A DNA stretch of 64,000 bases, taken from Streptosporangium carneum. Its GTDB lineage: Bacteria; Actinomycetota; Actinomycetes; Streptosporangiales; Streptosporangiaceae. The stretch is from contig NZ_BSEV01000003.1 of NCBI RefSeq assembly GCF_027922005.1, forward strand, positions 124,001-188,000, written 5' to 3'. The notes beneath the pieces were generated by a model. That model worked only from the letters and a program-made list of their open reading frames with translations. It had not been told where the DNA came from and did not search any database. Shown here piece by piece: positions 1 to 64,000 of this stretch. Position numbers and translations under genes: made by a program. The first letter of the stretch is position 1. Every line of letters starts with the position of its first letter.

Positions 1-1680
1 GTTCCCGTCCCCGAGGGACGGGCCGGGACGTGCGGCGGCGTGCCTGGCGGCGATGTAGCCGAACACGATGGAGGGGCCGATGGTCGCGCCCGGGCCGGCG
101 TACTCGTTGCCCATCACCGACGCCGAGGTGTTGCCCGTGGCGTACAGGCCCTCGATCGCCGATCCGTCCCCGCGCAGCACCCGGCTGCTCTCGTCGCAGA
201 CCAGGCCGCCCTTGGTGCCGAGGTCTCCGGCCTCGATGCGGAACGCGTAGTACGGCGCCCTGTCGATCACGTCGAGGTTGGGGTTCTTCAGCGTGGGGTC
301 GCCGTAGTAGCGGTCGTAGGCGCTGTCGCCGCGGCCGAAGTCCTCGTCCTTGCCCGCGCGGGCGAACCCGTTGAAGCGCTCGACGGTCTCGACCAGCGCG
401 TCCGCGGGGACGCCGATCTGCTTGGCGAGCTCGGCGACGGTGCCGGCCCGGTAGGCCAGGCCCTGCTCGTAGAACTCCTTGGGGATGGGCATCCCGGGGA
501 CGATCTGCGCGAACGGGTAGCGGGAACGGGCCTTGGCGTCCATCACGAACCACACGGGGACGTGGCCGCCGTCGAGCTGGTCATGGACGAAGTTCACATA
601 CGGCGACGACTCATTGGTGAAGCGCCGCCCCTCGGACGACACGATGACCGACGGGGGGATGCACCGCTCGGAGACCAGCGGGATGGTCGCGCCCGCGGGA
701 TGCCGCACGGCGGGCATCCACCAGGCGTCGTCCATCAGGTCGAGGGCCGCGCCGATCCGCTCGCCCGCCAGGATGCCGTCGCCGGTGTTCTCCCTGGCTC
801 CCATGCTGAAGTCGGCCCGTCCGCCCTCCGGCAGGTAGCGGGCGCGCATCTCGGGGTTGTGGTCGAAGCCGCCGGTCGCGAGCAGGACGCCGCGCCTGCC
901 GCGCAGCCGCAGGGTCCTGCCCTCGCGTTCGACGACGACGCCGGTGACGACGCCGTCCTCGCCGACGACGAGGTCGGTCATCGTCGTGTTGAGCCACAGC
1001 GGGATCCCGGCGTCCTTGAGCGCCATCCGCAGCCGGGCGACGAGGGAGCGTCCGCCGGTCGCCATGTGACGGCGGCGGATCACGTTCGACGAGACCCGCC
1101 ACGCGGCCACGACCGAGGCCCAGCGTCCGCGCCAGGTGCGCTTGACCATGGCCAGGTCGTGGTAGTCCTTGCCGGTGATCCACAGGCCCAGCGGGCCCTT
1201 CATGCTGTTGGGACGCTGGTACTTCTCGTCCTCGCCGAGCTTGCGGGTGTCGAACGGCAGCGCCTCGACGGACCGGCCGAGCGGCTTGCCGCCCTCGAGC
1301 TCGGGGTGGTAGTCGGCGTACCCCTTGGTCCAGAAGAAGCGCATCCACTTGCTCTTGCCGAGCAGTTCCATCGCGGCGGGGCCGTTGTCGACGTAGGCGT
1401 CGAGCCTTGCGGCGGGGACGCGCCCCTCGGTGAGCAGGTCGAGGTAGCGGCGGATGGACTCGCGGCTGTCGTCGTGGCCCCTGGCGCGCAGCGTGGGGTT
1501 GTTGGGGATCCAGATCCCGCCGCCGGAGATGCCGGTGGTGCCGCCGTACATCGAGCCCTTCTCGACGATCAGGGTGTCGAGACCGCTGTCAGCCGCGGTG
1601 AGCGCGGCGGCCATGCCGCCGCCGCCGCTGCCGACGACGAGGAAGTCGACCTCGGCGTCCCACTCCTGCCCGGCGCTCAC
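1..1680 (-). CDS. 3-ketosteroid delta1-dehydrogenase-like FAD flavoprotein (3' end outside window)
   Basis: Reading the minus strand from a GTG at 1680 gives 560 uninterrupted codons that run off the left edge. An N-terminal FAD-binding glycine cluster (G17-SGGGG) is followed by a GGTTGISGGG stretch, and near the C terminus comes a Tyr-Ala-Gly-Pro-Gly motif (Tyr527, Gly531). This matches the Tyr/Gly pair of KstD enzymes that binds the steroid C3 keto group. KstDs introduce the C1-C2 double bond into ring A, and their usual length is about 560-575 residues, so only a short tail is missing. The start GTG overlaps the stop of the upstream hydrolase as GTGA, implying translational coupling. A fumarate-reductase-like flavoprotein acting on another ketone is the alternative. 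The substrate is inferred from the HsaD-like neighbour. Confidence 0.85.
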   Translation of the reverse strand, partial: MSAGQEWDAEVDFLVVGSGGGGMAAALTAADSGLDTLIVEKGSMYGGTTGISGGGIWIPNNPTLRARGHDDSRESIRRYLDLLTEGRVPAARLDAYVDNGPAAMELLGKSKWMRFFWTKGYADYHPELEGGKPLGRSVEALPFDTRKLGEDEKYQRPNSMKGPLGLWITGKDYHDLAMVKRTWRGRWASVVAAWRVSSNVIRRRHMATGGRSLVARLRMALKDAGIPLWLNTTMTDLVVGEDGVVTGVVVEREGRTLRLRGRRGVLLATGGFDHNPEMRARYLPEGGRADFSMGARENTGDGILAGERIGAALDLMDDAWWMPAVRHPAGATIPLVSERCIPPSVIVSSEGRRFTNESSPYVNFVHDQLDGGHVPVWFVMDAKARSRYPFAQIVPGMPIPKEFYEQGLAYRAGTVAELAKQIGVPADALVETVERFNGFARAGKDEDFGRGDSAYDRYYGDPTLKNPNLDVIDRAPYYAFRIEAGDLGTKGGLVCDESSRVLRGDGSAIEGLYATGNTSASVMGNEYAGPGATIGPSIVFGYIAARHAAARPGPSLGDGN

Positions 1681-2546
1681 GCCTCGTCCTTACGGGTGAG
1701 GAAGGCGAGGACGGCGCTCTCCCAGGCCGCCTTCTGCTCGATCATCACCCAGTGCCCGCAGTTGGGGAACACGTGCAGCTCGACGTCGGGAATGGTGCGC
1801 ATCGGCAGGAGCGCCATGTCGACGGGGCTGACCCGGTCGTCGCGCCCCCAGGTGATCAGCGTCCTGGCCCTGATCTTGTGCAGCATCGCCCAGTACGGCG
1901 CGGCGTCCGAGGCCGCGGCGGCGGCCGCGCGGGCGGCGAACGCCGCCTTGCCGTACATCTTGCGGGCGCTGGCGAGGGTGTCCGGGTCGGTCGCCTGCGT
2001 CCAGCGCTCCTCGATCAGCTCCTCGGTGACCAGGGCCTGGTCGTACACCATGGAGTTGAGCCACTTGACGAGCGACTCCCGGGTCGGCTCCTCGGTGAAC
2101 TCCATGAGCAGGCCGATGCCCTCCGCGGGCGACGGCAGCAGCAGGTTCTTACCGATCCCGCCGATGGTGACCAGCCTGCGGACGCGCTCGGGGTGGTTCA
2201 TCGCGACCTGGGCGCCCACGATGCCGCCCATGGAGTTGCCGATCACGTCGACCTGCTGGAGGCCGAGGCCGTCGAGGAGGCGGATCACCGCGTCGGGCGC
2301 GGCGACCATGGGGTGGGCGTCCGTCGGGTCGCTGACCCCGAAGCCGGGGAACTCGAGGACCAGGCAGCGGAAGTGCTCGGCGAAGACGGCGAGGTTGCCC
2401 CGGAAGTTCCGCCAGCCGGTGACGCCGGGCCCGGAACCGTGCAGCAGCAGCAGGGGCGGGCCGTCTCCGGCCTCGTGGTAGCGCAGCACGCCCTGCTCGG
2501 TGGGGAGTTCGCGCAGCGTCGACTCGTAGCTCAGCTCCGTGGTCAT
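1677..2546 (-). CDS. HsaD/BphD-type meta-cleavage product hydrolase (alpha/beta hydrolase)
   Basis: The 289-residue protein is an alpha/beta hydrolase of the carbon-carbon bond hydrolase group. It has the oxyanion segment HGSGPG (about 36-41), the nucleophile elbow GNSMGG with Ser105, an acid in WGRDDR (Asp237 by family alignment) and the His in NCGHW (His265). In steroid degraders HsaD cleaves 4,9-DSHA after extradiol ring opening; in aromatic pathways BphD/MhpC do the equivalent step. Length and motif spacing are typical. It is the first gene of a two-gene minus-strand unit with the KstD-like gene (GTGA overlap). The steroid role is inferred from context; the hydrolase family is clear. Confidence 0.88.
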   Translation of the reverse strand: MTTELSYESTLRELPTEQGVLRYHEAGDGPPLLLLHGSGPGVTGWRNFRGNLAVFAEHFRCLVLEFPGFGVSDPTDAHPMVAAPDAVIRLLDGLGLQQVDVIGNSMGGIVGAQVAMNHPERVRRLVTIGGIGKNLLLPSPAEGIGLLMEFTEEPTRESLVKWLNSMVYDQALVTEELIEERWTQATDPDTLASARKMYGKAAFAARAAAAAASDAAPYWAMLHKIRARTLITWGRDDRVSPVDMALLPMRTIPDVELHVFPNCGHWVMIEQKAAWESAVLAFLTRKDEA

Positions 2547-2794
2547 CGTCCGCCTCAGTCGATAGGAATGTCAGCTTCGTAGGAAGGTAGTCAGCGGGGG
2601 CTCGCGGTCGCCGTGACCATCCCGATCAGCGAGACCGGGGGCGCTCTCCCCGGCGCCCGGCGAGCGGGCCCGCCGATGCCGGAAAGGCCTTCCACTCAAC
2701 GGGATCAGGGCTCCACGGGCGTCCGGTGCGCGCCGTACGTTCGTCCCCTGAGCAGCCGCGACGCTACGGCCGCACGGACACCCGAGGTGAACCC

Positions 2795-3373
2795 ATGAGC
2801 GCTGAGCCCGCCCTCGCGACGGACCCCGTCGACGTGGCTCCCCCGACTCCGCAGGAGCTCCGGCGTGCGATGAGCAGCTTCGCCAGCGGCGTCACCGTGA
2901 TCACCGGCACCGACGGCGAGGAGGCGGTCGGCTTCGCCTGCCAGGCCTTCGCCTCGGTGTCCCTCGAGCCGCCGCTGGTGCTGTTCTGCGCCGACCACAA
3001 CGGCCGCACCTGGCCCAGGATCAGGGAGACCGGACGCTTCTGCGTGAACGTGCTGAGCGAGGAGCAGGTCGACATCTGCGGCCGGTTCGGCTCCAGCAAG
3101 GGCAGGAAGTACGACGGGCTCGAGTGGGACAGCTCCCGCTGGGGAACCCCCGCCCTGCGCGACGTGCTCCTGCGGATCCACTGCGAGGTGTACGACGTGC
3201 ACGTCGCGGGCGACCACGACGTGGTGATCGGCCGGGTCCTGGAGTTGGAGACGGTCACCGAACAGCGTCCGATGATCTTCTTTCGCGGGCGGTTCGGGAT
3301 CGACCAGGACGAGCCGCCCGCACCATCCCACAACGGACCGCCGCTGTGGGGATGGGGCGATCACTGGGGATAG
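2795..3373 (+). CDS. flavin reductase family protein (HsaB-like, two-component monooxygenase reductase)
   Basis: The 192-residue protein contains the flavin-reductase fold signatures FASGVTVITG (about 30-39), the FACQAFASVS flavin loop and a W-P-I-x-E-x-G-x-F-x-VNVL segment. Such proteins supply reduced FMN/FAD to a partner monooxygenase; HsaB serves HsaA in steroid A-ring hydroxylation. The ATG at 2795 was chosen because GAGGTGA lies 5 nt upstream. The reading frame stays open further upstream but without a ribosome site. It is transcribed divergently from the hydrolase/KstD pair and converges on the IclR gene. No oxygenase partner lies in the window. Confidence 0.85.
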   Translation: MSAEPALATDPVDVAPPTPQELRRAMSSFASGVTVITGTDGEEAVGFACQAFASVSLEPPLVLFCADHNGRTWPRIRETGRFCVNVLSEEQVDICGRFGSSKGRKYDGLEWDSSRWGTPALRDVLLRIHCEVYDVHVAGDHDVVIGRVLELETVTEQRPMIFFRGRFGIDQDEPPAPSHNGPPLWGWGDHWG

Positions 3374-3392
3374 GGCGCGGGTCGCGGCCCGG

Positions 3393-4283
3393 TCACATCC
3401 AGTCGCCGTTCTGACCGGTCGCCAGGAGGCGGTTCATCGTCTCCGGCGACCAGGTCCGGTCGGGCACCGCCATCATCCAGCGGGAGCGCCTCGGGGTGTC
3501 CAGATCGGGGAACAGGGCCAGCGAGGCCTGACGCGCGGCGTCGATCACCAGCGGGGCGACCTTCTCCAGCGGCGTCCTGGCGTCGCCGACCAGGGAGATG
3601 CTGGCCACCGGTCCCTCGTGTCCGCGGATCGCCGCGGCCACGCAGGCGATGTTGGGGAAGCACTCCCCCCGTTCGAACGCCAGCCCCCTGCGCTGCCTGA
3701 TGCGGTTCAGCTCCTGGTGCAGGGTGCTCATCTCGCCGATCGTGCGGTTGGTGAGCCGGCTGATGGCTCCGCCGATCTGCGTGTCGACCTGCTCGGGCTC
3801 GAGCCAGGCCAGGATCGCCTTGCCCAGCGCCGTCGAGTGGGCCGGGGCGCGGCCGCCGACGCGCGAGGGGACCGAGGCGGCGAACCGCCCGCCGACCTTG
3901 TCGAGGTAGAAGACCTCGGTGCCGTCCAGGACCGCCAAGTGAACAACCATTCCAGTTCTGATCTGGAGGTTGTGCAGCAGCGGGGCGGCGGCTTCGCGGA
4001 TCTCTCCGTGGCTTCCGTCGCTGCCCCCGAGTCCGAGTGCGCGCTGCCCCAGGCTGTAGCCGAAAGAGGTGTGGTCGAGCCAGCGCAGACGCACTAGCTG
4101 ATCAAGGATCCGGTGTGCCGTTGAACGGGGCAGATGCGTGCACCGCGCCACATCTTCCAGGGTGAGCCGGGTGGAGCGGCCCGCGAAGGCGTCCATGATC
4201 AGGGTCATCCGCTCGACCATCGACGGTGGCAGCTCACGGCGCGCGGGCGCGGTCAGCTCCGGCGAGGAACTGGGAACGGTCAT
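3393..4283 (-). CDS. IclR-family transcriptional regulator
   Basis: The 296-residue protein has an N-terminal winged helix-turn-helix (about 22-85, with LTLEDVARCTHLPRSTAHRI) and a C-terminal IclR effector domain with the ALGKAILAW segment and a conserved GECFPNIACVAAAI region. IclR proteins are dimeric sensors of small organic acids or aromatics. The ATG at 4283 is preceded by GGGAGGA at 4 nt; longer starts lack a ribosome site. It lies between the flavin reductase and the luciferase-like gene and is divergent to the latter, so it probably regulates this catabolic block. The ligand is unknown. Confidence 0.88.
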   Translation of the reverse strand: MTVPSSSPELTAPARRELPPSMVERMTLIMDAFAGRSTRLTLEDVARCTHLPRSTAHRILDQLVRLRWLDHTSFGYSLGQRALGLGGSDGSHGEIREAAAPLLHNLQIRTGMVVHLAVLDGTEVFYLDKVGGRFAASVPSRVGGRAPAHSTALGKAILAWLEPEQVDTQIGGAISRLTNRTIGEMSTLHQELNRIRQRRGLAFERGECFPNIACVAAAIRGHEGPVASISLVGDARTPLEKVAPLVIDAARQASLALFPDLDTPRRSRWMMAVPDRTWSPETMNRLLATGQNGDWM

Positions 4284-4493
4284 TGAGTCCTCCCGGCCAA
4301 AAACTGAAATGAATTCTTGTTGGGGAATGTAGCAGTGAGATGGGTCACCCGGAAGAGTCCGACCCAGATTTGGAGCGATCCGAGACCCTCCCGCCCCCCG
4401 GTTCCGGTCAGCGGGATCCCCTGCGCGGCGGGCCATCTCGCCCCACTAGGAAGGGGTTACAAAGATTTGGTCAAGGCGACGAGAGGTGTGCCG

Positions 4494-5375
4494 ATGCGGA
4501 TCGGGATCGTCACTCCCGTGGTGGTGCGCCTGCCGGGCGCGCACTCGGAGTGGGAACGCGGAGCGGGCATCGAGGAGATCGGGCGGATCGCCGAGACCGC
4601 GGACCGGCTCGGCTACCACCACCTCACCTGCAGCGAGCACGTGGCCATCCCGGCCCCGGTCGCCGAGGAGCGCGGCGGCGTCTACTGGGACCCGCTGGCG
4701 ACGTTCGGCTACCTCGCCGCGCGCACCGCCCGGATCCGGCTCGTCACCCAGGTGCTCGTGCTCGGCTACCACCACCCCCTGGCGATCGCCAAGCGCTACG
4801 GCACCCTCGACAGGATCAGCGGCGGACGGCTCGTCCTCGGCCTGGGGGTCGGCAGCCTCAAGGAGGAGTTCGAGCTGCTCGGCGCGCCGTTCGAGGACCG
4901 CGGCCCCCGCGCGGACGAGGCGATAGCCGCGCTGCGCGCGTCCCTGTCGCAGCGGACGCCGGAGTTCCACGGCGAGTACTACGACTTCTCCGGCTTCGTC
5001 GTCGAGCCGCACGCCGAACAGGCCCGGGTGCCGCTGTGGATCGGCGGCAGGACGGCGCGCTCCCTGCGCAGGGCGACGACCCACGGCGACGGCTGGGTCC
5101 CGTTCGGTCTCCCCCTCGACAGGCTCGCCGAGATGCTCGGCGGGGCGGACCTGCCCGACGGCTTCGAGGTCGCGCTCAGCGCGGGCCGCGCGCTCGACCC
5201 GATCGGCGCCCCCGAGGCCGTCGAACGCGCGCTGCTGCGGGTGCGGGAGGCGGGCGCGACGGTGACCGGGGTCAGCCTGTCCGCCGACTCGGCCGGCCAC
5301 TACTGCGAGCAGCTCGACGCGCTGCGCGCGCTCGGCCGCGAGGCCGGCGCCGTTTTCCAGGGACACGACGACTGA
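4494..5375 (+). CDS. LLM-class (luciferase-like) F420-/flavin-dependent oxidoreductase
   Basis: The 293-residue protein begins MRIGIVTPVV and shows the TIM-barrel features of bacterial luciferase-like oxidoreductases, mainly an RIRLVTQVLVLGYHHP strand-loop and the GGRLVLGLGVG motif (about 122-132). Actinobacterial members of this length mostly use cofactor F420. The ATG at 4494 follows GAGAGG at 7 nt. It is followed by the SnoaL-like gene 35 bp downstream and is divergent from the IclR gene, consistent with regulation by it. Substrate unknown; a role in steroid or other lipid-like catabolism is only contextual. Confidence 0.85.
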   Translation: MRIGIVTPVVVRLPGAHSEWERGAGIEEIGRIAETADRLGYHHLTCSEHVAIPAPVAEERGGVYWDPLATFGYLAARTARIRLVTQVLVLGYHHPLAIAKRYGTLDRISGGRLVLGLGVGSLKEEFELLGAPFEDRGPRADEAIAALRASLSQRTPEFHGEYYDFSGFVVEPHAEQARVPLWIGGRTARSLRRATTHGDGWVPFGLPLDRLAEMLGGADLPDGFEVALSAGRALDPIGAPEAVERALLRVREAGATVTGVSLSADSAGHYCEQLDALRALGREAGAVFQGHDD

Positions 5376-5410
5376 CGGCTCGCGGGACTGGCGAGGTTTC
5401 GGAGGACGAC

Positions 5411-5929
5411 ATGAGCGACATCGAACAGCGGCTGGCCGGGCTCGAGGAGCGCCTGCGGCTCATCGAGGACGAGCTGGCGATCACCCGCCTGGTCCTCTCC
5501 TACGGCCCGCTCGTCGACAGCGGCAGCGCGGACGCCGTCGCGGCGATGTGGGAGCCGGACGGCGTCTACGACGTGGACGAGCTGGTGATGAACGGCCGCG
5601 AGGAGATCGCGGCCATGGTCAGGTCGGGCGCCCACCAGAGCTGGATCTCCGGCGGGTGCGCGCACGTCGTCGGCGCGCCGCACGTCACCGTGACCGGCGA
5701 CGACGCGGTCGCGGTCTGCTACTCGCTGATGATCGTGAACGGGGTGGACGGGAGCGGGTTCACGGTGCGCCGCGCCACCGCCAACCACTGGAGGCTGCAC
5801 AGGGGTCCCGGGGGATGGACGGTCGCCACCCGGACCAACCGCGTGCTCGACGGCCGTTCCGAGTCGCCGGAACTGCTCGCGAGCGGGTTCCCGCACCGGG
5901 AGGAAAGGCCGGCGGACGCGGCGCGGTGA
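5411..5929 (+). CDS. SnoaL-like / NTF2-fold protein
   Basis: The 172-residue protein opens with a predicted amphipathic helix (SDIEQRLAGLEERLRLIEDE) and then a SnoaL_4-type cone domain: LVLSYGPLVDSGSADAVAAMW, an EEIAAM helix, and the strands YSLMIVNG and NHWRLHRGPGGWTVATRTNRVLDG. Members are small dehydratases, cyclases or isomerases, or ligand-binding proteins. The ATG at 5411 follows GGAGGAC closely. It sits directly behind the luciferase-like oxidoreductase and ahead of a hairpin terminator, so the two form one unit. No specific substrate can be assigned. Confidence 0.82.
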   Translation: MSDIEQRLAGLEERLRLIEDELAITRLVLSYGPLVDSGSADAVAAMWEPDGVYDVDELVMNGREEIAAMVRSGAHQSWISGGCAHVVGAPHVTVTGDDAVAVCYSLMIVNGVDGSGFTVRRATANHWRLHRGPGGWTVATRTNRVLDGRSESPELLASGFPHREERPADAAR

Positions 5930-5934
5930 ACGAG

Positions 5935-5970
5935 GTCCTCTTCTCCTCGCCTCCGCGGGGAAAAGAGGAC
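5935..5970 (+). terminator. hairpin terminator after SnoaL-like gene
   Basis: GTCCTCTT (5935-5942) pairs with AAGAGGAC (5963-5970), with further G-C pairing inside. It begins 6 nt after the stop codon of the SnoaL-like gene. Confidence 0.6.
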
Positions 5971-6055
5971 GGGCGCGGTTTCCCCGCGTTTCCCGTCGCC
6001 GGCCACGAGGCCGTACCGCCGCGCCGACCCGGTGAACGCGCGCCTCCTCCGCGAG

Positions 6056-6108
6056 GGAACGTTCCGAGAATCCCCGGGGGAACGTTCCGGAAATCGGGGG
6101 AACGTTCC
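6056..6108. repeat. three palindromes GGAACGTTCC in an intergenic region
   Basis: The 473-bp gap 5930-6402 contains three perfect copies of the 10-bp palindrome GGAACGTTCC at 6056-6065, 6079-6088 and 6099-6108, at 23- and 20-bp spacing, with related flanks (GGGG before, GGAAA after copies two and three). About two helical turns between centres is typical of cooperative operator sites. No regulator is encoded next to it. The rest of the gap holds a terminator (5935-5970), an AT-rich stretch (about 6205-6280) and a small C5/G5 hairpin (about 6285-6302) ahead of the carboxypeptidase gene. Confidence 0.6.
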
Positions 6109-6402
6109 GGAAACCCCGGAATCGCGGGCGCCGATCCCGGCTCCACCGCGTGGACCGGGGCTGCGGCCCCACGGCGGCGGTCGTCCCGTCCCCGAGCCCG
6201 GACATTCAATCCATCCCAAATAACACACTTCAAACGACACATAATTAAATTTCATGGTTAATCAGCCAGGAATCGTATAACCCTACCCCCCTTGAATTGG
6301 GGGACTTGACGGAGATCAACTTATCGATCAAGACTTTCTCCTTGCGTGCTCATTCCGTGACACCCCCTACTCGGCCGAGCACGCCAACTGGAGGAATCTC
6401 GC

Positions 6403-8820
6403 ATGAGGAGTTCTCTCAACGGCAGGAGAACCGGCCGGATCGTGGCCGCGGTCGCCCTGCCCATCGTCCTCGCGCTCGGCGCGTCCCCGGTCCTCGCGGG
6501 CCCCGTCCCCACGCCGAGCGAGATCACGCCCGACCGGCAGCCGAGCACCTCGCAGAACGGGGTCGCCCTGCTGCGGATCGTCGTCCCCGACCAGGCGGGC
6601 GTCGACCGCCTCAACTCCCTGGGCGTCGATCTCGCGGAGTACCGGAAACCCGTCGACGGCGGCGTCGAGGTGCACGCCGTGCTCAGCCCCCAGGAGGCGC
6701 GGGAGCTGCGCGCGCGGGGATTCGACGTTCGCGACGCCATCTCCGACCAGGGCGACTTCGCGCGCAACCAGGCCGAACGGCGGAGCGCGATGGCGGCCGT
6801 GGCCACCGCGGAGGCGGCGGCCGACACGCTGACCCCGCTGCGCGCCGAGTGGTTCACCAGCCTCGACGACCGGCGCTTCCTGTCGGTCGAGGTGAAGTCG
6901 AGCGCGACGGACGCCGAGACCGTGCTCACCGCCACCTGGGACTCGGGGCCGGGCACCGCCCCCGACTCCGGCGGCACGGCGACGATGTCGCGCTTCACCG
7001 ACGCGGGCCAGTACATGTACCACCGGTTCGACTACCCGCTGCCGGTGACGGAGACCCCCACCAGGGTCAGGATCACCAGCAGCCGGGGCGGCTCGGTCAC
7101 GGTCCCGGTGACCAAGTGGCTGGGCAAGCGCAAGGCTCCCGGCAGGCACTACGTGTCGGACTTCGTCGATCACTACATGGACCCGACCGAGGTCACGAAC
7201 CGGATCACCGCCCTGGCCGCCGAATTCCCGAGAACCGCCCAGATCGTCGACCTGCCGAACAAGACCAACGGCTACCGCAGGGCGGCGCAGGCCCAGTTCG
7301 GCACGGTCGCGGCGAGCACGCTCCACGTGACCTCCAAGGCGTACGGCTCGCAGGGCGGCAACGACGTCAGCGTGGCCCTGGTGAAGCCGGACGCCGCCTC
7401 GGCCCCGCTCTCCGTCTCGGTCGGCGGCAAGGACGTCGTGGTCAGCCTGGCCACCGACGGGTCGGCCGCGATCGCGAGCACCGCCCGCCAGGTGGTCGAC
7501 GCCCTCAACGCCGACGCCTCCGCCTCCGCGCTGCTGACCGCCGCGACCTATCGGGACGACGCGGGCGCGGGCCTGGTCGCCGCGGCCCCGGCGACGAAGC
7601 TGACCGACAACCTGAAGGCGCCGCAGAGCGTCTCGCGCGAACCGTTCCAGGTGAAGGCCCTGCGGATCGGCGCGAAGCGGGACGGGTCGAAGGTCGGCGT
7701 GTTCCTCTACTGCCAGGAGCACGCCCGCGAGTGGGTGACCCCGCTGGTCTGCGTCGAGACGGCCGAGCGGCTGCTGCGCAACTACGCCCGTGACGAGCGG
7801 ACCAGGAAGCTGGTCGACAACCTCGACATCTTCGTCCTGCCGACGGTCAACCCCGACGGCGCGCACTACAGCTTCTACGACTACAACATGCAGCGCAAGA
7901 ACATGACCAACCACTGCCCGGCCAAGGCCGCGGACCCGGCCGCGCGCAACTCGTGGGGCGTGGACCTGAACCGCAACTTCTCCGTCGGCTCCCTGTTCGA
8001 CGGCTACAGCGGCGCCTCACAGGACTGCACCAGCGCCGTGTTCTCCGGCCCCGCCGAGCTCTCCGAGCCCGAGGCGCGCAACGAGGTCTGGCTCACCCAG
8101 CGCTACCCGAACATCAGGTTCGCGATGAACACCCACTCCTACGGCGGCTACTTCATGTGGCCTCCCGGCGCCTACAAGGCGGCGGGACGGGAGGTGCTGC
8201 CCCGGGTGGACTTCGGGACGGAGAACTACTTCTGGGAGTCCTCCCGCCACATCCTGTCCGCCGTGCAGGGCAGGCGCGGCACCGCGATCTGGCCCGGCCG
8301 CACCGGCCCCGTCCCCGACGTGCTGTACTCGGCGGCGGGAAACAGCGCCGACGAGCACTGGTACAACCGCGGCGTCATCGGCTGGGACTTCGAGGTCGGC
8401 GCCGACCTCTACGACGCGGCGACCAAGCAGTTCCAGCCGGTCGGCTTCCAGCCGCCGTTCGCGGAGGGACACGAGGAGGCGATGGAGTTCTCCTCGGGCC
8501 AGATCGCCATCCTGGAGGTCGCCAGGGACTTCGCCGCCGACCGCAGGCGTCCCGAGTCGAGGCTGAAGGTGACCGGCAGGACGGACACCTCGACCACGTT
8601 CACCTTCACGATCGACGAACCCGCGAACGTCTACTACACGCTGGACGGCAGCAGGCCGACGACGAAGTCCCGCAAGCTCACCTCCGCGGGGGTGCGCGAG
8701 GGGACGCAGCAGATCACGGTCGACAGGACGACCGAGGTGCGCTGGTTCTCCGTCGACGTCGCGGGCAACATGGAGAGGAACTCCCGGAGGGAGCGGGTCG
8801 AGGTCCGCGGGAACCGCTGA
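6403..8820 (+). CDS. secreted M14-family zinc carboxypeptidase
   Basis: The 805-residue preproprotein has a Sec signal peptide (MRSSLNGRR..., hydrophobic VALPIVLALGA, likely cleavage after VLA near 29). An N-terminal prodomain and insert (about 30-350) precede the M14 catalytic domain. Zinc ligands are in HAREW (His ~440, Glu ~443) and in NTHSYGG (His ~577). The substrate-binding arginine is in DLNRNF (~522), and the catalytic Glu is in WDFEVGADLYD (~663). The last ~90 residues form a chitobiase/CHB_HEX-like beta module (DEPANVYYTLDGSRPT). It hydrolyses C-terminal residues of peptides outside the cell. The start is supported by GGAGG 8-9 nt upstream. The 129 bp at its 3' end occur again at 11860-11988. 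Confidence 0.92.
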   Translation: MRSSLNGRRTGRIVAAVALPIVLALGASPVLAGPVPTPSEITPDRQPSTSQNGVALLRIVVPDQAGVDRLNSLGVDLAEYRKPVDGGVEVHAVLSPQEARELRARGFDVRDAISDQGDFARNQAERRSAMAAVATAEAAADTLTPLRAEWFTSLDDRRFLSVEVKSSATDAETVLTATWDSGPGTAPDSGGTATMSRFTDAGQYMYHRFDYPLPVTETPTRVRITSSRGGSVTVPVTKWLGKRKAPGRHYVSDFVDHYMDPTEVTNRITALAAEFPRTAQIVDLPNKTNGYRRAAQAQFGTVAASTLHVTSKAYGSQGGNDVSVALVKPDAASAPLSVSVGGKDVVVSLATDGSAAIASTARQVVDALNADASASALLTAATYRDDAGAGLVAAAPATKLTDNLKAPQSVSREPFQVKALRIGAKRDGSKVGVFLYCQEHAREWVTPLVCVETAERLLRNYARDERTRKLVDNLDIFVLPTVNPDGAHYSFYDYNMQRKNMTNHCPAKAADPAARNSWGVDLNRNFSVGSLFDGYSGASQDCTSAVFSGPAELSEPEARNEVWLTQRYPNIRFAMNTHSYGGYFMWPPGAYKAAGREVLPRVDFGTENYFWESSRHILSAVQGRRGTAIWPGRTGPVPDVLYSAAGNSADEHWYNRGVIGWDFEVGADLYDAATKQFQPVGFQPPFAEGHEEAMEFSSGQIAILEVARDFAADRRRPESRLKVTGRTDTSTTFTFTIDEPANVYYTLDGSRPTTKSRKLTSAGVREGTQQITVDRTTEVRWFSVDVAGNMERNSRRERVEVRGNR

Positions 8821-8887
8821 TCCCGGCTGACCCCGGCGGCGCCGGCGCGGAGACACACGTCCGCGCCGACACCGCCGGGCCGGAGGA

Positions 8888-9088
8888 TCAGACGCGGCGT
8901 GACCGGGCTGGAGCCGACCAGCGGGAGCAGAGGGATCCGTCCGGCCAGAGAGACGAGCGCGGGGACGAGGCCGTCCAGCCCCGCTCCGACTCCTGCGCGG
9001 TGGGGGCGGAGGCCGTCTCCGCGAGGGCCTGGCGCCCGAAAGGTGTCGCGATCGCGGCGAACATCGCCACGACGGACATGCGAATCAT
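8888..9088 (-). CDS. small putative secreted protein, unknown function
   Basis: The 66-residue reading frame has AAGGAG 7 nt before its ATG at 9088 and an N terminus resembling a signal peptide (MIRMSVVAMFAAIATPFG, then QALAETAS). The mature part would be only about 40 residues, Ser/Trp/Arg rich, with no known domain. It is divergent from the PadR gene, and the three PadR-type operators lie between the two starts, so it may be a PadR-repressed target. A non-coding interpretation remains possible. Confidence 0.4.
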   Translation of the reverse strand: MIRMSVVAMFAAIATPFGRQALAETASAPTAQESERGWTASSPRSSLWPDGSLCSRWSAPARSRRV

Positions 9089-9108
9089 CACCTGACTCCT
9101 TCGCCGAT

Positions 9109-9169
9109 ATGTCTGCCAGACATACTGATGCGTCTGCCAGACAGATAAGCACACATATGTCTGGCAGAC
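9109..9169. promoter_or_regulatory. triple PadR-type operator GTCTGSCAGAC
   Basis: Three copies of the 11-bp inverted repeat GTCTG-C/G-CAGAC occur at 9111-9121, 9132-9142 and 9159-9169; the first extends to a perfect 15-bp palindrome (9109-9123). They fill the gap between the small minus-strand gene (start 9088) and the PadR gene (start 9187). PadR regulators typically bind such dyads and autoregulate. Assignment to this PadR protein is by position. Confidence 0.7.
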
Positions 9170-9186
9170 GCATTAGGGTGGGCGCC

Positions 9187-9870
9187 GTGGAAAACGTCGA
9201 GCTCACCCCCACCGCATGGGCGATCCTCGGGTTCCTGTCGCTGAAGGCGCAGACCGGTTACGAGATCCTCAGAGCCGCCAAGCGTTCGATGGAGGCCTTC
9301 TGGGGCGTCAGCAACGGCCAGCTCTATCCGCAGCTGCGCTTCCTGTCCGAACTCGGCCTGATCAGGGCCGTAGGTGAGGCTGAGGGGCCCAGGTCACGGC
9401 AGCGATGGGAGATCACCGCCGAGGGCAGAGCCGCCCTGCGCTCATGGCTGGAGTCGATCTCCTCGCCCGTGCAGATCCGCGACGAGAACCTCGTCAAGCT
9501 CTTCTTCGCCGGGCAGAACGGGCCCGACCTGGTCAGCCGCCTCCTCGACGAGCGCAAGAGGCTCTTCGCCCAGTTCGAGAGTGTGATCGACGCCGTGCTC
9601 CCCGGCGACCGGTTGCCCGAGGCCGAGCAGGCCGCCGCGCTGGGCGCCCCCGAGCTGCTCTTCCGCTACGGCAAGCACTTCACCAAGTCCACGATGCGCT
9701 GGATCGACCAGGAGGAGGAGCGCATGCGCGAGGCCTTCAGGAGCGAGAACAGCGAGAACGACAAGGACAGCGAGGACGACAAGGACAGCGAGGACGACAA
9801 GGACAGCGAGGACGACAAGGACAGCGAGGACGACAAGGACGGCGAGAACGGCAAGGACGGCGAGAACTGA
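9187..9870 (+). CDS. PadR-family transcriptional regulator with acidic repeat tail
   Basis: The 227-residue protein has the PadR winged helix (about 1-80: LTPTAWAILGFLSLKAQTGYEI, then FWGVSNGQLYPQL and the wing) and a C-terminal Vir-type dimerisation helix region (to about 180). Residues from about 190 are an acidic tandem repeat of the hexamer D-K-D-S-E-D ending in GENGKDGEN. GTG 9187 (AGGGTGG 6-7 nt upstream) was chosen; an in-frame ATG at 9157 would place the start inside an operator. It is 1 bp upstream of the AarF gene, so it is co-transcribed with it and probably controls it. Confidence 0.85.
   Translation: MENVELTPTAWAILGFLSLKAQTGYEILRAAKRSMEAFWGVSNGQLYPQLRFLSELGLIRAVGEAEGPRSRQRWEITAEGRAALRSWLESISSPVQIRDENLVKLFFAGQNGPDLVSRLLDERKRLFAQFESVIDAVLPGDRLPEAEQAAALGAPELLFRYGKHFTKSTMRWIDQEEERMREAFRSENSENDKDSEDDKDSEDDKDSEDDKDSEDDKDGENGKDGEN
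9760..9867 (+). repeat. 18-bp tandem repeat encoding acidic PadR tail
   Basis: About six copies of an 18-bp unit (GACGACAAGGACAGCGAG), four nearly identical and the last two diverged, sit in frame at the 3' end of the PadR gene. Copy-number changes would only lengthen or shorten the Asp/Glu/Lys tail. Confidence 0.85.
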
Positions 9871-9871
9871 C

Positions 9872-11830
9872 GTGCCCGACCTGCTCACCCTCATCGCCCC
9901 GATCCTCAACGCGCTGCTCGTCGCGCTCATCGCCAGGAAGGCGCTGGGCGTGCCCGTGGGCTGGCCGCGCTCCATCGCCATGGGCCTGTTCATGGGAGCG
10001 ACCGTGGCGTGGGCGGCCGGCTACATCAGTGAGCTGACCGGCGTCTACGTCGACGGCCAGGCCAAGGCCCCGCTCGGCGTGCTCTTCGTCGTCGCCGCAC
10101 TGGTCACGGCATGGGTCTTCGTGATCGGCCTGATCGTCCTCGTCCTGCTCGAACTCTTCGTCCCGACGGGCACGCTGCCCTCACCGCTGACGTTCCTGCG
10201 CGGCTGGAAGGCGCGCAGGAGCAGGGCGCGGCGCTACACCCAGGTCATGCGGATCGCGGCCAAGCACGGACTGAGCGGCTACCTCGGCGGGCGCCGCAGA
10301 GCCCACGAGGGGCAGGCAGCGATCGCCCGCTCGCTGCGCGACGCGCTCAACGAGGGCGGCGTCACCTTCGTCAAGCTCGGCCAGATGCTCTCCACCCGGC
10401 GCGACCTCATCCCCGAGGTCTTCGCCAACCAGCTCGCCACACTGCAGACCAGGGCCGAGCCCGAGCCGTGGCCGCAGATCGAGCGGGCCATCGAGGAGGA
10501 GCTCGGCGCGCCCCTCGGCCAGGTCTTCCTGACGGTCGACTCCAGTCCGCTCGCCTCCGCCTCGGTGGCGCAGGTCCACGCCGCCCGGTTGCTGGACGGC
10601 ACGCCCGTCGTGCTCAAGGTGCAGCGCCCGGGGGCTCGCAAGCAGGTCACCTCCGACGTCGAGATCATCCTCAGGCTGGGCAGGTGGCTGGAGCGGGCCA
10701 CCCCGTGGGGCGGGTCGCTGCGTGTGTCCAGGCTGGCCGAGGGCTTCGCCGCCTCCCTCGACGAGGAGCTCGACTACACCGTCGAGCTCGACAACCTGCG
10801 CGGCATCGCGGCCACCCTGGACGGTGGGGTCCGTGTGCCCACCGCCCACGGCGCTCACTCCACCGGCAGGCTCCTGGTCATGGACCGCCTGGAGGGCACG
10901 CCGATCGGCGACGCGGGCGCGCTGCTGGCGACGCTGCCCGCCGCCACCCGCAAGGAGATCGCCGAACGCCTGCTCAGCGAGATCCTCAGGCAGCTCGTCC
11001 GCACCGGCGTCTTCCACGCCGACCTGCATCCCGGCAACGTCCTGGTCACCGCGGACGGCAGTCTCGGCCTGCTCGACTTCGGCTCGGTCGGCCGCCTCGA
11101 CCAGCCGACCCGCAACGCCCTCGGCATGCTGCTGCTGGCCATCGACAAGAACGACGCGATCGGCGCCACCGACTCCCTCATCGAGATGCTGGACAGGCCC
11201 GAGGGGCTGGCCGAACGGGAGCTCGAACGCGACATCGGCCAGCTCATGGTCCGCTACCGCACGGGGCTCGGCAGGGGCGGCAGCTCGGGGATGTTCGCCG
11301 CGCTGTTCAAGCTGATCCACGCGTACGGCTTCGCCGTACCGCCGCAGATCGCGGGCGCCTTCAGGGCACTGGCCGCGCTCGACGGCACCCTCACCCTGAT
11401 CAGCCCCGACCTCGACGTGGTGGGCGCGGCCAGGCGGCAGGGCCGGGAGATGATGCGCGAGGTCACCGAACCCGAGGCGGTGCGCGCCGACCTGGAGAGC
11501 CGCCTGGCCGGTTACCTCCCGATCCTGCAACGGCTGCCCAGGCGGATCAACAAGCTGGCCGAGGACCTGGAGCACGGCAGGATCTCGATCAACATCAGGC
11601 CGCTGTCGGATGAGCGCGACAGGCGTTTCCTGACCGGCCTCGTGCACCAGGTGGTCGTCGCCATCCTGGCCGCCACCGCGACGCTGGGCGCGATCGTGCT
11701 CCTGGCGTCGGACATCGGACCGATGGTGACGCCCAGCCTACGGTTGTTCGCGCTCATCGGCTTCGCGTTGCTGCTGGTCGGCTTCGTGCTGGCGCTGCGC
11801 TCACTCGCGCTGGTCTTCCGCCGCCAATGA
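9872..11830 (+). CDS. AarF/ABC1/UbiB-family atypical kinase, membrane protein
   Basis: The 652-residue protein has three hydrophobic N-terminal segments (within 1-105), then the ABC1/UbiB kinase-like domain. The signature KxGQ motif is in VKLGQMLSTR (~166), followed by SASVAQVH (~230), the lysine strand VVLKVQRPG, the catalytic loop HADLHPGN (~382) and LLDFG (~402). Two TM helices close the protein (~590-650). Family members are ATP-dependent and act in membrane lipid or quinone homeostasis; the substrate here is unknown. GTG 9872 lies 1 nt after the PadR stop, so the genes are coupled. Immediately downstream is a duplicated piece of the carboxypeptidase gene. Confidence 0.88.
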   Translation: MPDLLTLIAPILNALLVALIARKALGVPVGWPRSIAMGLFMGATVAWAAGYISELTGVYVDGQAKAPLGVLFVVAALVTAWVFVIGLIVLVLLELFVPTGTLPSPLTFLRGWKARRSRARRYTQVMRIAAKHGLSGYLGGRRRAHEGQAAIARSLRDALNEGGVTFVKLGQMLSTRRDLIPEVFANQLATLQTRAEPEPWPQIERAIEEELGAPLGQVFLTVDSSPLASASVAQVHAARLLDGTPVVLKVQRPGARKQVTSDVEIILRLGRWLERATPWGGSLRVSRLAEGFAASLDEELDYTVELDNLRGIAATLDGGVRVPTAHGAHSTGRLLVMDRLEGTPIGDAGALLATLPAATRKEIAERLLSEILRQLVRTGVFHADLHPGNVLVTADGSLGLLDFGSVGRLDQPTRNALGMLLLAIDKNDAIGATDSLIEMLDRPEGLAERELERDIGQLMVRYRTGLGRGGSSGMFAALFKLIHAYGFAVPPQIAGAFRALAALDGTLTLISPDLDVVGAARRQGREMMREVTEPEAVRADLESRLAGYLPILQRLPRRINKLAEDLEHGRISINIRPLSDERDRRFLTGLVHQVVVAILAATATLGAIVLLASDIGPMVTPSLRLFALIGFALLLVGFVLALRSLALVFRRQ

Positions 11831-11856
11831 CCCGTCCGCCCACGATCCGTCGTTCC

Positions 11857-11988
11857 GGGGTGCGCAGGGGGACGCAGCAGATCACGGTCGGCAGGACGAC
11901 CGAGGTGCGCTGGTTCTCCGTCGACGTCGCGGGCAACGTGGAGAGGAGCTCCCGGAGGGAGCGGGTCGAGGTCCGCGGGGACCGCTGA
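11857..11988 (+). pseudogene. orphan copy of the M14 carboxypeptidase 3' end
   Basis: Positions 11860-11988 align without gaps to 8692-8820, the last 43 codons of the carboxypeptidase, with six substitutions in 129 bp (about 95% identity) and an intact stop. The matching residues include TTEVRWFSVDVAGN and RRERVEV. No start, signal peptide or catalytic domain is present. It is a relic of a duplication whose other parts are gone or were replaced by the PadR-AarF pair. Confidence 0.85.
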
Positions 11989-12173
11989 CCCCCGAGGGCG
12001 GCGGATGACGCGGAGGTTCACCGAGATTCGAGGAGGTTCGCCGAGGCCGCCGGTCCAGGCGGCGGAGGCGCGGGCGGCCGCCGGTTGCTTGACCGGCGGC
12101 CGGACCGCGTTCCCGCCGGTGACCGGCGACCGGTGCCACGGCCGCGTACCGGCACGGCGGGCGTCGCCCCCGG

Positions 12174-12584
12174 TCAGCCGTCCAGGGCGGCGGTGAGATC
12201 CACCTCCACGAGCTGACCGGTGAACCCGAGGCGGGTGACGCCGAGCAGCGTGCTGGCCGTGGTGAAGGCGGCGCCGAGGGCGGAACCGGTCAGCCGCCGC
12301 CACACGGCGCCGAGCGTCTCGGTCTCGTCGCCGACCACGTAGATCACCGACCGGACGACCCTCTCCGGCCGCGCGCCCACCGCGTCGAGCGCGGTCAGCG
12401 CGTTGGCCACGACCTGGTCGACCTGGGCGTCCAGGTCGTCCGCCCCGACGAGCGCGCCTGAGCGGTCCAGCGGGCACTGACCGGCGAGAAAGGCCAGACG
12501 CCCCGCCTCGACCACGGTGACATGACTGTATCCGGGGGTGGGGTGCAGCCCTTCGGGACTGAGCCGGGTGATCGTCTCACTCAT
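12174..12584 (-). CDS. RidA/YjgF/YER057c family protein
   Basis: The 136-residue protein has the RidA fold signature: HVTVVEAGRLAFLAGQCPLD near the N terminus, a central helix DAQVDQVVANALTALDAVGARPERVV, and the C-terminal GQLVEVDLTA strand. RidA-type enzymes deaminate reactive enamine/imine intermediates; divergent members have other small-molecule roles. The conserved active-site arginine region reads VTRLGFTGQLVEVD, so it belongs to a diverged subgroup and activity is not assured. It stands alone between the carboxypeptidase relic and an unknown gene; the next ~200 bp upstream are C-rich and empty. Confidence 0.85.
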   Translation of the reverse strand: MSETITRLSPEGLHPTPGYSHVTVVEAGRLAFLAGQCPLDRSGALVGADDLDAQVDQVVANALTALDAVGARPERVVRSVIYVVGDETETLGAVWRRLTGSALGAAFTTASTLLGVTRLGFTGQLVEVDLTAALDG

Positions 12585-12796
12585 GCGCCCAAGTGTTCTG
12601 GACCCCCGCCTCGGCCCGCGACCCCTTTTTCCCGCTCTCCCCGGTTTCCCCGCCCGTTCCCCGCGACCGTTCTCCCCTGCCGCCGGATCCCTCGGCGGCC
12701 CCTTCCCGTTCTCCGCCCCCTGCCTGCCGTGCCCCGGGCCCTCACCGCCCTCCTCCGAGACGGGACACGTGACGGTCTCGCCGGGACCTCGGGGGC

Positions 12797-13537
12797 TCAG
12801 CGCTGGGAGGGGTCACGGGCTTCGACGGCGCGCAGCTGCGCCGCGATCACGCGGGTGGCCTCCGACGCTCGGACGCCGGGTCGCCGCACCCACCAGCCCG
12901 GCCCCCAGCGCAGCACCTTGCCGTACAGCGTCAGGATGAGCCCGCCGTCGAAATCGGCGGACGGGACGCGGACGGATCGGATCAGCGGGTCGGGATCGGA
13001 GACCCTTTCGTAGCGCCCCTCGCCGGGGACGTACTCCTGCCGGGACTCGGTCCAGCTGTCGAAGAACACCCAGTCATCCGAGGCGTAGCAGAGAACACGG
13101 CCGTCGACGACCAGGCTCGGCGGGCCGTAGGCGGCCACGACCTCGCTGCGGCGCACGTCGCGCTCCTCGAACCGGTCGCGGACGCCGGTCAGGAGGGTCT
13201 CCCACTCGGCCTGTTCGAGCCGCCGGTCGATGTCGAGGTAGCCGAGCCGGTGGAAGTGCTCGGCGTAGACCGACACCACCTCCGCCGCGTAGTCGCGCTC
13301 GCTTCCGAACATCTTCGCGAACGGGCCGTACACGCCGAGCTTGCCGAACCTGTCCCCGAGCCCCTGGATGATCTCCTCGTGGTCGCGATCCCGTTCGTCG
13401 ACGAAGCACAGGTCGCCCATGAGCGTCCGGGCGAGCGTCTCCATCTCCTTGCCGCCCCGGGCGAACATGCCGGTGCGACTTGTCAGCAGGGGCACGGTTT
13501 CCAACCACCGCCGCCGCAGGTCGGCCGCAGAACGCAT
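12797..13537 (-). CDS. conserved hypothetical protein
   Basis: I do not recognise this 246-residue protein. It begins MRSAADLRRRWLETVPLLTSR, has a helical N-terminal half and a beta-rich C-terminal half with many aromatic residues (DDWVFFDSW, LRWGPGWWVRRPG). Codon use is like the neighbours and no signal peptide or TM segment is apparent. ATG 13537 was chosen over an upstream TTG (13582) because TTAGGCT upstream could be a -10 element for a leaderless message. It follows rlmG on the same strand, about 95 bp downstream. Confidence 0.65.
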   Translation of the reverse strand: MRSAADLRRRWLETVPLLTSRTGMFARGGKEMETLARTLMGDLCFVDERDRDHEEIIQGLGDRFGKLGVYGPFAKMFGSERDYAAEVVSVYAEHFHRLGYLDIDRRLEQAEWETLLTGVRDRFEERDVRRSEVVAAYGPPSLVVDGRVLCYASDDWVFFDSWTESRQEYVPGEGRYERVSDPDPLIRSVRVPSADFDGGLILTLYGKVLRWGPGWWVRRPGVRASEATRVIAAQLRAVEARDPSQR

Positions 13538-13631
13538 GAGAGCCAGCCTAACCGGAGAGGCACCCGGCAAGATCCGCGCCAAGGGACCGACCGCGCCGCG
13601 CCGCGCGCCCGTTGTTCCGGGGAGGGACCGC

Positions 13632-14798
13632 TCAGCGCTTCGAGGCCCGCAGGACGACGAACCTGGGGTCGCTCGCGACGACCTCGCAGTTGCCGAAGAT
13701 CCTGCGCAGCTTCACGTGGTAGCCGAGGTGCCGGTTGCCGATCACCCACAGCTCGCCGCCGCGGCGCAGCGCGGCTCGCGCCCCGGTGAACATGCGCCAG
13801 GCCGTGGCGTCGGTCGTCGACCGCTGGGAGTGGAAGGGCGGATTGTTCAGCACCAGGTCGACCGTGCCCGCACGCACGCCCGACATCCCGTCGCCGACCA
13901 GGAACTCCGCGCCCTTCCCCGTCACGACCCCCGCCTCGACGTTCGCCAGGAACGTGGCCTCCGCCGAGGCCACCGCCTGGTAGGACTCGTCGACGAACGT
14001 CACCTCGGCCTCCTGGTTGGCCAGCGCCGCGGCCAGCCCGACCACGCCGTTGCCGCAGCCCAGGTCCACGACGCGCTCGGGGTCCCGGCGGCGCGGCAGG
14101 TTCCCCAGGAAGAACCTGGTGCCGACGTCGAGACGGTCGGCGCAGAAGATCCCCGCGTGGTTGACGACGGTCAGGCCGGAGACCGCTCCCGCGTCGGCGG
14201 GCAGCGCGTAGCTCAGCGGCCACGGGCTGGCCCCCACGGCGCGCCCCGGCTCCGGCGAGCAGAAGATGAGCCGCGCCTTCTTCGCCGCCAGCGAGGTCCT
14301 GGTCGGTCCGAGGATCCGTTCGAACAGCCTCAGCGTCGAGGTGTGGATCTCGGTGACCATCCCGGCGCCGACGACGACGGTGCCCGCGTGCACGTGGGGC
14401 GCGAGGCGGTGCAGCTGGTCCTCCAGGAGGGCGAGACTCCTGGGCACCCGGATCAGCAGCACGTCGATCCGGTCCGGCGGCGTGTCCCTGGTCGACAGCA
14501 GGCGCACCGCGTCCGCGTCGGCCCCGTTGCGCCCGAGGTTCGCCCTGGTCGCCTCCTGGGTGAGGAAGGAGTCGGTGATCTGCACGGGGCGGTGGCCGGC
14601 GAGCGCGGTGACCAGAGCGCCCCACCGGTCGCCCAGCACGACCACGGCGCCCGACAGGTCCGTCGGCGCGCCGTCGATCCCGTCGAGGTGCCGCAGGAGG
14701 TACTCGTCGGCGGCGTCCCAGGCGCGGAGCCGCTCGCGGGGATCATCGGGAAAGCGGGTGAGCTCGAACTCGCCCCTTGACGTCGTCAAACGGTTCAT
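13632..14798 (-). CDS. rlmG: RlmG-like class I rRNA methyltransferase
   Basis: The 388-residue protein has a degenerate N-terminal methyltransferase half (MNRLTTSRGEFELTRFP...) and a catalytic C-terminal half with SAM motif I VDLGCGNGVVGL (~243-254) and motif IV NNPPFH (~315). This two-half layout and the NPPFH motif are typical of RlmG/RsmC, which make m2G in 23S or 16S rRNA. Length is near that of RlmG (~378). A GAGG lies 4 nt before the ATG. The exact target base is inferred from the family. Confidence 0.85.
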   Translation of the reverse strand: MNRLTTSRGEFELTRFPDDPRERLRAWDAADEYLLRHLDGIDGAPTDLSGAVVVLGDRWGALVTALAGHRPVQITDSFLTQEATRANLGRNGADADAVRLLSTRDTPPDRIDVLLIRVPRSLALLEDQLHRLAPHVHAGTVVVGAGMVTEIHTSTLRLFERILGPTRTSLAAKKARLIFCSPEPGRAVGASPWPLSYALPADAGAVSGLTVVNHAGIFCADRLDVGTRFFLGNLPRRRDPERVVDLGCGNGVVGLAAALANQEAEVTFVDESYQAVASAEATFLANVEAGVVTGKGAEFLVGDGMSGVRAGTVDLVLNNPPFHSQRSTTDATAWRMFTGARAALRRGGELWVIGNRHLGYHVKLRRIFGNCEVVASDPRFVVLRASKR

Positions 14799-15043
14799 CG
14801 TGCCTCAGGCTAGCCCAGTCCGGCGCCGCGCCGGGCGCCTCAGCACGGCCGAACCCCCGTGACCAGGGGCGTCTCCCGGTGCGCGCCCGCGAGAACCCGA
14901 AAGAAGCGGCGCGGCCGCGACCCGGTGCGCGCCCTCGGAGGAGCCACGCGGCCGCCGCCCGGCGCGTGTTCCCCTGCCGCCCCGGGAGATCCGGGAACGA
15001 GATCCACGGTTCCGTCTTCTCGGCGGGCTGTCTGACTGACAGG

Positions 15044-15610
15044 ATGGCGGTTGTGAGCCCAGTGGCGTCAACGCTCCGCCTGCCGCGGGCACTCGTCTTC
15101 GCGACGCTGTGCCTCGTGGTCTCCGGCGGTGGCCACGCCCTGGCCGGTGGCGGGCTGGTGCCCGCGCATCTGGGCGTTCTCGGCGGGCTGTTCGCCTTCT
15201 GCCTCGCCTACGCGCTCAACGGGCGTGAACGCGGCCTGGAGGTCGTGCTCGCCGCGACCGTCGGCGCGCAGGCCCTGCTGCACGAGCTGTTCACCCGCGC
15301 CGCCCCGCCCCCGCACCTGGCGTCCTCCCCCGACCACGGTCATCCGGGGCCGGGCATGACGGTGGCCCATCTCGCGGTGGCGGCCCTGACGGGCTGGTGG
15401 CTGCACCGGGGCGAGAGCGCGCTCTGGCTCATGATCCGCCTGTACGGCATGAGGATGCCGGTGGTCCGGCTGCTCGTCGTCGTCCTGGCGGAGACGCCCC
15501 GCCCCGTCTGGCAGGGCGCGCAGGCCGCGGATGTCCGGCCGTACGGCGGCTGGGAGATCTCCCCGGTGCTCCGCAGGCGCGGCCCGCCCGCGCCGGAGCC
15601 CGCCCGCTGA
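15044..15610 (+). CDS. multi-TM membrane protein, paralogue of the 16,875 gene
   Basis: The 188-residue protein has about four hydrophobic segments (LRLPRALVFATLCLVVSG; AHLGVLGGLFAFCLAYAL; LEVVLAATVGAQALLHELF; a helix near MTVAHLAVAALTGWWL) and a His-containing loop (SPDHGHPGPGM). It shares the layout NGRERGLEVVL...LLHELF, HxHxG, RGESALW and a C-terminal RRRGPP with the protein at 16,875. Such proteins sit beside PCu(A)C and DyP genes in actinobacteria, and the histidines suggest a metal-related role, which is inference. ATG 15044 or GTG 15053 could be the start. Confidence 0.7.
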   Translation: MAVVSPVASTLRLPRALVFATLCLVVSGGGHALAGGGLVPAHLGVLGGLFAFCLAYALNGRERGLEVVLAATVGAQALLHELFTRAAPPPHLASSPDHGHPGPGMTVAHLAVAALTGWWLHRGESALWLMIRLYGMRMPVVRLLVVVLAETPRPVWQGAQAADVRPYGGWEISPVLRRRGPPAPEPAR

Positions 15611-16128
15611 GCCCCTGAGGGTCCTGCGGCCTCCTGCCCCGCGACCGGGTGTCTCGCGTCCGCCCCCTCCACTGTGTTCGTGACGTCCGTGACGTCCGTG
15701 ACGCTCACGGCCCTGTGGCGGCGTGCGCGACCATGACTCCGCGGCGGCCCGCGCCGCCGGGAGCGGGACGCGCGGGCTTCGCCTCCTGTGGCTGCCGGAG
15801 CGGGGCCGTCCCCGCACGTGGTGAGCCCGTACGGGTCGTCGGCCCTGTCCCCGTCTCCGGCCGGTCCTCACCTCACGCCACCCCACACCGCCCTCCCGGA
15901 CGAACCCACCCCTGCGGGACGGCCCTGTTCCGTCCTGGAAGCGCCTGTTCCTCCCCGGCGGTTCCGTCCTCCCGGCGGAACCGGTCGCCGGGGCGCCGCC
16001 GTGCCCCTGTCCCCCGCCGGAGTACGCCCATGCCCCGTCACGTGTCTTCACCTCTTCGCGGGCCCGTCAGGGCACGCACCGCCTGAACCGTGCATCCGTT
16101 CTGCTCCGCGACACAAGGAACGATCATC
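15611..16128. other. 518-bp intergenic gap with short direct repeats
   Basis: No convincing gene lies here. A 9-bp unit CGTGACGTC is repeated twice perfectly and a third time imperfectly at about 15679-15705, overlapping a small GTGA...TCAC dyad, and could be a regulator site. The rest is C/G rich with an AAGGAA ribosome site for the sigma factor gene at 16115-16120. Confidence 0.5.
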
Positions 16129-16731
16129 ATGAGTTCTGTCACGCGCGACCAGCGCGCCCCCCACCGCGACGCCGCCTCCGTGCCCTCCGACGATCATCTG
16201 ACGGCGCTCGCCCTGGCCGCGCGCGGAGGGGCGCCCTCGGACGTCGAGGCCTTCACCTGCGCGGTTTACCCAGACGTGCGTAGGTTCGTCGCGCACCTGG
16301 CCGGAACCCACGCCGCGGAGGACCTCACCCAGGAGACGTTCGTGCGCGTGCTGGGCAGCCTGCCCCGGTTCGCGGGACGGTCCTCCGCCCGCACCTGGCT
16401 GCTGTCCATCGCCCGCAGGGTCGTCGTCGACCGGTTCCGCTCGGCGGCCTCCCGTCCCGTCGTCGCCGACCTCGCCGACTGGCAGGGGGCCGCCGAGCGA
16501 TGCCAGCCCCGGGGGCTGCCGGGACGCGAGGACGGCGTGGCCCTGGCCGACCTGCTGGCCAAGGTGCCCCGCGAACGGCGGGAGGCCTTCGTGCTCACCC
16601 AACTCGCCGGCATCCCGTACGCCGAGGCCGCCGCGATGATCGGCTGCCCGATCGGCACGGTGCGTTCCCGCGTGGCGCGGGCGCGCAGCCAGTTGGTCGC
16701 CTCACTCGAGGCCGCCGACCGGGCCGCATGA
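16129..16731 (+). CDS. ECF (extracytoplasmic function) RNA polymerase sigma factor
   Basis: The 200-residue protein has sigma region 2 (FTCAVYPDVRRFV, HAAEDLTQETFVRVLGSL, SARTWLLSIARRVVVDRFR) and region 4 (VPRERREAFVLTQLAGIPYAEAAAMIGCPIGTVRSRVARAR). The length is typical of ECF sigma factors. No anti-sigma gene follows; instead the next genes are a membrane protein, a PCu(A)C lipoprotein and a DyP peroxidase, so the regulon plausibly concerns envelope copper or redox stress. AAGGAA precedes the ATG by 8 nt. Confidence 0.92.
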   Translation: MSSVTRDQRAPHRDAASVPSDDHLTALALAARGGAPSDVEAFTCAVYPDVRRFVAHLAGTHAAEDLTQETFVRVLGSLPRFAGRSSARTWLLSIARRVVVDRFRSAASRPVVADLADWQGAAERCQPRGLPGREDGVALADLLAKVPRERREAFVLTQLAGIPYAEAAAMIGCPIGTVRSRVARARSQLVASLEAADRAA

Positions 16732-16874
16732 GGGGGGCCGTCCAGGGGCCGTGGGACCGTCGCCACACGGCCCTGTCACGCCCCCGGTCTGATCCGCCCG
16801 GGGAGAAGTTCCCGCGGGTCGTCCGTCCCGCCGGTGGAGGGGGCGCGACCCCGGCGTGCGATGATTGCCGCACC

Positions 16875-17453
16875 ATGCCCGCCCCGCCCGCCGCCTCACC
16901 CGCGACGCTGCCCTTCCGTCTCGCCCGTGCCACCGCCTTCGCCGCGGTCTGCCTGGGGCTGAGCGTGACGGCGCACGTCCTCGCGGGAGGAACGGTCTCC
17001 GCGCGGAACGCGGCCTGCGCTCTGGCGCTCGCGTTCGTCGCGGCCCTCGCCGTCTCCGGGCGCGAGCGCACGCTGGCGGTGATCCTGCCGCTCCTCGCCT
17101 GCCTGCAGGCCGGGCTGCACGTGATGTTCTCCATGGCGCACGTCGCGTCGCCCGCGGAGGCCGCCGGGCACGTCCACTCCGGGCTGGTGCCGGGCCTGGG
17201 CATGCTGGTCATGCACGGCTGGGCGGTGGGGCTGACCTCGGTGTGGCTGGCACGCGGCGAGGCGGCCCTGTGGGCGCTGCTGCGCCGGCTGTGCGTACGG
17301 CTGCGCCGCGTGCTCGTGCTGTACGTGGCTCCGGCTCACATCTCCTTCCTCACCCCTGACGCGCTCGAGCCGAGGACCCTGCGCTCGGCCGTGCTGCGCC
17401 ACGCGGTGAGCAGGCGCGGCCCTCCCCTGGCTGCCTGCGTCACCTCCGGCTGA
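16875..17453 (+). CDS. multi-TM membrane protein of a copper/peroxidase locus
   Basis: The 192-residue protein has four hydrophobic segments (LARATAFAAVCLGLSVTAHVL; CALALAFVAALAVSG; LAVILPLLACLQAGLHVMF; LGMLVMHGWAVGLTSVWLA) and histidines or methionines facing the same side (HVMFSMAHV, GHVHSG, MHGW). It is a paralogue of the 15,044 gene. It is followed at about 230 bp by the PCu(A)C and DyP genes. The His/Met pattern suggests metal handling; no enzymatic motif is visible. Confidence 0.75.
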   Translation: MPAPPAASPATLPFRLARATAFAAVCLGLSVTAHVLAGGTVSARNAACALALAFVAALAVSGRERTLAVILPLLACLQAGLHVMFSMAHVASPAEAAGHVHSGLVPGLGMLVMHGWAVGLTSVWLARGEAALWALLRRLCVRLRRVLVLYVAPAHISFLTPDALEPRTLRSAVLRHAVSRRGPPLAACVTSG

Positions 17454-17679
17454 CCGTCCCGGTCCTCCGGAGGCGTCGCCTCGCGCCCGAGCCCGTACCG
17501 ATTCCCGGACCTCCGGATCCGTACGGCTCCCGAACCCTCACCGGTCCGTGCCGACGCCGCGATCCCGCCGCCCGGCTGACCGGATCACCGTGACAACCCC
17601 GGCTGCCCCGTTCGGCATGGCCAGATCAAGGCGGCACTCGGCCGCGGCCTGCCGGCTCCGCCGGAAGAAAGGCTTCAGC

Positions 17680-18255
17680 GTGTCCTCTTTCCGTACCGTC
17701 CCCGTCGCGATCCTGAGCGCGGCCGTCGTCGTGCTCAGCGGATGCGGTTCCCAGAACGGCGCCGCACCGGCGACCGTCACGGGCACCGCGCCCGCCGCCC
17801 CCTCCTCTTCCGCCTCCTCCGCTCCCTCCGCCGCCGGCCCCGCGCTGACGATCACCGATCCGTGGGTGAAGACCACCGACAAGGGGATGAGCGCCGCCTT
17901 CGGCACCCTGGTCAACGACACCGACGCCGAGGTGACCGTCGTCTCGGGATCCTCGCCGCTGTCGCCGAGGATCGAGCTGCACGAGGTGGTCGACTCGAAG
18001 GGCAAAATGATCATGCGGCCGAAGGAGGGCGGGTTCGTCATCCCCGCTCACAGCTCTCACACGCTCCAGCCCGGCGGTGACCACATCATGCTCATGGACG
18101 TCACGCAGAAGGTGAGACCCGGCGCGCAGATCCCCTTCACCCTCGCCCTCAAGGGCGGCGGGACCCTGGAGTTCACCGCGGTCGGCAAGGATTTCGCCGG
18201 CGGCAGGGAGGACTACCAGCCGGGCGCCGACGACATGGGCAAGGACCACGGCTGA
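17680..18255 (+). CDS. PCu(A)C-type periplasmic/extracellular copper chaperone lipoprotein
   Basis: The 191-residue protein starts at GTG 17680 (GAAAGG 7 nt upstream) with a lipoprotein signal ending in the lipobox LSGC. A Ser/Ala/Pro linker follows and then the PCu(A)C domain. The copper site H-(M)x10-M-x21-H-x-M is visible: His in LHEVV, Met in SKGKMIM, and HIM in GGDHIMLMD. These proteins bind Cu(I) and deliver copper to extracellular cuproproteins. The stop overlaps the DyP peroxidase start (TGATG). The pairing resembles the Sco/ECuC/DtpA locus of Streptomyces lividans. Confidence 0.9.
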   Translation: MSSFRTVPVAILSAAVVVLSGCGSQNGAAPATVTGTAPAAPSSSASSAPSAAGPALTITDPWVKTTDKGMSAAFGTLVNDTDAEVTVVSGSSPLSPRIELHEVVDSKGKMIMRPKEGGFVIPAHSSHTLQPGGDHIMLMDVTQKVRPGAQIPFTLALKGGGTLEFTAVGKDFAGGREDYQPGADDMGKDHG

Positions 18256-19454
18256 TGCGCCCGCCCCGGCTGACCCGCAGGGGACTGCTCGCGGGGAGCG
18301 CCGCCACGGCGGCCGGCGCCCTGGCCGCGTACGCCTCCCCTCGGCCCTCCTACGCCTCCGTCCCGGCCCGCGCTCCCGGCGGCTCGGCCGTCGAGCCCTT
18401 CCACGGCGTCCACCAGGCCGGGATCGCCACACCGCCGCAGGCCCACGCCGTGTTCGTCGGGCTGGACCTGCGGCCCGGCACGCGGCGCGAGGCGATCGTC
18501 CGGATGATGCGCCTGCTCACCGACGACGTCCGCCGCCTCACCGAGGGCAGGCCCGCCCTGGCCGACACCGAGCCCGAACTGGCCGTCCTCGCCGCCCGGC
18601 TGACCGTGACGTTCGGTTTCGGCCCCGGCCTGTTCACCGCCGCCGGGGTGGAGGACCTGCGCCCCGAGTCGATCGCGCCCCTGCCCGGGTTCGTGGTCGA
18701 CAAGCTGGAGAAACGGTGGACCGGCGCGGACCTGCTGCTGCAGATCTGCGCCGACGACCCCGTCACCCTCGCCCACGCCCTGCGCATGACGGTCAAGGAC
18801 GCCCGCTCCTTCGCCCGCGTGCGCTGGACCCAGCGGGGGTTCCGCAGGAGCCCGCAGACACAGGCCCCCGGCACGACCCAGCGCAACCTCATGGGCCAGT
18901 TGGACGGCACCGTCAACCCGGTGCCGGGCACCCCCGACTTCGACCGGGCCGTGTGGGTCGGCGACGGCCCGCAGTGGCTGCGCGGCGGCAGCACGCTGGT
19001 GCTGCGGCGCATCCGCCTCCAGTTGGAGACGTGGGACGCCGCCGACCGGGTGGCCAAGGAGTTCACCGTCGGCCGCCGTCTGGACACCGGCGCCCCGCTG
19101 ACCGGGCAGAAGGAGCACGACGAACCGGACTTCGACCGGCTCAACGCGAACGGGTTCCCGGTCATCTCCGAATACGCCCACATTCGCCGGGCCCACGTCG
19201 CCGACCCCGGCATGCGGATCCTGCGCCGGGTCTACAACTACGACGAGGGGCTCACCCCGGAGGGACACGCCGACTCCGGGCTGCTGTTCGCCTCCTACCA
19301 GGCCGACATCGACCGGCAGTTCGTCCCCGTCCAGAAACGGCTGGCCGAGGCCGACCTGCTGAACGAGTGGACGACCCCCGTCGGCTCCGCGGTGTTCGCC
19401 GTTCCGCCCGGCTGCTCGCCCGAAGGCTGGATCGGGGAGACCCTTCTCGGCTGA
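18255..19454 (+). CDS. Tat-exported DyP-type haem peroxidase (DtpA/EfeB-like)
   Basis: The 399-residue protein begins with a twin-arginine signal (RLTRRGLLAGSAATAAGALAA). It has the DyP motifs: distal GxxDG as GQLDGT (~213) and the proximal haem-ligand His in YAHIRRAH (~309). DyP peroxidases oxidise phenolics, dyes or copper-dependent partners with H2O2. The start overlaps the PCu(A)C stop, so copper delivery and peroxidase are translated together. A perfect 15-bp terminator overlaps the stop codon. Confidence 0.93.
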   Translation: MRPPRLTRRGLLAGSAATAAGALAAYASPRPSYASVPARAPGGSAVEPFHGVHQAGIATPPQAHAVFVGLDLRPGTRREAIVRMMRLLTDDVRRLTEGRPALADTEPELAVLAARLTVTFGFGPGLFTAAGVEDLRPESIAPLPGFVVDKLEKRWTGADLLLQICADDPVTLAHALRMTVKDARSFARVRWTQRGFRRSPQTQAPGTTQRNLMGQLDGTVNPVPGTPDFDRAVWVGDGPQWLRGGSTLVLRRIRLQLETWDAADRVAKEFTVGRRLDTGAPLTGQKEHDEPDFDRLNANGFPVISEYAHIRRAHVADPGMRILRRVYNYDEGLTPEGHADSGLLFASYQADIDRQFVPVQKRLAEADLLNEWTTPVGSAVFAVPPGCSPEGWIGETLLG

Positions 19455-19467
19455 GAAGGGTCTCCCC
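19434..19467 (+). terminator. perfect 15-bp hairpin overlapping the DyP stop codon
   Basis: GGGGAGACCCTTCTC (19434-19448) pairs perfectly with GAGAAGGGTCTCCCC (19453-19467) around a GGCT loop. The TGA stop (19452-19454) is at the loop edge. It separates the DyP gene from the convergent FhuF-like gene and can act in both directions. Confidence 0.8.
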
Positions 19468-19517
19468 GGCGTCCTCGGGGCTCATGACGTCCCCCGGATC
19501 CGCCGTCCGGCGCGCGC

Positions 19518-20264
19518 TCAGCGCTCGCGGCGGGTCCGGGGGGCCAGCAGGACGCAGTCGCCGCACTTGCCGCCGCCGGGCAGGCGGTAGTAGAGGCAGC
19601 AACTGCGCCGGACGAAGGAGAGCCGTCCCCCGGCGGACCCGGTCAGCTCGCCGCCGCCCGCGAGCACTCCGTGGGAGAGCAGCTCGCGGCCCAGACAGAG
19701 CGCGCGGGCCGCGAGCTCGGGGCGTTCCCGCGCGACCGCTCCCAGCGTCCCGGCCAGAGCGGAGGCGGCGTTCCCCCAGAGCAGGGCGGGAGCGATCCGC
19801 GTGGTCTCCCGAACGGCCAGCGCCAGCGGCTCCAGCAGCCCGCCGACCACGATTCGGTACAGCGGCTCCGCGACCCGGTCCCGGTCCGTGATCTCCCATC
19901 CTTCCAGGCGGGGCGCCCACAGCGGGAGCGGTCCGGTCGGCTCCGGACGCCAGCGGACCCCGGCCGGGTCCAGGTCGGCGAGCAGGTCGTGGGCGACGGC
20001 CGCGCCGACGACCGGTGACCACAGCCGCGCCGCCAGTCCCTGATACAGGATCGAGGCGGCGATCCTGGTCTCGGTCGTGTCCAGACGTCGCCGGACGTCG
20101 GCGACCCTGGCCGACAGTGCTTCGACGTCGGTGAACAGCTCGCCGAGCGGCCGCCAGCCCTGACCGGCCGGCTCCACCGGGTCCGTCGAGACCTCGAAGT
20201 AGGCGCTGATCGTGGAGACCTGGGCCATGACGTCGGCGACCAGCCGAGGGGGCGCGGGCCGCAT
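19518..20264 (-). CDS. FhuF-like (2Fe-2S) ferric-siderophore reductase family protein
   Basis: The 248-residue protein ends with the FhuF C-terminal iron-sulphur motif: CC-x10-CxxC in SCCLYYRLPGGGKCGDC (~224-239). The middle (SILYQGLAARLWSPVVGAAV) matches the family helix region. FhuF-type proteins reduce ferric siderophores in the cytoplasm. ATG 20264 is the first good start; a second in-frame ATG (MAQVSTISAYF) is possible. The gene lies between the DyP gene and the metE remnant, and no siderophore genes are adjacent. Confidence 0.85.
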   Translation of the reverse strand: MRPAPPRLVADVMAQVSTISAYFEVSTDPVEPAGQGWRPLGELFTDVEALSARVADVRRRLDTTETRIAASILYQGLAARLWSPVVGAAVAHDLLADLDPAGVRWRPEPTGPLPLWAPRLEGWEITDRDRVAEPLYRIVVGGLLEPLALAVRETTRIAPALLWGNAASALAGTLGAVARERPELAARALCLGRELLSHGVLAGGGELTGSAGGRLSFVRRSCCLYYRLPGGGKCGDCVLLAPRTRRER

Positions 20265-20290
20265 GGGAGACCACCGTCCTTTCCGTGAGG

Positions 20291-20330
20291 ATCCCGGCCC
20301 GGCGCGCCGGAGGACGCACCGGGCCGGGAC
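20291..20330 (-). terminator. metE terminator hairpin
   Basis: TCCCGGCCCGG (20292-20302) pairs with CCGGGCCGGGA (20319-20329) immediately after the metE stop on the minus strand. Confidence 0.65.
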
Positions 20331-20333
20331 GGG

Positions 20334-22284
20334 TCAGCCGTTCGCGCCGGTCGCCTCCGCCCGCACCTCACGGGCCGCGGCGACCAGGTTGTCCAGGGAG
20401 ACGCGCGTCTCGAGCCAGCCGCGGGTCTTCAGGCCGCAGTCGGGGTTGACCCACAGCCGCCCGGCCGGGATGCCGTCCAGCGCCTTGCGCAGCAGGGAGG
20501 CCATCTCCGCGACGCCGGGCACGCGCGGGGAGTGGATGTCGTAGACGCCCGGGCCGACCTCCCTGGGGTATCCGGCCTCGGCCAGCTCCCGGGCCGCCTG
20601 CATGTGGGACCGGGCGGCCTCCAGGCTGATCACGTCGGCGTCCAGGTCGTCGATGGCGGCCAGGATCTCACCGAACTCGGCGTAACACATGTGGGTGTGG
20701 ATCTGGGTGTCGGCCCGCACTCCGCTCGTGGCCAGCCGGAAGGCCTCACCCGCCCAGGCCAGGTAGGCGGCCCGATCGGCGGCGCGCAGCGGCAGGGTCT
20801 CCCGCAGGGCGGGCTCGTCGACCTGGATGACGGCGGCGCCGGCGGCCTCCAGGTCGGCGACCTCGTCGCGCAGGGCGAGGGCGACCTGGCGGGCGGTCTC
20901 GGCCTGCGGCTGGTCGTCGCGGACGAAGGACCAGGCCAGCATGGTGACGGGGCCGGTGAGCATGCCCTTGACGGGACGCTCCGTCTGGGACTGGGCGTAG
21001 GTCGTCCAGCGCAGCGTCATCGGCTCGGGCCTGGAGACGTCCCCGGCCAGGATCGGCGGCCGCACGTAGCGGGTGCCGTAGGACTGCACCCAGCCGTGCT
21101 GGGTGGCGAGGTAGCCGTTGAGCCGTTCGGCGAAGTACTGGACCATGTCGTTGCGCTCAGGCTCGCCGTGCACCAGGACGTCGATTCCCGCCCGCTCCTG
21201 GAAGACCAGGATCGAGCGGATCTCGGCGGCGATCCGCTCGTCGTAGGTCACCCGGTCGATCCGTCCCGCGCGCAGGTCGGCCCTGGCCGCCCGCAGCTCG
21301 GCCGTCTGCGGGAAGGACCCGATGGTGGTCGTGGGCAGCGGCGGCAGGTCCAGGCGGGCGCGCTGCGCCGCGGCCCGCTCGCCGTACGGCTGGGGCCTTC
21401 GGGTGTCCCGCGTGGTGACCGCGGCGGCGCGGGCCCGCACCGCGGGGTCGTGGGTGAGCGCCGAGGCCGCGCGCGAGGCCAGGTCCGCCCGGTTGGCGGC
21501 CAGCTGCCCGGCGATGGCGCCGGTGCCCTCCGCCAGCCCCCTGGCGAGGGTGACGATCTCGGCGACCTTCTGCCTGGCGAAGGCCAGCCAGCGGCCGACC
21601 TGCGGATCGACCCCGTGCTCGAGGGCGGTGTCCAGGGGGACGTGCAGCAGCGAGCAGGAGGCCGCCACGTCCACCCGCCCCGCGAGGCCGAGAAGGGTGG
21701 CCAGGGTGGACAGCGACCTCTCCAGGTCGGCGATCCACACGTTGCGGCCGTCCACGACGCCCGCGACCAGGCGCTTTCCCGGGAGCCCGCCCACCCGGGC
21801 CAGGTCGTCCAGGTTCGCCGCGGCCGAACCGGTGAAGTCCAGGCCCAGCCCCTCGATCGGCGCCTCGGCCAGGACCGGGAGCGCCTCGCCGAGCCGGTCG
21901 AAGTAGGCGGCGACGAGGATCTTCGGCCGGGCGGCGAGGGAGCCGAGCTCGCGGTAGGCGTGGGCGGCGGCCTCCAGTACGGCTCCGCCGTGGTCCTGGA
22001 CCAGGGCGGGCTCGTCCAGCTGCGCCCACTCGGCTCCGGCGGCGCGCAGAGCGGCGAGCACCTCGGCGTAGACGGGAAGCAGCCGCTCCAGCAGGGTGAG
22101 CGGCTCGAAACCGGGGTCGACGCCGGGCGCGGGCTTGGCCAGCAGCAGGTAGGTGACGGGGCCGACGAGGACGGGGCGCGCGGTGTGACCGAGCGCGAGG
22201 GCCTCGCGCAGCTCGGCGACGGGCTTGGCGGCGTCGGCGGTGAAGACGGTGTCCGGCCCCAGTTCCGGCACCAGGTAGTGGTAG
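20334..22284 (-). pseudogene. metE: metE 3' part: cobalamin-independent methionine synthase, N-terminus cut off by AICE1
   Basis: This encodes about 650 residues of MetE from YHYLVPELGPDTVFTAD to the C terminus, including LPTTTIGSFPQT and the catalytic Zn-site segments HGEPERNDMVQYF, HTHMCYAEF and NPDCGLK. The enzyme transfers a methyl group from 5-methyl-THF-Glu3 to homocysteine. The normal start, promoter and first ~126 residues lie 7.8 kb away at 30,059-30,441 because AICE1 is inserted at codon junction TAC-CAC-TAC. A chance ATG in the element (22295) continues in frame but has no ribosome site. Excision would restore an intact gene of about 775 codons. Confidence 0.95.
22276..22284. other. 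attL core of AICE1
   Basis: TAGTGGTAG at 22276-22284 is repeated at 30059-30067. To its left is metE, to its right the element. Joining the two outer flanks at this 9-mer gives the coding sequence for FDTNYHYLVPE without change. Confidence 0.9.
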
Positions 22285-22321
22285 AACATGATCAAGGGGC
22301 ATATTAACTCGGGAGGTGCCC

Positions 22322-23857
22322 GTGCTCAAGCTGGCCACGCTGACGGAGAGAACAGACCTGGTCCCCGTCGTGTCCTACGCTCGCATCTCGGCCGACCTGA
22401 GGGGCGACGAACACGGTGTGCAGGATCAGCACCGGGTCAACCGGGAGACGGCCGCGCGTCATGGCTGGACCGTGGTGCACGAGTTCACCGACAACGACAA
22501 GTCGGCGGCCAAGGCCGACGTCTACCGTGACGACTTCGAGGCGATGCTCAAGGTTCTGAAGGCCGGAAAGCTGCCGGACGGCACGGAGGTCCGGGGCGTC
22601 GTGATCATCGCGGAGGACCGGCTCGCCCGGCGTCCCGGGGACTACGAACGGTTCGTGGAGGCGACCACCTACCGGGACGGGCGGGTCTTCGCGGACGCGA
22701 AACAGGCCAAGGATCTCTACAGCGAGGACGTGGAGAGCATGGGCCTGTTCGGCGCGGTCATCTCCAAGATGGAGGTCCGCAAGATGCAGCGTCGCATGCG
22801 CAGATCCCATGAGGCGCGGGCACTGGACGGCAGGGCTGTGGGCGGTCCCCGGCCGTTCGGCTGGAAAGAGGACCGGATCACCCTGGAGGAGACGGAAGCG
22901 GCGCTGCTGCGGCAGGCCGCCCGTGACTTCGCCGCTGGCACGTCTCTGTACGCCATCGTCATGGACTGGCAGCGACGAGGGGTCAAGACCCCTCGGGGTA
23001 ACTACTGGCAGACACGCACGCTCAGCAGCGCCCTGGCCAAGCCGCGCATGTGCGGGTACCGGGAACTGCGCGGCGAACTGGTCCGTGACACGAGCGGTGC
23101 CCCGGTCGTCGGCGAGTGGCGACCGATCCTGACCCCGGCGGAGTGGCTGGCCGTACGGAACGTTCTCGACAGTCGCAAAGGGCACAGCGTCAGGCGGGGC
23201 GGGGTCGTGGGCGATCCCCTCCCCCACGACTACCGGGAGCACCGCTATCTCCTCACGGGCGTACTGCGCTGCGGCCGTCCTGTCGACGGTGGGGGCGTGT
23301 GCAACGTGCCCCTGAGGACGAAGAGGACCAAGGACGGCAAGCGACACATCTACTTCTGTCCCGGCCAGGACGTGGGCGGCTGCGGCGGGGTCGCCCGGCG
23401 TGGGGACCTGGTCGACTTCGCGATCTCCGAACTCGTGCTCGACCAGATGGAACTCGCCCAGTACGCCGACGCGGACGACTCTCCCCAGTGGACCGGGGAG
23501 CAGGAACTCGCCGACAAGGAGGAGCAGTTGGAGGAACTGACCCGGCGGTGGCGGGCACGGAAGATCTCCAACAACCTCTACTTCGGCAACGTCGGTGTCC
23601 TGGAGAGCGACATCGCCCGGCTGCGATCGGAGAAGAACAGGATCACGGGAAGAGCTGAACGTCAGCGGGCGAGCATGGCCACCGACGTCAAGGAGATCCG
23701 GCGACGCTGGTACCTCTCCGAGGAGGAGGGCGGGCTGCCGCTGTCCAGGAAGCGGGCGCACGTCCGCGAGATGCTGCACGCGGTGATCGTGCATCCGGCA
23801 GGCAAGGGACGGGCCACCTTCAACCCCGATCTGCTCGAACCGGTGTGGGTGGAATAG
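22322..23857 (+). CDS. large serine recombinase (AICE1 integrase)
   Basis: The 511-residue protein has the resolvase catalytic domain with the nucleophile in SYARIS (Ser23), a RGVVIIAEDRLARRP segment, a recombinase domain (GGPRPFGWKEDRITL...), a zinc ribbon (LRCGRPVDGGGVCN ... YFCPG ... GGCGG, ~305-350) and a C-terminal coiled coil (EEQLEELTRRWRARKI). Such integrases recombine attP with attB without supercoiling requirements. GTG 22322 follows GGGAGG at 5 nt; GTG 22316 would overlap that site. Its location 38 bp inside attL is typical and it most likely made the metE insertion. Confidence 0.95.
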   Translation: MLKLATLTERTDLVPVVSYARISADLRGDEHGVQDQHRVNRETAARHGWTVVHEFTDNDKSAAKADVYRDDFEAMLKVLKAGKLPDGTEVRGVVIIAEDRLARRPGDYERFVEATTYRDGRVFADAKQAKDLYSEDVESMGLFGAVISKMEVRKMQRRMRRSHEARALDGRAVGGPRPFGWKEDRITLEETEAALLRQAARDFAAGTSLYAIVMDWQRRGVKTPRGNYWQTRTLSSALAKPRMCGYRELRGELVRDTSGAPVVGEWRPILTPAEWLAVRNVLDSRKGHSVRRGGVVGDPLPHDYREHRYLLTGVLRCGRPVDGGGVCNVPLRTKRTKDGKRHIYFCPGQDVGGCGGVARRGDLVDFAISELVLDQMELAQYADADDSPQWTGEQELADKEEQLEELTRRWRARKISNNLYFGNVGVLESDIARLRSEKNRITGRAERQRASMATDVKEIRRRWYLSEEEGGLPLSRKRAHVREMLHAVIVHPAGKGRATFNPDLLEPVWVE

Positions 23858-24366
23858 GACGTCTCCGGACGTCCTTGATCGTCAAGGGAGCTGAGTGCCT
23901 GACCATCAGGCGACAGCTCCCTTACTTGTTGCGCGCGTTTGTCGCGACCGACGGGACGGCATGGGACTTCCCCGGACGCCTACGGACGCTCACGGACATT
24001 CACGGGGACTTACAGGGAATGACTCGCCGGGAACTTCTACCTGCGTTAATTCGTTTATCAGTGGTACAAACGTAGGACAGAAAAGCCTCCGCCAAGCGGG
24101 AAGAGTGAGGGAAACCAGAAGCGACAGATTCGAGCGCACAAAGCCACCGGGCACAGAAGAGAAGAAGCCGTTCCCCTGGGGGGACCCGGCCAGCGGTAGG
24201 CCGCACCACAGGCAGCGCTCACTGGTCAATCGTCGCATGAAAACACTCCGCATCTCCCTCTGACCAGCACCAACGCACCAACAGGCATGCGATGTCGGCA
24301 TGTCTGGCGATGGCGCTCGTCCTTTTTCCGGTTCAGGTGGCGGTTCCCTGCGAGGAAAGGAGTCTT
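23858..24366. other. 509-bp gap: integrase terminator and 10-bp iterated motif
   Basis: AAGGGAGCTG (about 23885) pairs with CAGCTCCCTT (to about 23925), a probable integrase terminator. At 23973-24022 five imperfect 10-mers run head to tail (CGGACGCCTA, CGGACGCTCA, CGGACATTCA, CGGGGACTTA, CAGGGAATGA), resembling iterons or operator sites upstream of the replication genes. No supported gene lies in the gap; the minus-strand frames lack ribosome sites. Confidence 0.45.
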
Positions 24367-24555
24367 TTGGTACCTCCGGACCTGGTACCCCATGCCGCGC
24401 TTGTAAAGGAGTGGTGCAAGCGCAAGATCGCCGAGTCGCCTCGGTGGTCGCCCGAGAAATGGCGGCGTATCGCTGCCATTCACGGCGTGGAGCTGGCCGA
24501 CGGGCCGACTTGCGCCGAAGCCCCGGCCCACAAGGACGGGAGGGATGCCGCGTGA
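24367..24555 (+). CDS. small AICE protein upstream of the replication initiator
   Basis: From TTG 24367 (AAAGGAG 4 nt upstream) a 62-residue protein is read: VPPDLVPHAALVKEW, then RKIAESPRWSPEKWRRIAAI. It contains a Trp/Arg helix of possible nucleic-acid binding type and no known domain. Its stop overlaps the initiator start as GTGA, so it is translationally coupled to replication. An upstream ATG at 24292 in the same frame has no ribosome site. Confidence 0.5.
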   Translation: MVPPDLVPHAALVKEWCKRKIAESPRWSPEKWRRIAAIHGVELADGPTCAEAPAHKDGRDAA

Positions 24556-25985
24556 GCGGTGACGCCTTCCCCTCCCCCGACCTGATGGCCGCCATCCAAC
24601 GGGCGGCCATGCCCGACTTCGCCCGGTGGCAACAGATGGTGCGGGCAACGGGCGGCTGCGCCCATCCGATCCGGCTCCACGGCGAACGCCTGACCGTGGA
24701 CGCCGGAACGGGTGAGGTCCTGGACGTCTACCGGACGGCCGACGAACCGACCGGGTTCCTGCTCACCGCGTGCGGCAACCGGCGAGCCTCGGTCTGCCCA
24801 GCCTGTTCGGAGACCTACCGGGATGACACGTTCCACCTGATCCTGTCCGGCCTGCGGGGCGGCAAGGGCGTCCCGGAGGAGGTGAGCGCGCATCCTCGCG
24901 TGTTCGCCACCTTCACCGCTCCGTCCTTCGGGGCGGTCCACGCGCACCGGAAGAAGGGCGGCAAGACCCTGCCGTGCCGCCCCCGGCGCGACAACCCCGT
25001 CTGCCCGCATGGCCTCCGCGAGGGCTGTGGGGCACGTCATGACCGCGATGATCCTCAACTCGGGCAACCGCTCTGCGCGGACTGCTACGACTACGCGGGC
25101 GCGGTGCTGTGGAACGCCCACGCGGGCGAACTCTGGCGGCGCTTCACCCTCGAACTCCCGGCGGTCTTCGCCCGGCTGCTCGGCGTCAGCCGTACCGAAC
25201 TGCGCCGACGCCTACGGTTGTCGTACGCGAAGGTCGCCGAGTATCAGGCGCGGGGCCTGGTCCACTTCCACGCGGTGATCCGTCTCGACGGTCCGGACGG
25301 TCCGGACTCGCCTCCTCCGGACTGGGCCACCGTGCCGACACTCGACCAGGCGATCAGACAGGCGGCCGGACAGGTGGCGGTCCCCGTCTCCTCCCCCGTC
25401 CTCGTCGTCGACGACACCGGCGAACAGGGGCCGCTCGTCCTGCGCTGGGGGACACAGCTCGACGTGGAACCGGTCTATGTCTCCTCCGCACTCGACGGCA
25501 TCACTGACAAGCGGGTGGCGGCCTACATTGCCAAATACGCGACCAAGGGGGCGGAGTCGGCCGGAACCGTGGACCGTCCGATCCGGCAGGCATGGGAGAT
25601 CGCCCGGCTGGACGTGACCGAGCACGTCCGGCGCATGATCTACACCTGTTTCAGCCTCGGTGACCTTCCCGAGTTTCGAGACGTCCCGCTTCGGAAGTGG
25701 GCGCACATGCTCGGCTATCGCGGGCACTTCTCGACCAAGTCACGCCGCTACTCCGTCACCATGGGCGAACTGCGGCAGACCAGGGCGGACTACCGGGCCG
25801 AACAGGCTCGGCTGATCCTCGGCCTTCCCGACCCCGCCGAGGGCAGGACCGTCACGCTGTCCGAGTGGCGCTACGCCGGAAGCGGTCACCGGCACGGAGA
25901 AGCGTTCTGGGCTGAGGTGACCCGGCAGCGCATCGAGACGGCGCGCCGGTTCGCCAGACAGAGCACGGCGGACACGGAGGAGTGA
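24552..25985 (+). CDS. RepSA-type replication initiator (HUH/rolling-circle)
   Basis: The 477-residue protein has Cys-rich segments (TACGNRRASVCPACSETYR; VCPHGLREGCGARH; LCADCYDY) and rolling-circle initiator motifs. These are a VFATFTAPSFG strand, the metal-binding HUH motif VHFHAVI (~238) and the YIAKYATKG tyrosine motif (~325). It matches the RepSA family of pSAM2-like AICEs and actinomycete plasmids, which nick the origin for rolling-circle replication of the excised circle. GTG 24552 overlaps the preceding stop. Its presence means AICE1 probably replicates when excised. Confidence 0.9.
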   Translation: MSGDAFPSPDLMAAIQRAAMPDFARWQQMVRATGGCAHPIRLHGERLTVDAGTGEVLDVYRTADEPTGFLLTACGNRRASVCPACSETYRDDTFHLILSGLRGGKGVPEEVSAHPRVFATFTAPSFGAVHAHRKKGGKTLPCRPRRDNPVCPHGLREGCGARHDRDDPQLGQPLCADCYDYAGAVLWNAHAGELWRRFTLELPAVFARLLGVSRTELRRRLRLSYAKVAEYQARGLVHFHAVIRLDGPDGPDSPPPDWATVPTLDQAIRQAAGQVAVPVSSPVLVVDDTGEQGPLVLRWGTQLDVEPVYVSSALDGITDKRVAAYIAKYATKGAESAGTVDRPIRQAWEIARLDVTEHVRRMIYTCFSLGDLPEFRDVPLRKWAHMLGYRGHFSTKSRRYSVTMGELRQTRADYRAEQARLILGLPDPAEGRTVTLSEWRYAGSGHRHGEAFWAEVTRQRIETARRFARQSTADTEE

Positions 25986-26008
25986 CAGGTGGTCCCGGGG
26001 CGGGCGGT

Positions 26009-26476
26009 TCAGTCGATGTGCGGGTATGCGCCGTTCAAGTAGTCGTTGAGCTGCCGCCACTGGGTCGGGTGGATGTCGAGCGCCTGAAGATCCCCGGGCG
26101 CTACCCACCGAACGTCGCTAGCCTCGTCGTTGGCTTCCGGCTGGCCGCCGATCGGGCGGGCGATCAACATCACTTCGTACTCCTGGCGGACCTCCCCGTC
26201 TGTGTAGGCCACGATGTGACCGGGGTCGGAGTAGATCCCGAGCATGCCGACCGGCTCGACGACGACCCCGGTCTCCTCCTCGGTCTCCCGTACGGCGCAC
26301 TGCGAGGGTGTCTCGCCGATCTCCATCTTCCCCATCGGCAGTGCCCATTGCCCGGTGTCACGCCTGCGCTGGAGGAGGATGCGGCCTGTCTCGTCGACGG
26401 TGATCGTGCCGCACGCGGGAACCAGGGTGTTGGCCTTCGGCGCGTTCGGGTCGTTCCAGTACTCGACTCGCCCCAT
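26009..26476 (-). CDS. Nudix hydrolase (Pif-like)
   Basis: The 155-residue protein has a complete Nudix box, GKMEIGETPSQCAV-RETEEETGV (G-x5-E-x7-REUxEExGU, ~69-91), inside a canonical fold. Nudix proteins hydrolyse nucleoside-diphosphate derivatives. In pSAM2 the Nudix-motif protein Pif prevents redundant transfer between cells carrying the element, and AICEs commonly encode one, so an immunity role is possible. ATG 26476 is preceded by GAGAGGAC. It starts 10 bp after the HTH/PLD gene stop and forms an operon with it. Confidence 0.9.
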   Translation of the reverse strand: MGRVEYWNDPNAPKANTLVPACGTITVDETGRILLQRRRDTGQWALPMGKMEIGETPSQCAVRETEEETGVVVEPVGMLGIYSDPGHIVAYTDGEVRQEYEVMLIARPIGGQPEANDEASDVRWVAPGDLQALDIHPTQWRQLNDYLNGAYPHID

Positions 26477-26486
26477 GGCCGTCCTC

Positions 26487-27242
26487 TCAGATCTCGGCAC
26501 CGGACCAAGGAACCGCCTCGGCCCACACGCGGTCGAATGATGTCATGTAGTGATCGGCAAGTGTTCCCCCGTCGAGTCGCCGAAAGTGAAAGGTTGCGTT
26601 GGCCGACGCGGGTTCGCCGTAGGCGTGCGGGTTGACAAGGATCTCGTCGTCGTAGCGGAACAGGGACGCATACAGCGTCGTGGAGTGGAGCCGTACCTCG
26701 CATCCGTCGAGGTCGACGAGACTCCGGTAGTAGGTGAGAGACGAACGGATCTTGGCCGCGAGCGTGCCGCCGATTCGTTCCTCCCGGTCGCGGATCTCCA
26801 CGGCCTGTGAGTTGGGGTCTCCGAAGCAGAGGCGGACCGCCACGCCGCGTTGGGCGGCATGGCTGAGCATCCGGGCCACCTTCGGCTGTGTCTGGGCGTA
26901 GAAGGTCCCGGAGAACACCAGGACGTCTATGTGTTCCTGGGCCTCGCTGAGAAGACGTAGCCACAGCTCGCGCGGCACGCTCGCCCGGTCGGGGAAGATC
27001 TCCAGCAGTTCCGAACGGCTGGCCTCGCCCTTGCGGGTGTCGCTCTGTCGCAGCACGCCGGGCCAGAGGTAACTCTCGTCGGCTACCAGCAGCTTGGCAG
27101 CGGCCCATCGGTGGCGGCGGTGCGGGACTCGGCCTGTGTTGATCCAGCGTTCAACGGTCTTGGTCTCGACTCCGCATTCTTCGGCTAACTGCTCCAGCGC
27201 GATTCCCTGACGCAGCATCGCTGTACGTAGACGTTCGTTCAC
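26487..27242 (-). CDS. HTH regulator fused to a PLD-like domain
   Basis: The 251-residue protein has an N-terminal HTH (residues ~5-50: LRQGIALEQLAEECGVETKTVERWINTGRVPHRRHRW) and a C-terminal region like the phospholipase-D fold: FSGTFYAQTQP, AAQRGVAVRLCFGDP, and HSTTLYASLFRYDDEILVNPH in place of an HKD box. The lysine of HxK is missing, so it is probably a sensor or binding domain. GTG 27242 is the start. Four GGACGT boxes lie upstream (27265-27350). It is the likely master regulator of AICE1. Confidence 0.8.
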   Translation of the reverse strand: MNERLRTAMLRQGIALEQLAEECGVETKTVERWINTGRVPHRRHRWAAAKLLVADESYLWPGVLRQSDTRKGEASRSELLEIFPDRASVPRELWLRLLSEAQEHIDVLVFSGTFYAQTQPKVARMLSHAAQRGVAVRLCFGDPNSQAVEIRDREERIGGTLAAKIRSSLTYYRSLVDLDGCEVRLHSTTLYASLFRYDDEILVNPHAYGEPASANATFHFRRLDGGTLADHYMTSFDRVWAEAVPWSGAEI

Positions 27243-27264
27243 GCCCTAAGTGGACTAGACGTCC

Positions 27265-27350
27265 GAGGACGTTTCAAGACTTTCTCGGGACGTTTCCATG
27301 GTGTCTAACACGTCCTCACAACGGCCTTCGGCGAAGTTCACACGTCCTTT
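27265..27350. promoter_or_regulatory. four GGACGT boxes between divergent AICE1 genes
   Basis: GAGGACGTTTC (27265-27275) and CGGGACGTTTC (27286-27296) are 21 bp apart in one orientation. AACACGTCCTC (27307-27317) and ACACGTCCTTT (27340-27350) are the same motif inverted. They separate the HTH/PLD gene (minus) from the methyltransferase gene (plus). Similar AGGACGTCT/GGACGTCC elements occur just after the integrase (about 23858-23876). They are probable binding sites of the HTH regulator. Confidence 0.6.
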
Positions 27351-27476
27351 TCGCCTCGCTTCACTTGTTCTCGCTGGTCAACACCATTACGCAGTGCGAT
27401 AGATGGGGGTTGAGTACGTGGGGACAATTATGTCCATTAAATCCGCTCTGGTGGCAAGTGCCGAAAGGTGCGGAGC

Positions 27477-28283
27477 ATGACCGAAACCAGGGCGGACGAG
27501 GAAGCTCCACGAGGAATCGACGTCCGGGTGCCGAATGTCGCCCGGATGTATGACTACTTCCTCGGCGGCAAGGACAACTTCCGCATTGACCGGGTCTGCG
27601 CCGAGCGGGTGCGGGAGCACGCTCCCGAGGTGTTCGTCATGGCCAGGGAGAACCGGGCCTTTCTCGGGCGGGCGGTGCGCTACCTGGCCGACGAAGCGGG
27701 CGTCGACCAGTTCCTCGACATCGGCGCGGGCCTGCCCACACAGGAGAACGTTCACCAGGTCGCACAGAAGATCAACCCAGAGGCACGGACGGTCTACGTC
27801 GATCATGACCCGGTGGTGCTGGTGCATGCGCGGGCGTTGCTGGCCACCGACGATCGGACCTGCGTGATCCGGCAGGATGTGCGGGCACCGGAGAAGATCC
27901 TCACCGCCGTCGACGCTCTGGGCCTGCTGGACCTGTCGCGGCCGGTGGCGGTGCTGCTGGTGGCGGTCCTGCACTTCGTCACCGACGCCGAAGACCCCTA
28001 CGGGATCGTGCGCACGCTGCTGGAGGCGGTGCCTGCGGGCTCGCATCTGGTCGTCTCGCACGTGGAGCACCGCCCCGACCTGGAGGAGGCCGCCGCCCAG
28101 TACCGGGACGCCAACGCCCCGGTCACGCTGCGCACGGCCGACGAGATCGGGCGCATGTTCGACGGCCTGGCCCTGGTCGACCCCGGGGTGGTGCAGGTGA
28201 CGGACTGGCGTCCCGACGAGCCGCCCTACCTCGGCGAGCATCGCCGCAAGTGGGTGTGCGGTGGGGTGGGCCGCAAGCCATGA
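27477..28283 (+). CDS. Methyltransf_19 (DUF574) SAM-dependent methyltransferase-like protein
   Basis: The 268-residue protein carries the family hallmarks: VPNVARMYDYFLGGKDNF near the N terminus, SAM motif I FLDIGAGLPTQENVH (~76-90), the acidic end of strand 2 (VYVDHDPVVL) and VAVLHFVTD. The family is widespread in actinobacteria and usually has no known substrate. ATG 27477 follows GAAAGG at 8 nt. It starts a three-gene plus-strand unit and is divergent from the HTH/PLD regulator. Confidence 0.88.
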   Translation: MTETRADEEAPRGIDVRVPNVARMYDYFLGGKDNFRIDRVCAERVREHAPEVFVMARENRAFLGRAVRYLADEAGVDQFLDIGAGLPTQENVHQVAQKINPEARTVYVDHDPVVLVHARALLATDDRTCVIRQDVRAPEKILTAVDALGLLDLSRPVAVLLVAVLHFVTDAEDPYGIVRTLLEAVPAGSHLVVSHVEHRPDLEEAAAQYRDANAPVTLRTADEIGRMFDGLALVDPGVVQVTDWRPDEPPYLGEHRRKWVCGGVGRKP

Positions 28284-28612
28284 CCGCACTCCTGGCGCAT
28301 GACTTCCGCGCGGTGGACACGGCCCAACGGCTGTGCGACGTCCTGACCGCCACGCATCAACTGTCCTGCGAGGTGCGGGGCGGCTACGGGCTGGCTCTGG
28401 TGGCGATGCGGTGCGGCCTGGTGGTGTGGTGCAACGGGGAGTGGTTCTGGTGGTGCGCGGGCTGGGACAGACAGCGTCGCCGACCGGTGTACGCCTTCTG
28501 CCGGGTCGACGAACTGGAACAGGCCGCGCGCCGGGTGGCCTTCCACTGCGCCCGACTGCGCGAATGGCAGACGCAACGACGGCAGGCCGGTGAGGGGGCG
28601 TCATGCTCATGA
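28280..28612 (+). CDS. hypothetical AICE1 protein
   Basis: The 110-residue protein starts at an ATG overlapping the methyltransferase stop (ATGA). It is Trp/Cys rich in the middle (MRCGLVVWCNGEWFWWCAGWDRQRRRPVYAF) with flanking helices. I do not recognise the family; the aromatic beta segment recalls small ligand-binding domains. Coupling implies a function linked to the methyltransferase. Confidence 0.6.
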   Translation: MTALLAHDFRAVDTAQRLCDVLTATHQLSCEVRGGYGLALVAMRCGLVVWCNGEWFWWCAGWDRQRRRPVYAFCRVDELEQAARRVAFHCARLREWQTQRRQAGEGASCS

Positions 28613-28890
28613 CCGAAAAGTGCGTGAGTCCTCACGTGGCCATGCCCCAGAACGGCTACAGGCGGCTGGACTGGCGAACGCCGTACCGGGGGCTGGAGCG
28701 GGTGCGGCCGACGGCCTGGACGTGTGGTTGCCGGGCCACGGTGTATGAGCTGTGCGAGGGCGGCGGGCAGGCCTTCATCCGGCGCACCGTCCAACTCGAC
28801 AGCGGCCACGAGATCCACGAGACCCCCTGCTGGCCGATCCCCGAAGCACGCACGATCTGGACGGCTCTGCTGACCGGCCGGGCACGGTAG
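28603..28890 (+). CDS. hypothetical AICE1 protein
   Basis: The 95-residue protein overlaps the previous gene by 10 nt. It has a WTCGCRATVYELCEGGGQAFIRRTV stretch with paired cysteines followed by ARTIWTALLTGRAR. No known family is recognised. The stretch looks like a small zinc- or nucleic-acid-binding beta domain, which is a guess. It ends shortly before a strong hairpin. Confidence 0.55.
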   Translation: MLMTEKCVSPHVAMPQNGYRRLDWRTPYRGLERVRPTAWTCGCRATVYELCEGGGQAFIRRTVQLDSGHEIHETPCWPIPEARTIWTALLTGRAR

Positions 28891-28921
28891 ATCAGACCTC
28901 GTCCAAGCGTGCTGACAAGCC

Positions 28922-28963
28922 GGTGCGGCGGTACGGCCTTCCCCGTGCCCGTGCCGCCGCACC
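28922..28963 (+). terminator. hairpin terminator after the AICE1 methyltransferase unit
   Basis: GGTGCGGCGG (28922-28931) pairs with CCGCCGCACC (to about 28963) around a ~20-nt loop. The following gap to 29,481 contains no supported gene; its last 80 bp are AT rich (TTAATTATTACACAG near 29,420) and probably hold the promoter of the 47-residue peptide. Confidence 0.6.
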
Positions 28964-29481
28964 TGACCGGAGAACCCCGTGATCAGGTCGCCCTGTGTCA
29001 TTCGATGGCAACCCGACCCGTACCGCAAGGCCGCCAAGGCCTGAGGAACGGAAGCGGGGCGGCAGCCTGTTTTCCCGGTTCGACGAAAGCAGACCTTGCT
29101 CCCCGGTAGGTCAGAGCGGCTCGTGTCGGTGAATCGTGGCTTCGATGGTGCGTGCCGGGCGCCGGGTCATGGTGGTACGGGCGTGAGCCGGTCGGGTAGC
29201 GGTGGGGCCGGTCGCATGACGTAGTCATCCCGAAGGGACGCCCGTTCAGGGCAGTGGTGCCGACGCCACTGCGGCGAAAAAATGATCTTGGTCGGGCGCG
29301 CGGCACGGGTGGCGGTGTGTGCCTCTGGTGGGGTGAGTGGTGTGTGCGGCGGTCCGGGTGTGATTTCAGCCTGGACCGCCACACTGGTGTCACCTCACGG
29401 AGCAGTCACCATCTGCAACTTAATTATTACACAGAGTCATGTGACGATGAGGTGTCGGTAACTCCTAGCCAAAGGAGCATC

Positions 29482-29625
29482 ATGAGCACCATGCCGCACC
29501 TGTCCGCCCCGGTCGAGCGCACCCTCACCGGAACGGCCACAAGTGACACCGTCGGCGTCACCCCATCTTTCAACGCCCCGCCGTTTCTCCCCGGCCCACC
29601 CTTTGCCGGTGACGACGACAACTGA
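29482..29625 (+). CDS. 47-residue peptide of AICE1, unknown
   Basis: An ATG with AAAGGAG 4 nt upstream encodes MSTMPHLSAPVERTLTG..., ending PPFLPGPPFAGDDDN. The N-terminal half is Thr/Ser rich, the C-terminal part Pro/Phe rich with an acidic end. A strong hairpin terminator follows 16 nt after the stop, and an AT-rich promoter region precedes it, so it is a monocistronic small gene. It is not recognised; it could be a signalling or RiPP-like precursor peptide, but no maturation enzyme other than the nearby Methyltransf_19 is seen. Confidence 0.6.
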   Translation: MSTMPHLSAPVERTLTGTATSDTVGVTPSFNAPPFLPGPPFAGDDDN

Positions 29626-29640
29626 CCGTCTGCCGTGAAG

Positions 29641-29672
29641 TGGCCCCGTCGTTCTTCGGAGCGGCGGGGCCA
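29641..29672 (+). terminator. terminator of the 47-residue peptide gene
   Basis: TGGCCCCGTCG (29641-29651) pairs with CGGCGGGGCCA (29662-29672) with one G-T wobble and a 10-nt loop. Confidence 0.75.
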
Positions 29673-29726
29673 TCGCATGCCATACATGAGGGCGGCGGCG
29701 CACACCCCGGTGCGGCGGGTGCGATT

Positions 29727-29890
29727 GGTTGCGGCGGGCGGCCGGTACGGCGGGCGGCGCGGTCTGCCCGTCCGCGCTGGACGGCGCGGGCCGGGACCGG
29801 CCGCCAGGGCCGCATGCCCGGCCCCGATGCCGGTCCGGCGCGGGCGGGCACGCCGCGCCGTGCGGCGGCGCGGAGCGCTGCCGCCTTGAC
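29727..29890 (-). repeat. GC-rich structured island shared with AICE2 (copy 1)
   Basis: Read on the minus strand from 29890, this starts GTCAAGGCGGCAGCGCTCC and aligns over its length with 52537-52695 of AICE2 on the plus strand, at roughly 85-90% identity by eye. Shared blocks include GGCAGCGCTCCGCGCCGCC, CCGGGCATGCGGCC and GGCCGGTCCCGGCCCGCGCC. It is full of overlapping GC inverted repeats (e.g. GGCGGC/GCCGCC). No conserved reading frame is evident. It may be a cis site (transfer, single-strand origin) or a structured RNA. Confidence 0.75.
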
Positions 29891-30058
29891 CCTGTAATGA
29901 AACTCCTCGCAGATCGCCCCTCTTTGGTGATCTTTAATGTGTGATCCGGGGCTTCACGAGGGCGGTTACGCGGACGTCTTGGCAGCTCGGAGGGCGGGTC
30001 GTGTGGCGTGACGTTGAGCGGGATGCCCCATGGCTAATAGTTGCCTTTGTCGTTGAAC

Positions 30059-30067
30059 TAGTGGTAG
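30059..30067. other. attR core of AICE1
   Basis: This is the second copy of TAGTGGTAG. The 168 bp to its left (29891-30058) are element sequence without a gene; to its right metE resumes. Confidence 0.9.
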
Positions 30068-30441
30068 TTGGTGTCGAACCACTTGGTCATCTCCAGCGGG
30101 GCGACGTCCTGGGTGCCTCGCGCCATGGCGAAGTAGCCGTCCAGGGCGTCGGCCTCGACGGCGGCGCGGTGGCGTGCGGGGACGGCCCCGACCATGACGG
30201 TGGTGTCCAGGACGTGGTCGTACAGCGAGAAGTCCCCGGTGGGGACCTCCCGCACGCCCGCCTCCGCCAGCCGCCGCCAGGTGTCGCCGCGCAGCCTGGC
30301 CGCGACGGCGTGCAGGTCCTCTGCCGGGACGCGGCCCGTCCAGTAGCCCTCGATCGCCCTCTTCAGCTCCCGGCCCGGCCCCTGACGCGGATAGCCGTGG
30401 ACGGTGGCGATCGATGAGGGAGTGGCGGAAGTCTCAGCCAC
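30059..30441 (-). pseudogene. metE: metE 5' part (first ~127 codons)
   Basis: From GTG 30441 (AAGGAG 8 nt upstream) the frame gives the MetE N terminus: [32 protein letters not shown], and [23 protein letters not shown] created at the element junction (30060-30058) then ends it. This is the regulatory half of the split gene: it retains the ribosome site and the riboswitch leader but encodes only a truncated N-terminal domain. It joins the fragment at 20,334-22,284. Confidence 0.95.
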
Positions 30442-30624
30442 GAAACTCTCCTTCGCGAGTCATGGAGGACTCCGGTGCCCTCAGAGGCGCGAAGGAACGG
30501 CCGAACGGCGGGCGCGCCGTGCCTGGCCGTTCTGGCCATGCCGCCTGTCCGTGCCCGTCCGTGTCCGCCCGCACCGCCGACCCGCCCTCGAGGTCACCGA
30601 AGTCGCCGCGTGCGTGGTCGCACG

Positions 30625-30830
30625 CGGGCAGTGGCAGGTCTTCGGACTCGCGGGCACGCCGGGGCCGTTCGAACCCGGGCATCTACTGGCCGTCGCTTCC
30701 CCGATCCGGTGTCCGGATCCAGTGCGTCTGACGGCGGTCGTTCCCACTCACCGCTGCGGGGCAGTCCCGGAATTGGCGAGCTCGCGAGCCAAACAGGCGA
30801 GCGCTGCCGCACCGGGTTCCCTCTTACGAC
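30625..30830 (-). promoter_or_regulatory. cobalamin riboswitch in the metE leader
   Basis: The minus strand shows the conserved cobalamin aptamer blocks in order: GGGAACCCGGTG (5' end near 30822), CCGGGACTGCCCCGCAGCGG with GTGA (30747-30770), CGACCGCCGTC, GGAAGCGACGGCCAGTAG (about 30683-30700) and GCGAGTCCGAAGACCTGCC (about 30633-30652). The fragment of metE begins about 190 nt downstream. In bacteria with both MetE and B12-dependent MetH, such riboswitches shut off metE when B12 is present. A GCGTGCG/CGCACGC hairpin just after the aptamer could belong to the expression platform. Confidence 0.95.
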
Positions 30831-30981
30831 GCGCCTGCCTGGCGGACAGGGCGAACCGACTGCACGCCCAAGCCTAGGCGCATCCGTCTCTCTTGACGAC
30901 ACCTGCCGCCCCGCGATCCGCTCGGCGGGGATTGCGGGCCCCATCGTCGAACCGGCGGCGGGCGCGACACGTGATGAGGGT

Positions 30982-31680
30982 ATGAGATATCGGCTTCTCA
31001 CCGTGCTCGCGTTGCTGGCCGCCACCGTCGTGCTCACTCCCGGTACGGCATGCGCCTGCAGTTGCGTCCCGCTCAAACCCGCGGAGCAGGTCACGAAGGC
31101 GGCCGCCGTCTTCACCGGGACCGTGGTGGCCTCCCGTCCGGGCAAGGGCGAGCCCATGGGCCCCACGCCTCCGGTCGTCTACACCCTGAGGGCCGACCAG
31201 GTCTACAAGGGCGAGCCCGCCGCCGAGTACCAGGTGGCCACCAACGCCGACAGCGCGGCCTGCGGTTACACCTTCGCCATCGGCTCGCGGTACCTGGTGT
31301 TCGCCTCGGACGGGGACTCCGGGTTGTTCGCCGTCGACCCGGGCGTCCCGCTGCACACGGCGCTGTGCGACGGCAACCTGCAGGTCCGGCCGGGCGAGGG
31401 CCCGTTGCGCGCCCAGGACGGCATCCTGAAGGACGAGCCGCTCAGCGCCGAGCTCCTCTCCGCGCTCGGCGACGCCACCCGCCCCCGGCCGGCCGCCTCC
31501 CCCGCCCCTTCCACCCCGGCCCCTTCCACCCCGGCCCCCCTTCCCTCTGCCGCCCCGGCCTCCTCAGCCGGTGACTCCCCTGCCGCTCCGGCCGTCCCGT
31601 GGGTCTACGCGGGCGGAGCCGTGGCGCTGCTCGGTCTCGTCATCACCGGGTGGCGGCTGACCGGCAGACGCCGGAAGTAG
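30982..31680 (+). CDS. surface protein with TIMP/NTR-like domain and C-terminal TM anchor
   Basis: The 232-residue protein has a signal peptide (MRYRLLTVLALLAATVVLTPGTACA) and a mature N terminus CSCVPLKPAEQ. This Cys-x-Cys start and the following beta strands (VFTGTVVAS, VVYTLRADQVYKG, CGYTFAIGSRYLVFA, LCDGN) fit the TIMP/netrin-like fold. A Pro/Ala/Ser/Thr linker (~175-205) and a C-terminal TM helix (VPWVYAGGAVALLGLVITGW) with an RRRK tail follow. It is probably anchored outside the membrane; its partner is unknown. It is divergent from the metE riboswitch leader. Confidence 0.82.
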   Translation: MRYRLLTVLALLAATVVLTPGTACACSCVPLKPAEQVTKAAAVFTGTVVASRPGKGEPMGPTPPVVYTLRADQVYKGEPAAEYQVATNADSAACGYTFAIGSRYLVFASDGDSGLFAVDPGVPLHTALCDGNLQVRPGEGPLRAQDGILKDEPLSAELLSALGDATRPRPAASPAPSTPAPSTPAPLPSAAPASSAGDSPAAPAVPWVYAGGAVALLGLVITGWRLTGRRRK

Positions 31681-31847
31681 GGCTCCGCGCCGGGAGCGGG
31701 CCTCCGCCTCGGGGAAGGCGGCCGTTCGCGGCGTCCGGTCATACGGCGTGGGCCGGGGAACGCGTGGCGGAGGCCGCCCCAGGATCTCCAAGATCGGCAG
31801 GATACGCTAAATTTCTGCCTTTACGAGGAGTCTGTGGTGGCCCTCCA

Positions 31848-32750
31848 TTGATCACGGCTTTTATACCGATATGGGCGCTGACGCTGCTCGGCTTCGCGGC
31901 CGGACGCCTCCGGCTGCTCGGCGCGGAGGCCGACCGGGTGCTCGGCGGTTTCGTCTTCCACCTCGCGATGCCCGCCGCGCTGTTCTCCATCCTCACCCGG
32001 ACCAGGCTGTCGTTCAGCGGGCCCGCCCTGGGTGTCTTCGCCGCCGGAACCGTCGTGACCATGGCCCTGGGTTTCCTGCTGAGCGCCCGGCTCCTCGGCA
32101 GGAAGCCCGGCGAGGCCGCGATCGGCGCGATGGCCGCGGGCTACGTGAACTCCGCGAACCTCGGCATCCCGGTCACCCTGCAGGTGCTCGGCGACGCCAC
32201 CTTCCTGAGCGGGGTGCTGCTCTTCCAGGTGCTGGTGGTCACTCCCGTCGTGCTCGTGGTCCTGGACCGGGGCGCGGGCCGCGCCTTCGGGCTCGCCCGG
32301 CTGGCGAGCCTTCCGTTGCGCAACCCGGTGATCCTGGGCCTGATGGCGGGCGCGCTCTGCTCGGCGCTCGGCTGGCGTCCGCCCCCGGCGATCGCCGGGC
32401 CGATCGCCCTGCTCGGCGACGCCGCCGTGCCCACCGCACTGGTCGCCCTCGGCCTCTCCCTGACCGTGCGCGGCCCGGCCCTGACGGGCGAGCGTTCCCA
32501 GATACTGGCGCTGTCGGCCATGAAACTGCTGGCCCAGCCGCTGCTGGCGTACCTGTTCGGGCTGCTGGCACGGCTCGGCCCCGCCGAACTGCTCGCCGTG
32601 GTGGTCTGCGCGGCCCTGCCGACCGCGCAGAACGCCTACGTCTTCGCCCGCGAGTACGGCCAGGCCGCCTCCGTGGCCCGCGGGACCGTGATCGTCAGCA
32701 CCGCGCTGTCGATGCTCACCCTCGCGGCGGCCGGATGGCTGCTGGGTTGA
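31848..32750 (+). CDS. AEC (auxin efflux carrier) family transporter
   Basis: The ~300-residue protein is almost all TM helix (about ten), with the AEC landmarks GFVFHLAMPAALF, GYVNSANLGIPV (conserved Asn-x-Gly in the crossover helix), NPVILGLMAGAL and ALPTAQNAYVFAREYG. AEC carriers export or exchange small organic acids and related anions. No ATG or GTG occurs in frame ahead of TTG 31848, which begins the first helix, and a GAGGAG lies 17 nt before it, so the start is uncertain. Substrate unknown. Confidence 0.85.
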   Translation: MITAFIPIWALTLLGFAAGRLRLLGAEADRVLGGFVFHLAMPAALFSILTRTRLSFSGPALGVFAAGTVVTMALGFLLSARLLGRKPGEAAIGAMAAGYVNSANLGIPVTLQVLGDATFLSGVLLFQVLVVTPVVLVVLDRGAGRAFGLARLASLPLRNPVILGLMAGALCSALGWRPPPAIAGPIALLGDAAVPTALVALGLSLTVRGPALTGERSQILALSAMKLLAQPLLAYLFGLLARLGPAELLAVVVCAALPTAQNAYVFAREYGQAASVARGTVIVSTALSMLTLAAAGWLLG

Positions 32751-32785
32751 CCGGCCGTACGGAGGACGAGGACGGGCCGGAGACC

Positions 32786-34003
32786 TCACCCCGCCTGGCG
32801 TCCGACGCGCGCCGCGACCAGCAGGGCCAGCACCCCGAGCAGCAGGAGGCCGGCCAGGCCGTACATCAGCAGGCCGAAACCGCCGGCGACGAAGGCCGTG
32901 GCGAGTTGGGGGCCGAGGCTGCCGCCGAGGAAGAGGGAGAAGGTGAACAGGGCCAGCGCCGTGCCGCGCGCCTGGCCGGCGATCATGCCGATGTTCTCGT
33001 TGAGAGCCGGGGCTCCCGCCGCGACGCCCAGCACGTACACGGCCAGGAGCACCGCGAGCCAGAGCGCGCCGGGGCCGGTGACGGCGACGGCGGCGAGCGC
33101 GAGGGCCGCGACCGCGAGCAGGTAGGCGGCGCGCCGGGGGGCGGGGACGCGGCCGAGCAGCGGCGTCAGCAGCGGGACGACGACCATGGACGGCAGGCCG
33201 CTGATCCGCAGGGCCATCAGCGCGTCCGGTGAGCCCGCGATGCCCGCGGGGCCGCCCAGCTGCAGCCCGGTGTAGACCGCGACGAAGGTGGCCAGGATGG
33301 TGACCGTCGCGACGTAGCGCAACAGCAGCGCGGGGGTGGCCAGCAGGGTGGGCATGGCCCGGTAGGCGGACAGGAAGGAGCCGGAGATCTCGCGCGGCGG
33401 GTCGGCCGGCATGACGGAGCGGGCGGCGAGGGCGACCGCCGCGAACGCGGCGGCGGAGACGAGGAACATGCCGCGCCAGCCCACGATCGGGCCCAGCGCC
33501 TGGGCCGCGACCTGCAGCAGCACGGCCGCGGCCAGGAACCCGCTCGTCACGGTGGCCAACGCGACCGCACGGCGGCGCGGCTCGACCCGCTCGGCCAGGT
33601 AGGCCATCGCGGCGGGCGGGAAGATCGCCACAGCCACGCCCTGCAGCGCCCTGAGCGCGATCGCCGCCTCCGGTCCCGGCGCCACCGCGACCAGGGCGGT
33701 GGCCACCGCCGCGGCGGGAAGGCCGAAGGAGATCAGACGCTTGCGTCCGTAGCGGTCGGAGAGCGGGCCGAACAGCAGGAACCCGGCGGCGTACCCCATG
33801 CCGAACACGGTGACGAGCCAGGTGAGCCCTCCTTGAGGGGTCTCCCATCCGGCCGCCATGTCGTGCAGCAGCGGGATCACCATGTAGAGCTGGCCGCTGG
33901 ACAGGACGGCGGTCAGCGTGAAGACCGCGAGGGTGGATCCGAGGGGGGCGAGCCTCTGGGAGCGGGCCGTCGCGAGGGGCGGCGAGGGGGAGAACGAACT
34001 CAT
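32786..34003 (-). CDS. MFS transporter (drug/metabolite efflux)
   Basis: The 405-residue protein has 12 predicted TM helices and the MFS motif A in GPLSDRYGRKR between TM2 and TM3. There is no long central loop. Charged residues in TM1 and TM5 are few. It is divergent from a TetR gene; the shared 86-bp gap holds three TetR-type operators, so it is the probable regulated efflux pump of that repressor. Substrate unknown. Confidence 0.9.
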   Translation of the reverse strand: MSSFSPSPPLATARSQRLAPLGSTLAVFTLTAVLSSGQLYMVIPLLHDMAAGWETPQGGLTWLVTVFGMGYAAGFLLFGPLSDRYGRKRLISFGLPAAAVATALVAVAPGPEAAIALRALQGVAVAIFPPAAMAYLAERVEPRRRAVALATVTSGFLAAAVLLQVAAQALGPIVGWRGMFLVSAAAFAAVALAARSVMPADPPREISGSFLSAYRAMPTLLATPALLLRYVATVTILATFVAVYTGLQLGGPAGIAGSPDALMALRISGLPSMVVVPLLTPLLGRVPAPRRAAYLLAVAALALAAVAVTGPGALWLAVLLAVYVLGVAAGAPALNENIGMIAGQARGTALALFTFSLFLGGSLGPQLATAFVAGGFGLLMYGLAGLLLLGVLALLVAARVGRQAG

Positions 34004-34016
34004 GGCGGGACCGTAA

Positions 34017-34073
34017 CCAACTATCTAGTTGGAAGTCAACCAACTAGTTGGTGGATACAACCAACCAGTTGGT
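34017..34073. promoter_or_regulatory. three TetR-type operators at exact 21-bp spacing
   Basis: CCAACTATCTAGTTGG (34017-34032), ACCAACTAGTTGGT (34039-34052, perfect palindrome) and ACCAACCAGTTGGT (34060-34073) are centred 21 bp apart, two helical turns. They lie between the divergent MFS and TetR starts. Confidence 0.8.
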
Positions 34074-34089
34074 CCACTAAACTTGCGCC

Positions 34090-34767
34090 ATGTCGAAGGA
34101 AGCCACCAAGGACGCGCTCCTGGCCGCGGCTCGCAGCGAGTTCGCCGCCCACGGGATCGCCGGGGCCAGGGTCGACCGGATCGCCGAGCGCGCCGGGGTC
34201 AACAAGGAGCGCATCTACGGCTACTTCGGCAGCAAGGAGAAGCTGTTCGACCGCGTGATGGAGGTCGTCCTCGACGAGATGGCCGAGGTCGTGGCCATGC
34301 CCGGCGACGACCCCGTCGAGTACGTCGGCAGGATCCACGACTTCTACCTCGCCCACCCCGAGCTGATCCGGCTGATGACGTGGGAGTCGCTGCACTACCG
34401 CGAGGACGCCCTCGAGGGGCAGCACGAGCGGATCGCCCGGTGCGCCGCCAAGGCCGAGTCGCTCGCCGCGGGCCTGGGACGCGAGCCGTCCCCCGACGTC
34501 GCGCGCACGATGATGACCCTGATCGGGCTGGCGGCCTGGCCGATGGTCATGCCCAGGCTGGGCCGCATCGTCGTGGGCGAGGAGTTCGGCGGTGAGGAGG
34601 GACACCTGCGGATGCGCGAGCACCTGGTGGACTTCGTCCGGGCGGCCCTCGGCCGTGACGCGGACGGCGGCACGGCCGAGAACTCGACGGGGAGCACGGA
34701 CGGGAGCACCGGGAACGCGGGGAGCGCGGGGAACGCGGAGGAGAGCGGGGACGGCGACGCGCGGTAG
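34090..34767 (+). CDS. TetR-family transcriptional repressor
   Basis: The 225-residue protein has a TetR N-terminal HTH (~5-55: ALLAAARSEFAAHGIAGARVDRIAERAGVNKERIYGYFGSKEKLF) and a ligand domain with HPELIRLMTWESLHY. From ~198 the tail is low complexity (Asn/Gly/Ser/Thr repeats, STGSTDGSTG). No ribosome site precedes ATG 34090; TAAACT 12 nt upstream suggests a leaderless message. It should repress itself and the MFS pump through the three adjoining operators. Confidence 0.9.
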   Translation: MSKEATKDALLAAARSEFAAHGIAGARVDRIAERAGVNKERIYGYFGSKEKLFDRVMEVVLDEMAEVVAMPGDDPVEYVGRIHDFYLAHPELIRLMTWESLHYREDALEGQHERIARCAAKAESLAAGLGREPSPDVARTMMTLIGLAAWPMVMPRLGRIVVGEEFGGEEGHLRMREHLVDFVRAALGRDADGGTAENSTGSTDGSTGNAGSAGNAEESGDGDAR

Positions 34768-34780
34768 AGGCCCGGGCGGG

Positions 34781-35737
34781 TCAGTCCCCGGTGCGGCGGC
34801 GCCGCTCGTCGACAGTGATCATCGGAGGGCGCTCGGCGACGGCCACGTCCCGAACGGTCACGTGGTGGCCGCTCGCCCCCCGGCGGAACTGGGCGAGGCG
34901 GGGCGAGGGCGTGTGCAGCGAGACCATCTTGTTGTGGCGCTCCAGGCGGGACCAGGAGGTCTGCAGGATCTGGGCGGCCATGCCGCCGAGCGCCTCGGTC
35001 GACTGGTGGGAGTGGACGCGGCGGCCCAGGTCGACCTGGGCGAGGGCGTCGAGCCCGGCCAGCTCGAGCAGGTCGACCAGCAGGGCAAGCTCGACCCCGT
35101 AACCGGTGACGAACGGGATCCGCTCGAGCACCGAGCGCCGTCCGGCGTACTCACCGGCGAGGGGCTGCACGAACCCGGCCAGCTGCGGCCAGTGCAGGTT
35201 GAGCAGGGGCCTGGCGACGAGCTCGGTGACCCGCCCTCCGCCGCTCTGCACGTTCTGCAGCGGCCGATCGTAGCAGCCCTTGACGTAGACGACGCCGGGG
35301 TCGTCGAGCAGCGGGCCGAGCAGCCCGGTCACGAACGACGTGCGGAACTCGCGCAGGTCCGCGTCGACGAAGACCAGCAGGTCGCCGGAGGTCACCGCGA
35401 GGGACTTCCACAGCGCCTCCCCCTTGCCGTCGAGCGGTTTCAGGTCTGGCAGGATCTCGTCCTGCGCGACCACCCTGGCGCCGGCCTGCGCGGCGCGCGC
35501 CGCGGTCTCGTCGACGGAGCGGGAGTCGATGACCACGATCTCGTCGACGAGCGGCGCATCCTCCATCAGGTCGCGCCGGATCGCCGTGACGATCTCGCCG
35601 ACCGTCTCCGCCTCGTCGCGCGCGGGCAGCACGACGCTGACCGTGCTGTCTCCCTTGGCCCGCAACAACCACGGCAGCGGCCAGTCGCTCGAGGACGAGG
35701 TGCGTCTACGCAGCCATGCCTCCACTTCAGGCAGCAC
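34781..35737 (-). CDS. gpgS: glucosyl-3-phosphoglycerate synthase (GT81)
   Basis: The 318-residue protein matches GpgS: VSVVLPARDEAETVG near the N terminus, VVIDSRSVDETA, the DxD metal site in VFVDADLREF, the sugar-binding VTGYGVELALLVD and the C-terminal GRRVHSHQS. It transfers glucose from an NDP-glucose to 3-phosphoglycerate, the first step towards glucosylglycerate or methylglucose lipopolysaccharides. Length agrees with characterised enzymes (~320). It is convergent with the TetR gene 13 bp away. Confidence 0.93.
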   Translation of the reverse strand: MLPEVEAWLRRRTSSSSDWPLPWLLRAKGDSTVSVVLPARDEAETVGEIVTAIRRDLMEDAPLVDEIVVIDSRSVDETAARAAQAGARVVAQDEILPDLKPLDGKGEALWKSLAVTSGDLLVFVDADLREFRTSFVTGLLGPLLDDPGVVYVKGCYDRPLQNVQSGGGRVTELVARPLLNLHWPQLAGFVQPLAGEYAGRRSVLERIPFVTGYGVELALLVDLLELAGLDALAQVDLGRRVHSHQSTEALGGMAAQILQTSWSRLERHNKMVSLHTPSPRLAQFRRGASGHHVTVRDVAVAERPPMITVDERRRRTGD

Positions 35738-35868
35738 AGCCCACCCTTCCCCGCACCTCGGAATTCACGGGTATCACCCTATGTGGCTCTGATTCTCGGC
35801 GAGTACGGGCTCCCGTACCCGTCGCGTAGTGGGAAGATCGGCTCAGAGCGGAGCGAGGAGGGGCGGGC

Positions 35869-37539
35869 ATGAACCCGGTGGCCGTGATGAGGGCGGCGCG
35901 AATCGTCCGCGACGAGCTCGACTTCATGCCGGACGACACCTCCGGAGAGCTTCGCGACCGGCTCGACCAGTTGCTGGCCGAGGAGGGCAGACAGGCGGCG
36001 GGCCCGCTGGCCGAGGCCGTCGTGTCGCTCGTCTCCCGGTACGGCCCCGCCTGGGAGCGCATGCGCCTGCTGCTCGGCCAGGACGAGCAGGCCCTCCTCG
36101 AGGAGCCTCTGCCCGAGGAGCCCGCGCCCGCGAGCACCGCCCCGCAACCGCGTGTCTCCGAGCGCGGCCCCTCGGTGATCGGCAGGCTGACCGGGGCCTT
36201 CCGCAGGCGGCGCAAGGACGGCGGGGAGCGGCCCGCGGCCCCCGGCGGCCGGGAGCCGCTGATCCTGCCGCTCGTGGAGACTCCCGGCGAGGTGGTCGCG
36301 GGCTGGGGCGCCGAGGTCGAGGTCGGCCTGATCCCGCAGGAGACGCCCGGCGGCTCCACCGCCGCGCCCGCCCGCGAACCCGTCGACCTGGACGTCCAGA
36401 TCATCGCCGAGGGGTTCGAGGCGCCCGCGGGATGGCGGGTGCGGCTGCGCGCCGACGAGGCCACGCCGTACCCCAGGGCGAAGGTCGGCCTGGTCGCCCT
36501 CGCGCAGGAGCAGCCGGTGACCGCCCGGCAGATCCAGGTGGTCCACGCGGTGCGCGGCCAGGTGACCGGTTTCGGCGTGCGCGCGCTCGCGGTCCTCGAC
36601 TCCCCCGGCCTGCTCGGCCAGGAGAACGCCCCGCACCCCGTCGCGGGCACCCCGGTCCGGCTGACCGGCCTCGGGGAGGCGCCGGACGTCACGGCGGTCG
36701 TCGTGCACGGCGACCGGCCGGGACGGCTGTGGTGGACCTACCATTCGCCGCACTTCGTCACCCCCGACCAGGCGGAGGCCTGTGAGCTGGGCATGCGGGT
36801 CTCGGAGTTCGGGCGAAGCGTGGCGCGGCAGGACCTGCCCCTCGAGGAGGCGGGACGGCAGGTCGCCACACGCGTCCCGCCGGGTTTCTGGGAGCTGCTG
36901 AACGCGGTGGCGGGGCGGGTGGCCCCCCGCCGCCCGAGCGTGCTGATCCTGTCGCAGGAGCCGCACGTCCCCTGGGAGCTGGCCTCGCTCGAGCGTCCGA
37001 TCGACCGGTCGGTGCCGGGCTTCTTGAACTGCCAGACGGTGACGGGCCGCTGGCCGCTGGGAGGCAGGCGTCCCGAGTTGCCGCCGCCGGTGCGCACCGG
37101 CGGCGGTGGCGGCATGGCGGTGGTGTACGGCGGGCCGCAGGCCCACCCGCTGGTCCCCGCCTTCGGCGCCAGACAGGTGAGTCCCGCGCTCGGCGACGTC
37201 ATGGCGCTGCTCGGCGACCCGCCCGACGTGGTCCACTTCGCGACGGGTGCTCCCGCTCCCGAGTCCCTCGGCAGGGGCATGGGCGGCGGCTCGTTCGTCT
37301 TCCTCGACGAGCCGGGCGACTGCCAGCCGTTCCTGCTGGCGGGCGCGAGCGGGGCCGTGGCCCCGTTCAGGCCCGTCGGGGACGGCCTGGTCGAGGAGTT
37401 CTACCGCCGTTCCCTGGGCGGGGAGCCGCCCGCGGAGGTGCTGCGCTCCCTGCGTTGCATGGCTCCCGCGACGGCGCCCGCCTACCGGTTCTTCGGCCAT
37501 CCGTCGCTGACGCTGTCCCGCGATCACTCCGCGGCGTGA
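35869..37539 (+). CDS. large protein with degenerate CHAT-like C-terminal domain
   Basis: The 556-residue protein has an N-terminal helical domain (~1-90), a basic linker (FRRRRKDGG), a beta-rich middle (VDLDVQIIAEGFEAPAGWRVRL, ~165-300) and a C-terminal region like CHAT caspase folds: PSVLILSQEPHVPWELASL, PDVVHFATG and FLLAGASGAVAPFRPVGD. The canonical H-G and N-A-C catalytic segments are replaced by ATG and absent respectively, so protease activity is unlikely. GAGGAGG precedes ATG 35869. The 3' end overlaps the convergent RamB gene by 16 bp. Function unknown; a scaffold or sensor role is possible. Confidence 0.7.
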   Translation: MNPVAVMRAARIVRDELDFMPDDTSGELRDRLDQLLAEEGRQAAGPLAEAVVSLVSRYGPAWERMRLLLGQDEQALLEEPLPEEPAPASTAPQPRVSERGPSVIGRLTGAFRRRRKDGGERPAAPGGREPLILPLVETPGEVVAGWGAEVEVGLIPQETPGGSTAAPAREPVDLDVQIIAEGFEAPAGWRVRLRADEATPYPRAKVGLVALAQEQPVTARQIQVVHAVRGQVTGFGVRALAVLDSPGLLGQENAPHPVAGTPVRLTGLGEAPDVTAVVVHGDRPGRLWWTYHSPHFVTPDQAEACELGMRVSEFGRSVARQDLPLEEAGRQVATRVPPGFWELLNAVAGRVAPRRPSVLILSQEPHVPWELASLERPIDRSVPGFLNCQTVTGRWPLGGRRPELPPPVRTGGGGGMAVVYGGPQAHPLVPAFGARQVSPALGDVMALLGDPPDVVHFATGAPAPESLGRGMGGGSFVFLDEPGDCQPFLLAGASGAVAPFRPVGDGLVEEFYRRSLGGEPPAEVLRSLRCMAPATAPAYRFFGHPSLTLSRDHSAA

Positions 37540-38993
37540 CGCTCCAGGAAGGTGTAGACGTCGGCCTCGTCGACGCCGGGGAAGGACCCGGGCGGCAGGG
37601 CGGCCAGGACGTGGGAGTTCCCGCGCGCCGAGGGCCAGGCGTAGCCCTCCCAGCGTTGGGTCAGCTCGGCGGGCGGGCGGCGGCAGCAGTCTCCGGTCGG
37701 GCAGCCGGACCTGGTGCGGTTGGTGGTCTCCCGGCCGCGGAACCAGCGTGACTCCCGGTACGGCACGCCGAGGGTGATGGCGAAGTCCCTCTCCCGTGAG
37801 GGGTCGACGTGGGCGACGCAGAAGTAGGTGCCGGTGGGCGAGTCGGAGTACTGGTAGAAGACCGAGAACCTGTCCGGGGAGCGGAAGACCTGCCGCCCCG
37901 ACCACTGCAGGCACATCCGCTGGCCCTCGATCGCCCCCTGCTCGTCGGCGGGGAAGACGATGCCGTCGTTCTCGTACGCCTTGAAGATGATCCCGCCCGC
38001 GTCGTTGCGGACGAAGTGGCAGGTCAGGTCGAGGAAGTGGGTGGCGAGGTTGGTGAAGCGGTGCGCGGCCATCTCGTAGGAGACGGCGAACACGTCCCTG
38101 AGGTCCTCGACGCTGAGCGCCCGGTCCTGTTTGGCCTCCCTGAGGTACGGCACGGCGGTGGCCTCGGGGACCAGCACGGCGGCGGCGAAGTAGTTGGCCT
38201 CGGTCCGCTGGCGGAGGAAGTCAGCGAAGTCGCGCGGCTTGTGGTGGCCGAGGGCGAGGTGGCCGAGGGTCTGCAGCAGGATCGTGCGGGGGGTGTGCAT
38301 GCCGAGCTGCTCGTGCTTGACGTAGATGCGCCGGTTGCGCAGGTCGGTGATGGAGCGCACGGTGCGGGGCAGGTCCTGGACCGTCTGCACGGTGTAGCCG
38401 AAGTGGGTGACCAGGGCCTGGACGGTGCTCTGCGACAGCGCGCCGGTGCGGTAGCCGACCGCGGAGAGCGCCTCGGCAGCCGCCTTCTCGATCTCCTCGA
38501 AGTAGTTGCCCCGCTCGCGCTGCATGCGGCGCAGCTCGGCGTTGGCGACGCGCGCCTCCTCCGGGGTCGCGGTGCCCTTGGCCTGGCGTGAGCGCAGCTC
38601 GCCGTAGAGGCCGAGGATGTGCTCGAGCACGTCGTTGGGGACGCGCGCGGAGAGCTTGAGCCTGGCCAGGCCGAGCCCGGCGTACAGCGGGTCGCGCTGG
38701 GCCTCCTCCAGCGCCATCTCCAGCTGCGCCCTCCGGTTGGGGGCCTGGCGGCGGAGCAGTTCCTCGACGGGCACGTTGAGCGCGGCGGCGAGGGACTTCA
38801 GCAGGGACAGCTTGGGCTCGCGTTTGCCGTTCTCCAGCAGGGAGAGCTGGCTCGGCGCGCGGCTGACGCGTTCGCCCAGGTCGGAGAGCGTGAGACCGCG
38901 CTGCTTGCGCAGGTGTCTCAACCTCTGGCCGAACGCGATGAGATCAAGCTCCTGCGTCAAGGACAGCGGTTCTTCTCCGACCAAAGATGCCAT
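37524..38993 (-). CDS. ramB: RamB/ScfR-type XRE regulator of acetate/glyoxylate metabolism
   Basis: The 489-residue protein has an XRE HTH (~20-75: FGQRLRHLRKQRGLTLSDLGERV...QLSLLENGKREPKL), an IrrE/ImmA-like middle domain (TLGHLALGHH motif, ~250; FAAAVLVPEAT) and the C-terminal DUF2083 domain with its cysteine cluster SGCPTGDCC. This layout equals RamB, which represses aceA and other acetate genes and responds to short-chain acyl signals. It is divergent from aceA, the expected target. Symbol assigned from architecture and neighbour. Confidence 0.9.
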   Translation of the reverse strand: MASLVGEEPLSLTQELDLIAFGQRLRHLRKQRGLTLSDLGERVSRAPSQLSLLENGKREPKLSLLKSLAAALNVPVEELLRRQAPNRRAQLEMALEEAQRDPLYAGLGLARLKLSARVPNDVLEHILGLYGELRSRQAKGTATPEEARVANAELRRMQRERGNYFEEIEKAAAEALSAVGYRTGALSQSTVQALVTHFGYTVQTVQDLPRTVRSITDLRNRRIYVKHEQLGMHTPRTILLQTLGHLALGHHKPRDFADFLRQRTEANYFAAAVLVPEATAVPYLREAKQDRALSVEDLRDVFAVSYEMAAHRFTNLATHFLDLTCHFVRNDAGGIIFKAYENDGIVFPADEQGAIEGQRMCLQWSGRQVFRSPDRFSVFYQYSDSPTGTYFCVAHVDPSRERDFAITLGVPYRESRWFRGRETTNRTRSGCPTGDCCRRPPAELTQRWEGYAWPSARGNSHVLAALPPGSFPGVDEADVYTFLERHAAE

Positions 38994-39231
38994 AGCACGA
39001 TGCTAAACGAAATTTCGAGCGATATTTCAAGCACTCTCGGAGACCGTGACCCACCTCACTCGGATTGGTCTAGTCCATAGCGAAAATTATGAATTTCTTC
39101 GCACCCAAACACCTGATCTTCTTCACAAAAAGAGAAGAAGTTGTGTTCTTTCGTCAACTTCGACCTTGTTTGCCTGTTTCGTCCGGGCACACACTCGAAG
39201 CAAGGCACCCAGGGGACGACAAGGAGTGAAA
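38994..39231. promoter_or_regulatory. ramB-aceA divergent regulatory region
   Basis: This 238-bp AT-rich gap separates ramB from aceA. It holds the palindrome CGAAATTTCG (39008-39017) and the inverted repeat CTTCTTC/GAAGAAG (39118-39124 and 39134-39140, 9-nt spacer). Several A/T-rich TTTC/GAAA stretches could be RamB sites. The aceA ribosome site is AAGGAG at 39221. Confidence 0.6.
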
Positions 39232-40524
<1,293 letters not shown>

Positions 40525-40536
40525 CCCTTCGAACCC

Positions 40537-40586
40537 GAGCCCGCCCGGATGCTTCCAGGGCATGGGACCGCTCCCCGGGCGGGCTC
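40537..40586 (+). terminator. first hairpin after aceA
   Basis: GAGCCCGCCCGG (40537-40548) pairs with CCGGGCGGGCTC (40575-40586), a 12-bp stem with a 26-nt loop, 13 nt after the stop. Confidence 0.6.
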
Positions 40587-40608
40587 GACCACCAGGTCGC
40601 GGGGTGAG

Positions 40609-40649
40609 GCCCCGCCGTACGGATCTCCCCTGAGTCCGTACGGCGGGGC
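40609..40649 (+). terminator. strong intrinsic terminator
   Basis: GCCCCGCCGTACGGA (40609-40623) pairs perfectly with TCCGTACGGCGGGGC (40635-40649), followed by TTTCG. It is the main aceA terminator. Confidence 0.85.
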
Positions 40650-40782
40650 TTTCGCCTTCGCCCCGTGGTCTCCCCGTTCGGCCCCGGTTCCCGCCCGGTC
40701 CGCCCGCGAGGACCCGGCTCCCGGGGCCCGGTTCGCGACGGCTCGGGTCAGCCCGTGGCGGCCCGGCCCGTGACGGCAGGGA

Positions 40783-41091
40783 TCAGGCCGTGACCGCCTG
40801 GATCAGCTTGCGCCGCTGCTGCGTGCCCAGCCCGCCGAGGCGGCGGGTCTCGTCGACCTCGGCCTGCCGCATCAGCTGGGCAGCCTTGACGTTGCCGATC
40901 CCGGGCAGGGCGCGCAGCGCCTGCGACACCTTGATGCGCTTGGCGACCTCGTCGTCCCGGCCGAGCAACTGCTCGAGGCTTATCGACCCGGCCTTTACCT
41001 CGGCCAGAAGCCTGGCTCTGGCGACACGGGTCTCGGCGGCCTTGGCCAAGGCGGCTTGACGCTGTTCGGGGGTTAGCTTGGGCAGAGCCAT
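40783..41091 (-). CDS. mihF: actinobacterial integration host factor (mIHF/sIHF)
   Basis: The 102-residue protein matches actinobacterial IHF: MALPKLTPEQRQAALAKAAETRVARARLL, then a helix-two-turn-helix DNA-binding core with LRALPGIGNVKAAQLM and a GLGTQQRRKLI tail. It is an abundant nucleoid protein, unrelated in sequence to enteric IHF. GGGAGA precedes the ATG. The usual gmk neighbour is not visible here. Confidence 0.93.
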   Translation of the reverse strand: MALPKLTPEQRQAALAKAAETRVARARLLAEVKAGSISLEQLLGRDDEVAKRIKVSQALRALPGIGNVKAAQLMRQAEVDETRRLGGLGTQQRRKLIQAVTA

Positions 41092-41250
41092 CGATTTCTC
41101 CCTGACTACTTGGATTCTGGCGATCTGTTACCCGCAGCGCACCGCCTAATCATCGCCAGGGGTGGGGAAAATCACGCAGCTCGCAGGGACCATCACGATA
41201 TGCCCGGTTGGTTACCCCGGCCTTACCTGACTGTTCGTAGCCTCGACAGC

Positions 41251-41424
41251 ATGGGTGTGTGGCGAGGGCCGGACGGCATCGAGGTCGAGGCGATCGTGCT
41301 CAACGACCTGCCATGCCTGCGTGTGACCCGGCGGATCGGAGAGCGGCGGGTACTGCTGGCCTACTGCATGGACGTGCGCGAAGTCGGCGAACACGTCGAC
41401 CTCGCCGAGCTCGTCGCGACCTGA
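41251..41424 (+). CDS. small conserved actinobacterial protein
   Basis: From ATG 41251 a 57-residue protein reads MGVWRGPDGIEVEAIVLND, then LRVTRRIGERRVLLAYCMD and HVDLAELV. This short beta-alpha pattern (WRGPDGI..., YC.....DLAEL) recurs in small actinobacterial hypothetical proteins, as recalled. No ribosome site is present; the message may be leaderless. An ATG at 41110 in frame gives a longer but poorly supported protein. Confidence 0.65.
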   Translation: MGVWRGPDGIEVEAIVLNDLPCLRVTRRIGERRVLLAYCMDVREVGEHVDLAELVAT

Positions 41425-41606
41425 GAGAGGCCCGGGAGAGCCGTCCGGACACGCCCCGAGGGGAGGGGCGCGGGAGCGGCTCGGAAAACGGCGGGCGCGG
41501 AGGCCGACCGTACGAGATGATCAAAGTCAGGGTCACAGCCACGTCCGATTTGGCATCGGTGTGAACTTTCGCGGTTCGTGGGACGTCCGAGTACTAGGAG
41601 GCCCGA

Positions 41607-41714
41607 ATGGAAGTTCTGGACGGCCTCGTCGACGAAGACCTCCGGCTGGAGCTCATCCTCGTCGAGGCCCTGTACGGGGAAGCGGAACGACTGGCCGCCC
41701 AGTCCGACCGCTGA
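41607..41714 (+). CDS. 35-residue small protein
   Basis: AGGAGG lies exactly 5 nt before ATG 41607. The peptide starts MEVLDGLVDEDLRLELILVE and continues ALYGEAERLAAQSDR; it is acidic and strongly helical. A near-continuous hairpin terminator follows within 11 nt. Perfect translation and termination signals support a real small gene of unknown function. Confidence 0.65.
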   Translation: MEVLDGLVDEDLRLELILVEALYGEAERLAAQSDR

Positions 41715-41724
41715 ACGACACCGG

Positions 41725-41756
41725 ATGCCTGTCGCCTCACGTGAGACGGCAGGCAT
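41725..41756 (+). terminator. terminator after the 35-residue gene
   Basis: ATGCCTGTCG (41725-41734) pairs with CGGCAGGCAT (41747-41756), and the interior CTCACGTGAG is itself a palindrome, giving a nearly continuous long stem. Confidence 0.75.
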
Positions 41757-41845
41757 TCCCCCGCCCACGCCCCGCCCCCCGACGTCCGCCCGCGGTGGGA
41801 CGGGCGGACTCGATGAACCCCATGGAGATGGCGTTAACTGTCCTC

Positions 41846-42133
41846 ATGAACAAGCGCGAGCTGATCGAGAAGGCCGCGGCCGAGGCGGGGCTCAGCCGGC
41901 GGCAGACCGCCGCGGCCCTGGAGGCGATCCTGGGGACCATCCAGACGGCGGTGGCGGCCGAGGACAAGGTCGCGATCCCCGGCTTCGGATCCTTCGAGAT
42001 CGTCCATAAACCAGCACGGACCGGACGAAACCCTCAGACCGGTGAGCCCCTGGAGATCGCCGAGACCTGGACGGCCAGGTTCAAGCCGAGCCCGGGATTC
42101 ATGGGCCTCATCCGCCAGCGCAAGAAGGACTGA
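41846..42133 (+). CDS. hup: HU-family DNA-binding protein
   Basis: The 95-residue protein starts MNKRELIEKAAAEAGLSRRQ and has the HU core VAIPGFGSFEIVHKPARTGRNPQTGEPLEI, with the beta-arm sequence ARTGRNPQTGE, and a short basic C terminus (RQRKKD). It lacks the long Lys/Ala tail of mycobacterial HupB. It is a histone-like nucleoid protein. No ribosome site precedes ATG 41846; TTAACT upstream suggests a leaderless message. It is convergent with the broken ABC gene. Confidence 0.93.
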   Translation: MNKRELIEKAAAEAGLSRRQTAAALEAILGTIQTAVAAEDKVAIPGFGSFEIVHKPARTGRNPQTGEPLEIAETWTARFKPSPGFMGLIRQRKKD

Positions 42134-42160
42134 CCCCGCCCGGGGGCGTCCCGCGACCGC

Positions 42161-42838
42161 TCAGCCGCGCACGGCCCTGGCCGACCAGCGTCCGTCGTGC
42201 CGCTCCACCCGCAACGGCCTGCCGAAACAGTCGGAGAGGTTCTCCTCCGTCAGGATCTCGGCCACCGGCCCCGCCGCCCCGATGCGGGAGTCGCGCATCA
42301 GCAGGGCGTGGGTGGTGGTCGCCGGGACCTCCTCCAGGTGGTGGGTGACGGTGACCGTGGTCAGCGCGGGGCGGGTCTCCGCCAGCTCCTCGACCGCGGT
42401 GATCAAATCCTCGCGGGCGGGCAGATCGAGCCCGGCGAACGGCTCGTCCAGCAGCAGGACCACCGGCTCGGCCATCAACGCCCTCGCGACCCGGATCCTG
42501 GCCCGCTCCCCCTGGGAGCAGACCCGGAAAAGCCGGTCCGCGAGATCCTTGCAGCCCATGTCGGCCAGCAACCGGTGGGCGCGCTCGTGCTCGGCCTGCC
42601 CGTACCGGTCCCACAGCGGGGCGCTCGTCCCGGTGTGGCCGGTCAGGACGACCGTGTGCGCGGTCGCGCCCTCCTCCTCGAGCAGTTCCTCGTCGACGAG
42701 CCGCTGGCTGGCGGCGACCAGGCCGATGCGGCGGCGGAGCTCGCGAAGGTCGACACGGCCGAGCCGCTGACCGAGCACGGTGACCGCGCCGTCAGTCGGA
42801 TGCCGTACGGCGGCCGCCAGCGAGAGCAGCGTGGTCTT
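42161..42838 (-). pseudogene. ABC-transporter ATPase, 3' part (cut inside Walker A by AICE2)
   Basis: Read on the minus strand the fragment begins at GKTTLLSLAAAVRHPTDGAVTVLG, the second half of a P-loop. It continues through a C-loop variant (CSQGERARIRVARAL), Walker B VVLLLDEPFAGLDL and the H-loop VTVTHHLEEVP. The missing N terminus with GPNGAGK is at 57,896-58,035. The frame stays open into the element (MG...), but no functional P-loop can be made. Substrate of the transporter is unknown; no permease is adjacent. Confidence 0.92.
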
Positions 42839-42842
42839 GCCC
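42836..42842. other. attL of AICE2
   Basis: CTTGCCC here corresponds to CTTACCC at 57895-57901. The crossover is probably the TT at 42837-42838, because inverted element arms (GAAGTG/CACTTC) are symmetric about that point. Confidence 0.75.
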
Positions 42843-42916
42843 ATCCATGAGTTAACGCACTTCTTTTTCGTAGAATGGAGAAGCCAGGACAAAGCGGAGG
42901 GAAAGGGACGGTAACG

Positions 42917-44665
42917 ATGGCAACCAGGACCAAGGCCCCCAGCAAAGCCAAGGTTGAGCAGCACGCACGTATCACGGTCATCAAGGAAGCGATGCTCAAC
43001 GGCACCGCCATGTCGATCAATGGCGTGGCCGGACGATGGAACACCGCAGGCGATGTGTGGACCGCCGACGACCCTTCGGTGGGTAACACCTTGATCTTGG
43101 TTCGGATCTCGGACGCCGAAGAAGAGGAGGTCAACGGCGTAGCCCGGCAGATCGAGGACACATGCAACCTGACCGCTCGTCGTGGCGCGAGGGTCGGCAT
43201 GATCCTCGTCGAGAACGACACCTCAGCGTTCAAGCGCCGCAAGATCAAGCTTCCCAACGGAGAGACCCAGCTCCGGACCGTACGCCCGAAGTTCCGGCTT
43301 GCTCTCAGGCTGCTTAGCGAGGGCAGATACCGCCGGTTCACGACCTACCACCTTGACCGCACGGTTCGTGATCCGAGGGACCTGGAAGACCTCATTGACG
43401 TGGTCGAGGGGTCGCGCCCACGCGTCGTCGCCGACTCGTTCACCGGCAGTCTGAGACTGGCCACCGACAGCGACATCACCTCCGCCCGAATCCATTGCGC
43501 CATAGCGAACCAGGCATCCCGCGACACCGTGCGCCGGGTCTCGCGCACCCGCAAGGAGCAGGCCCAAGAGGGACGCTTCGGAGGAGGCGGAAGACGCTAC
43601 GGGTTCGAGCCCGACGGGATCACGCATCGCCCGCAGGAAGCCGATGCCATCGCCCGATACCATGCCATCGCGCTCACGGGTGTTTCGGTCAAGGAGATCA
43701 CCCGCGACATGAAGAGGGAAGGTCTGCTCACCGCCACCGGCAAGCAGTGGTCTTCGCAGTTGGTACGCGAGATGTTGCTACGCCCCTGTATCGCGGGGCT
43801 CAGCGTGCATCGCCCTGAGATCCCTCTGGATCTTCCCCACGATGAAGACTATGACGAGCAGGAGAGGGAAGATCAGGAAGTTGCCGCCCTCAGACCCTCG
43901 CACTACACGCCTGAGGATGTCGTGGGTACTCTGCCCGGCGATCCAATCGTCTTCCCGGAAGACTATTGGCGTCTGGTGAACATGTGGACCGACCCCGACC
44001 GCCGCAGCAACCAGGCGGGCAACACGCCGAAGTCACTCGGGTCATGCATCTACCGGTGTCCGTGTGGGGGAACAGTGACCCCGAAGAACAAGAAGTGGAA
44101 GCGCAAGGACCCCAAGACCGGCGAGTACACCATACCCGTGGTCGAGAAGGGCTACCGGTGCTATGAACCCGGGAAGGGACACGTCACGTGTCCCGCTGCG
44201 GAACTTGACGCGTTGGTGATCGCAACGATCAAAGAGCTGATCCGCATCTCTGACCCTGCCGACATCATCGGCCGCCCCGCCACCGCAGGAGCCGACATCC
44301 CCGCCCTCCGCGCGGAAATGGCGATGCACGAGGCACGGCTACGGGAGATCAGCGCCGACCGCGAAGCCGACCTCATCAGCAGGGCACAGATGCTCGACAT
44401 GACCGCCAAGCGCCGCAAGAAGATGGAGGAGACGAAAGCCAAGCTTGATCAGGCACTTGAGAACGTCCACCCCGCCGCGAAACTGATCGACGCGAAAGAC
44501 ATCGACGCCGCATGGGATGACCTCACCCTTGGTGAACAGCGTGAGATATGCCGCCGCATGCTGGTAGTGACCATCCACCCCCTCGGACGGGGAAGGCGGG
44601 TGCCCGTCCGAGAGCGAGTCACCATCACCAAGCGTCACCGTGACGCGCAGGACTCCGCCGCCTGA
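42917..44665 (+). CDS. large serine recombinase (AICE2 integrase)
   Basis: The 582-residue protein has a long N-terminal extension, the catalytic serine in LVRIS (Ser65), the recombinase helix region (FTTYHLDRTVRDPRDLEDLID), a recombinase domain (GGGRRYGFEPDG...MKREGLLTATGKQWS), a zinc ribbon (CIYRCPCGG ... RCYEPGKGHVTCPA) and a coiled coil (RAEMAMHEARLREISADRE). It is only distantly related to the AICE1 integrase. ATG 42917 has GAAAGG 10 nt upstream; ATG 42875 in the same frame is possible. Codon use is somewhat less GC-biased than chromosomal genes. Confidence 0.93.
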   Translation: MATRTKAPSKAKVEQHARITVIKEAMLNGTAMSINGVAGRWNTAGDVWTADDPSVGNTLILVRISDAEEEEVNGVARQIEDTCNLTARRGARVGMILVENDTSAFKRRKIKLPNGETQLRTVRPKFRLALRLLSEGRYRRFTTYHLDRTVRDPRDLEDLIDVVEGSRPRVVADSFTGSLRLATDSDITSARIHCAIANQASRDTVRRVSRTRKEQAQEGRFGGGGRRYGFEPDGITHRPQEADAIARYHAIALTGVSVKEITRDMKREGLLTATGKQWSSQLVREMLLRPCIAGLSVHRPEIPLDLPHDEDYDEQEREDQEVAALRPSHYTPEDVVGTLPGDPIVFPEDYWRLVNMWTDPDRRSNQAGNTPKSLGSCIYRCPCGGTVTPKNKKWKRKDPKTGEYTIPVVEKGYRCYEPGKGHVTCPAAELDALVIATIKELIRISDPADIIGRPATAGADIPALRAEMAMHEARLREISADREADLISRAQMLDMTAKRRKKMEETKAKLDQALENVHPAAKLIDAKDIDAAWDDLTLGEQREICRRMLVVTIHPLGRGRRVPVRERVTITKRHRDAQDSAA

Positions 44666-44674
44666 CCCGGAAAC

Positions 44675-44710
44675 GACTACTGCCCCGGCGGGATGTCCGG
44701 GGCAGTAGTC
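44675..44710 (+). terminator. terminator after AICE2 integrase
   Basis: GACTACTGCCCCGG (44675-44688) pairs perfectly with CCGGGGCAGTAGTC (44697-44710) around an 8-nt loop, 9 nt past the stop. It can also end the convergent minus-strand block. Confidence 0.85.
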
Positions 44711-44722
44711 ATGCTCTGAACC

Positions 44723-44998
44723 TCAGCGATGATTCTTGAAGACCAGCGCAAGGTAATCGCGTTCCTCGTCGGCTAGCGGCCCCAACTCCGCCGCTGTCCG
44801 CTTGATCCACTCGTGATCATCGTCCGTCAGACGATAGCCGGACGATGATCGACCATCCGCCCCACGACCAGGTAACCCCCCGGGTTCCGTCCCGCGCCCC
44901 CTTCCCAGCCGACTGCACACCGTAACACCCGCCGTCCCTGTGACCACGCACAGTAGCCACTGGGGTTCCGTGCTGCCCGCTCCCCGTACCCCACCCAC
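44723..44998 (-). CDS. small AICE2 protein (start unclear)
   Basis: The C-terminal ~35 residues (LTDDDHEWIKRTAAELGPLA, then DEERDYLALVFKNHR) resemble short actinobacterial plasmid/AICE proteins with a W-I-x4-A...PL...A pattern, as recalled. The upstream part overlaps the Gly-rich end of the preceding gene and is probably not coding; no ATG, GTG or TTG sits at the natural start near 44,830 (a CTG does). Low confidence. Confidence 0.3.
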   Translation of the reverse strand: MGGVRGAGSTEPQWLLCVVTGTAGVTVCSRLGRGRGTEPGGLPGRGADGRSSSGYRLTDDDHEWIKRTAAELGPLADEERDYLALVFKNHR

Positions 44999-45371
44999 CC
45001 GCCCAACCCCCGACGGCTGAGGACCACGCGCCCCTGCCCCTCACCCCGAACCCCTTGACATGCACGCCACCTCGCCATGTCCAGGTCGTCGCGTGATGCG
45101 GGAAGTACTTGAGCACCTCGACCATGTCCGCCCCGCCGTGCCGTGAGCGCTGTGCCCATTGCGACACCTGCGGCCGCGTCCCGATGTGCGTCTGTGCGAC
45201 CACCTCACCCGCCGTCGTGATGGTCACGTAGTACGGCCCCACCACGAACCCGCCCTGACGCTCCTGGTCGATCCACGCCATATCACCGGCCGCGCACCGA
45301 GCCTCCACATACCGCACCTGCTCCCGCCTCACCCGCCCCCGCCACCAGCTGACCGGTTCCCGCCGCACCAC
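44817..45371 (-). CDS. AICE2 paralogous family protein D (no TM, Gly-rich tail)
   Basis: The 184-residue protein has an N-terminal domain matching the conserved module of its three upstream neighbours (YYVTITTAGEVVAQ, VSQWAQRSR, TTWTWRGGVHVKG) and then an unusual Gly/Trp/Ser-rich tail (AWSSAVGGWAGGWGTGSG). It lacks the TM segment of the others and starts (GTG 45371) 8 bp after the preceding stop. Function unknown; position among AICE transfer/replication genes suggests a spread-related role. Confidence 0.5.
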   Translation of the reverse strand: MVRREPVSWWRGRVRREQVRYVEARCAAGDMAWIDQERQGGFVVGPYYVTITTAGEVVAQTHIGTRPQVSQWAQRSRHGGADMVEVLKYFPHHATTWTWRGGVHVKGFGVRGRGAWSSAVGGWAGGWGTGSGQHGTPVATVRGHRDGGCYGVQSAGKGARDGTRGVTWSWGGWSIIVRLSSDGR

Positions 45372-45379
45372 TCATGCCC

Positions 45380-45763
45380 CTACCCCCCGCCGTAGTCAAA
45401 CCGCGTGATCTTGGTGCGCCGCCGTACCCCGTCCGTCCACACCCACGTCGTCACCTGGCCCTCCCAATCCCGCAGCGACACATACACCCGCTTGGCTTGC
45501 CGAGACTCCTCCCGCGCCCACGCCTCAACCTCCGCCGCCGACATGTCCACCGCTTGTGCCGCCACCCCCTTCCACCCGAGATCCACCCCGACCACGTATC
45601 CCACCTCCCGCCGCCCGGCAGAGAGCCGCCGCTCAGCCGCCAGCCACCGCTTAACTCCGCCCGGCTCGCCGAGCTTGTGACGCATCACCACCAGCCCCAC
45701 CATCAGCGCCAGCGCCCCCGCCACCAGCGCCGCCAGGACCAACGACCCATCGGCCTCACCCAT
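45380..45763 (-). CDS. AICE2 paralogous family protein C (single TM)
   Basis: The 127-residue protein has an N-terminal TM helix (GSLVLAALVAGALALMVGLVV), then the family module: YVVGVDLGWKGVAAQ, VEAWAREESRQAKRVYVSL, GQVTTWVWTDGVRRR. GGAGAGG precedes ATG 45763. The structured leader repeat lies about 60 bp upstream. Membrane anchoring with the module inside or outside cannot be decided. No known family assigned. Confidence 0.6.
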   Translation of the reverse strand: MGEADGSLVLAALVAGALALMVGLVVMRHKLGEPGGVKRWLAAERRLSAGRREVGYVVGVDLGWKGVAAQAVDMSAAEVEAWAREESRQAKRVYVSLRDWEGQVTTWVWTDGVRRRTKITRFDYGGG

Positions 45764-45825
45764 CCCGCCGCCTCTCCGGACCATTCACCGCAGGCACTTG
45801 ACAGCCTCCCGTCCGTGTACTCATA

Positions 45826-45950
45826 AAGATCAACTTTCCGTCGCGGCGCCGCCGGCTGAACTGGCCCTGAAGGGGCCGCCCCTTCGGGGTGACCTGCGGT
45901 CATTCGACCGGCGGAGCCGCTACCTCACCCATGACCGCCCGTAGCGCGCA
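45826..45950 (-). repeat. structured leader repeat, copy A
   Basis: This matches 53925-54045 at roughly 90% identity in the same orientation. On the minus strand it reads ACCGCAGGTCACCCCGAAGG and shows two adjacent small hairpins (CCCCGAAGGGG and GGCCC-CTTCA-GGGCC). It lies upstream of the family C gene. A candidate RNA leader, promoter or recombination relic. Confidence 0.75.
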
Positions 45951-46033
45951 GGCTCAGCACCGACCCCAGGTTCGCGGTGCGTAACCATGCCGCCCTTGTC
46001 TGCTTCTCTGTGCTTTCTCTCGCCCCTTGCGCC

Positions 46034-46426
46034 CTACGCCTCCCGCGACACCCGCCCCCGCAGATAGACCCGCGTGGACAGCACCTGACCATCCGACGAC
46101 GTCAGGGACGCATACATCTCCCGCCCCGACCGAGACTCCTCCCGCGCCAGCACATCCGCCGCACTCGCAGACAGCCGCGTCTGACTCACCAGGCCCTGAC
46201 CGGATTCGATGAACCCCACGATGTACCGGTCACGATGGTCGGCCCCGACGAACCCACCCCGCGCCGCACCCTGTGCCGCCTTCAGCCATATCCGCAGACG
46301 CCGCCTCGCGAAGGCGTAATGCACGGTGAGCCCCACCGCCAAGGAGGCGACCATGTAGGAGATCACCTGGCCCAGCCCGAACCCCGACGACCGCGCCGCC
46401 ATGACCCCCGCCTCAACCCAACCCAT
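46034..46426 (-). CDS. AICE2 paralogous family protein B (single TM)
   Basis: The 130-residue protein has a TM helix (GQVISYMVASLAVGLTVHYAF), a basic stop-transfer (ARRRLRIW) and the family module RYIVGFIESGQGLVSQ, VLAREESRSGREMYASL, GQVLSTRVYLRG. AGAGGAG precedes ATG 46426. It belongs to the tandem paralogue set with the genes on either side; the separation from C includes the leader repeat. Function unknown. Confidence 0.6.
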   Translation of the reverse strand: MGWVEAGVMAARSSGFGLGQVISYMVASLAVGLTVHYAFARRRLRIWLKAAQGAARGGFVGADHRDRYIVGFIESGQGLVSQTRLSASAADVLAREESRSGREMYASLTSSDGQVLSTRVYLRGRVSREA

Positions 46427-46473
46427 GCCGCTCCTCTTCTCCTTCGGTTTGATCGCTGACAGACCGTGCCGCG

Positions 46474-46866
46474 CTACTTGCCGTCGTAAGGCTCATCACG
46501 GGGACGCAGCAGCCCCGCCAGCACATCACCGCCCTTGTTGCGGTCGGTGACCTTGCGCGCCTGCACCCCGTCCGCCCAGATCCACGCGGTGACTTCGCCT
46601 CCAGGCTTCGCCCGCATCACATACACCTCTTTCACCCGAGGCGACAGCGACCGTTCCACCGCCCACTGCTCCACCTGCGGCCACGTCGTGGAGACCTGCT
46701 CCGTCTGGAAACCGTCTCCCTCCACCGCAGCGCCGATCGTGTACGTCTCCACCGGCCACGCCGTCTCGTCCTCCGGACGCGCCCCCCGCCAGATGGGCAC
46801 CTGCCACAGCAGCCCGCCCAGCAGCAGCACCGCCACGACCCCGACCCCGATCACGAACCCGACCAT
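46474..46866 (-). CDS. AICE2 paralogous family protein A (single TM)
   Basis: The 130-residue protein starts with a TM helix at its very N terminus (MVGFVIGVGVVAVLLLGGLLW) and then the family module YTIGAAVEGDGFQTEQ, VEQWAVERSLSPRVKEVYVM, GEVTAWIWADGVQARK. GGGAGG precedes ATG 46866. It is the first of four tandem paralogues. An analogy to Spd (spread) membrane proteins of Streptomyces plasmids is by position only. Confidence 0.62.
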   Translation of the reverse strand: MVGFVIGVGVVAVLLLGGLLWQVPIWRGARPEDETAWPVETYTIGAAVEGDGFQTEQVSTTWPQVEQWAVERSLSPRVKEVYVMRAKPGGEVTAWIWADGVQARKVTDRNKGGDVLAGLLRPRDEPYDGK

Positions 46867-46918
46867 GAATGCCTCCCAACCTCGCTTGTTCTTCCGGCTG
46901 TGCTCCCGAGCGCAGCCC

Positions 46919-47122
46919 TTACAACCACGGCTTGTGCTGATAGCTGTTGGTGCGCAGGCCCCGTTCCGCTTCGGCCCGCGCCTCCTGCCGTCGAAGCTCC
47001 TTGACCGCCGCACGTGGCCGTAGATCGTGCCGGTGCCGCCACCAGTGCACTACGTTGATCACCGCTGACAGCGTCGGCAGGAACAGCACCACCGCCAGCA
47101 ACACCAGATCTCCCGTGGCCAC
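46919..47122 (-). CDS. small single-TM AICE2 protein
   Basis: From GTG 47122 (AAGGAG 4 nt upstream) a 67-residue protein reads ATGDLVLLAVVLFLPTLSAV then INVVHWWRHRHDLRPRAAV: one TM helix and a basic, charged cytoplasmic tail (KELRRQEARAEAERG). Small membrane proteins at this position, next to rep, resemble Spd proteins for intramycelial spread. It lies 41 bp downstream of the initiator gene. Confidence 0.6.
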   Translation of the reverse strand: MATGDLVLLAVVLFLPTLSAVINVVHWWRHRHDLRPRAAVKELRRQEARAEAERGLRTNSYQHKPWL

Positions 47123-47163
47123 GTCTCTCCTTGTCTTCTCGTCTCGTTGGCCCTGATCAGCGC

Positions 47164-48807
47164 TTATGCACACACCCGCACCCCCAGCCCGAGCCCGTCA
47201 CCCCCCGCTGCATCGGCCCGCGCCCGCAGCCGTTCCAGCTCAGCCCGCCACCGCTGCTTACGCGCCACCTCCCGCAGCAGCCGCAGCGCAGCAGACCCCG
47301 CCTCCGGATCACCCGCCGCCACCCGCAGCCACACGAACCGACACGAATCGGCCGCCCCTTCGTCCAGGCCCAGCGCCTCCAGCACCCAGGCCCGGCGATC
47401 CCGCTTGTGCTCGCCCATGGTCCGCCCCGACCACTTACGCGACACCAGCACCCGCCGCCCCGCATAGCCCAGATGCTCCGCCCGATGCGCCTTCGACCGG
47501 CACCGGCCCGGCACCATCCCCGACTTGGCCCCCTTCGGCTGCACCCCGTACCGCAGCCAGTTCGCACACCCCGGCGAGCACGGCTCAAACCGCAGCGCCT
47601 CCACCAGGCGCGCCGCATGCGCCCGACGCCCCGCGTTCGCCCGAGGTCCGGCGTCGTCGCCCAAGTCCTCACCCAGGCTCTTGGTCAGGTACTTCGTCAG
47701 GTACCTCACCCGCTGGTCAGCATCCCGACTGCCCACCAAGACCCCTTGCGCGTCGAACTGCACGCCGAAGCGCACCACATGAAGGGGATCGGCCTCCTGG
47801 TCGGCGTCCAGCCGGTCAAGCGCCTCATCCCAGGTCGGCAGCACCTCACCCGTGTCGGAATCGACGTATCCGCCGATCTCCGCCGACCACACCGGCAGTC
47901 GATCCCCCTCGAAGCGGACCTCATCGACCGCAGGCCACCACACCTGGTGATAGGTGGCCGCCACGATCTGACGCAGTTCCGCCCGGGGCAGCGTCCCGCG
48001 AATGGCGATGTGCAGATGTGGAGCCAGCCGCCTTTGCGGCTCGACACTGGCGAAGTACTGCACATCGAAGCCCGCCACCCGGCGAAGGTTCTGCACGAAC
48101 CTGTCGATCAGCTTCGAGAAGTGCAGCGCATCCCGCGCCGCCCGCCGATAGTCATAGCCGCCCGGATCGACCGGCACCCCGTCACGCACCCGCCCATACG
48201 ACGGCAGCGTGAGCGTGACGAACATCGACGGCCGAAACACCTTGCCGTCCGAGCCCGTGAAGGTGCGCCCAAGCGTGGTGTCACACCGCAGCCGCCGAGG
48301 AAGATCCGGCGCATCCTGCCGCCGCCGCGTGGAGCGCACCCGCCCCCCGCCCGACCGGCCCGCCACCGCCCCGACCATCCCCGCCGCCTGAATCTCCCGA
48401 TCCACCGCGTCAATCACCGCGTCCAGCTCAGCCGTGTCGACGCCCGCGTGCACCGCCTCATCCCGCTGAAGCTCCAAATGCGCCCGCGCCTCGATGAGTG
48501 AGCGTTGATGCTCGCTCGCCTCAGCAGGCGCGACCGGTTCGGCCTCCAGATGCCAGCCCTCCCGGCACTGCGCCCGCCGCACCTGACGCCCCCGCTTGGC
48601 ACACGGGGGACACTTGCTCTCCAGCGTCGCCCCGCACGGCACCGACACCACCTCAGCCACCCCGGTGAGGGAGTCCACCCGCCGATACGGGATCGGCCGA
48701 ATGCACACCCCGTTCGTGATCGCGACCTGTTCGGCGACCTCGCGGGTCAGGAGCCGCGCACCCCGCACGGCCCGCAGCTCCCGCCCCACCTCCTCACCCA
48801 GGGTCAA
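47164..48807 (-). CDS. RepSA-type replication initiator (AICE2)
   Basis: The 547-residue protein has a Cys-rich N-terminal part (VPCGATLESKCPPCAKRGRQ), a helical region, then rolling-circle motifs: FVTLTLPSYG, the HUH motif APHLHIAIRG (~265) and RYLTKYLTKSLGE (~367). A Cys cluster CSPGCANW follows. It should initiate replication of the excised circle. TTG 48807 overlaps the upstream stop (TTGA), giving coupling to the Zn-ribbon gene and TraB. It is larger than, and not closely similar to, the AICE1 initiator. Confidence 0.9.
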   Translation of the reverse strand: MTLGEEVGRELRAVRGARLLTREVAEQVAITNGVCIRPIPYRRVDSLTGVAEVVSVPCGATLESKCPPCAKRGRQVRRAQCREGWHLEAEPVAPAEASEHQRSLIEARAHLELQRDEAVHAGVDTAELDAVIDAVDREIQAAGMVGAVAGRSGGGRVRSTRRRQDAPDLPRRLRCDTTLGRTFTGSDGKVFRPSMFVTLTLPSYGRVRDGVPVDPGGYDYRRAARDALHFSKLIDRFVQNLRRVAGFDVQYFASVEPQRRLAPHLHIAIRGTLPRAELRQIVAATYHQVWWPAVDEVRFEGDRLPVWSAEIGGYVDSDTGEVLPTWDEALDRLDADQEADPLHVVRFGVQFDAQGVLVGSRDADQRVRYLTKYLTKSLGEDLGDDAGPRANAGRRAHAARLVEALRFEPCSPGCANWLRYGVQPKGAKSGMVPGRCRSKAHRAEHLGYAGRRVLVSRKWSGRTMGEHKRDRRAWVLEALGLDEGAADSCRFVWLRVAAGDPEAGSAALRLLREVARKQRWRAELERLRARADAAGGDGLGLGVRVCA

Positions 48808-49034
48808 GCAGCCCCCCACCCTTCGCCGTCCGCGCCGTCGACGTCCCACCCCTCGAACTCCGCGCCGTCCAGGTCCGCCCCGTCGAGATCCGCGTCCGCG
48901 CTGTCATCGCCCGCCAGAGCCCGCGCCCCGCAGGCCCGGCACTCGATCAGGCCCCGCATGACGTCCTGCCAGAGCTGATCGATCTCACCGCAGACCGCGC
49001 AGGTCAGCCCATAGAGCACCACCGAGAGAGTCAA
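48804..49034 (-). CDS. small Zn-ribbon protein with acidic tail
   Basis: The 76-residue protein has two CxxC pairs (LTCAVCGE and IECRACGARAL) forming a likely zinc ribbon, then an acidic repeat-like tail (DADLDGADLDGAEFEG). Its TTG start overlaps the TraB stop and its stop overlaps the Rep start, both as TTGA, so the three are translated in a chain. Small Zn-finger proteins between tra and rep genes are common in actinomycete plasmids. Function unknown. Confidence 0.6.
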   Translation of the reverse strand: MTLSVVLYGLTCAVCGEIDQLWQDVMRGLIECRACGARALAGDDSADADLDGADLDGAEFEGWDVDGADGEGWGAA

Positions 49035-50458
49035 CGCACCTCACTTGCCATCGCCGTCGAGTACTTGAGAACCATCTGCCGAATGTCGTCGTCGCTGACG
49101 TAGGCCGCCCGCACCCGGATCGGGTCGGGACGGTTCTCCAGCCGGACATAGGCCACGCCCGCGCCCACGCTCTTGTCAGTGGGATGACGCGGGATCTGAT
49201 CGGCCAGCGCGCCCCGGTCCCGCGCCCCGTCCCCAAGCACCATGTCGACCTGTCCCGGCTCATCCAGCCGCAACGCGACCTTGTCCGGGAACAGGTGCCG
49301 GATACTCAGCACCTCTTTCCGAGGATCTTGCAGCGCCGCCATGACGCCGATCCCCACCGCGCGCCCCTGCGTGGTCAACGTCGCCAGCGCCGCCCCAATC
49401 CGCGCCTTGAGCCCCTTGTCCGCCTGGTAGGCGGTCAAGAACGCGATCTCATCCACCACGACCAGGACGAACGGATCCTGTGTGGTCGGCACGTGCGAGC
49501 GCCGGACCCCGGCGTATCGGTCGGCTCGCTCGTGCATCACCGCGACCGCTTCTTCCAGCAGATCCGCGCACTCGTCCGGCGTGGACGCGTACCGATCGAA
49601 CAGCGCCCGCCCGAAGGACAACTCCATCCGCTTGGGATCCAGCCCCCACAGCCGCACCAGGCCCACCCGCCGCGCAGGCAGCAGCCCCCGGATCACCGAC
49701 CACAGCCACGAGCCCTTACCCGCCCCGGTCGCCCCCGCGATCAACACGTGGGTCCCGTGCACCTGGAGCCGGTACGGCCTGCCGTCCTCACCTATCCCGA
49801 CGTCGACCGTGGTGACGGTCGGAGCATCGGGATACGGCCGCGCAGGCACCACCCGCGCCAGCGCATCCCGCCGAGGAAAGGTCAGGGTCACCCACCCCGG
49901 ACGCGGCGAGAAGACCCGGCAGCTCACCGCACCGAACCCGTTACTCAGGCCCGCTTGCGCCTCCGCGAACTGCTGATCGGCCTGCCCGGCCAGCATCTTG
50001 ACCGTGAGCCGGTCGGTGTTCCGGTCGCACCGGACCCGCACCAGCTCAGGCGCATACCCCCGCCCGCCCAGCGTCACCCCGAGCCCGGAAACCGCCATCA
50101 CGGCCCGCCACCGCCACCGGTACACCCACACCAGCCGCCACCAGGCCAGCGCAGGCCACACCAGCACCCGCACCGCAGCCGCAGGCCACAGCGCAGCCCA
50201 GGAGGAGACCGCCCCCGCAGCCACCCCCCACCCCATCACCGTGATCCGCCACCCCACCAGGTAGCAGCCCACCCCGCTCACCGCCACCAGCGCGCACGCC
50301 ACCGGATGACGCCACACCGTCCGCGCCAGAGCGGCCAACGCCCGCCACAGCCACACCACCAGCGTGATCACGGCAGGCGTCTTGATCACCGTCGGCGCGA
50401 ACACCACCGACGTATCCGGCGTCGTCGACACCACGCTTTGCACCTCTGCGCCCGGCAT
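49031..50458 (-). CDS. TraB/TraSA FtsK-like conjugative DNA translocase
   Basis: The 475-residue protein has hydrophobic N-terminal segments (VITLVVWLWRALAAL; ACALVAVSGVGCYLV; WGVAAGAVSSWAALWPAA), then an FtsK/SpoIIIE ATPase domain with Walker A GATGAGKGS (~244) and Walker B VLVVVDEIAF (~334), and RALVDQ-like motifs toward the end (LRLDEPGQVDMVLG). TraB-type proteins alone move double-stranded plasmid DNA between actinomycete hyphae. ATG 50458 was preferred to longer starts. It is the only transfer ATPase in the window and could serve both elements. Confidence 0.92.
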   Translation of the reverse strand: MPGAEVQSVVSTTPDTSVVFAPTVIKTPAVITLVVWLWRALAALARTVWRHPVACALVAVSGVGCYLVGWRITVMGWGVAAGAVSSWAALWPAAAVRVLVWPALAWWRLVWVYRWRWRAVMAVSGLGVTLGGRGYAPELVRVRCDRNTDRLTVKMLAGQADQQFAEAQAGLSNGFGAVSCRVFSPRPGWVTLTFPRRDALARVVPARPYPDAPTVTTVDVGIGEDGRPYRLQVHGTHVLIAGATGAGKGSWLWSVIRGLLPARRVGLVRLWGLDPKRMELSFGRALFDRYASTPDECADLLEEAVAVMHERADRYAGVRRSHVPTTQDPFVLVVVDEIAFLTAYQADKGLKARIGAALATLTTQGRAVGIGVMAALQDPRKEVLSIRHLFPDKVALRLDEPGQVDMVLGDGARDRGALADQIPRHPTDKSVGAGVAYVRLENRPDPIRVRAAYVSDDDIRQMVLKYSTAMASEVR

Positions 50459-50697
50459 CCTGCGCAGCACCAAAAACCTCCCCGTCCCCGTGAATTGGCC
50501 CGAAAATTGGTATGCGGTCGCCCGCCCCGAAAATGCGCCGTAGAAAAGAAGGCGGAGCCGCCGATGCAAAGGCCGCCGGAATGCGTAATCCCGGCAGCCC
50601 ACACGCCACGGTCACCGTCTACAGAGACGCCGCCCCTCAGCCAGCCAGCGCACGCCCCACACGCGCGCCCGGCAGCGACAATCCCTTAATTACTCGT

Positions 50698-51150
50698 TCA
50701 TTCGCCGTTGAACGGCATCTTGCCCTTACCCGCTCCCGCCGCACCAGCGGACGGAACCACCCCACGCAGTCCCGACGCCCGATACGAGTAGGCCAGACGA
50801 ACCCGGTCCCCAGACCCGTTGATCCACGGAACCACCGCCAGCCCTTCGAAGACCACCGGGACCATGCTCAACCCGAGCGCCTCCAGAGCAGGCGGAACCG
50901 GAGGAACCACCGGCTCATCCACCGCGATGATCTTCACGGCCAGCGACTTCGCAGCCACCTTGACGGACGGATCACCGTCCATCACCGGCACCTGCCACAC
51001 CGGCAACCCCGTCGTCTTGTCCCGCGCCGGAACCTGCCGATCCGGCGTACTCGCCTCGAAATCCATGACCTGACTTACTTCCCCCGTGACGTAACAGCCA
51101 TGAGGGAACACGTGCTCATGAGCAACAGGGATCGGTCCCTGTAGTGCCAA
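50698..51150 (-). CDS. conserved AICE protein upstream of traB
   Basis: From TTG 51150 (AAGGAGG 4 nt upstream) a 150-residue beta-rich protein reads IPVAHEHVFPHGCYVTGEV, ARDKTTGLPVWQVPVMDGDP, KSLAVKIIA and VPVVFEGLAVVPWI. This RDK-TG-PVWQV-V-D pattern is familiar from proteins encoded just before traB in many Streptomyces-type elements. Biochemical role unknown. It begins the minus-strand transfer/replication block; an operator-like dyad lies 128 bp upstream. Confidence 0.72.
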   Translation of the reverse strand: MALQGPIPVAHEHVFPHGCYVTGEVSQVMDFEASTPDRQVPARDKTTGLPVWQVPVMDGDPSVKVAAKSLAVKIIAVDEPVVPPVPPALEALGLSMVPVVFEGLAVVPWINGSGDRVRLAYSYRASGLRGVVPSAGAAGAGKGKMPFNGE

Positions 51151-51277
51151 CGAACCTCCTTGGTCGGCGGGTTGTTTATGGTACCGGTTAAACGAGCGAA
51201 TGGCACGTAAAGTTCCCGTCCAAATCAAAAAGAGGCACCCTTACAAGAATTAGTGACTTCTCTGTAGAAGTTCTTGT

Positions 51278-51295
51278 TATGTCATTGTTGACATA
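51278..51295. promoter_or_regulatory. operator-like dyad TATGTCA-N4-TGACATA
   Basis: A perfect 7-bp inverted repeat with TTGT spacer lies between the divergent transfer block and the pentapeptide gene. It has the form of an HTH-dimer site and may control both promoters; the cognate regulator is not identified. Confidence 0.55.
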
Positions 51296-51331
51296 GCCGG
51301 ATCACGGCCACCCTCAAGGCCGCCACTCGCG

Positions 51332-52468
51332 GTGCGCCACCCCTGCAACAACCTCACACTGCTCAACTGTGAATACAACGGGTTAACCGATTCCTATGAC
51401 GAGCAATCACCCGATCTCTACCGTTGGACCGTGCCCAACTCTCGCCCGCAGCGCCGAGTCACCCGCACCTTCCGCAACCTGTCCCGACGCTCACCCGCCC
51501 CCAAGAACAGCGAGCCGCCGCCCGCACCACCCCGGCCGCGCGCCGCCTCATGGATTGGCCGCCTTCTGCGCCGCCGCCCACCAGTCGACCGACCCGCCCA
51601 CGCCGAACTCGATGCCCTGACCGCCAAGGAACGCCAAGAGCTGTGGGACGCCCATCGCCAACGCCCCTTCCAGGCAATCACCTCACTGATCACCTCAGCC
51701 GGTGTACTGCTGGGCGTCGCGTTCACTGCCTACGGCCTCAGCTACACCGCCCAGACCCTCAGCGCGGCCCAGGAAGGGCAGCTCACCGATCGCTACACCA
51801 AAGCCGTCGAACAACTCGCCTCCGAGGCCGTTGACGTACGACTCGGTGCCATCTACGCCCTGCAACGCCTCGCCACCGACTCCCCCCGCGACCGCATCAC
51901 CATCCGCAACCTTCTCGCCGCCTTCGTCCGCAACCACGACCTCTGCTCCCCCAAACCGCCCCCAAAACAATGCGGCACCAAAACCAAGCATCTTGGTACG
52001 GTTCGCATAACGACGGACGTCTACGCCGCCCTCACCATCGCCCAAACACTGACCACTTCCAAAGATGAGTTCCTCGACTTATCCGAGACACGTTTCCCCC
52101 ACGCGGACCTGAACTTTGTGGACCTGACCCGCGCGAACCTGCTCGACGCAGACCTGACTAGCGCAAGCCTGGTGGACGCGCGCCTGACCCGCGCACACTT
52201 GTCCGTCGCAGACCTGACCCACGCATACTTACGCAACGCGGACCTGCGCGATGCGAACCTGGTCAACGCGGACCTGATCGATGTGGACCTGGAGAAGGCG
52301 AACCTGACCAAGGCGGACCTGTTCCTCGCGAACCTGACGGGCGCGAACCTGAGCGGCGCAAACCTGACGGGCGCGAACCTGAGCGGCGCGAACCTGACCG
52401 ATGTCACAGGGATGACTGCAGACGAGATCCGGAAGGCGGCCATCACCGATGCCACCACAAAATTCTGA
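51332..52468 (+). CDS. membrane-associated pentapeptide-repeat protein
   Basis: Up to 378 residues are read from GTG 51332 (start uncertain; GTG 51431 also possible). A Pro/Arg-rich N-terminal part precedes a TM helix (AITSLITSAGVLLGVAFTAYGLSY), a helical segment with RYTKAVEQLASEAVDVRLGAIYALQRLA, and about 25 pentapeptide units of A(D/N)Lxx type (residues ~250-355), e.g. ADLTHAYLRNADLRDANL. The middle motif is typical of actinobacterial pentapeptide membrane proteins. Roles range from DNA mimicry to scaffolding; here it is probably AICE cargo. Confidence 0.85.
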   Translation: MRHPCNNLTLLNCEYNGLTDSYDEQSPDLYRWTVPNSRPQRRVTRTFRNLSRRSPAPKNSEPPPAPPRPRAASWIGRLLRRRPPVDRPAHAELDALTAKERQELWDAHRQRPFQAITSLITSAGVLLGVAFTAYGLSYTAQTLSAAQEGQLTDRYTKAVEQLASEAVDVRLGAIYALQRLATDSPRDRITIRNLLAAFVRNHDLCSPKPPPKQCGTKTKHLGTVRITTDVYAALTIAQTLTTSKDEFLDLSETRFPHADLNFVDLTRANLLDADLTSASLVDARLTRAHLSVADLTHAYLRNADLRDANLVNADLIDVDLEKANLTKADLFLANLTGANLSGANLTGANLSGANLTDVTGMTADEIRKAAITDATTKF

Positions 52469-52536
52469 CCATCACCGATACGCCGCGTATCCATGCGAAG
52501 CATGTACGGCCGGATTGCCGAATTGTTCTTATAAAG

Positions 52537-52695
52537 GTCAAGGGGCGGCAGCGCTCCGCGCCGCCACCCGGCGCGGCACGCCCGCCCGCACCGGCCCGGC
52601 ATCGGGACCGGGCATGCGGCCTGACGGCCGGTCCCGGCCCGCGCCGCCCGGCACGAACGCGCGGACCACGCCGCCCGCCGCACCGTCCGCCGCCG
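52537..52695 (+). repeat. GC-rich structured island shared with AICE1 (copy 2)
   Basis: Starting GTCAAGGGGCGGCAGCGCTC, this plus-strand segment is the counterpart of the reverse complement of 29727-29890. It fills the gap between the pentapeptide gene (end 52468) and the lipoprotein gene (end 52792), which otherwise holds no gene. Two unrelated elements carry it, in non-coding positions, with GC inverted repeats conserved. Confidence 0.75.
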
Positions 52696-52791
52696 CCTTA
52701 CCTCGACTCGCCGCCCGTGGTACGCGCCGCCGCCCCAGACACGACGAAGCCCCGCCACCTCCAAGGCGACGAGGCTCCAGTTGCCGAAAAA

Positions 52792-53349
52792 CTATCCCCC
52801 AGAGGAGGGATCGAGAAAGGAAGGGTCGAGAACATCAGGCGTGGGAGGAGCCGTGCCGTTCTCCCAGATGCAGTCGGACAACCCCCCGAGGACGTTCAAC
52901 TTCTCCACTCCCGGAGGAGAGTAATAGTTGATGTGCAGCCAGTAATTACCCAACCGCTCAAACTTGATCTCGACACCGTCCCTCGCGCCGTCCCCTCGGA
53001 TATACCACTCCACTCGCACCCCTGGCCGCCCCTGCCAGTACGCCGCCACATCGGCTAGATACTTTCGCGCCTTCTTCTCCCCGACGCTCTCTGTCAGATA
53101 CTCCACACCCGGCGTGATCTGCCCCGTGCCTCCCGAATCAAGGAAGTACTCACACGACGTGGTGAGGAGCGGACGGACAAGGGTGAACGGCGAAGGAACG
53201 GGCACCGCGCGAAACGTCTCCTGCAAGTAGCCGTCTATCACCGTCATGGCCTCCTTCTTCGTGATGGACGGCCCCGGCGTGACAGCACACCCCGACCCCA
53301 GCAGCACCAAGGCCACAGCAGCCCCCGCCCCCCAGCGACTTCCGATCAT
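52792..53349 (-). CDS. AICE2 lipoprotein, paralogue 1
   Basis: The 185-residue protein has a lipobox signal (GAGAAVALVLLGSGC) and a mature domain with IDGYLQETFRAVP, a Cys-containing SCEYF, AAYWQGRPGVRVEWYI, HINYYSPPG and the C-terminal CIWENGTAPP. AAAGGAG precedes ATG 53349. It is clearly related to the next gene (IDxY...ET, AYWQ, CIWxxGTAP). Surface lipoproteins on conjugative elements can act in exclusion, but nothing here proves it. Confidence 0.7.
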   Translation of the reverse strand: MIGSRWGAGAAVALVLLGSGCAVTPGPSITKKEAMTVIDGYLQETFRAVPVPSPFTLVRPLLTTSCEYFLDSGGTGQITPGVEYLTESVGEKKARKYLADVAAYWQGRPGVRVEWYIRGDGARDGVEIKFERLGNYWLHINYYSPPGVEKLNVLGGLSDCIWENGTAPPTPDVLDPSFLDPSSGG

Positions 53350-53401
53350 GCGCTCCTTTCCATGCCCGAGTGCGTACGCGCTGAATGCCCTCCATCCTGG
53401 C

Positions 53402-53890
53402 TCAGCGAGCCTCAGCCGGTGCGGTTCCTTTCGGCCAGATGCACTCATTAAGCACCCCGCGTATCTCCACCCGACGCGCAGCCGGGTAATAAGCCACGGC
53501 CAGCCGGTAATGATCACGAAGATGGATCACCGTGCTGTTTTCCATTCGTTCGATTCCCGCCCCCGCTGACTGCCAGTACGCCACCGTCGCAGCCGCGAAG
53601 CGCCGCACTTCCCACCGCCGCAGACCGATCGTGGAAGCCCGGTAGAACACGCTCGGCTCTACCTGTCCGCCGAACCCAGCCGCCGCGCAACCTTCCCCGC
53701 GACCATCACGCACACGGGAGAACCGCAACGGCGAGTACACCATCCGCAGCGTCTCCCGCACATAGCTGTCTATTCGCTCACCCGCCACCCGCTCACTGAT
53801 CGTCGTAGCAGGAGCCGACGCGCACCCCGCGACCACCAGGAGCACACCCACCGCAGCCGTCCACCATGCGCACGTCATCAGCCAACGCAA
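53402..53890 (-). CDS. AICE2 lipoprotein, paralogue 2
   Basis: The 162-residue protein has a signal with lipobox (AVGVLLVVAGC) and the same domain as its neighbour: IDSYVRETLRMVY, GEGCAAAGFGG, VAYWQSAGAGIERM, LAVAYYPAARRVEI and CIWPKGTAP. Start TTG 53890 has AAAGGAT upstream; ATG 53878 is also possible. It precedes paralogue 1 by ~50 bp and lies just after leader repeat copy B. Confidence 0.7.
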   Translation of the reverse strand: MRWLMTCAWWTAAVGVLLVVAGCASAPATTISERVAGERIDSYVRETLRMVYSPLRFSRVRDGRGEGCAAAGFGGQVEPSVFYRASTIGLRRWEVRRFAAATVAYWQSAGAGIERMENSTVIHLRDHYRLAVAYYPAARRVEIRGVLNECIWPKGTAPAEAR

Positions 53891-53924
53891 CTCAAGATCC
53901 TTTTTGTGTCCGCGGGGCTCAGCA

Positions 53925-54045
53925 AGATCACTTTCCGTCGCGGCGCCGCCGGCTGAACTGGCCCTGAACGGGCCGCCCCTTCGGGGTGACCTACGGTCAT
54001 TCGGCAGGCAGAGCCGCTACCGCACCCATGACCGCCCGTAGCGCA
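53925..54045 (-). repeat. structured leader repeat, copy B
   Basis: This is the counterpart of 45826-45950, located 35 bp upstream of the lipoprotein start. The two hairpins are kept (CCCCGAAGGGG; GGCCC-GTTCA-GGGCC, with the loop base changed). The downstream genes of the two copies are unrelated. Confidence 0.75.
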
Positions 54046-54117
54046 GGGGCGCTGTACCCAGCGCACGCCACCGAGCCCAAGTTCGTCGGTACGCGACCGA
54101 CTTGCTCTGACCGCGCC

Positions 54118-54690
54118 TCATCCCTGCTCATTCCTTCTGTAGTCACGGCAGGCCTTACACGCACATCGAGCGGAGACATAACCCAGCCGCCCGCCATGAG
54201 GAACGGCGGGATCGCGCACCAAGGCCAACGCGCCGTCCAGCAGACGCTCCCATTCCGCATCTCGCTCGGTACGCCTCACCATCCGCAGGTACGAGGTGCC
54301 CTCTTGCTTCGCTACGACGTCGAGAGCATCACGACTCCACACCCCCCGCTCCAGGATCACGGCGATGATCCGGAGCCGACAGGCGACATCGTCAAGGGGA
54401 GACGGCCCACGGCCAGCCCTCTTGCAGGGTTCCTTACGACACAGGTATCTCCTGTACGCAAGCGCCGTCCCGCACCACTTACCCGGGCACGGGAGAGGCA
54501 CTAGCGGCCTAAGCCGTCTGTTCGACGCAGCGACGATCTCAGCGTCGAACGCCGAGTCCCGCAGGCGGCTCGCATACAGCGCAGCCAGCCCCACCGACAG
54601 CTCACGGACCACCGCTTGCAAGGTCAGGCCACGCGCGACCAAGGCCACGGCACGCGCCTTGAGATCATCGTCGAAAACCACCGGTCTCAT
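54118..54690 (-). CDS. HTH protein with C-terminal Cys motif
   Basis: The 190-residue protein from ATG 54690 (AGAGG upstream) has two helix-turn-helix-like segments (LKARAVALVARGLTLQAVVRELSVGLAALYASRL; SRDALDVVAKQEGTSYLRMVRR), a central Cys region (PCPGKWCG, LCRKEPCKRAGRG) and a C-terminal tail GYVSARCACKACRDYRR. The last motif recurs in phage/plasmid DNA-binding proteins as a short zinc-binding tail, as recalled. Probably a regulator or accessory DNA-binding protein of AICE2. Confidence 0.65.
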   Translation of the reverse strand: MRPVVFDDDLKARAVALVARGLTLQAVVRELSVGLAALYASRLRDSAFDAEIVAASNRRLRPLVPLPCPGKWCGTALAYRRYLCRKEPCKRAGRGPSPLDDVACRLRIIAVILERGVWSRDALDVVAKQEGTSYLRMVRRTERDAEWERLLDGALALVRDPAVPHGGRLGYVSARCACKACRDYRRNEQG

Positions 54691-54942
54691 CGAGACCTCT
54701 ACGAGCAGCCAGACGACGGAAGCGGGATCTCCACACCACACAGGCACGCCTGACACTCACAGGTGCAACCGTCCCGACAGCTGCACCGGCTAACCTGACG
54801 GCTCGTGCAGCAGATACGTCCTTCTTGCATCGACACTCCATGTTGGTTTTGAGGCACGGTGAAGGCAGGCACCGCGCCAGGGAAAGGAGGAGGTGCGACG
54901 ACGTGAAAGGAAAGGTTTCGCCGTCGCACCGGAACCGATGGG

Positions 54943-55239
54943 TCAATTGCCCCTTGTGGAGCGCCACACGGCCGCAAAAACCTCCGCGACCTGCATCAAC
55001 ACTGTCGCTGCCCTATGTATCGCCGCGTCCCGAGACGTGTAGCCGCGTTCCTGCCCTATCAAGCCCTTTGGGCCGGGAAGATTGATGACAAGTGTCCAGC
55101 AGCGCTGACAGTGGAAGTCCCGTTCGGCCTTCAAAGTGAAGCAGCGTAGACCGTCGACATATCCGTACTCGTACCCGCTCGCTGCCGAAGGCCGCCAAGC
55201 GATGACGTCAGCGGCAGCGGCGTCGCCGGATTCGATCAC
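54943..55239 (-). CDS. hypothetical AICE2 protein with CxxC
   Basis: The 98-residue protein starts at GTG 55239, overlapping the preceding stop (GTGA). It contains YEYGYVDGLRCFTLKAERDFHCQRCWTLVINLPG, i.e. a C...CQRCW metal-binding knuckle, and a C-terminal helix AAIHRAATVLMQVAEVF. Unknown function; last gene of a four-gene minus-strand unit. Confidence 0.6.
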   Translation of the reverse strand: MIESGDAAAADVIAWRPSAASGYEYGYVDGLRCFTLKAERDFHCQRCWTLVINLPGPKGLIGQERGYTSRDAAIHRAATVLMQVAEVFAAVWRSTRGN

Positions 55240-55391
55240 CACGTGTCCTTACGCCACGGACGCCAGCCCTTACGCCAGTCCCGCACCAGCGATTCCGCCG
55301 CCAAGTACCCGACGCCCAGCAGAATCAGCACTGTCAGGTGATTGCCTAGCGTCTGCGCCGTACCGAACAGGTGCGCCCCTTCTACCTTGAT
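55236..55391 (-). CDS. 51-residue single-TM peptide, apparent AUC start
   Basis: The frame encodes KVEGAHLFGTAQTLGNHLTV then LILLGVGYLAAESLVRDWRK and GWRPWRKDTW: one TM helix and a basic Trp-rich end. No ATG, GTG or TTG precedes the sequence in frame after the upstream gene. The codon at the ideal distance (6 nt) from AGGAGG is ATC 55391. Its stop overlaps the next gene start as GTGA and its first codon is 1 nt after the HATPase stop, which supports reality of the gene. Confidence 0.5.
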   Translation of the reverse strand: MKVEGAHLFGTAQTLGNHLTVLILLGVGYLAAESLVRDWRKGWRPWRKDTW

Positions 55392-55392
55392 C

Positions 55393-55809
55393 TCACACCT
55401 CCTCGATTGATCTTGATGCAACGATCTGCATCCACACCGCCGACCGCCCTCTTTCCACGGGACGGAATCCCCAGCTCTCGGCGATCTCATCGACCAGCCA
55501 CAGCCCACGCCCTCCCAGCGAGTCGTCAGCCGGACGACGCGGCACCGGCACACCAGGTGACCCGTCGTCGATGACCTCGATGCACACCATCGAGGGATCA
55601 GTCTCGGTAACTTCCACCGTCACCACACCGCCCGGCTTACCCGAATCGGTATGCGCAACCGCATTGGTTACGGCCTCGCTGACCAGCAGCACCGCGTCAT
55701 CAACCTCGATGTAACCGGCTTTCATGAGCAGGTCGGCCACATACCGACGTGCCGTGGAAACGGAGCACTCCAGCCCCGGCAGGCTGATGACACCGAGCGT
55801 GCCCGTCAC
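55393..55809 (-). CDS. HATPase_c_2 (RsbW-like) anti-sigma/ATP-binding protein
   Basis: The 138-residue protein has the GHKL ATP-binding motifs: N-box EAVTNAVAHT (~44-54), G1 IEVIDDGSPGVP (~77-88) and G2 GGRGLWLVDEIAESWG (~99-114). Such free-standing ATPase domains are abundant in actinobacteria next to DUF397/XRE-DUF5753 genes and resemble anti-sigma kinases. GTG 55809 overlaps the previous stop. It is divergent from the XRE-DUF5753 gene, ~690 bp away. Confidence 0.88.
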   Translation of the reverse strand: MTGTLGVISLPGLECSVSTARRYVADLLMKAGYIEVDDAVLLVSEAVTNAVAHTDSGKPGGVVTVEVTETDPSMVCIEVIDDGSPGVPVPRRPADDSLGGRGLWLVDEIAESWGFRPVERGRSAVWMQIVASRSIEEV

Positions 55810-56096
55810 AGCGCCACCTGCCGGATGCGAAGCGCCGCGTACTCATCCAAGGCGTGGACCCACTGATCCGGCCCGCGTCCCCAGGTGAAGACCCACTTCC
55901 GGTCACGCTTCGTCGCTGCGATCCGCAGCGGTCCCGATGCTTGCTGCACTATCAGGGCAGGCTCCCGCGCTTGCGGAAGATTGACACTGATCGTGAGGCC
56001 TAGGTCCCGCAGGTCCCAGGCAAGGCGCATCAGATGGATGAACTGACGCTGTGGATCAGTTCCAGCTTCATATGGGATAGCTCTAGGCTTATCCAT
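55806..56096 (-). CDS. hypothetical protein coupled to the HATPase gene
   Basis: The 96-residue protein from ATG 56096 (GGAGGTG 6-8 nt upstream) has a helical segment (RQFIHLMRLAWDLRDLGL) and beta strands (PALIVQQASGPLRIAA, RKWVFTWGRGPDQWV). Proteins of this kind commonly precede HATPase genes in actinobacterial regulatory modules, as recalled; role unknown. The stop overlaps the HATPase start as GTGA. Confidence 0.65.
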   Translation of the reverse strand: MDKPRAIPYEAGTDPQRQFIHLMRLAWDLRDLGLTISVNLPQAREPALIVQQASGPLRIAATKRDRKWVFTWGRGPDQWVHALDEYAALRIRQVAL

Positions 56097-56498
56097 GGTT
56101 CGCACCTCCAGCGTGCGGCCATGGTTCGGCCAGCGGTCGCACGTCTGGCCGAACCCTTTTTGCTTTAGTGATCACTTCGTGGTCAAAGCGCTACATGACG
56201 ACGGCTCATATCCGCACCTGAAGGCTTAGCCGGTCTGTGGTCTGAGCGCTCCCCTGTCATCGCGGAGGACGCAAAAGGATTCGGCTGTCATGTTGAGCTG
56301 CCTCCGTGTGCGGATAATGTCCGCTTTGTACTCCTCCCTCTGGACCTTGCTCGATGTACGCCTAGAATGCCGATAAAGAGGCCGGTAGAGCACCGGTAAC
56401 AGCTCGACAAGCTTCGACTTAAACCGTCTCCTGCTGTAGAGACATGTCATTGAGCTGTCTGTGCTTGTCGATGGCTCATCAAGACACGGAGGGCGAGT
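56097..56498. other. 402-bp divergent intergenic region
   Basis: The gap lies between the minus HATPase unit and the plus XRE gene. It is less GC-rich than its surroundings and should hold both promoters. I see no supported gene and no clear operator; GGAGGG for the XRE gene is at 56487-56492. Confidence 0.4.
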
Positions 56499-57335
56499 AT
56501 GGCGAAAAGTCCCGAGTCGCGCATGTCTGCAAGTGAGCGCTTCGGCCGCGAGTTGGCACGTCATCGCAGAGAAGCGGGCTTATCGCAAGCCCGGCTTGCT
56601 GAGCGTTTAGGGTGCTCACCATCCCTTGTGGGACACATCGAAACGGGGGACCGTAACCCACAAATCGACTTTGCCGAAACATGTGATCGTATCTTTGACC
56701 TTTCCGACAAGCAGCATTTCGTTCGGCTGTGTCGACGAATCAGTGAATCTCCCTTCGGGCCGCAATGGTTCTTACGGTGGGTGGAGGAGATCGAACCTCA
56801 GGCAACAGGACTGCGAACGTGGGACCCTCTGCTGGTCCCCGGACTTCTCCAGACAGAGGCATACGCTCGGGCGATTTTCCGTGGTCACCTTGCGATGTCC
56901 GAAAGGGAAGTTGAGAAGCAGGTCAGCGCGCGCATGCAACGAAGGCTGATCCTGGACAGGGAAGACCCCCCGGCCCTGTGGGTTTTGATAGATGAATGGG
57001 TGCTTCACCGCCCCATAGGAGGGGCAGCGGTGATGCAAGAGCAGGCGGAGCATCTATCGACGGTCGCCAGCCGTCGTCACGTAACTGTGCAACTTGTTCC
57101 CCACAACACCCCATGCACAGAGGGCCTGATGTCAGGGTTCGCGATCGCAGAACTGGCAGATGCGCCGATCACCGTATCTGTGGAGTCGGCGGCGACAGGC
57201 GAAGTGTCAGCGGAACCCGAGGTGGTCTCTGTGATCATGGGGCGTTATGACAGGATACGGACAGAGGCGTATCGTCCGGCTGAATCCCTCGACAAGATCA
57301 AGGAAGCGGTAGCCCGATGGACTCAAACGACCTGA
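56499..57335 (+). CDS. XRE HTH regulator with DUF5753
   Basis: The 278-residue protein has an N-terminal XRE HTH (~14-68: FGRELARHRREAGLSQARLAERLGCSPSLVGHIETGDRNP) and the C-terminal DUF5753 domain (YARAIF, QEQAEHLSTVASRRHVTVQLVPH, MSGFAIAEL). These regulators pair with a DUF397 protein encoded immediately downstream, as here (18-bp overlap). They control development or secondary metabolism, or act as toxin/antitoxin-like modules. GGAGGG precedes the ATG. Confidence 0.92.
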   Translation: MAKSPESRMSASERFGRELARHRREAGLSQARLAERLGCSPSLVGHIETGDRNPQIDFAETCDRIFDLSDKQHFVRLCRRISESPFGPQWFLRWVEEIEPQATGLRTWDPLLVPGLLQTEAYARAIFRGHLAMSEREVEKQVSARMQRRLILDREDPPALWVLIDEWVLHRPIGGAAVMQEQAEHLSTVASRRHVTVQLVPHNTPCTEGLMSGFAIAELADAPITVSVESAATGEVSAEPEVVSVIMGRYDRIRTEAYRPAESLDKIKEAVARWTQTT

Positions 57336-57547
57336 CCTCAGTAGATCTCGCCCAGGCCATGTGGAGAAGAAGTTCCCTTAGTGGCAACAGCGGCGGGAAC
57401 TGCGTTGAGGTTGCCAACAACCTTTCTGGTGTTGTTGCCGTCCGAGACAGCAAGAACCCCCACGGCCCCGCGCTCGTTTTTGCTCCGGGGCAGTGGAGGA
57501 GCTTCGTAGACGGCATCAAGCGCGGCGAACTCGCTAAGCTGATTTAA
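57317..57547 (+). CDS. DUF397 protein
   Basis: The 76-residue protein has the DUF397 consensus: WRRSSLSGNSGGNCVEVA, VAVRDSKNP and a LVFAPGQWRSFVDGIKRGEL end. It overlaps the XRE-DUF5753 gene. DUF397 proteins are small partners of those regulators. Confidence 0.9.
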   Translation: MDSNDLTSVDLAQAMWRRSSLSGNSGGNCVEVANNLSGVVAVRDSKNPHGPALVFAPGQWRSFVDGIKRGELAKLI

Positions 57548-57894
57548 CAGCTTGATTGCCTCCGGCGGGGGATCGGGCTCCGGGATGGTCGTCAGAGCCA
57601 AGTGCCGGGAAGTAGGTGGCTGAGGTAGGAGCCTGGTCATCCCGTCTACCGCGTCCCAGGCAAAGCCCAGCAGACCGAAGACTGCGGGTCAAACTCGTCT
57701 GTGACCGTCGGCATCTAATGATCGAGGAATGTCACCGGCTAAGGGACGCGCAAGACGAGCTTGCCCCTCCGTCGTCGGCCCGCTGTCCTCCGGATGGGAC
57801 GCGGCAGACGGGATGACCAGGCGGGGGAGACGCGCGGGACTGCGACAGTAGAAGCGTCTACAGCGCAAAAGAAGTGTCACAATCCCACAACGGG
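57548..57894. other. right end of AICE2, no gene seen
   Basis: About 350 bp between the DUF397 gene and attR show no supported reading frame. The arm AAAAGAAGTG (57867-57876) mirrors CACTTCTTTTT (42858-42868) of the other end; in the circular form the two flank the crossover symmetrically, as expected of a serine-integrase attP. Confidence 0.5.
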
Positions 57895-57901
57895 CTTACC
57901 C
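57895..57901. other. attR of AICE2
   Basis: CTTACCC corresponds to CTTGCCC at attL. The one mismatch is at a Gly wobble position of the interrupted gene, so the original host base cannot be fixed from this window. Confidence 0.75.
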
Positions 57902-58035
57902 GCCCCGTTCGGACCGAGCACCACCCAGTGCTCGCCGTACCCGACCCGCCAGTCGACGTCGGCCAGCAGCGTCCGGCCGACCACACGGACACCGACACCG
58001 TTCAGCTCCACCGCACCGGGCGCGAGCTCGCCCAT
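57896..58035 (-). pseudogene. ABC-transporter ATPase, 5' part (first ~46 codons)
   Basis: From ATG 58035 (GGAGGGGG upstream) the frame reads MGELAPGAVELNGVGVRVVG, then LLADVDWRVGYGEHWVVLGP and NGAGK, the first half of Walker A, before running into AICE2 (KPVVGL, stop). Joined to 42,161-42,838 it gives an uninterrupted ABC ATPase of about 270 residues. Confidence 0.92.
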
Positions 58036-58110
58036 AGGTCCCCCTCCGACTCGACACGCGCCGATCACCCTAACGGAAGGCCGAGACCGGAACTCACCCG
58101 CCGAGGCGGT

Positions 58111-59823
58111 TCATTCGCCGAGCTGCGGCGAGGGGATCGGCCCCGACGAGGACACGGAGGCGGTCTCCGTCGCGGACGGGGCCGGTGAGGGAGCGGGGCT
58201 CTCGCCCTCCCCCGTCTGCGGAATCTGGGTGAAGGAGGGCTTGGGTCTGCCGGGCGTCGGAGAGGGTCTGGGGCCGGCGGGCGTCGAGGAGGGCTTGGGG
58301 GCCTCAGAGTCCGAGGGGCAGTCCTTGCCCTTGGCCGTCGCGTCCGCGCAGCCCTGCGGGCCGTCCTCACCCGAAGGGTCCTCCGCCCCCTGCGGCCGGT
58401 CCGGCCTGTCCGGCTGGAGCTCCTCCTCCTCGCCGTTCGTCTCGGGCGTCGGGACCGGGTGGGTCGCGGTGACCAGAACCGTCGCGGGCGTGATCGACGG
58501 CGCGGAGACGCCGGGTGTGGCCCGCGGGCCCCCGCCCGGCGGGAGGGTGGCTCTCGGGGAGCGTCCCGCGGTCGTCTGACGGACCGGGGACGTCTCCGGC
58601 GCCAGCCCCTGGACCTCGGAGCCCGTGGGCGAGCGGTCCCCGCCTCCGGCGGCGGCCGCGACCACCGTGAGCGCCGCCATCGAAACCGTCGCGAGCGCCG
58701 CGAAGCTCGCCTGCGACAGGTGGGCGCCCCTGCGCGGCGTCGCCCTGCGGGAGGCGGTGCGGGACGCCGTGCCTGAGGACGGAGCCGGAGCGGAAGACCG
58801 ATCGCCGGCCTGAACGGCCGCCGGGCCGGAGAGCCGGTCCGGCACCGGCCCCCCGGGCCCTGCCCGCCCCGTCCCCCACGGGTACGGCGTCCCCAGGGGG
58901 TACGGCACCGGCGTCCAGATCTCCGCCAGCACGTCCGCGACCGCCTGGCGGAAGTCCCAGGGATCGCCCACGCCGCCGGCGGCGAGCAGCGCGCCGAGCA
59001 GTTCGGCGGCCGCGGGGCGTCGCGCGGGCTCCTTGGCGAGCGAAGCCTCCACGGCGGGGCGGAGCATGGCCGGCACGGAGGCGACGCGCGGCTCCTCCAC
59101 CAGGACGCGCCGGGCCAGCAGGTCGGACTCGCCCGCGCCGAAGGGGTGGTGACCGGTGGCGGCGTAGGCGACCAGGCACCCCCAGGAGAAGACGTCCGAG
59201 GCGGGCAGCGCGGGGCCTCCGGTGAGCCGCTCGGGAGCGACCCAGCCCGGACTGCCCATGACCTGCCCCGCCTGGGTGTGCGCGGCGAGGGTGTCGACGT
59301 CCCTGGCGATGCCGAAGTCGATCAGCCTCGGCCCCGCGTCGGACAGCAGCACGTTGGCCGGCTTGAGGTCGCGGTGCACGAGCCCGGCCTCGTGCACCGC
59401 CACCAGCGCGGCCGCGACCCCCAGGGCGACGCCGTAGGCGAGGTCGGGGGGCAGCGGGCCGCGCGAGGCCATCACCTGCGACAGCGCGGGCCCGGGGACG
59501 TACTCGAAGACCAGGTACGGCCTGTCCCTGTCGGAGCCGTCCTCGACGACGGCAGCGGTGCAGAAGGGCACGACCCGCCGGGAGAACATGACCTCCTCCG
59601 CGAAACGGGCGCGGACGGTGGCGTCGTGGAGATGCGCCGGATGCGGCGTCTTGAGCGCGACCACACCCCCCTGCGGGTGCTCCGCCAGGTAGACCACCCC
59701 CATTCCGCCGACGCCGAGGCGCCCGAGCAGCAGGTAGCGGCCGACGATGACCGGGTCCCCGACGGTCAGGGGCCGCACACCGGGCGGCAAGCCGTTCAGG
59801 GGACCAGTTCCGCCACGTGCCAT
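58111..59823 (-). CDS. membrane Ser/Thr protein kinase (PknB-type)
   Basis: The 570-residue protein has a kinase domain at ~20-290: glycine loop LGVGGMGVVY, VVALK, catalytic loop HRDLKPANVLL, DFGIA, APE (VAPERLTG). A Pro/Ala-rich linker, a TM helix (FAALATVSMAALTVVAAAAGG, ~405) and an extracellular Pro/Ser/Thr/Glu-rich tail without PASTA repeats follow. It signals from the envelope, target unknown. ATG 59823 was chosen because the kinase begins directly after it. It is divergent from the ABC-2 exporter. Confidence 0.93.
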   Translation of the reverse strand: MARGGTGPLNGLPPGVRPLTVGDPVIVGRYLLLGRLGVGGMGVVYLAEHPQGGVVALKTPHPAHLHDATVRARFAEEVMFSRRVVPFCTAAVVEDGSDRDRPYLVFEYVPGPALSQVMASRGPLPPDLAYGVALGVAAALVAVHEAGLVHRDLKPANVLLSDAGPRLIDFGIARDVDTLAAHTQAGQVMGSPGWVAPERLTGGPALPASDVFSWGCLVAYAATGHHPFGAGESDLLARRVLVEEPRVASVPAMLRPAVEASLAKEPARRPAAAELLGALLAAGGVGDPWDFRQAVADVLAEIWTPVPYPLGTPYPWGTGRAGPGGPVPDRLSGPAAVQAGDRSSAPAPSSGTASRTASRRATPRRGAHLSQASFAALATVSMAALTVVAAAAGGGDRSPTGSEVQGLAPETSPVRQTTAGRSPRATLPPGGGPRATPGVSAPSITPATVLVTATHPVPTPETNGEEEELQPDRPDRPQGAEDPSGEDGPQGCADATAKGKDCPSDSEAPKPSSTPAGPRPSPTPGRPKPSFTQIPQTGEGESPAPSPAPSATETASVSSSGPIPSPQLGE

Positions 59824-60216
59824 CCTGGTTGAGCCTCTCGTGTACGCGGTACGGCAAGCACACTGTGGCGAAATCCAGCCGACCTTCGCCTCCGACCTGA
59901 CAGAAGGGGTATGGCAGGTAAGGCGAATCATCCTTCGAGGTAAGTAACCGGTGATGCCCCGGAGGCGTTTCACCACTCGACGGAGAAACGTGACCCGGCG
60001 CGGCCCCCGCCCACCGGCCCGCGCCGCCGAAAACCCGTTGCCGCCCGCCCGCGCGACGACAACCATAGGAGGGTTGTCCCGACACACCCCCGGGAGGCAG
60101 CCTTCCTTCTCTACGCACGCATCGCCTGGTACGGCTTCCGCCGCCACTCCACCTACCGCGCCGCCGCCCTCGCCGGAGCCTTCACCAACACCGTCTTCGG
60201 AATCCTCCGCGCCTAC

Positions 60217-60888
60217 GTGCTGGTCACCCTGTGGGAGTCCCGGCCGGGACTGGCCGGATACGACGTCGCCGACGCCGTGACCTTCTGCTTTCTCAGCCAG
60301 GCCTTCATCGGGCCGATGCAGGTCTTCGGCGGCGGCCTGGAGCTGTCGGGCCGGGTACGGAGCGGGGACGTCGCCGTCGACCTCGTCCGACCGGCGTCGC
60401 TGCAGCTGTGGAGCCTCGCCGACGACGTCGGCAGAGCCGCCTACCTGTTCCTGCTGCGCAGCCTCCCGCCGACGGCCGTCGGCGCGGCCCTGTTCGGCCT
60501 CGTCGTCCCCGTCGATCCGGTGACCTGGCTCGCCTTCGCCGCGGGATTCGTCCTCGGAGTGGTCGTCAGCTTCGCCTGGCGCTACCTGATCGCACTGTCG
60601 GCCTGCTGGGTCGTCGACGACAGGGGGACGCAGTCGCTGTCGCTGGTGATGACCTTCTTCTTCAGCGGCATGGTCCTGCCCCTGAACCTGTTCCCCGGCT
60701 GGCTCGGCACCCTCGCCCAGACGCTCCCCTGGGCGGCGATGGTCCAGGTCCCCGCCGACCTCTATCTCGGCAAGAGAGACATCCTCGACGCGCTGGGGTT
60801 CCAGGCTGCCTGGGCGACGGCGTTGCTGGCGCTGGGCGCGCTGGCGACCCGCGCCGCCCGGCGCAAGGTCGTGATCCAGGGTGGCTGA
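60217..60888 (+). CDS. ABC-2 type permease (PF06182-like), start unresolved
   Basis: From GTG 60217 a 223-residue multi-TM protein is read (VLVTLWESRPGLAGYDVADA..., MTFFFSGMVLPLNLFPGW, VPADLYLGKRD). The same frame carries good coding sequence further upstream from about 60,080 (REAAFLLYARIAWYGFRRHS, then TYRAAALAGAFTNTVFGILR), which is the expected N terminus of this family, but no ATG, GTG or TTG is available in it. A TTG at 60075 would fit if one C were added to the C-run at about 60086-60091. It forms an exporter with the following two genes. Confidence 0.8.
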   Translation: MLVTLWESRPGLAGYDVADAVTFCFLSQAFIGPMQVFGGGLELSGRVRSGDVAVDLVRPASLQLWSLADDVGRAAYLFLLRSLPPTAVGAALFGLVVPVDPVTWLAFAAGFVLGVVVSFAWRYLIALSACWVVDDRGTQSLSLVMTFFFSGMVLPLNLFPGWLGTLAQTLPWAAMVQVPADLYLGKRDILDALGFQAAWATALLALGALATRAARRKVVIQGG

Positions 60889-60929
60889 CGGCACGAGGGA
60901 GCGGACCGAGGGGACGGTGAGCGCCTGAC

Positions 60930-61718
60930 ATGGTCAGGACCTATCTCCTGCTGGCCTGGACGTGGTTGAGAGCCTCGGCCCAGTATCCCGGACCGCTGAT
61001 CACGATGGCGATCGGCTCGTTCGCGGTCAACATGCTCGACGTCGCGGCGATCTGGGTGATCTTCGAGCACACCCGGTCGCTGGCCGGGTTCGGCCTGGAC
61101 GAGGTGATGTTCTTCTACGGCACCTCGAGCATGTCCTTCGCGCTGAGCGACATGCTCTTCGGCAACGTGGACCGGCTCAGCCAGCACGTCAAGGCGGGCA
61201 CCTTCGACACCATCCTCATCCGGCCGACGAGCGCGTTCGTCCAGATCGCCGTCGACCGCTTCGGCGTGCACCGCTTCGGCCGGATCGCCCAGGCGACGGT
61301 CGTGCTCGCCGTCGCCCTGCCCCGGCTCGACCTCTCCTGGGACAGGGCCTGGATGATCCCGCTGATGATCCTGTGCGGGATCGTCATCTTCGCCTCGATC
61401 TTCACCCTCGGCGGCGCCATGCAGTTCCTGCTGACCGACGCGCCCGAGGTGGCCAACGCCTTCACCTACGGCGGCAACACGCTCACCCAGTACCCGTTGA
61501 GCGTCTACGGCGGTGAACTCGTCAGGGGCGTCACCTTCGTGGTGCCGCTGGCGTTCGTGAACTGGCAGCCCGCACTGTTCGTGCTGGACCGCCAGGACCC
61601 CTTCGGCCTGCCGTACTGGCTGCGCTTCGCCGCCCCCGTCGCCGCCCTGGCCCTGGCCGCCGTCGCCATGCTCGCCTGGCGGGCGGGCATCCGCCGCTAC
61701 CGCTCAACCGGGAGTTGA
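60930..61718 (+). CDS. ABC-2 type permease
   Basis: The 262-residue protein has six TM segments and the PF06182 pattern: LITMAIGSFAVNMLDVAAIW, FGLDEVMFFYGTSSMSFALSDMLF, HVKAGTFDTILIRPTSAFVQ, PLSVYGGELVRGVTFVVPLAFVN. It is the partner of the preceding permease (gap 41 bp) and precedes the ATPase by 5 bp, forming a typical heterodimeric exporter of the type found in antibiotic-resistance and lipid export. Substrate unknown. Confidence 0.9.
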   Translation: MVRTYLLLAWTWLRASAQYPGPLITMAIGSFAVNMLDVAAIWVIFEHTRSLAGFGLDEVMFFYGTSSMSFALSDMLFGNVDRLSQHVKAGTFDTILIRPTSAFVQIAVDRFGVHRFGRIAQATVVLAVALPRLDLSWDRAWMIPLMILCGIVIFASIFTLGGAMQFLLTDAPEVANAFTYGGNTLTQYPLSVYGGELVRGVTFVVPLAFVNWQPALFVLDRQDPFGLPYWLRFAAPVAALALAAVAMLAWRAGIRRYRSTGS

Positions 61719-61723
61719 CGAAC

Positions 61724-62518
61724 ATGATCGAAGTCGAGCGGGTCGGCCGCTCGTTCACCGTCGGCCGCCGTCGCGCGCGCAGGACGGTGCACGCCGTGCG
61801 GGACCTGTCGTTCACCGTCGAGGCCGGGGAGTTCGTCGGCTACCTCGGCCCGAACGGCGCGGGCAAGTCGACCACCATCAAGATGCTCACCGGCATCCTC
61901 GCGCCGACCTCGGGCCGCGTCGAGGTGGCCGGACTCGATCCGACGCGACGCCGCACGGCTCTCGCGCGCAGGATCGGCGTCGTCTTCGGCCAGCGGACGA
62001 CCCTGTGGTGGGACCTGCCGCTCAGGGACAGCTTCGAACTGATCCGGCATCTTTACAAAGTAGATCAATCTGTTTTCCGCAGCAGGCTGGAGGAGCTGAC
62101 GGCCCTGCTCGACCTGTCCGCCTTCATGGGCACCCCGGTCCGCCAGCTCAGCCTGGGCCAGCGGATGCGCGGCGACGTCACCGCCGCACTTCTCCACGAC
62201 CCCGCCGTGCTGGTGCTCGACGAGCCGACCATCGGCCTGGACGTGGTCAGCAAGGCCGCCATGCGCGGGTTCCTCCGCCGCCTCAACGCCGAGCGCGGCA
62301 CCACGGTCCTGCTCACCACGCACGACATGGGCGACATCGAGAAGCTCTGCCGCAGGGTGATGCTCATCGACCACGGCCGTCTGGCCTTCGACGGCACCCT
62401 CGACGACCTGCGCGCGACCGCGCCGGGCGAGGAGTCCATCGAGGACGTGGTCGCCCGTCTCTACACCGGACGGAGCACGACACATGCCGGAGACGGCCTG
62501 GACACGTCGAAGGACTGA
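61724..62518 (+). CDS. ABC transporter ATP-binding protein
   Basis: The 264-residue protein has Walker A GPNGAGKST (~43), Q-loop VFGQRTTLWWD, C-loop LSLGQRMRG, Walker B VLVLDEPTIGLD and the H-loop TTHDMGD, all intact. The GQRTTLWWDLP segment is typical of ATPases paired with PF06182 permeases. ATG 61724 follows GGGAG at 9 nt and the permease stop at 5 bp. It energises the two upstream permeases. Confidence 0.95.
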   Translation: MIEVERVGRSFTVGRRRARRTVHAVRDLSFTVEAGEFVGYLGPNGAGKSTTIKMLTGILAPTSGRVEVAGLDPTRRRTALARRIGVVFGQRTTLWWDLPLRDSFELIRHLYKVDQSVFRSRLEELTALLDLSAFMGTPVRQLSLGQRMRGDVTAALLHDPAVLVLDEPTIGLDVVSKAAMRGFLRRLNAERGTTVLLTTHDMGDIEKLCRRVMLIDHGRLAFDGTLDDLRATAPGEESIEDVVARLYTGRSTTHAGDGLDTSKD

Positions 62519-62796
62519 CACGAATCCCCTCCGCAACAATGGCGATGAAAAGCCCCGAAGATCCTTACACGCCTCTTATCTCCACTGGACTATCTCTGTT
62601 CGACGGGAGCCGGGCGGGGACGGCGGCCCCCGCGCGGCGCTGTCACGACCGCCGCCGCCGACGCCGTCCCGGCAGGCCTCCCCTCGGCTGCCAGGCCTTT
62701 CCCGCCCCTCTCAAAAAGGAGTTGTCCACTCGGAGGACGTCACGGAAAATCGTCGGCGAATAATCGGGACTGTCGGAAGATGGGCGGGTAACCGGA

Positions 62797-64000
62797 ATTC
62801 CACGGCCAGAACGAGCACTGGACCCCGGTGACGGAAGCCTTGCCCGATTCGCCGCCGACCTCAGGCTGCTGCGGGAGAAGAACGGGCGCCCGAGCTACCG
62901 GGAGCTGGCTCGCAGAGCCCACTTCTCCCCCAGCACCCTGTCGGAGGCCGCGGGCGGCAGACGCTTCCCCAGCCTCGCGGTGACCCTCGCGTACGTGAAG
63001 GCCTGCGGCGGAGACCTCACCGACTGGCAGGCGCGCTGGACGGCCGTCTCCACGGAACTCGCCTCCGGCGCGGCCCCCTCCGACGACGCGCCCGCGCGCG
63101 ACGACGTCCGCCCCTACCGGGGGCTGGCCGCCTACGAACCGCAGGACGCCGCCTGGTTCCACGGGCGCGCCCGGCTGGTCAAGGAGCTCGCCGAGCACGT
63201 GGACGAGCGCCGCTTCCTCGCGGTGTTCGGGCCTTCGGGCTGCGGCAAGTCCTCGCTCATCAGGGCCGGGGTGATCCCCGCCGTCACCGGCCCCGACCGG
63301 TCGGCGATCCTGTTGACGCCCGGTCCCAGGCCGCTGGCCGAACTCGCGCTCCATCTGTCCCTGCCCGCCGGAGTGCCCGCGGGACAGCTCCTGACCGACT
63401 TCGGCCAGGACCCCGTCAGGACCGGCCTCGCGGTGCGGCAGGCGCTGGCGGCCCGTCCCCCCGGGCACGAACTGCTCATCGTGGTGGACCAGTTCGAAGA
63501 GGTGTTCACGCTGTGCGAGTCGGCGGACGAACGCGACGCCTTCGTGTCGGGACTGCTCGCCGCCGCCGAGGAGGAGCACGGCGCCCGCGTGGTGATCGGC
63601 GTGCGGGCCGACTTCTACGCCCGCTGCGCCGAGCACCCCGGCCTGGTGGTCGCCCTGCGCGACGCCCACTTCCTGGTCGGCCCGATGACCGCGGCCGAGC
63701 TGCGCGAGGCCGTCACCCGCCCCGCCGAACGGGCGGGGCTGATGGTGGAGAGCGCGCTGGTCTCCACGGTGGTCGCCGAGGCCACGGGCAGGCCGGGCGC
63801 GCTGCCGCTGATGTCGCACGCCATGTCGCAGGCGTGGGAACGGCGCCGCGGCAACGCCGTCACCCTGGCCGGATACCAGGCGGCAGGCGGAATGGGCGGC
63901 GCCGTCGCGCAGAGCGCCGAGGAGGTCTACGCGCGGCTGGACGAGACCCAGCGGAACCTCGCCAGGCGTGCGCTGCTGCGGCTGACCGACGTGGACGAGG
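62797..64000 (+). CDS. nSTAND1-type HTH/NTPase protein (3' end outside window), apparent ATT start
   Basis: The frame gives 401 codons to the window end: PRPERALDPGDGSLARFAAD, an HTH with SYRELARRAHFSPSTLSEAA, a short linker, then PYRGLAAYEPQDAAWFHGRA and a STAND ATPase with Walker A FGPSGCGKSS (~148) and Walker B LLIVVDQFEEVF. These match actinobacterial nSTAND1 proteins, which usually end in WD40 repeats and are predicted signalling or conflict NTPases. Homologues as I recall them start M-P-R-P-E-R; here that Met codon is ATT (62797-62799), and no canonical start lies upstream of the HTH after the in-frame TAA at 62761. The 278 bp before it hold no gene. Confidence 0.82.
   Translation, partial: MPRPERALDPGDGSLARFAADLRLLREKNGRPSYRELARRAHFSPSTLSEAAGGRRFPSLAVTLAYVKACGGDLTDWQARWTAVSTELASGAAPSDDAPARDDVRPYRGLAAYEPQDAAWFHGRARLVKELAEHVDERRFLAVFGPSGCGKSSLIRAGVIPAVTGPDRSAILLTPGPRPLAELALHLSLPAGVPAGQLLTDFGQDPVRTGLAVRQALAARPPGHELLIVVDQFEEVFTLCESADERDAFVSGLLAAAEEEHGARVVIGVRADFYARCAEHPGLVVALRDAHFLVGPMTAAELREAVTRPAERAGLMVESALVSTVVAEATGRPGALPLMSHAMSQAWERRRGNAVTLAGYQAAGGMGGAVAQSAEEVYARLDETQRNLARRALLRLTDVDE

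Follow-up and report, generated by a model that had tools for sequence, protein, structure and literature searches.

In the analysed stretch of Streptosporangium carneum DNA (64,000 nt, referred to as the window), the first 127 codons of metE are separated from the rest of the gene by an element of 7,783 bp at 22276-30058 (one repeat copy counted), which is flanked by a 9-bp repeat. We hold with considerable confidence that this is an AICE-derived, perhaps mobilizable element that was integrated into metE by a large serine integrase, that the loss of MetE is tolerated through MetH, and that the element carries a peptide precursor gene as cargo. The open reading frames of the integrase and of the replication initiator RepSA are seen directly, and a second genus likewise has an integrase of this lineage at the corresponding position in metE.

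On the minus strand, metE is read in two parts: the 5' part at 30059-30441, with 127 codons followed by a TAG at the junction, and the 3' part at 20334-22284; both were assigned by ORF and domain match. The repeat TAGTGGTAG is found exactly twice in the window on its strand, once at the integrase end of the element (22276-22284) and once at the far end (30059-30067). In the Pfam search, the 5' piece covers positions 3-117 of PF08267 and the 3' piece positions 116-309 of the same domain plus PF01717, such that the N-terminal and the catalytic MetE domains are jointly spanned. The original prediction had described the two parts at these coordinates, joining exactly at the 9-mer with an unbroken reading. 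This is confirmed by the intact genes with the highest similarity (G012, G230, G010 and G015, with 86%, 83%, 81% and 80% over the 5' piece), all four of which run through the site with 0 bases gained or lost. Uninterrupted metE is thus present in relatives. The insertion point corresponds to the DNA encoding the conserved MetE motif TNYHYLVPE, where recombination by the large serine integrase would have placed the element. No tRNA genes were found in the window, which together with the integrase domains supports the earlier claim of a serine integrase acting on a non-tRNA target.

Neither metE piece has a stop or frameshift of its own. The dN/dS values relative to the four intact genes range from 0.213 to 0.399 for the 5' piece and from 0.205 to 0.355 for the 3' piece, compared to 0.175-0.288 and 0.167-0.274 for the respective regions among the intact genes themselves. 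The window pieces are therefore equal to or slightly above the intact pairs, and this lack of decay is consistent with a recent insertion as well as with occasional use.

The integrase gene (22316-23857, plus strand) starts 31 bases from the repeat and encodes 513 aa. Its resolvase and recombinase domains (PF00239, PF07508) score over the cut-off and its zinc ribbon (PF13408) just below it (22.7 bits, cut-off 25.3), a composition that identifies a large serine integrase. An 87-aa ORF without a Pfam match follows at 24292-24555 (plus strand), with siblings in loci L019 (84% identical), L018 (56%) and L103 (50%); its position makes it a candidate directionality factor. Together with such a factor, the integrase could excise the element and thereby restore metE. 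The pSAM2-type replication initiator RepSA (24300-25985, plus strand; PF20199, 552.6 bits) probably has its true start at a GTG near 24552. Further downstream, a NUDIX hydrolase (26009-26500, minus strand; PF00293), a possible HTH or PLD-like protein (26487-27242, minus strand; all Pfam matches sub-threshold), an S-adenosyl methyltransferase (27468-28283, plus strand; PF04672, 334.8 bits) and two small ORFs on the plus strand are encoded, one at 28250-28612 with relatives in L019 and L103 and one at 28603-28890 with a relative in L018. The last annotated gene is that of a cyanobactin-type precursor (29482-29625, plus strand).

An integrase with att repeats and an AICE-type replication initiator are characteristic of AICEs, and both are present. 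The element is nevertheless termed AICE-like and not a complete AICE, because no FtsK/SpoIIIE-type transfer protein was found among the 17 element ORFs scanned with Pfam. In the survey by Ghinet and co-workers (PMC3218068), 19 of 144 AICEs are stated to use serine recombinases, some of them in protein genes, and Frankia elements without tra or rep are regarded as remnants or mobilizable, a class that the window element fits. The Frankia element Faln2929 described there, which disrupts an endonuclease gene, is similar with respect to RepSA, the serine integrase and the protein-gene target, and a PF04672-type methyltransferase is also named in that survey as AICE cargo. Relative to Faln2929-type AICEs as outlined in this source, the window element differs in its target metE, in having no transfer gene among those found, and in its precursor cargo. 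A phage origin was rejected, as the best of 416 matching phage records is only 30.1% identical. The best match in the plasmid collection (61.3% identical) is a Nonomuraea record of 11.85 Mb. Literature searches combining metE, serine integrase and attB yielded no such insertion, judged by titles, and those combining methionine synthase, serine integrase and attachment site yielded nothing. With this insertion, metE joins the target genes of serine-integrase elements.

A scan of the genome collection identified 45 loci with relatives of the integrase. At loci of the genus genomes G008 and G007, the translations on the integrase side equal those of Streptosporangium sandarakinum (L023) and S. 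minutum (L034), which makes Streptosporangium the most likely genus of the window. The same insertion was looked for in related genomes, and one further insertion at the site was found, in another genus: in Planomonospora parontospora (L019), an integrase adjoins, at the same Tyr codons, a 3' part of metE that is 56% identical to that of the window. This integrase (L019 10001-11543) is frameshifted near residue 90, either by real decay or by a draft error, and no 5' part of metE was seen before the contig end.

A tree of 51 distinct integrases was constructed, leaving out exact duplicates and matches shorter than 440 aa (except for L019, represented by its longest piece). By neighbouring gene, these comprise 22 integrases at msrA, 12 at aldo/keto reductase-like, four at GH18-like and three at symporter-like genes, two at metE, one at an HNH-like gene and seven at others; the aldo/keto reductase, GH18, symporter and HNH labels are a reading of short translated motifs, and the msrA and metE labels were compared with real copies in part only (L103, window, L019). 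In the tree, the two metE users form a pair (95/94) whose sister is L018, the HNH-like user. Overall, 9 changes of target label are required, compared to 26.4 in shuffles. Judged from this tree, target choice follows the integrase clade, with several changes of target. One integrase family is spread across six or more kinds of target gene, every one of which encodes a conserved Tyr-rich motif.

A related element is located at msrA in the same genome (L103), with an integrase 63% and a RepSA 77% identical to those of the window element. Its msrA is readable over the full length and a second msrA 3' end is present beyond the integrase, which suggests that the element brought a new msrA 3' end. 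A second target-gene 3' end is found in 17 of the 18 msrA loci tested (four more were too short), with the reservation that several of these matches are short and that the same threshold gave background in non-msrA loci. In contrast to the intact msrA of L103, no restoring tail was found at the window metE. Since the gene, of about 780 codons, is interrupted only 127 codons in and is not restored in this way, metE is considered broken and would be non-functional while the element resides. As a side observation, L103 8060-17527 contains displaced and degenerate msrA 3' ends together with a precursor gene and looks like a tandem accretion of elements extending up to the contig end.

A second metE as a backup, which would speak against the original prediction, was looked for and is rejected, because the genome contains just one match to the MetE N-domain and the 24-base site in intact form was not found in the assembly at ≤3 mismatches. 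Two further PF01717 matches (contigs C6 and C24) are located in frames of 353-367 aa. The rest of the genome was also searched for metH, and two MetH genes were found, one on C27 with a frame of 1,293 aa and one on C6 with a frame of about 1,160 aa. The possibility that the second MetH gene is broken was dropped, as the TGA in question is simply where this gene ends, one codon ahead of the end of the match. MetH (PF02965) is present in all 16 genomes of the genus; among the matches listed, 12 have the C27 kind (E of roughly 1e-97 or lower) and all 16 the C6 kind. CbiC is found in 15 of the 16 genomes, including that of S. carneum. The MetE N-domain, on the other hand, matches in 11 of the 16 genus genomes (S. 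carneum included) and is missing from five; in the family, 237 of 341 genomes have a match. Among the matches listed, a frame of about 130 aa is found in S. carneum only. A short metE also occurs in G042, G161 and G177; these genes have a stop or frame changes at later positions, not a split at the site seen in the window.

A cobalamin riboswitch (30616-30876, minus strand; RF00174, 70 bits) is located upstream of metE, outside the element, and precedes metE in six of six relatives scanned as well. From the MetH and MetE counts and the riboswitch, metE is regarded as a gene for cobalamin shortage that is often missing in the group, and the earlier designation as a core biosynthetic gene overstates its role. 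The loss of metE would be tolerated with MetH working whenever cobalamin is present.

The genomic neighborhood of metE is not conserved. None of six neighbouring window ORFs was matched at E 1e-20 in the metE flanks of four relatives, which indicates that metE itself moves. Comparison of metE and its riboswitch in the window (17548-34003) with loci L099-L102 shows different neighbours in each of the four relatives (six ORFs checked).

Two alternatives concern whether the element can still leave metE. It could be a locked relic that is no longer able to excise, with metE permanently lost, and the missing transfer gene and the frameshifted integrase of the Planomonospora counterpart agree with this. 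However, the window element retains open integrase and RepSA frames and two identical att repeats, and we consider a locked relic unlikely. Considerably less probable still is the reversible phenotypic switch that had been proposed; in the form considered here, regulated excision would rebuild metE when cobalamin is short, as in the case of SPbeta and spsM. The exact, restorable join on which the proposal was built stands; the switch itself gained no specific evidence, because any exact site-specific insertion is restorable. Restoration of the reading frame upon excision, the undecayed metE pieces with dN/dS near that of intact genes, the open integrase frame and the second insertion at the same metE site in another genus speak for a switch, but a recent insertion explains the undecayed pieces equally well, and the other insertion has the frameshifted integrase. 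Moreover, neither the empty site nor the circle is found in the assembly (joined element ends searched at ≤1 mismatch), although a form present in a minority of cells may escape an assembly. Several relatives lack MetE or have a broken copy, implying that metE is easily given up. For SPbeta in spsM of Bacillus subtilis, excision, a small directionality factor with timed action and the phenotype are all reported as demonstrated (PMC4191935). The window element shares with this system a large serine recombinase, an exact gene split and an excision that would rebuild the gene; it differs in being known from its sequence alone. A methionine phenotype makes excision of the element easy to measure. 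That the two metE pieces still form a working two-part enzyme is hardly credible: both are undecayed and the element supplies an in-frame ATG just upstream of the 3' part, but the split lies inside the N-terminal domain and no evident ribosome-binding site precedes this ATG.

Apart from its effect on metE, the AICE-like element is characterized by its precursor cargo. The ORF at 29482-29625 encodes the 47-aa peptide MSTMPHLSAPVERTLTGTATSDTVGVTPSFNAPPFLPGPPFAGDDDN, with AAAGGAG five bases upstream of the ATG region; a consensus promoter or terminator was not found near it. The anacyclamide/piricyclamide precursor model TIGR04446 gives 29.2 bits, below the cut-off of 35, and a paralogue on contig C14 reaches 37.5 bits, above it. 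Common to this peptide and anacyclamide/piricyclamide precursors are an SAPVER leader, a variable core, an FAGDD tail and a PatA/PatG protease in the genome. It deviates from them in its actinomycete host, its location on a mobile element far from the protease, and its score below the cut-off. Prochlorosins are a precedent for precursors lying far from their enzyme.

Precursor homologues number eight in the genome, and any match (E 0.01) is found in 9 of 341 family genomes. They are located in the window, in L131 (10012-10152), and in L132, L133, L134, L135 and L103; near-identical upstream DNA and unrelated cores were noted among them. Two copies on contig C20 lie directly upstream of a PatA/PatG protease gene (748 bits; PatG_C and PatG_D domains), which is not beside the window precursor. 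In five of the eight other matching genomes (G003, G023, G095, G097 and G205), a PatA-like gene is found within a few kb of the precursor; the remaining three (G201, G224 and G289), which have weak precursor matches, showed none within that distance. No PatF-type prenyltransferase was found, a weak absence, as control genomes gave no match either.

The other six S. carneum copies are orphans, away from the PatA/PatG locus. Three of these are located in or beside AICE-type elements, a number too small for a claim of enrichment (n=6): that of the window, that on C14 within a tRNA-Val element that is bounded by a 31-bp repeat and encodes RepSA as well as a tyrosine integrase broken over two frames, and that on C1 just outside the msrA element, in which the first half of the leader does not match. 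The orphans on C44, C38 and C2 have neither RepSA nor an integrase of the window's family within about 10 kb. Five orphans (C3, C14, C44, C38 and C2) were aligned, leaving out the C1 and C20 copies and counting gap columns as differences. Mean DNA identity amounts to 0.88 over the 145 upstream bases, to 0.80 and 0.78 in leader and tail, respectively, and to 0.71 downstream, but falls to 0.29 in the 30-base core. Cyanobactin precursors are described as having this kind of hypervariable core within conserved flanks (PMC4603692).

The PatA/PatG protease of contig C20 may mature the window precursor in trans. As a tentative extension, which we regard as possible but somewhat short of probable, AICE-type elements could serve as vehicles for orphan variable-core precursors, with a single PatA/PatG locus on the chromosome maturing them in trans; the metE element would be one such vehicle. 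A new cyclic peptide could then reach the host with each new element, and mobile elements would spread such peptides as 47-codon genes without enzymes. Literature searches for cyanobactin and Streptosporangium, and for RiPP precursor, integrative conjugative element and in trans, yielded nothing. Cyanobactin clusters of actinomycetes are not claimed as unknown; literature on actinobacterial cyanobactins exists, judged by title.

Two of the loci with precursor homologues have a recognizable organization of their own. The tRNA-Val AICE-type element of L131 spans 7347-17131 and, besides its 31-bp repeat, RepSA and the tyrosine integrase split over two frames, encodes a GntR protein. The C20 locus (L135, 9548-13162) comprises the two precursors, the 724-aa protease, in which PatG_C and PatG_D domains are found, and, at 12182-13162, a second subtilase of shorter length. 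Pairs similar to this locus are found in G003, G023 and G205.
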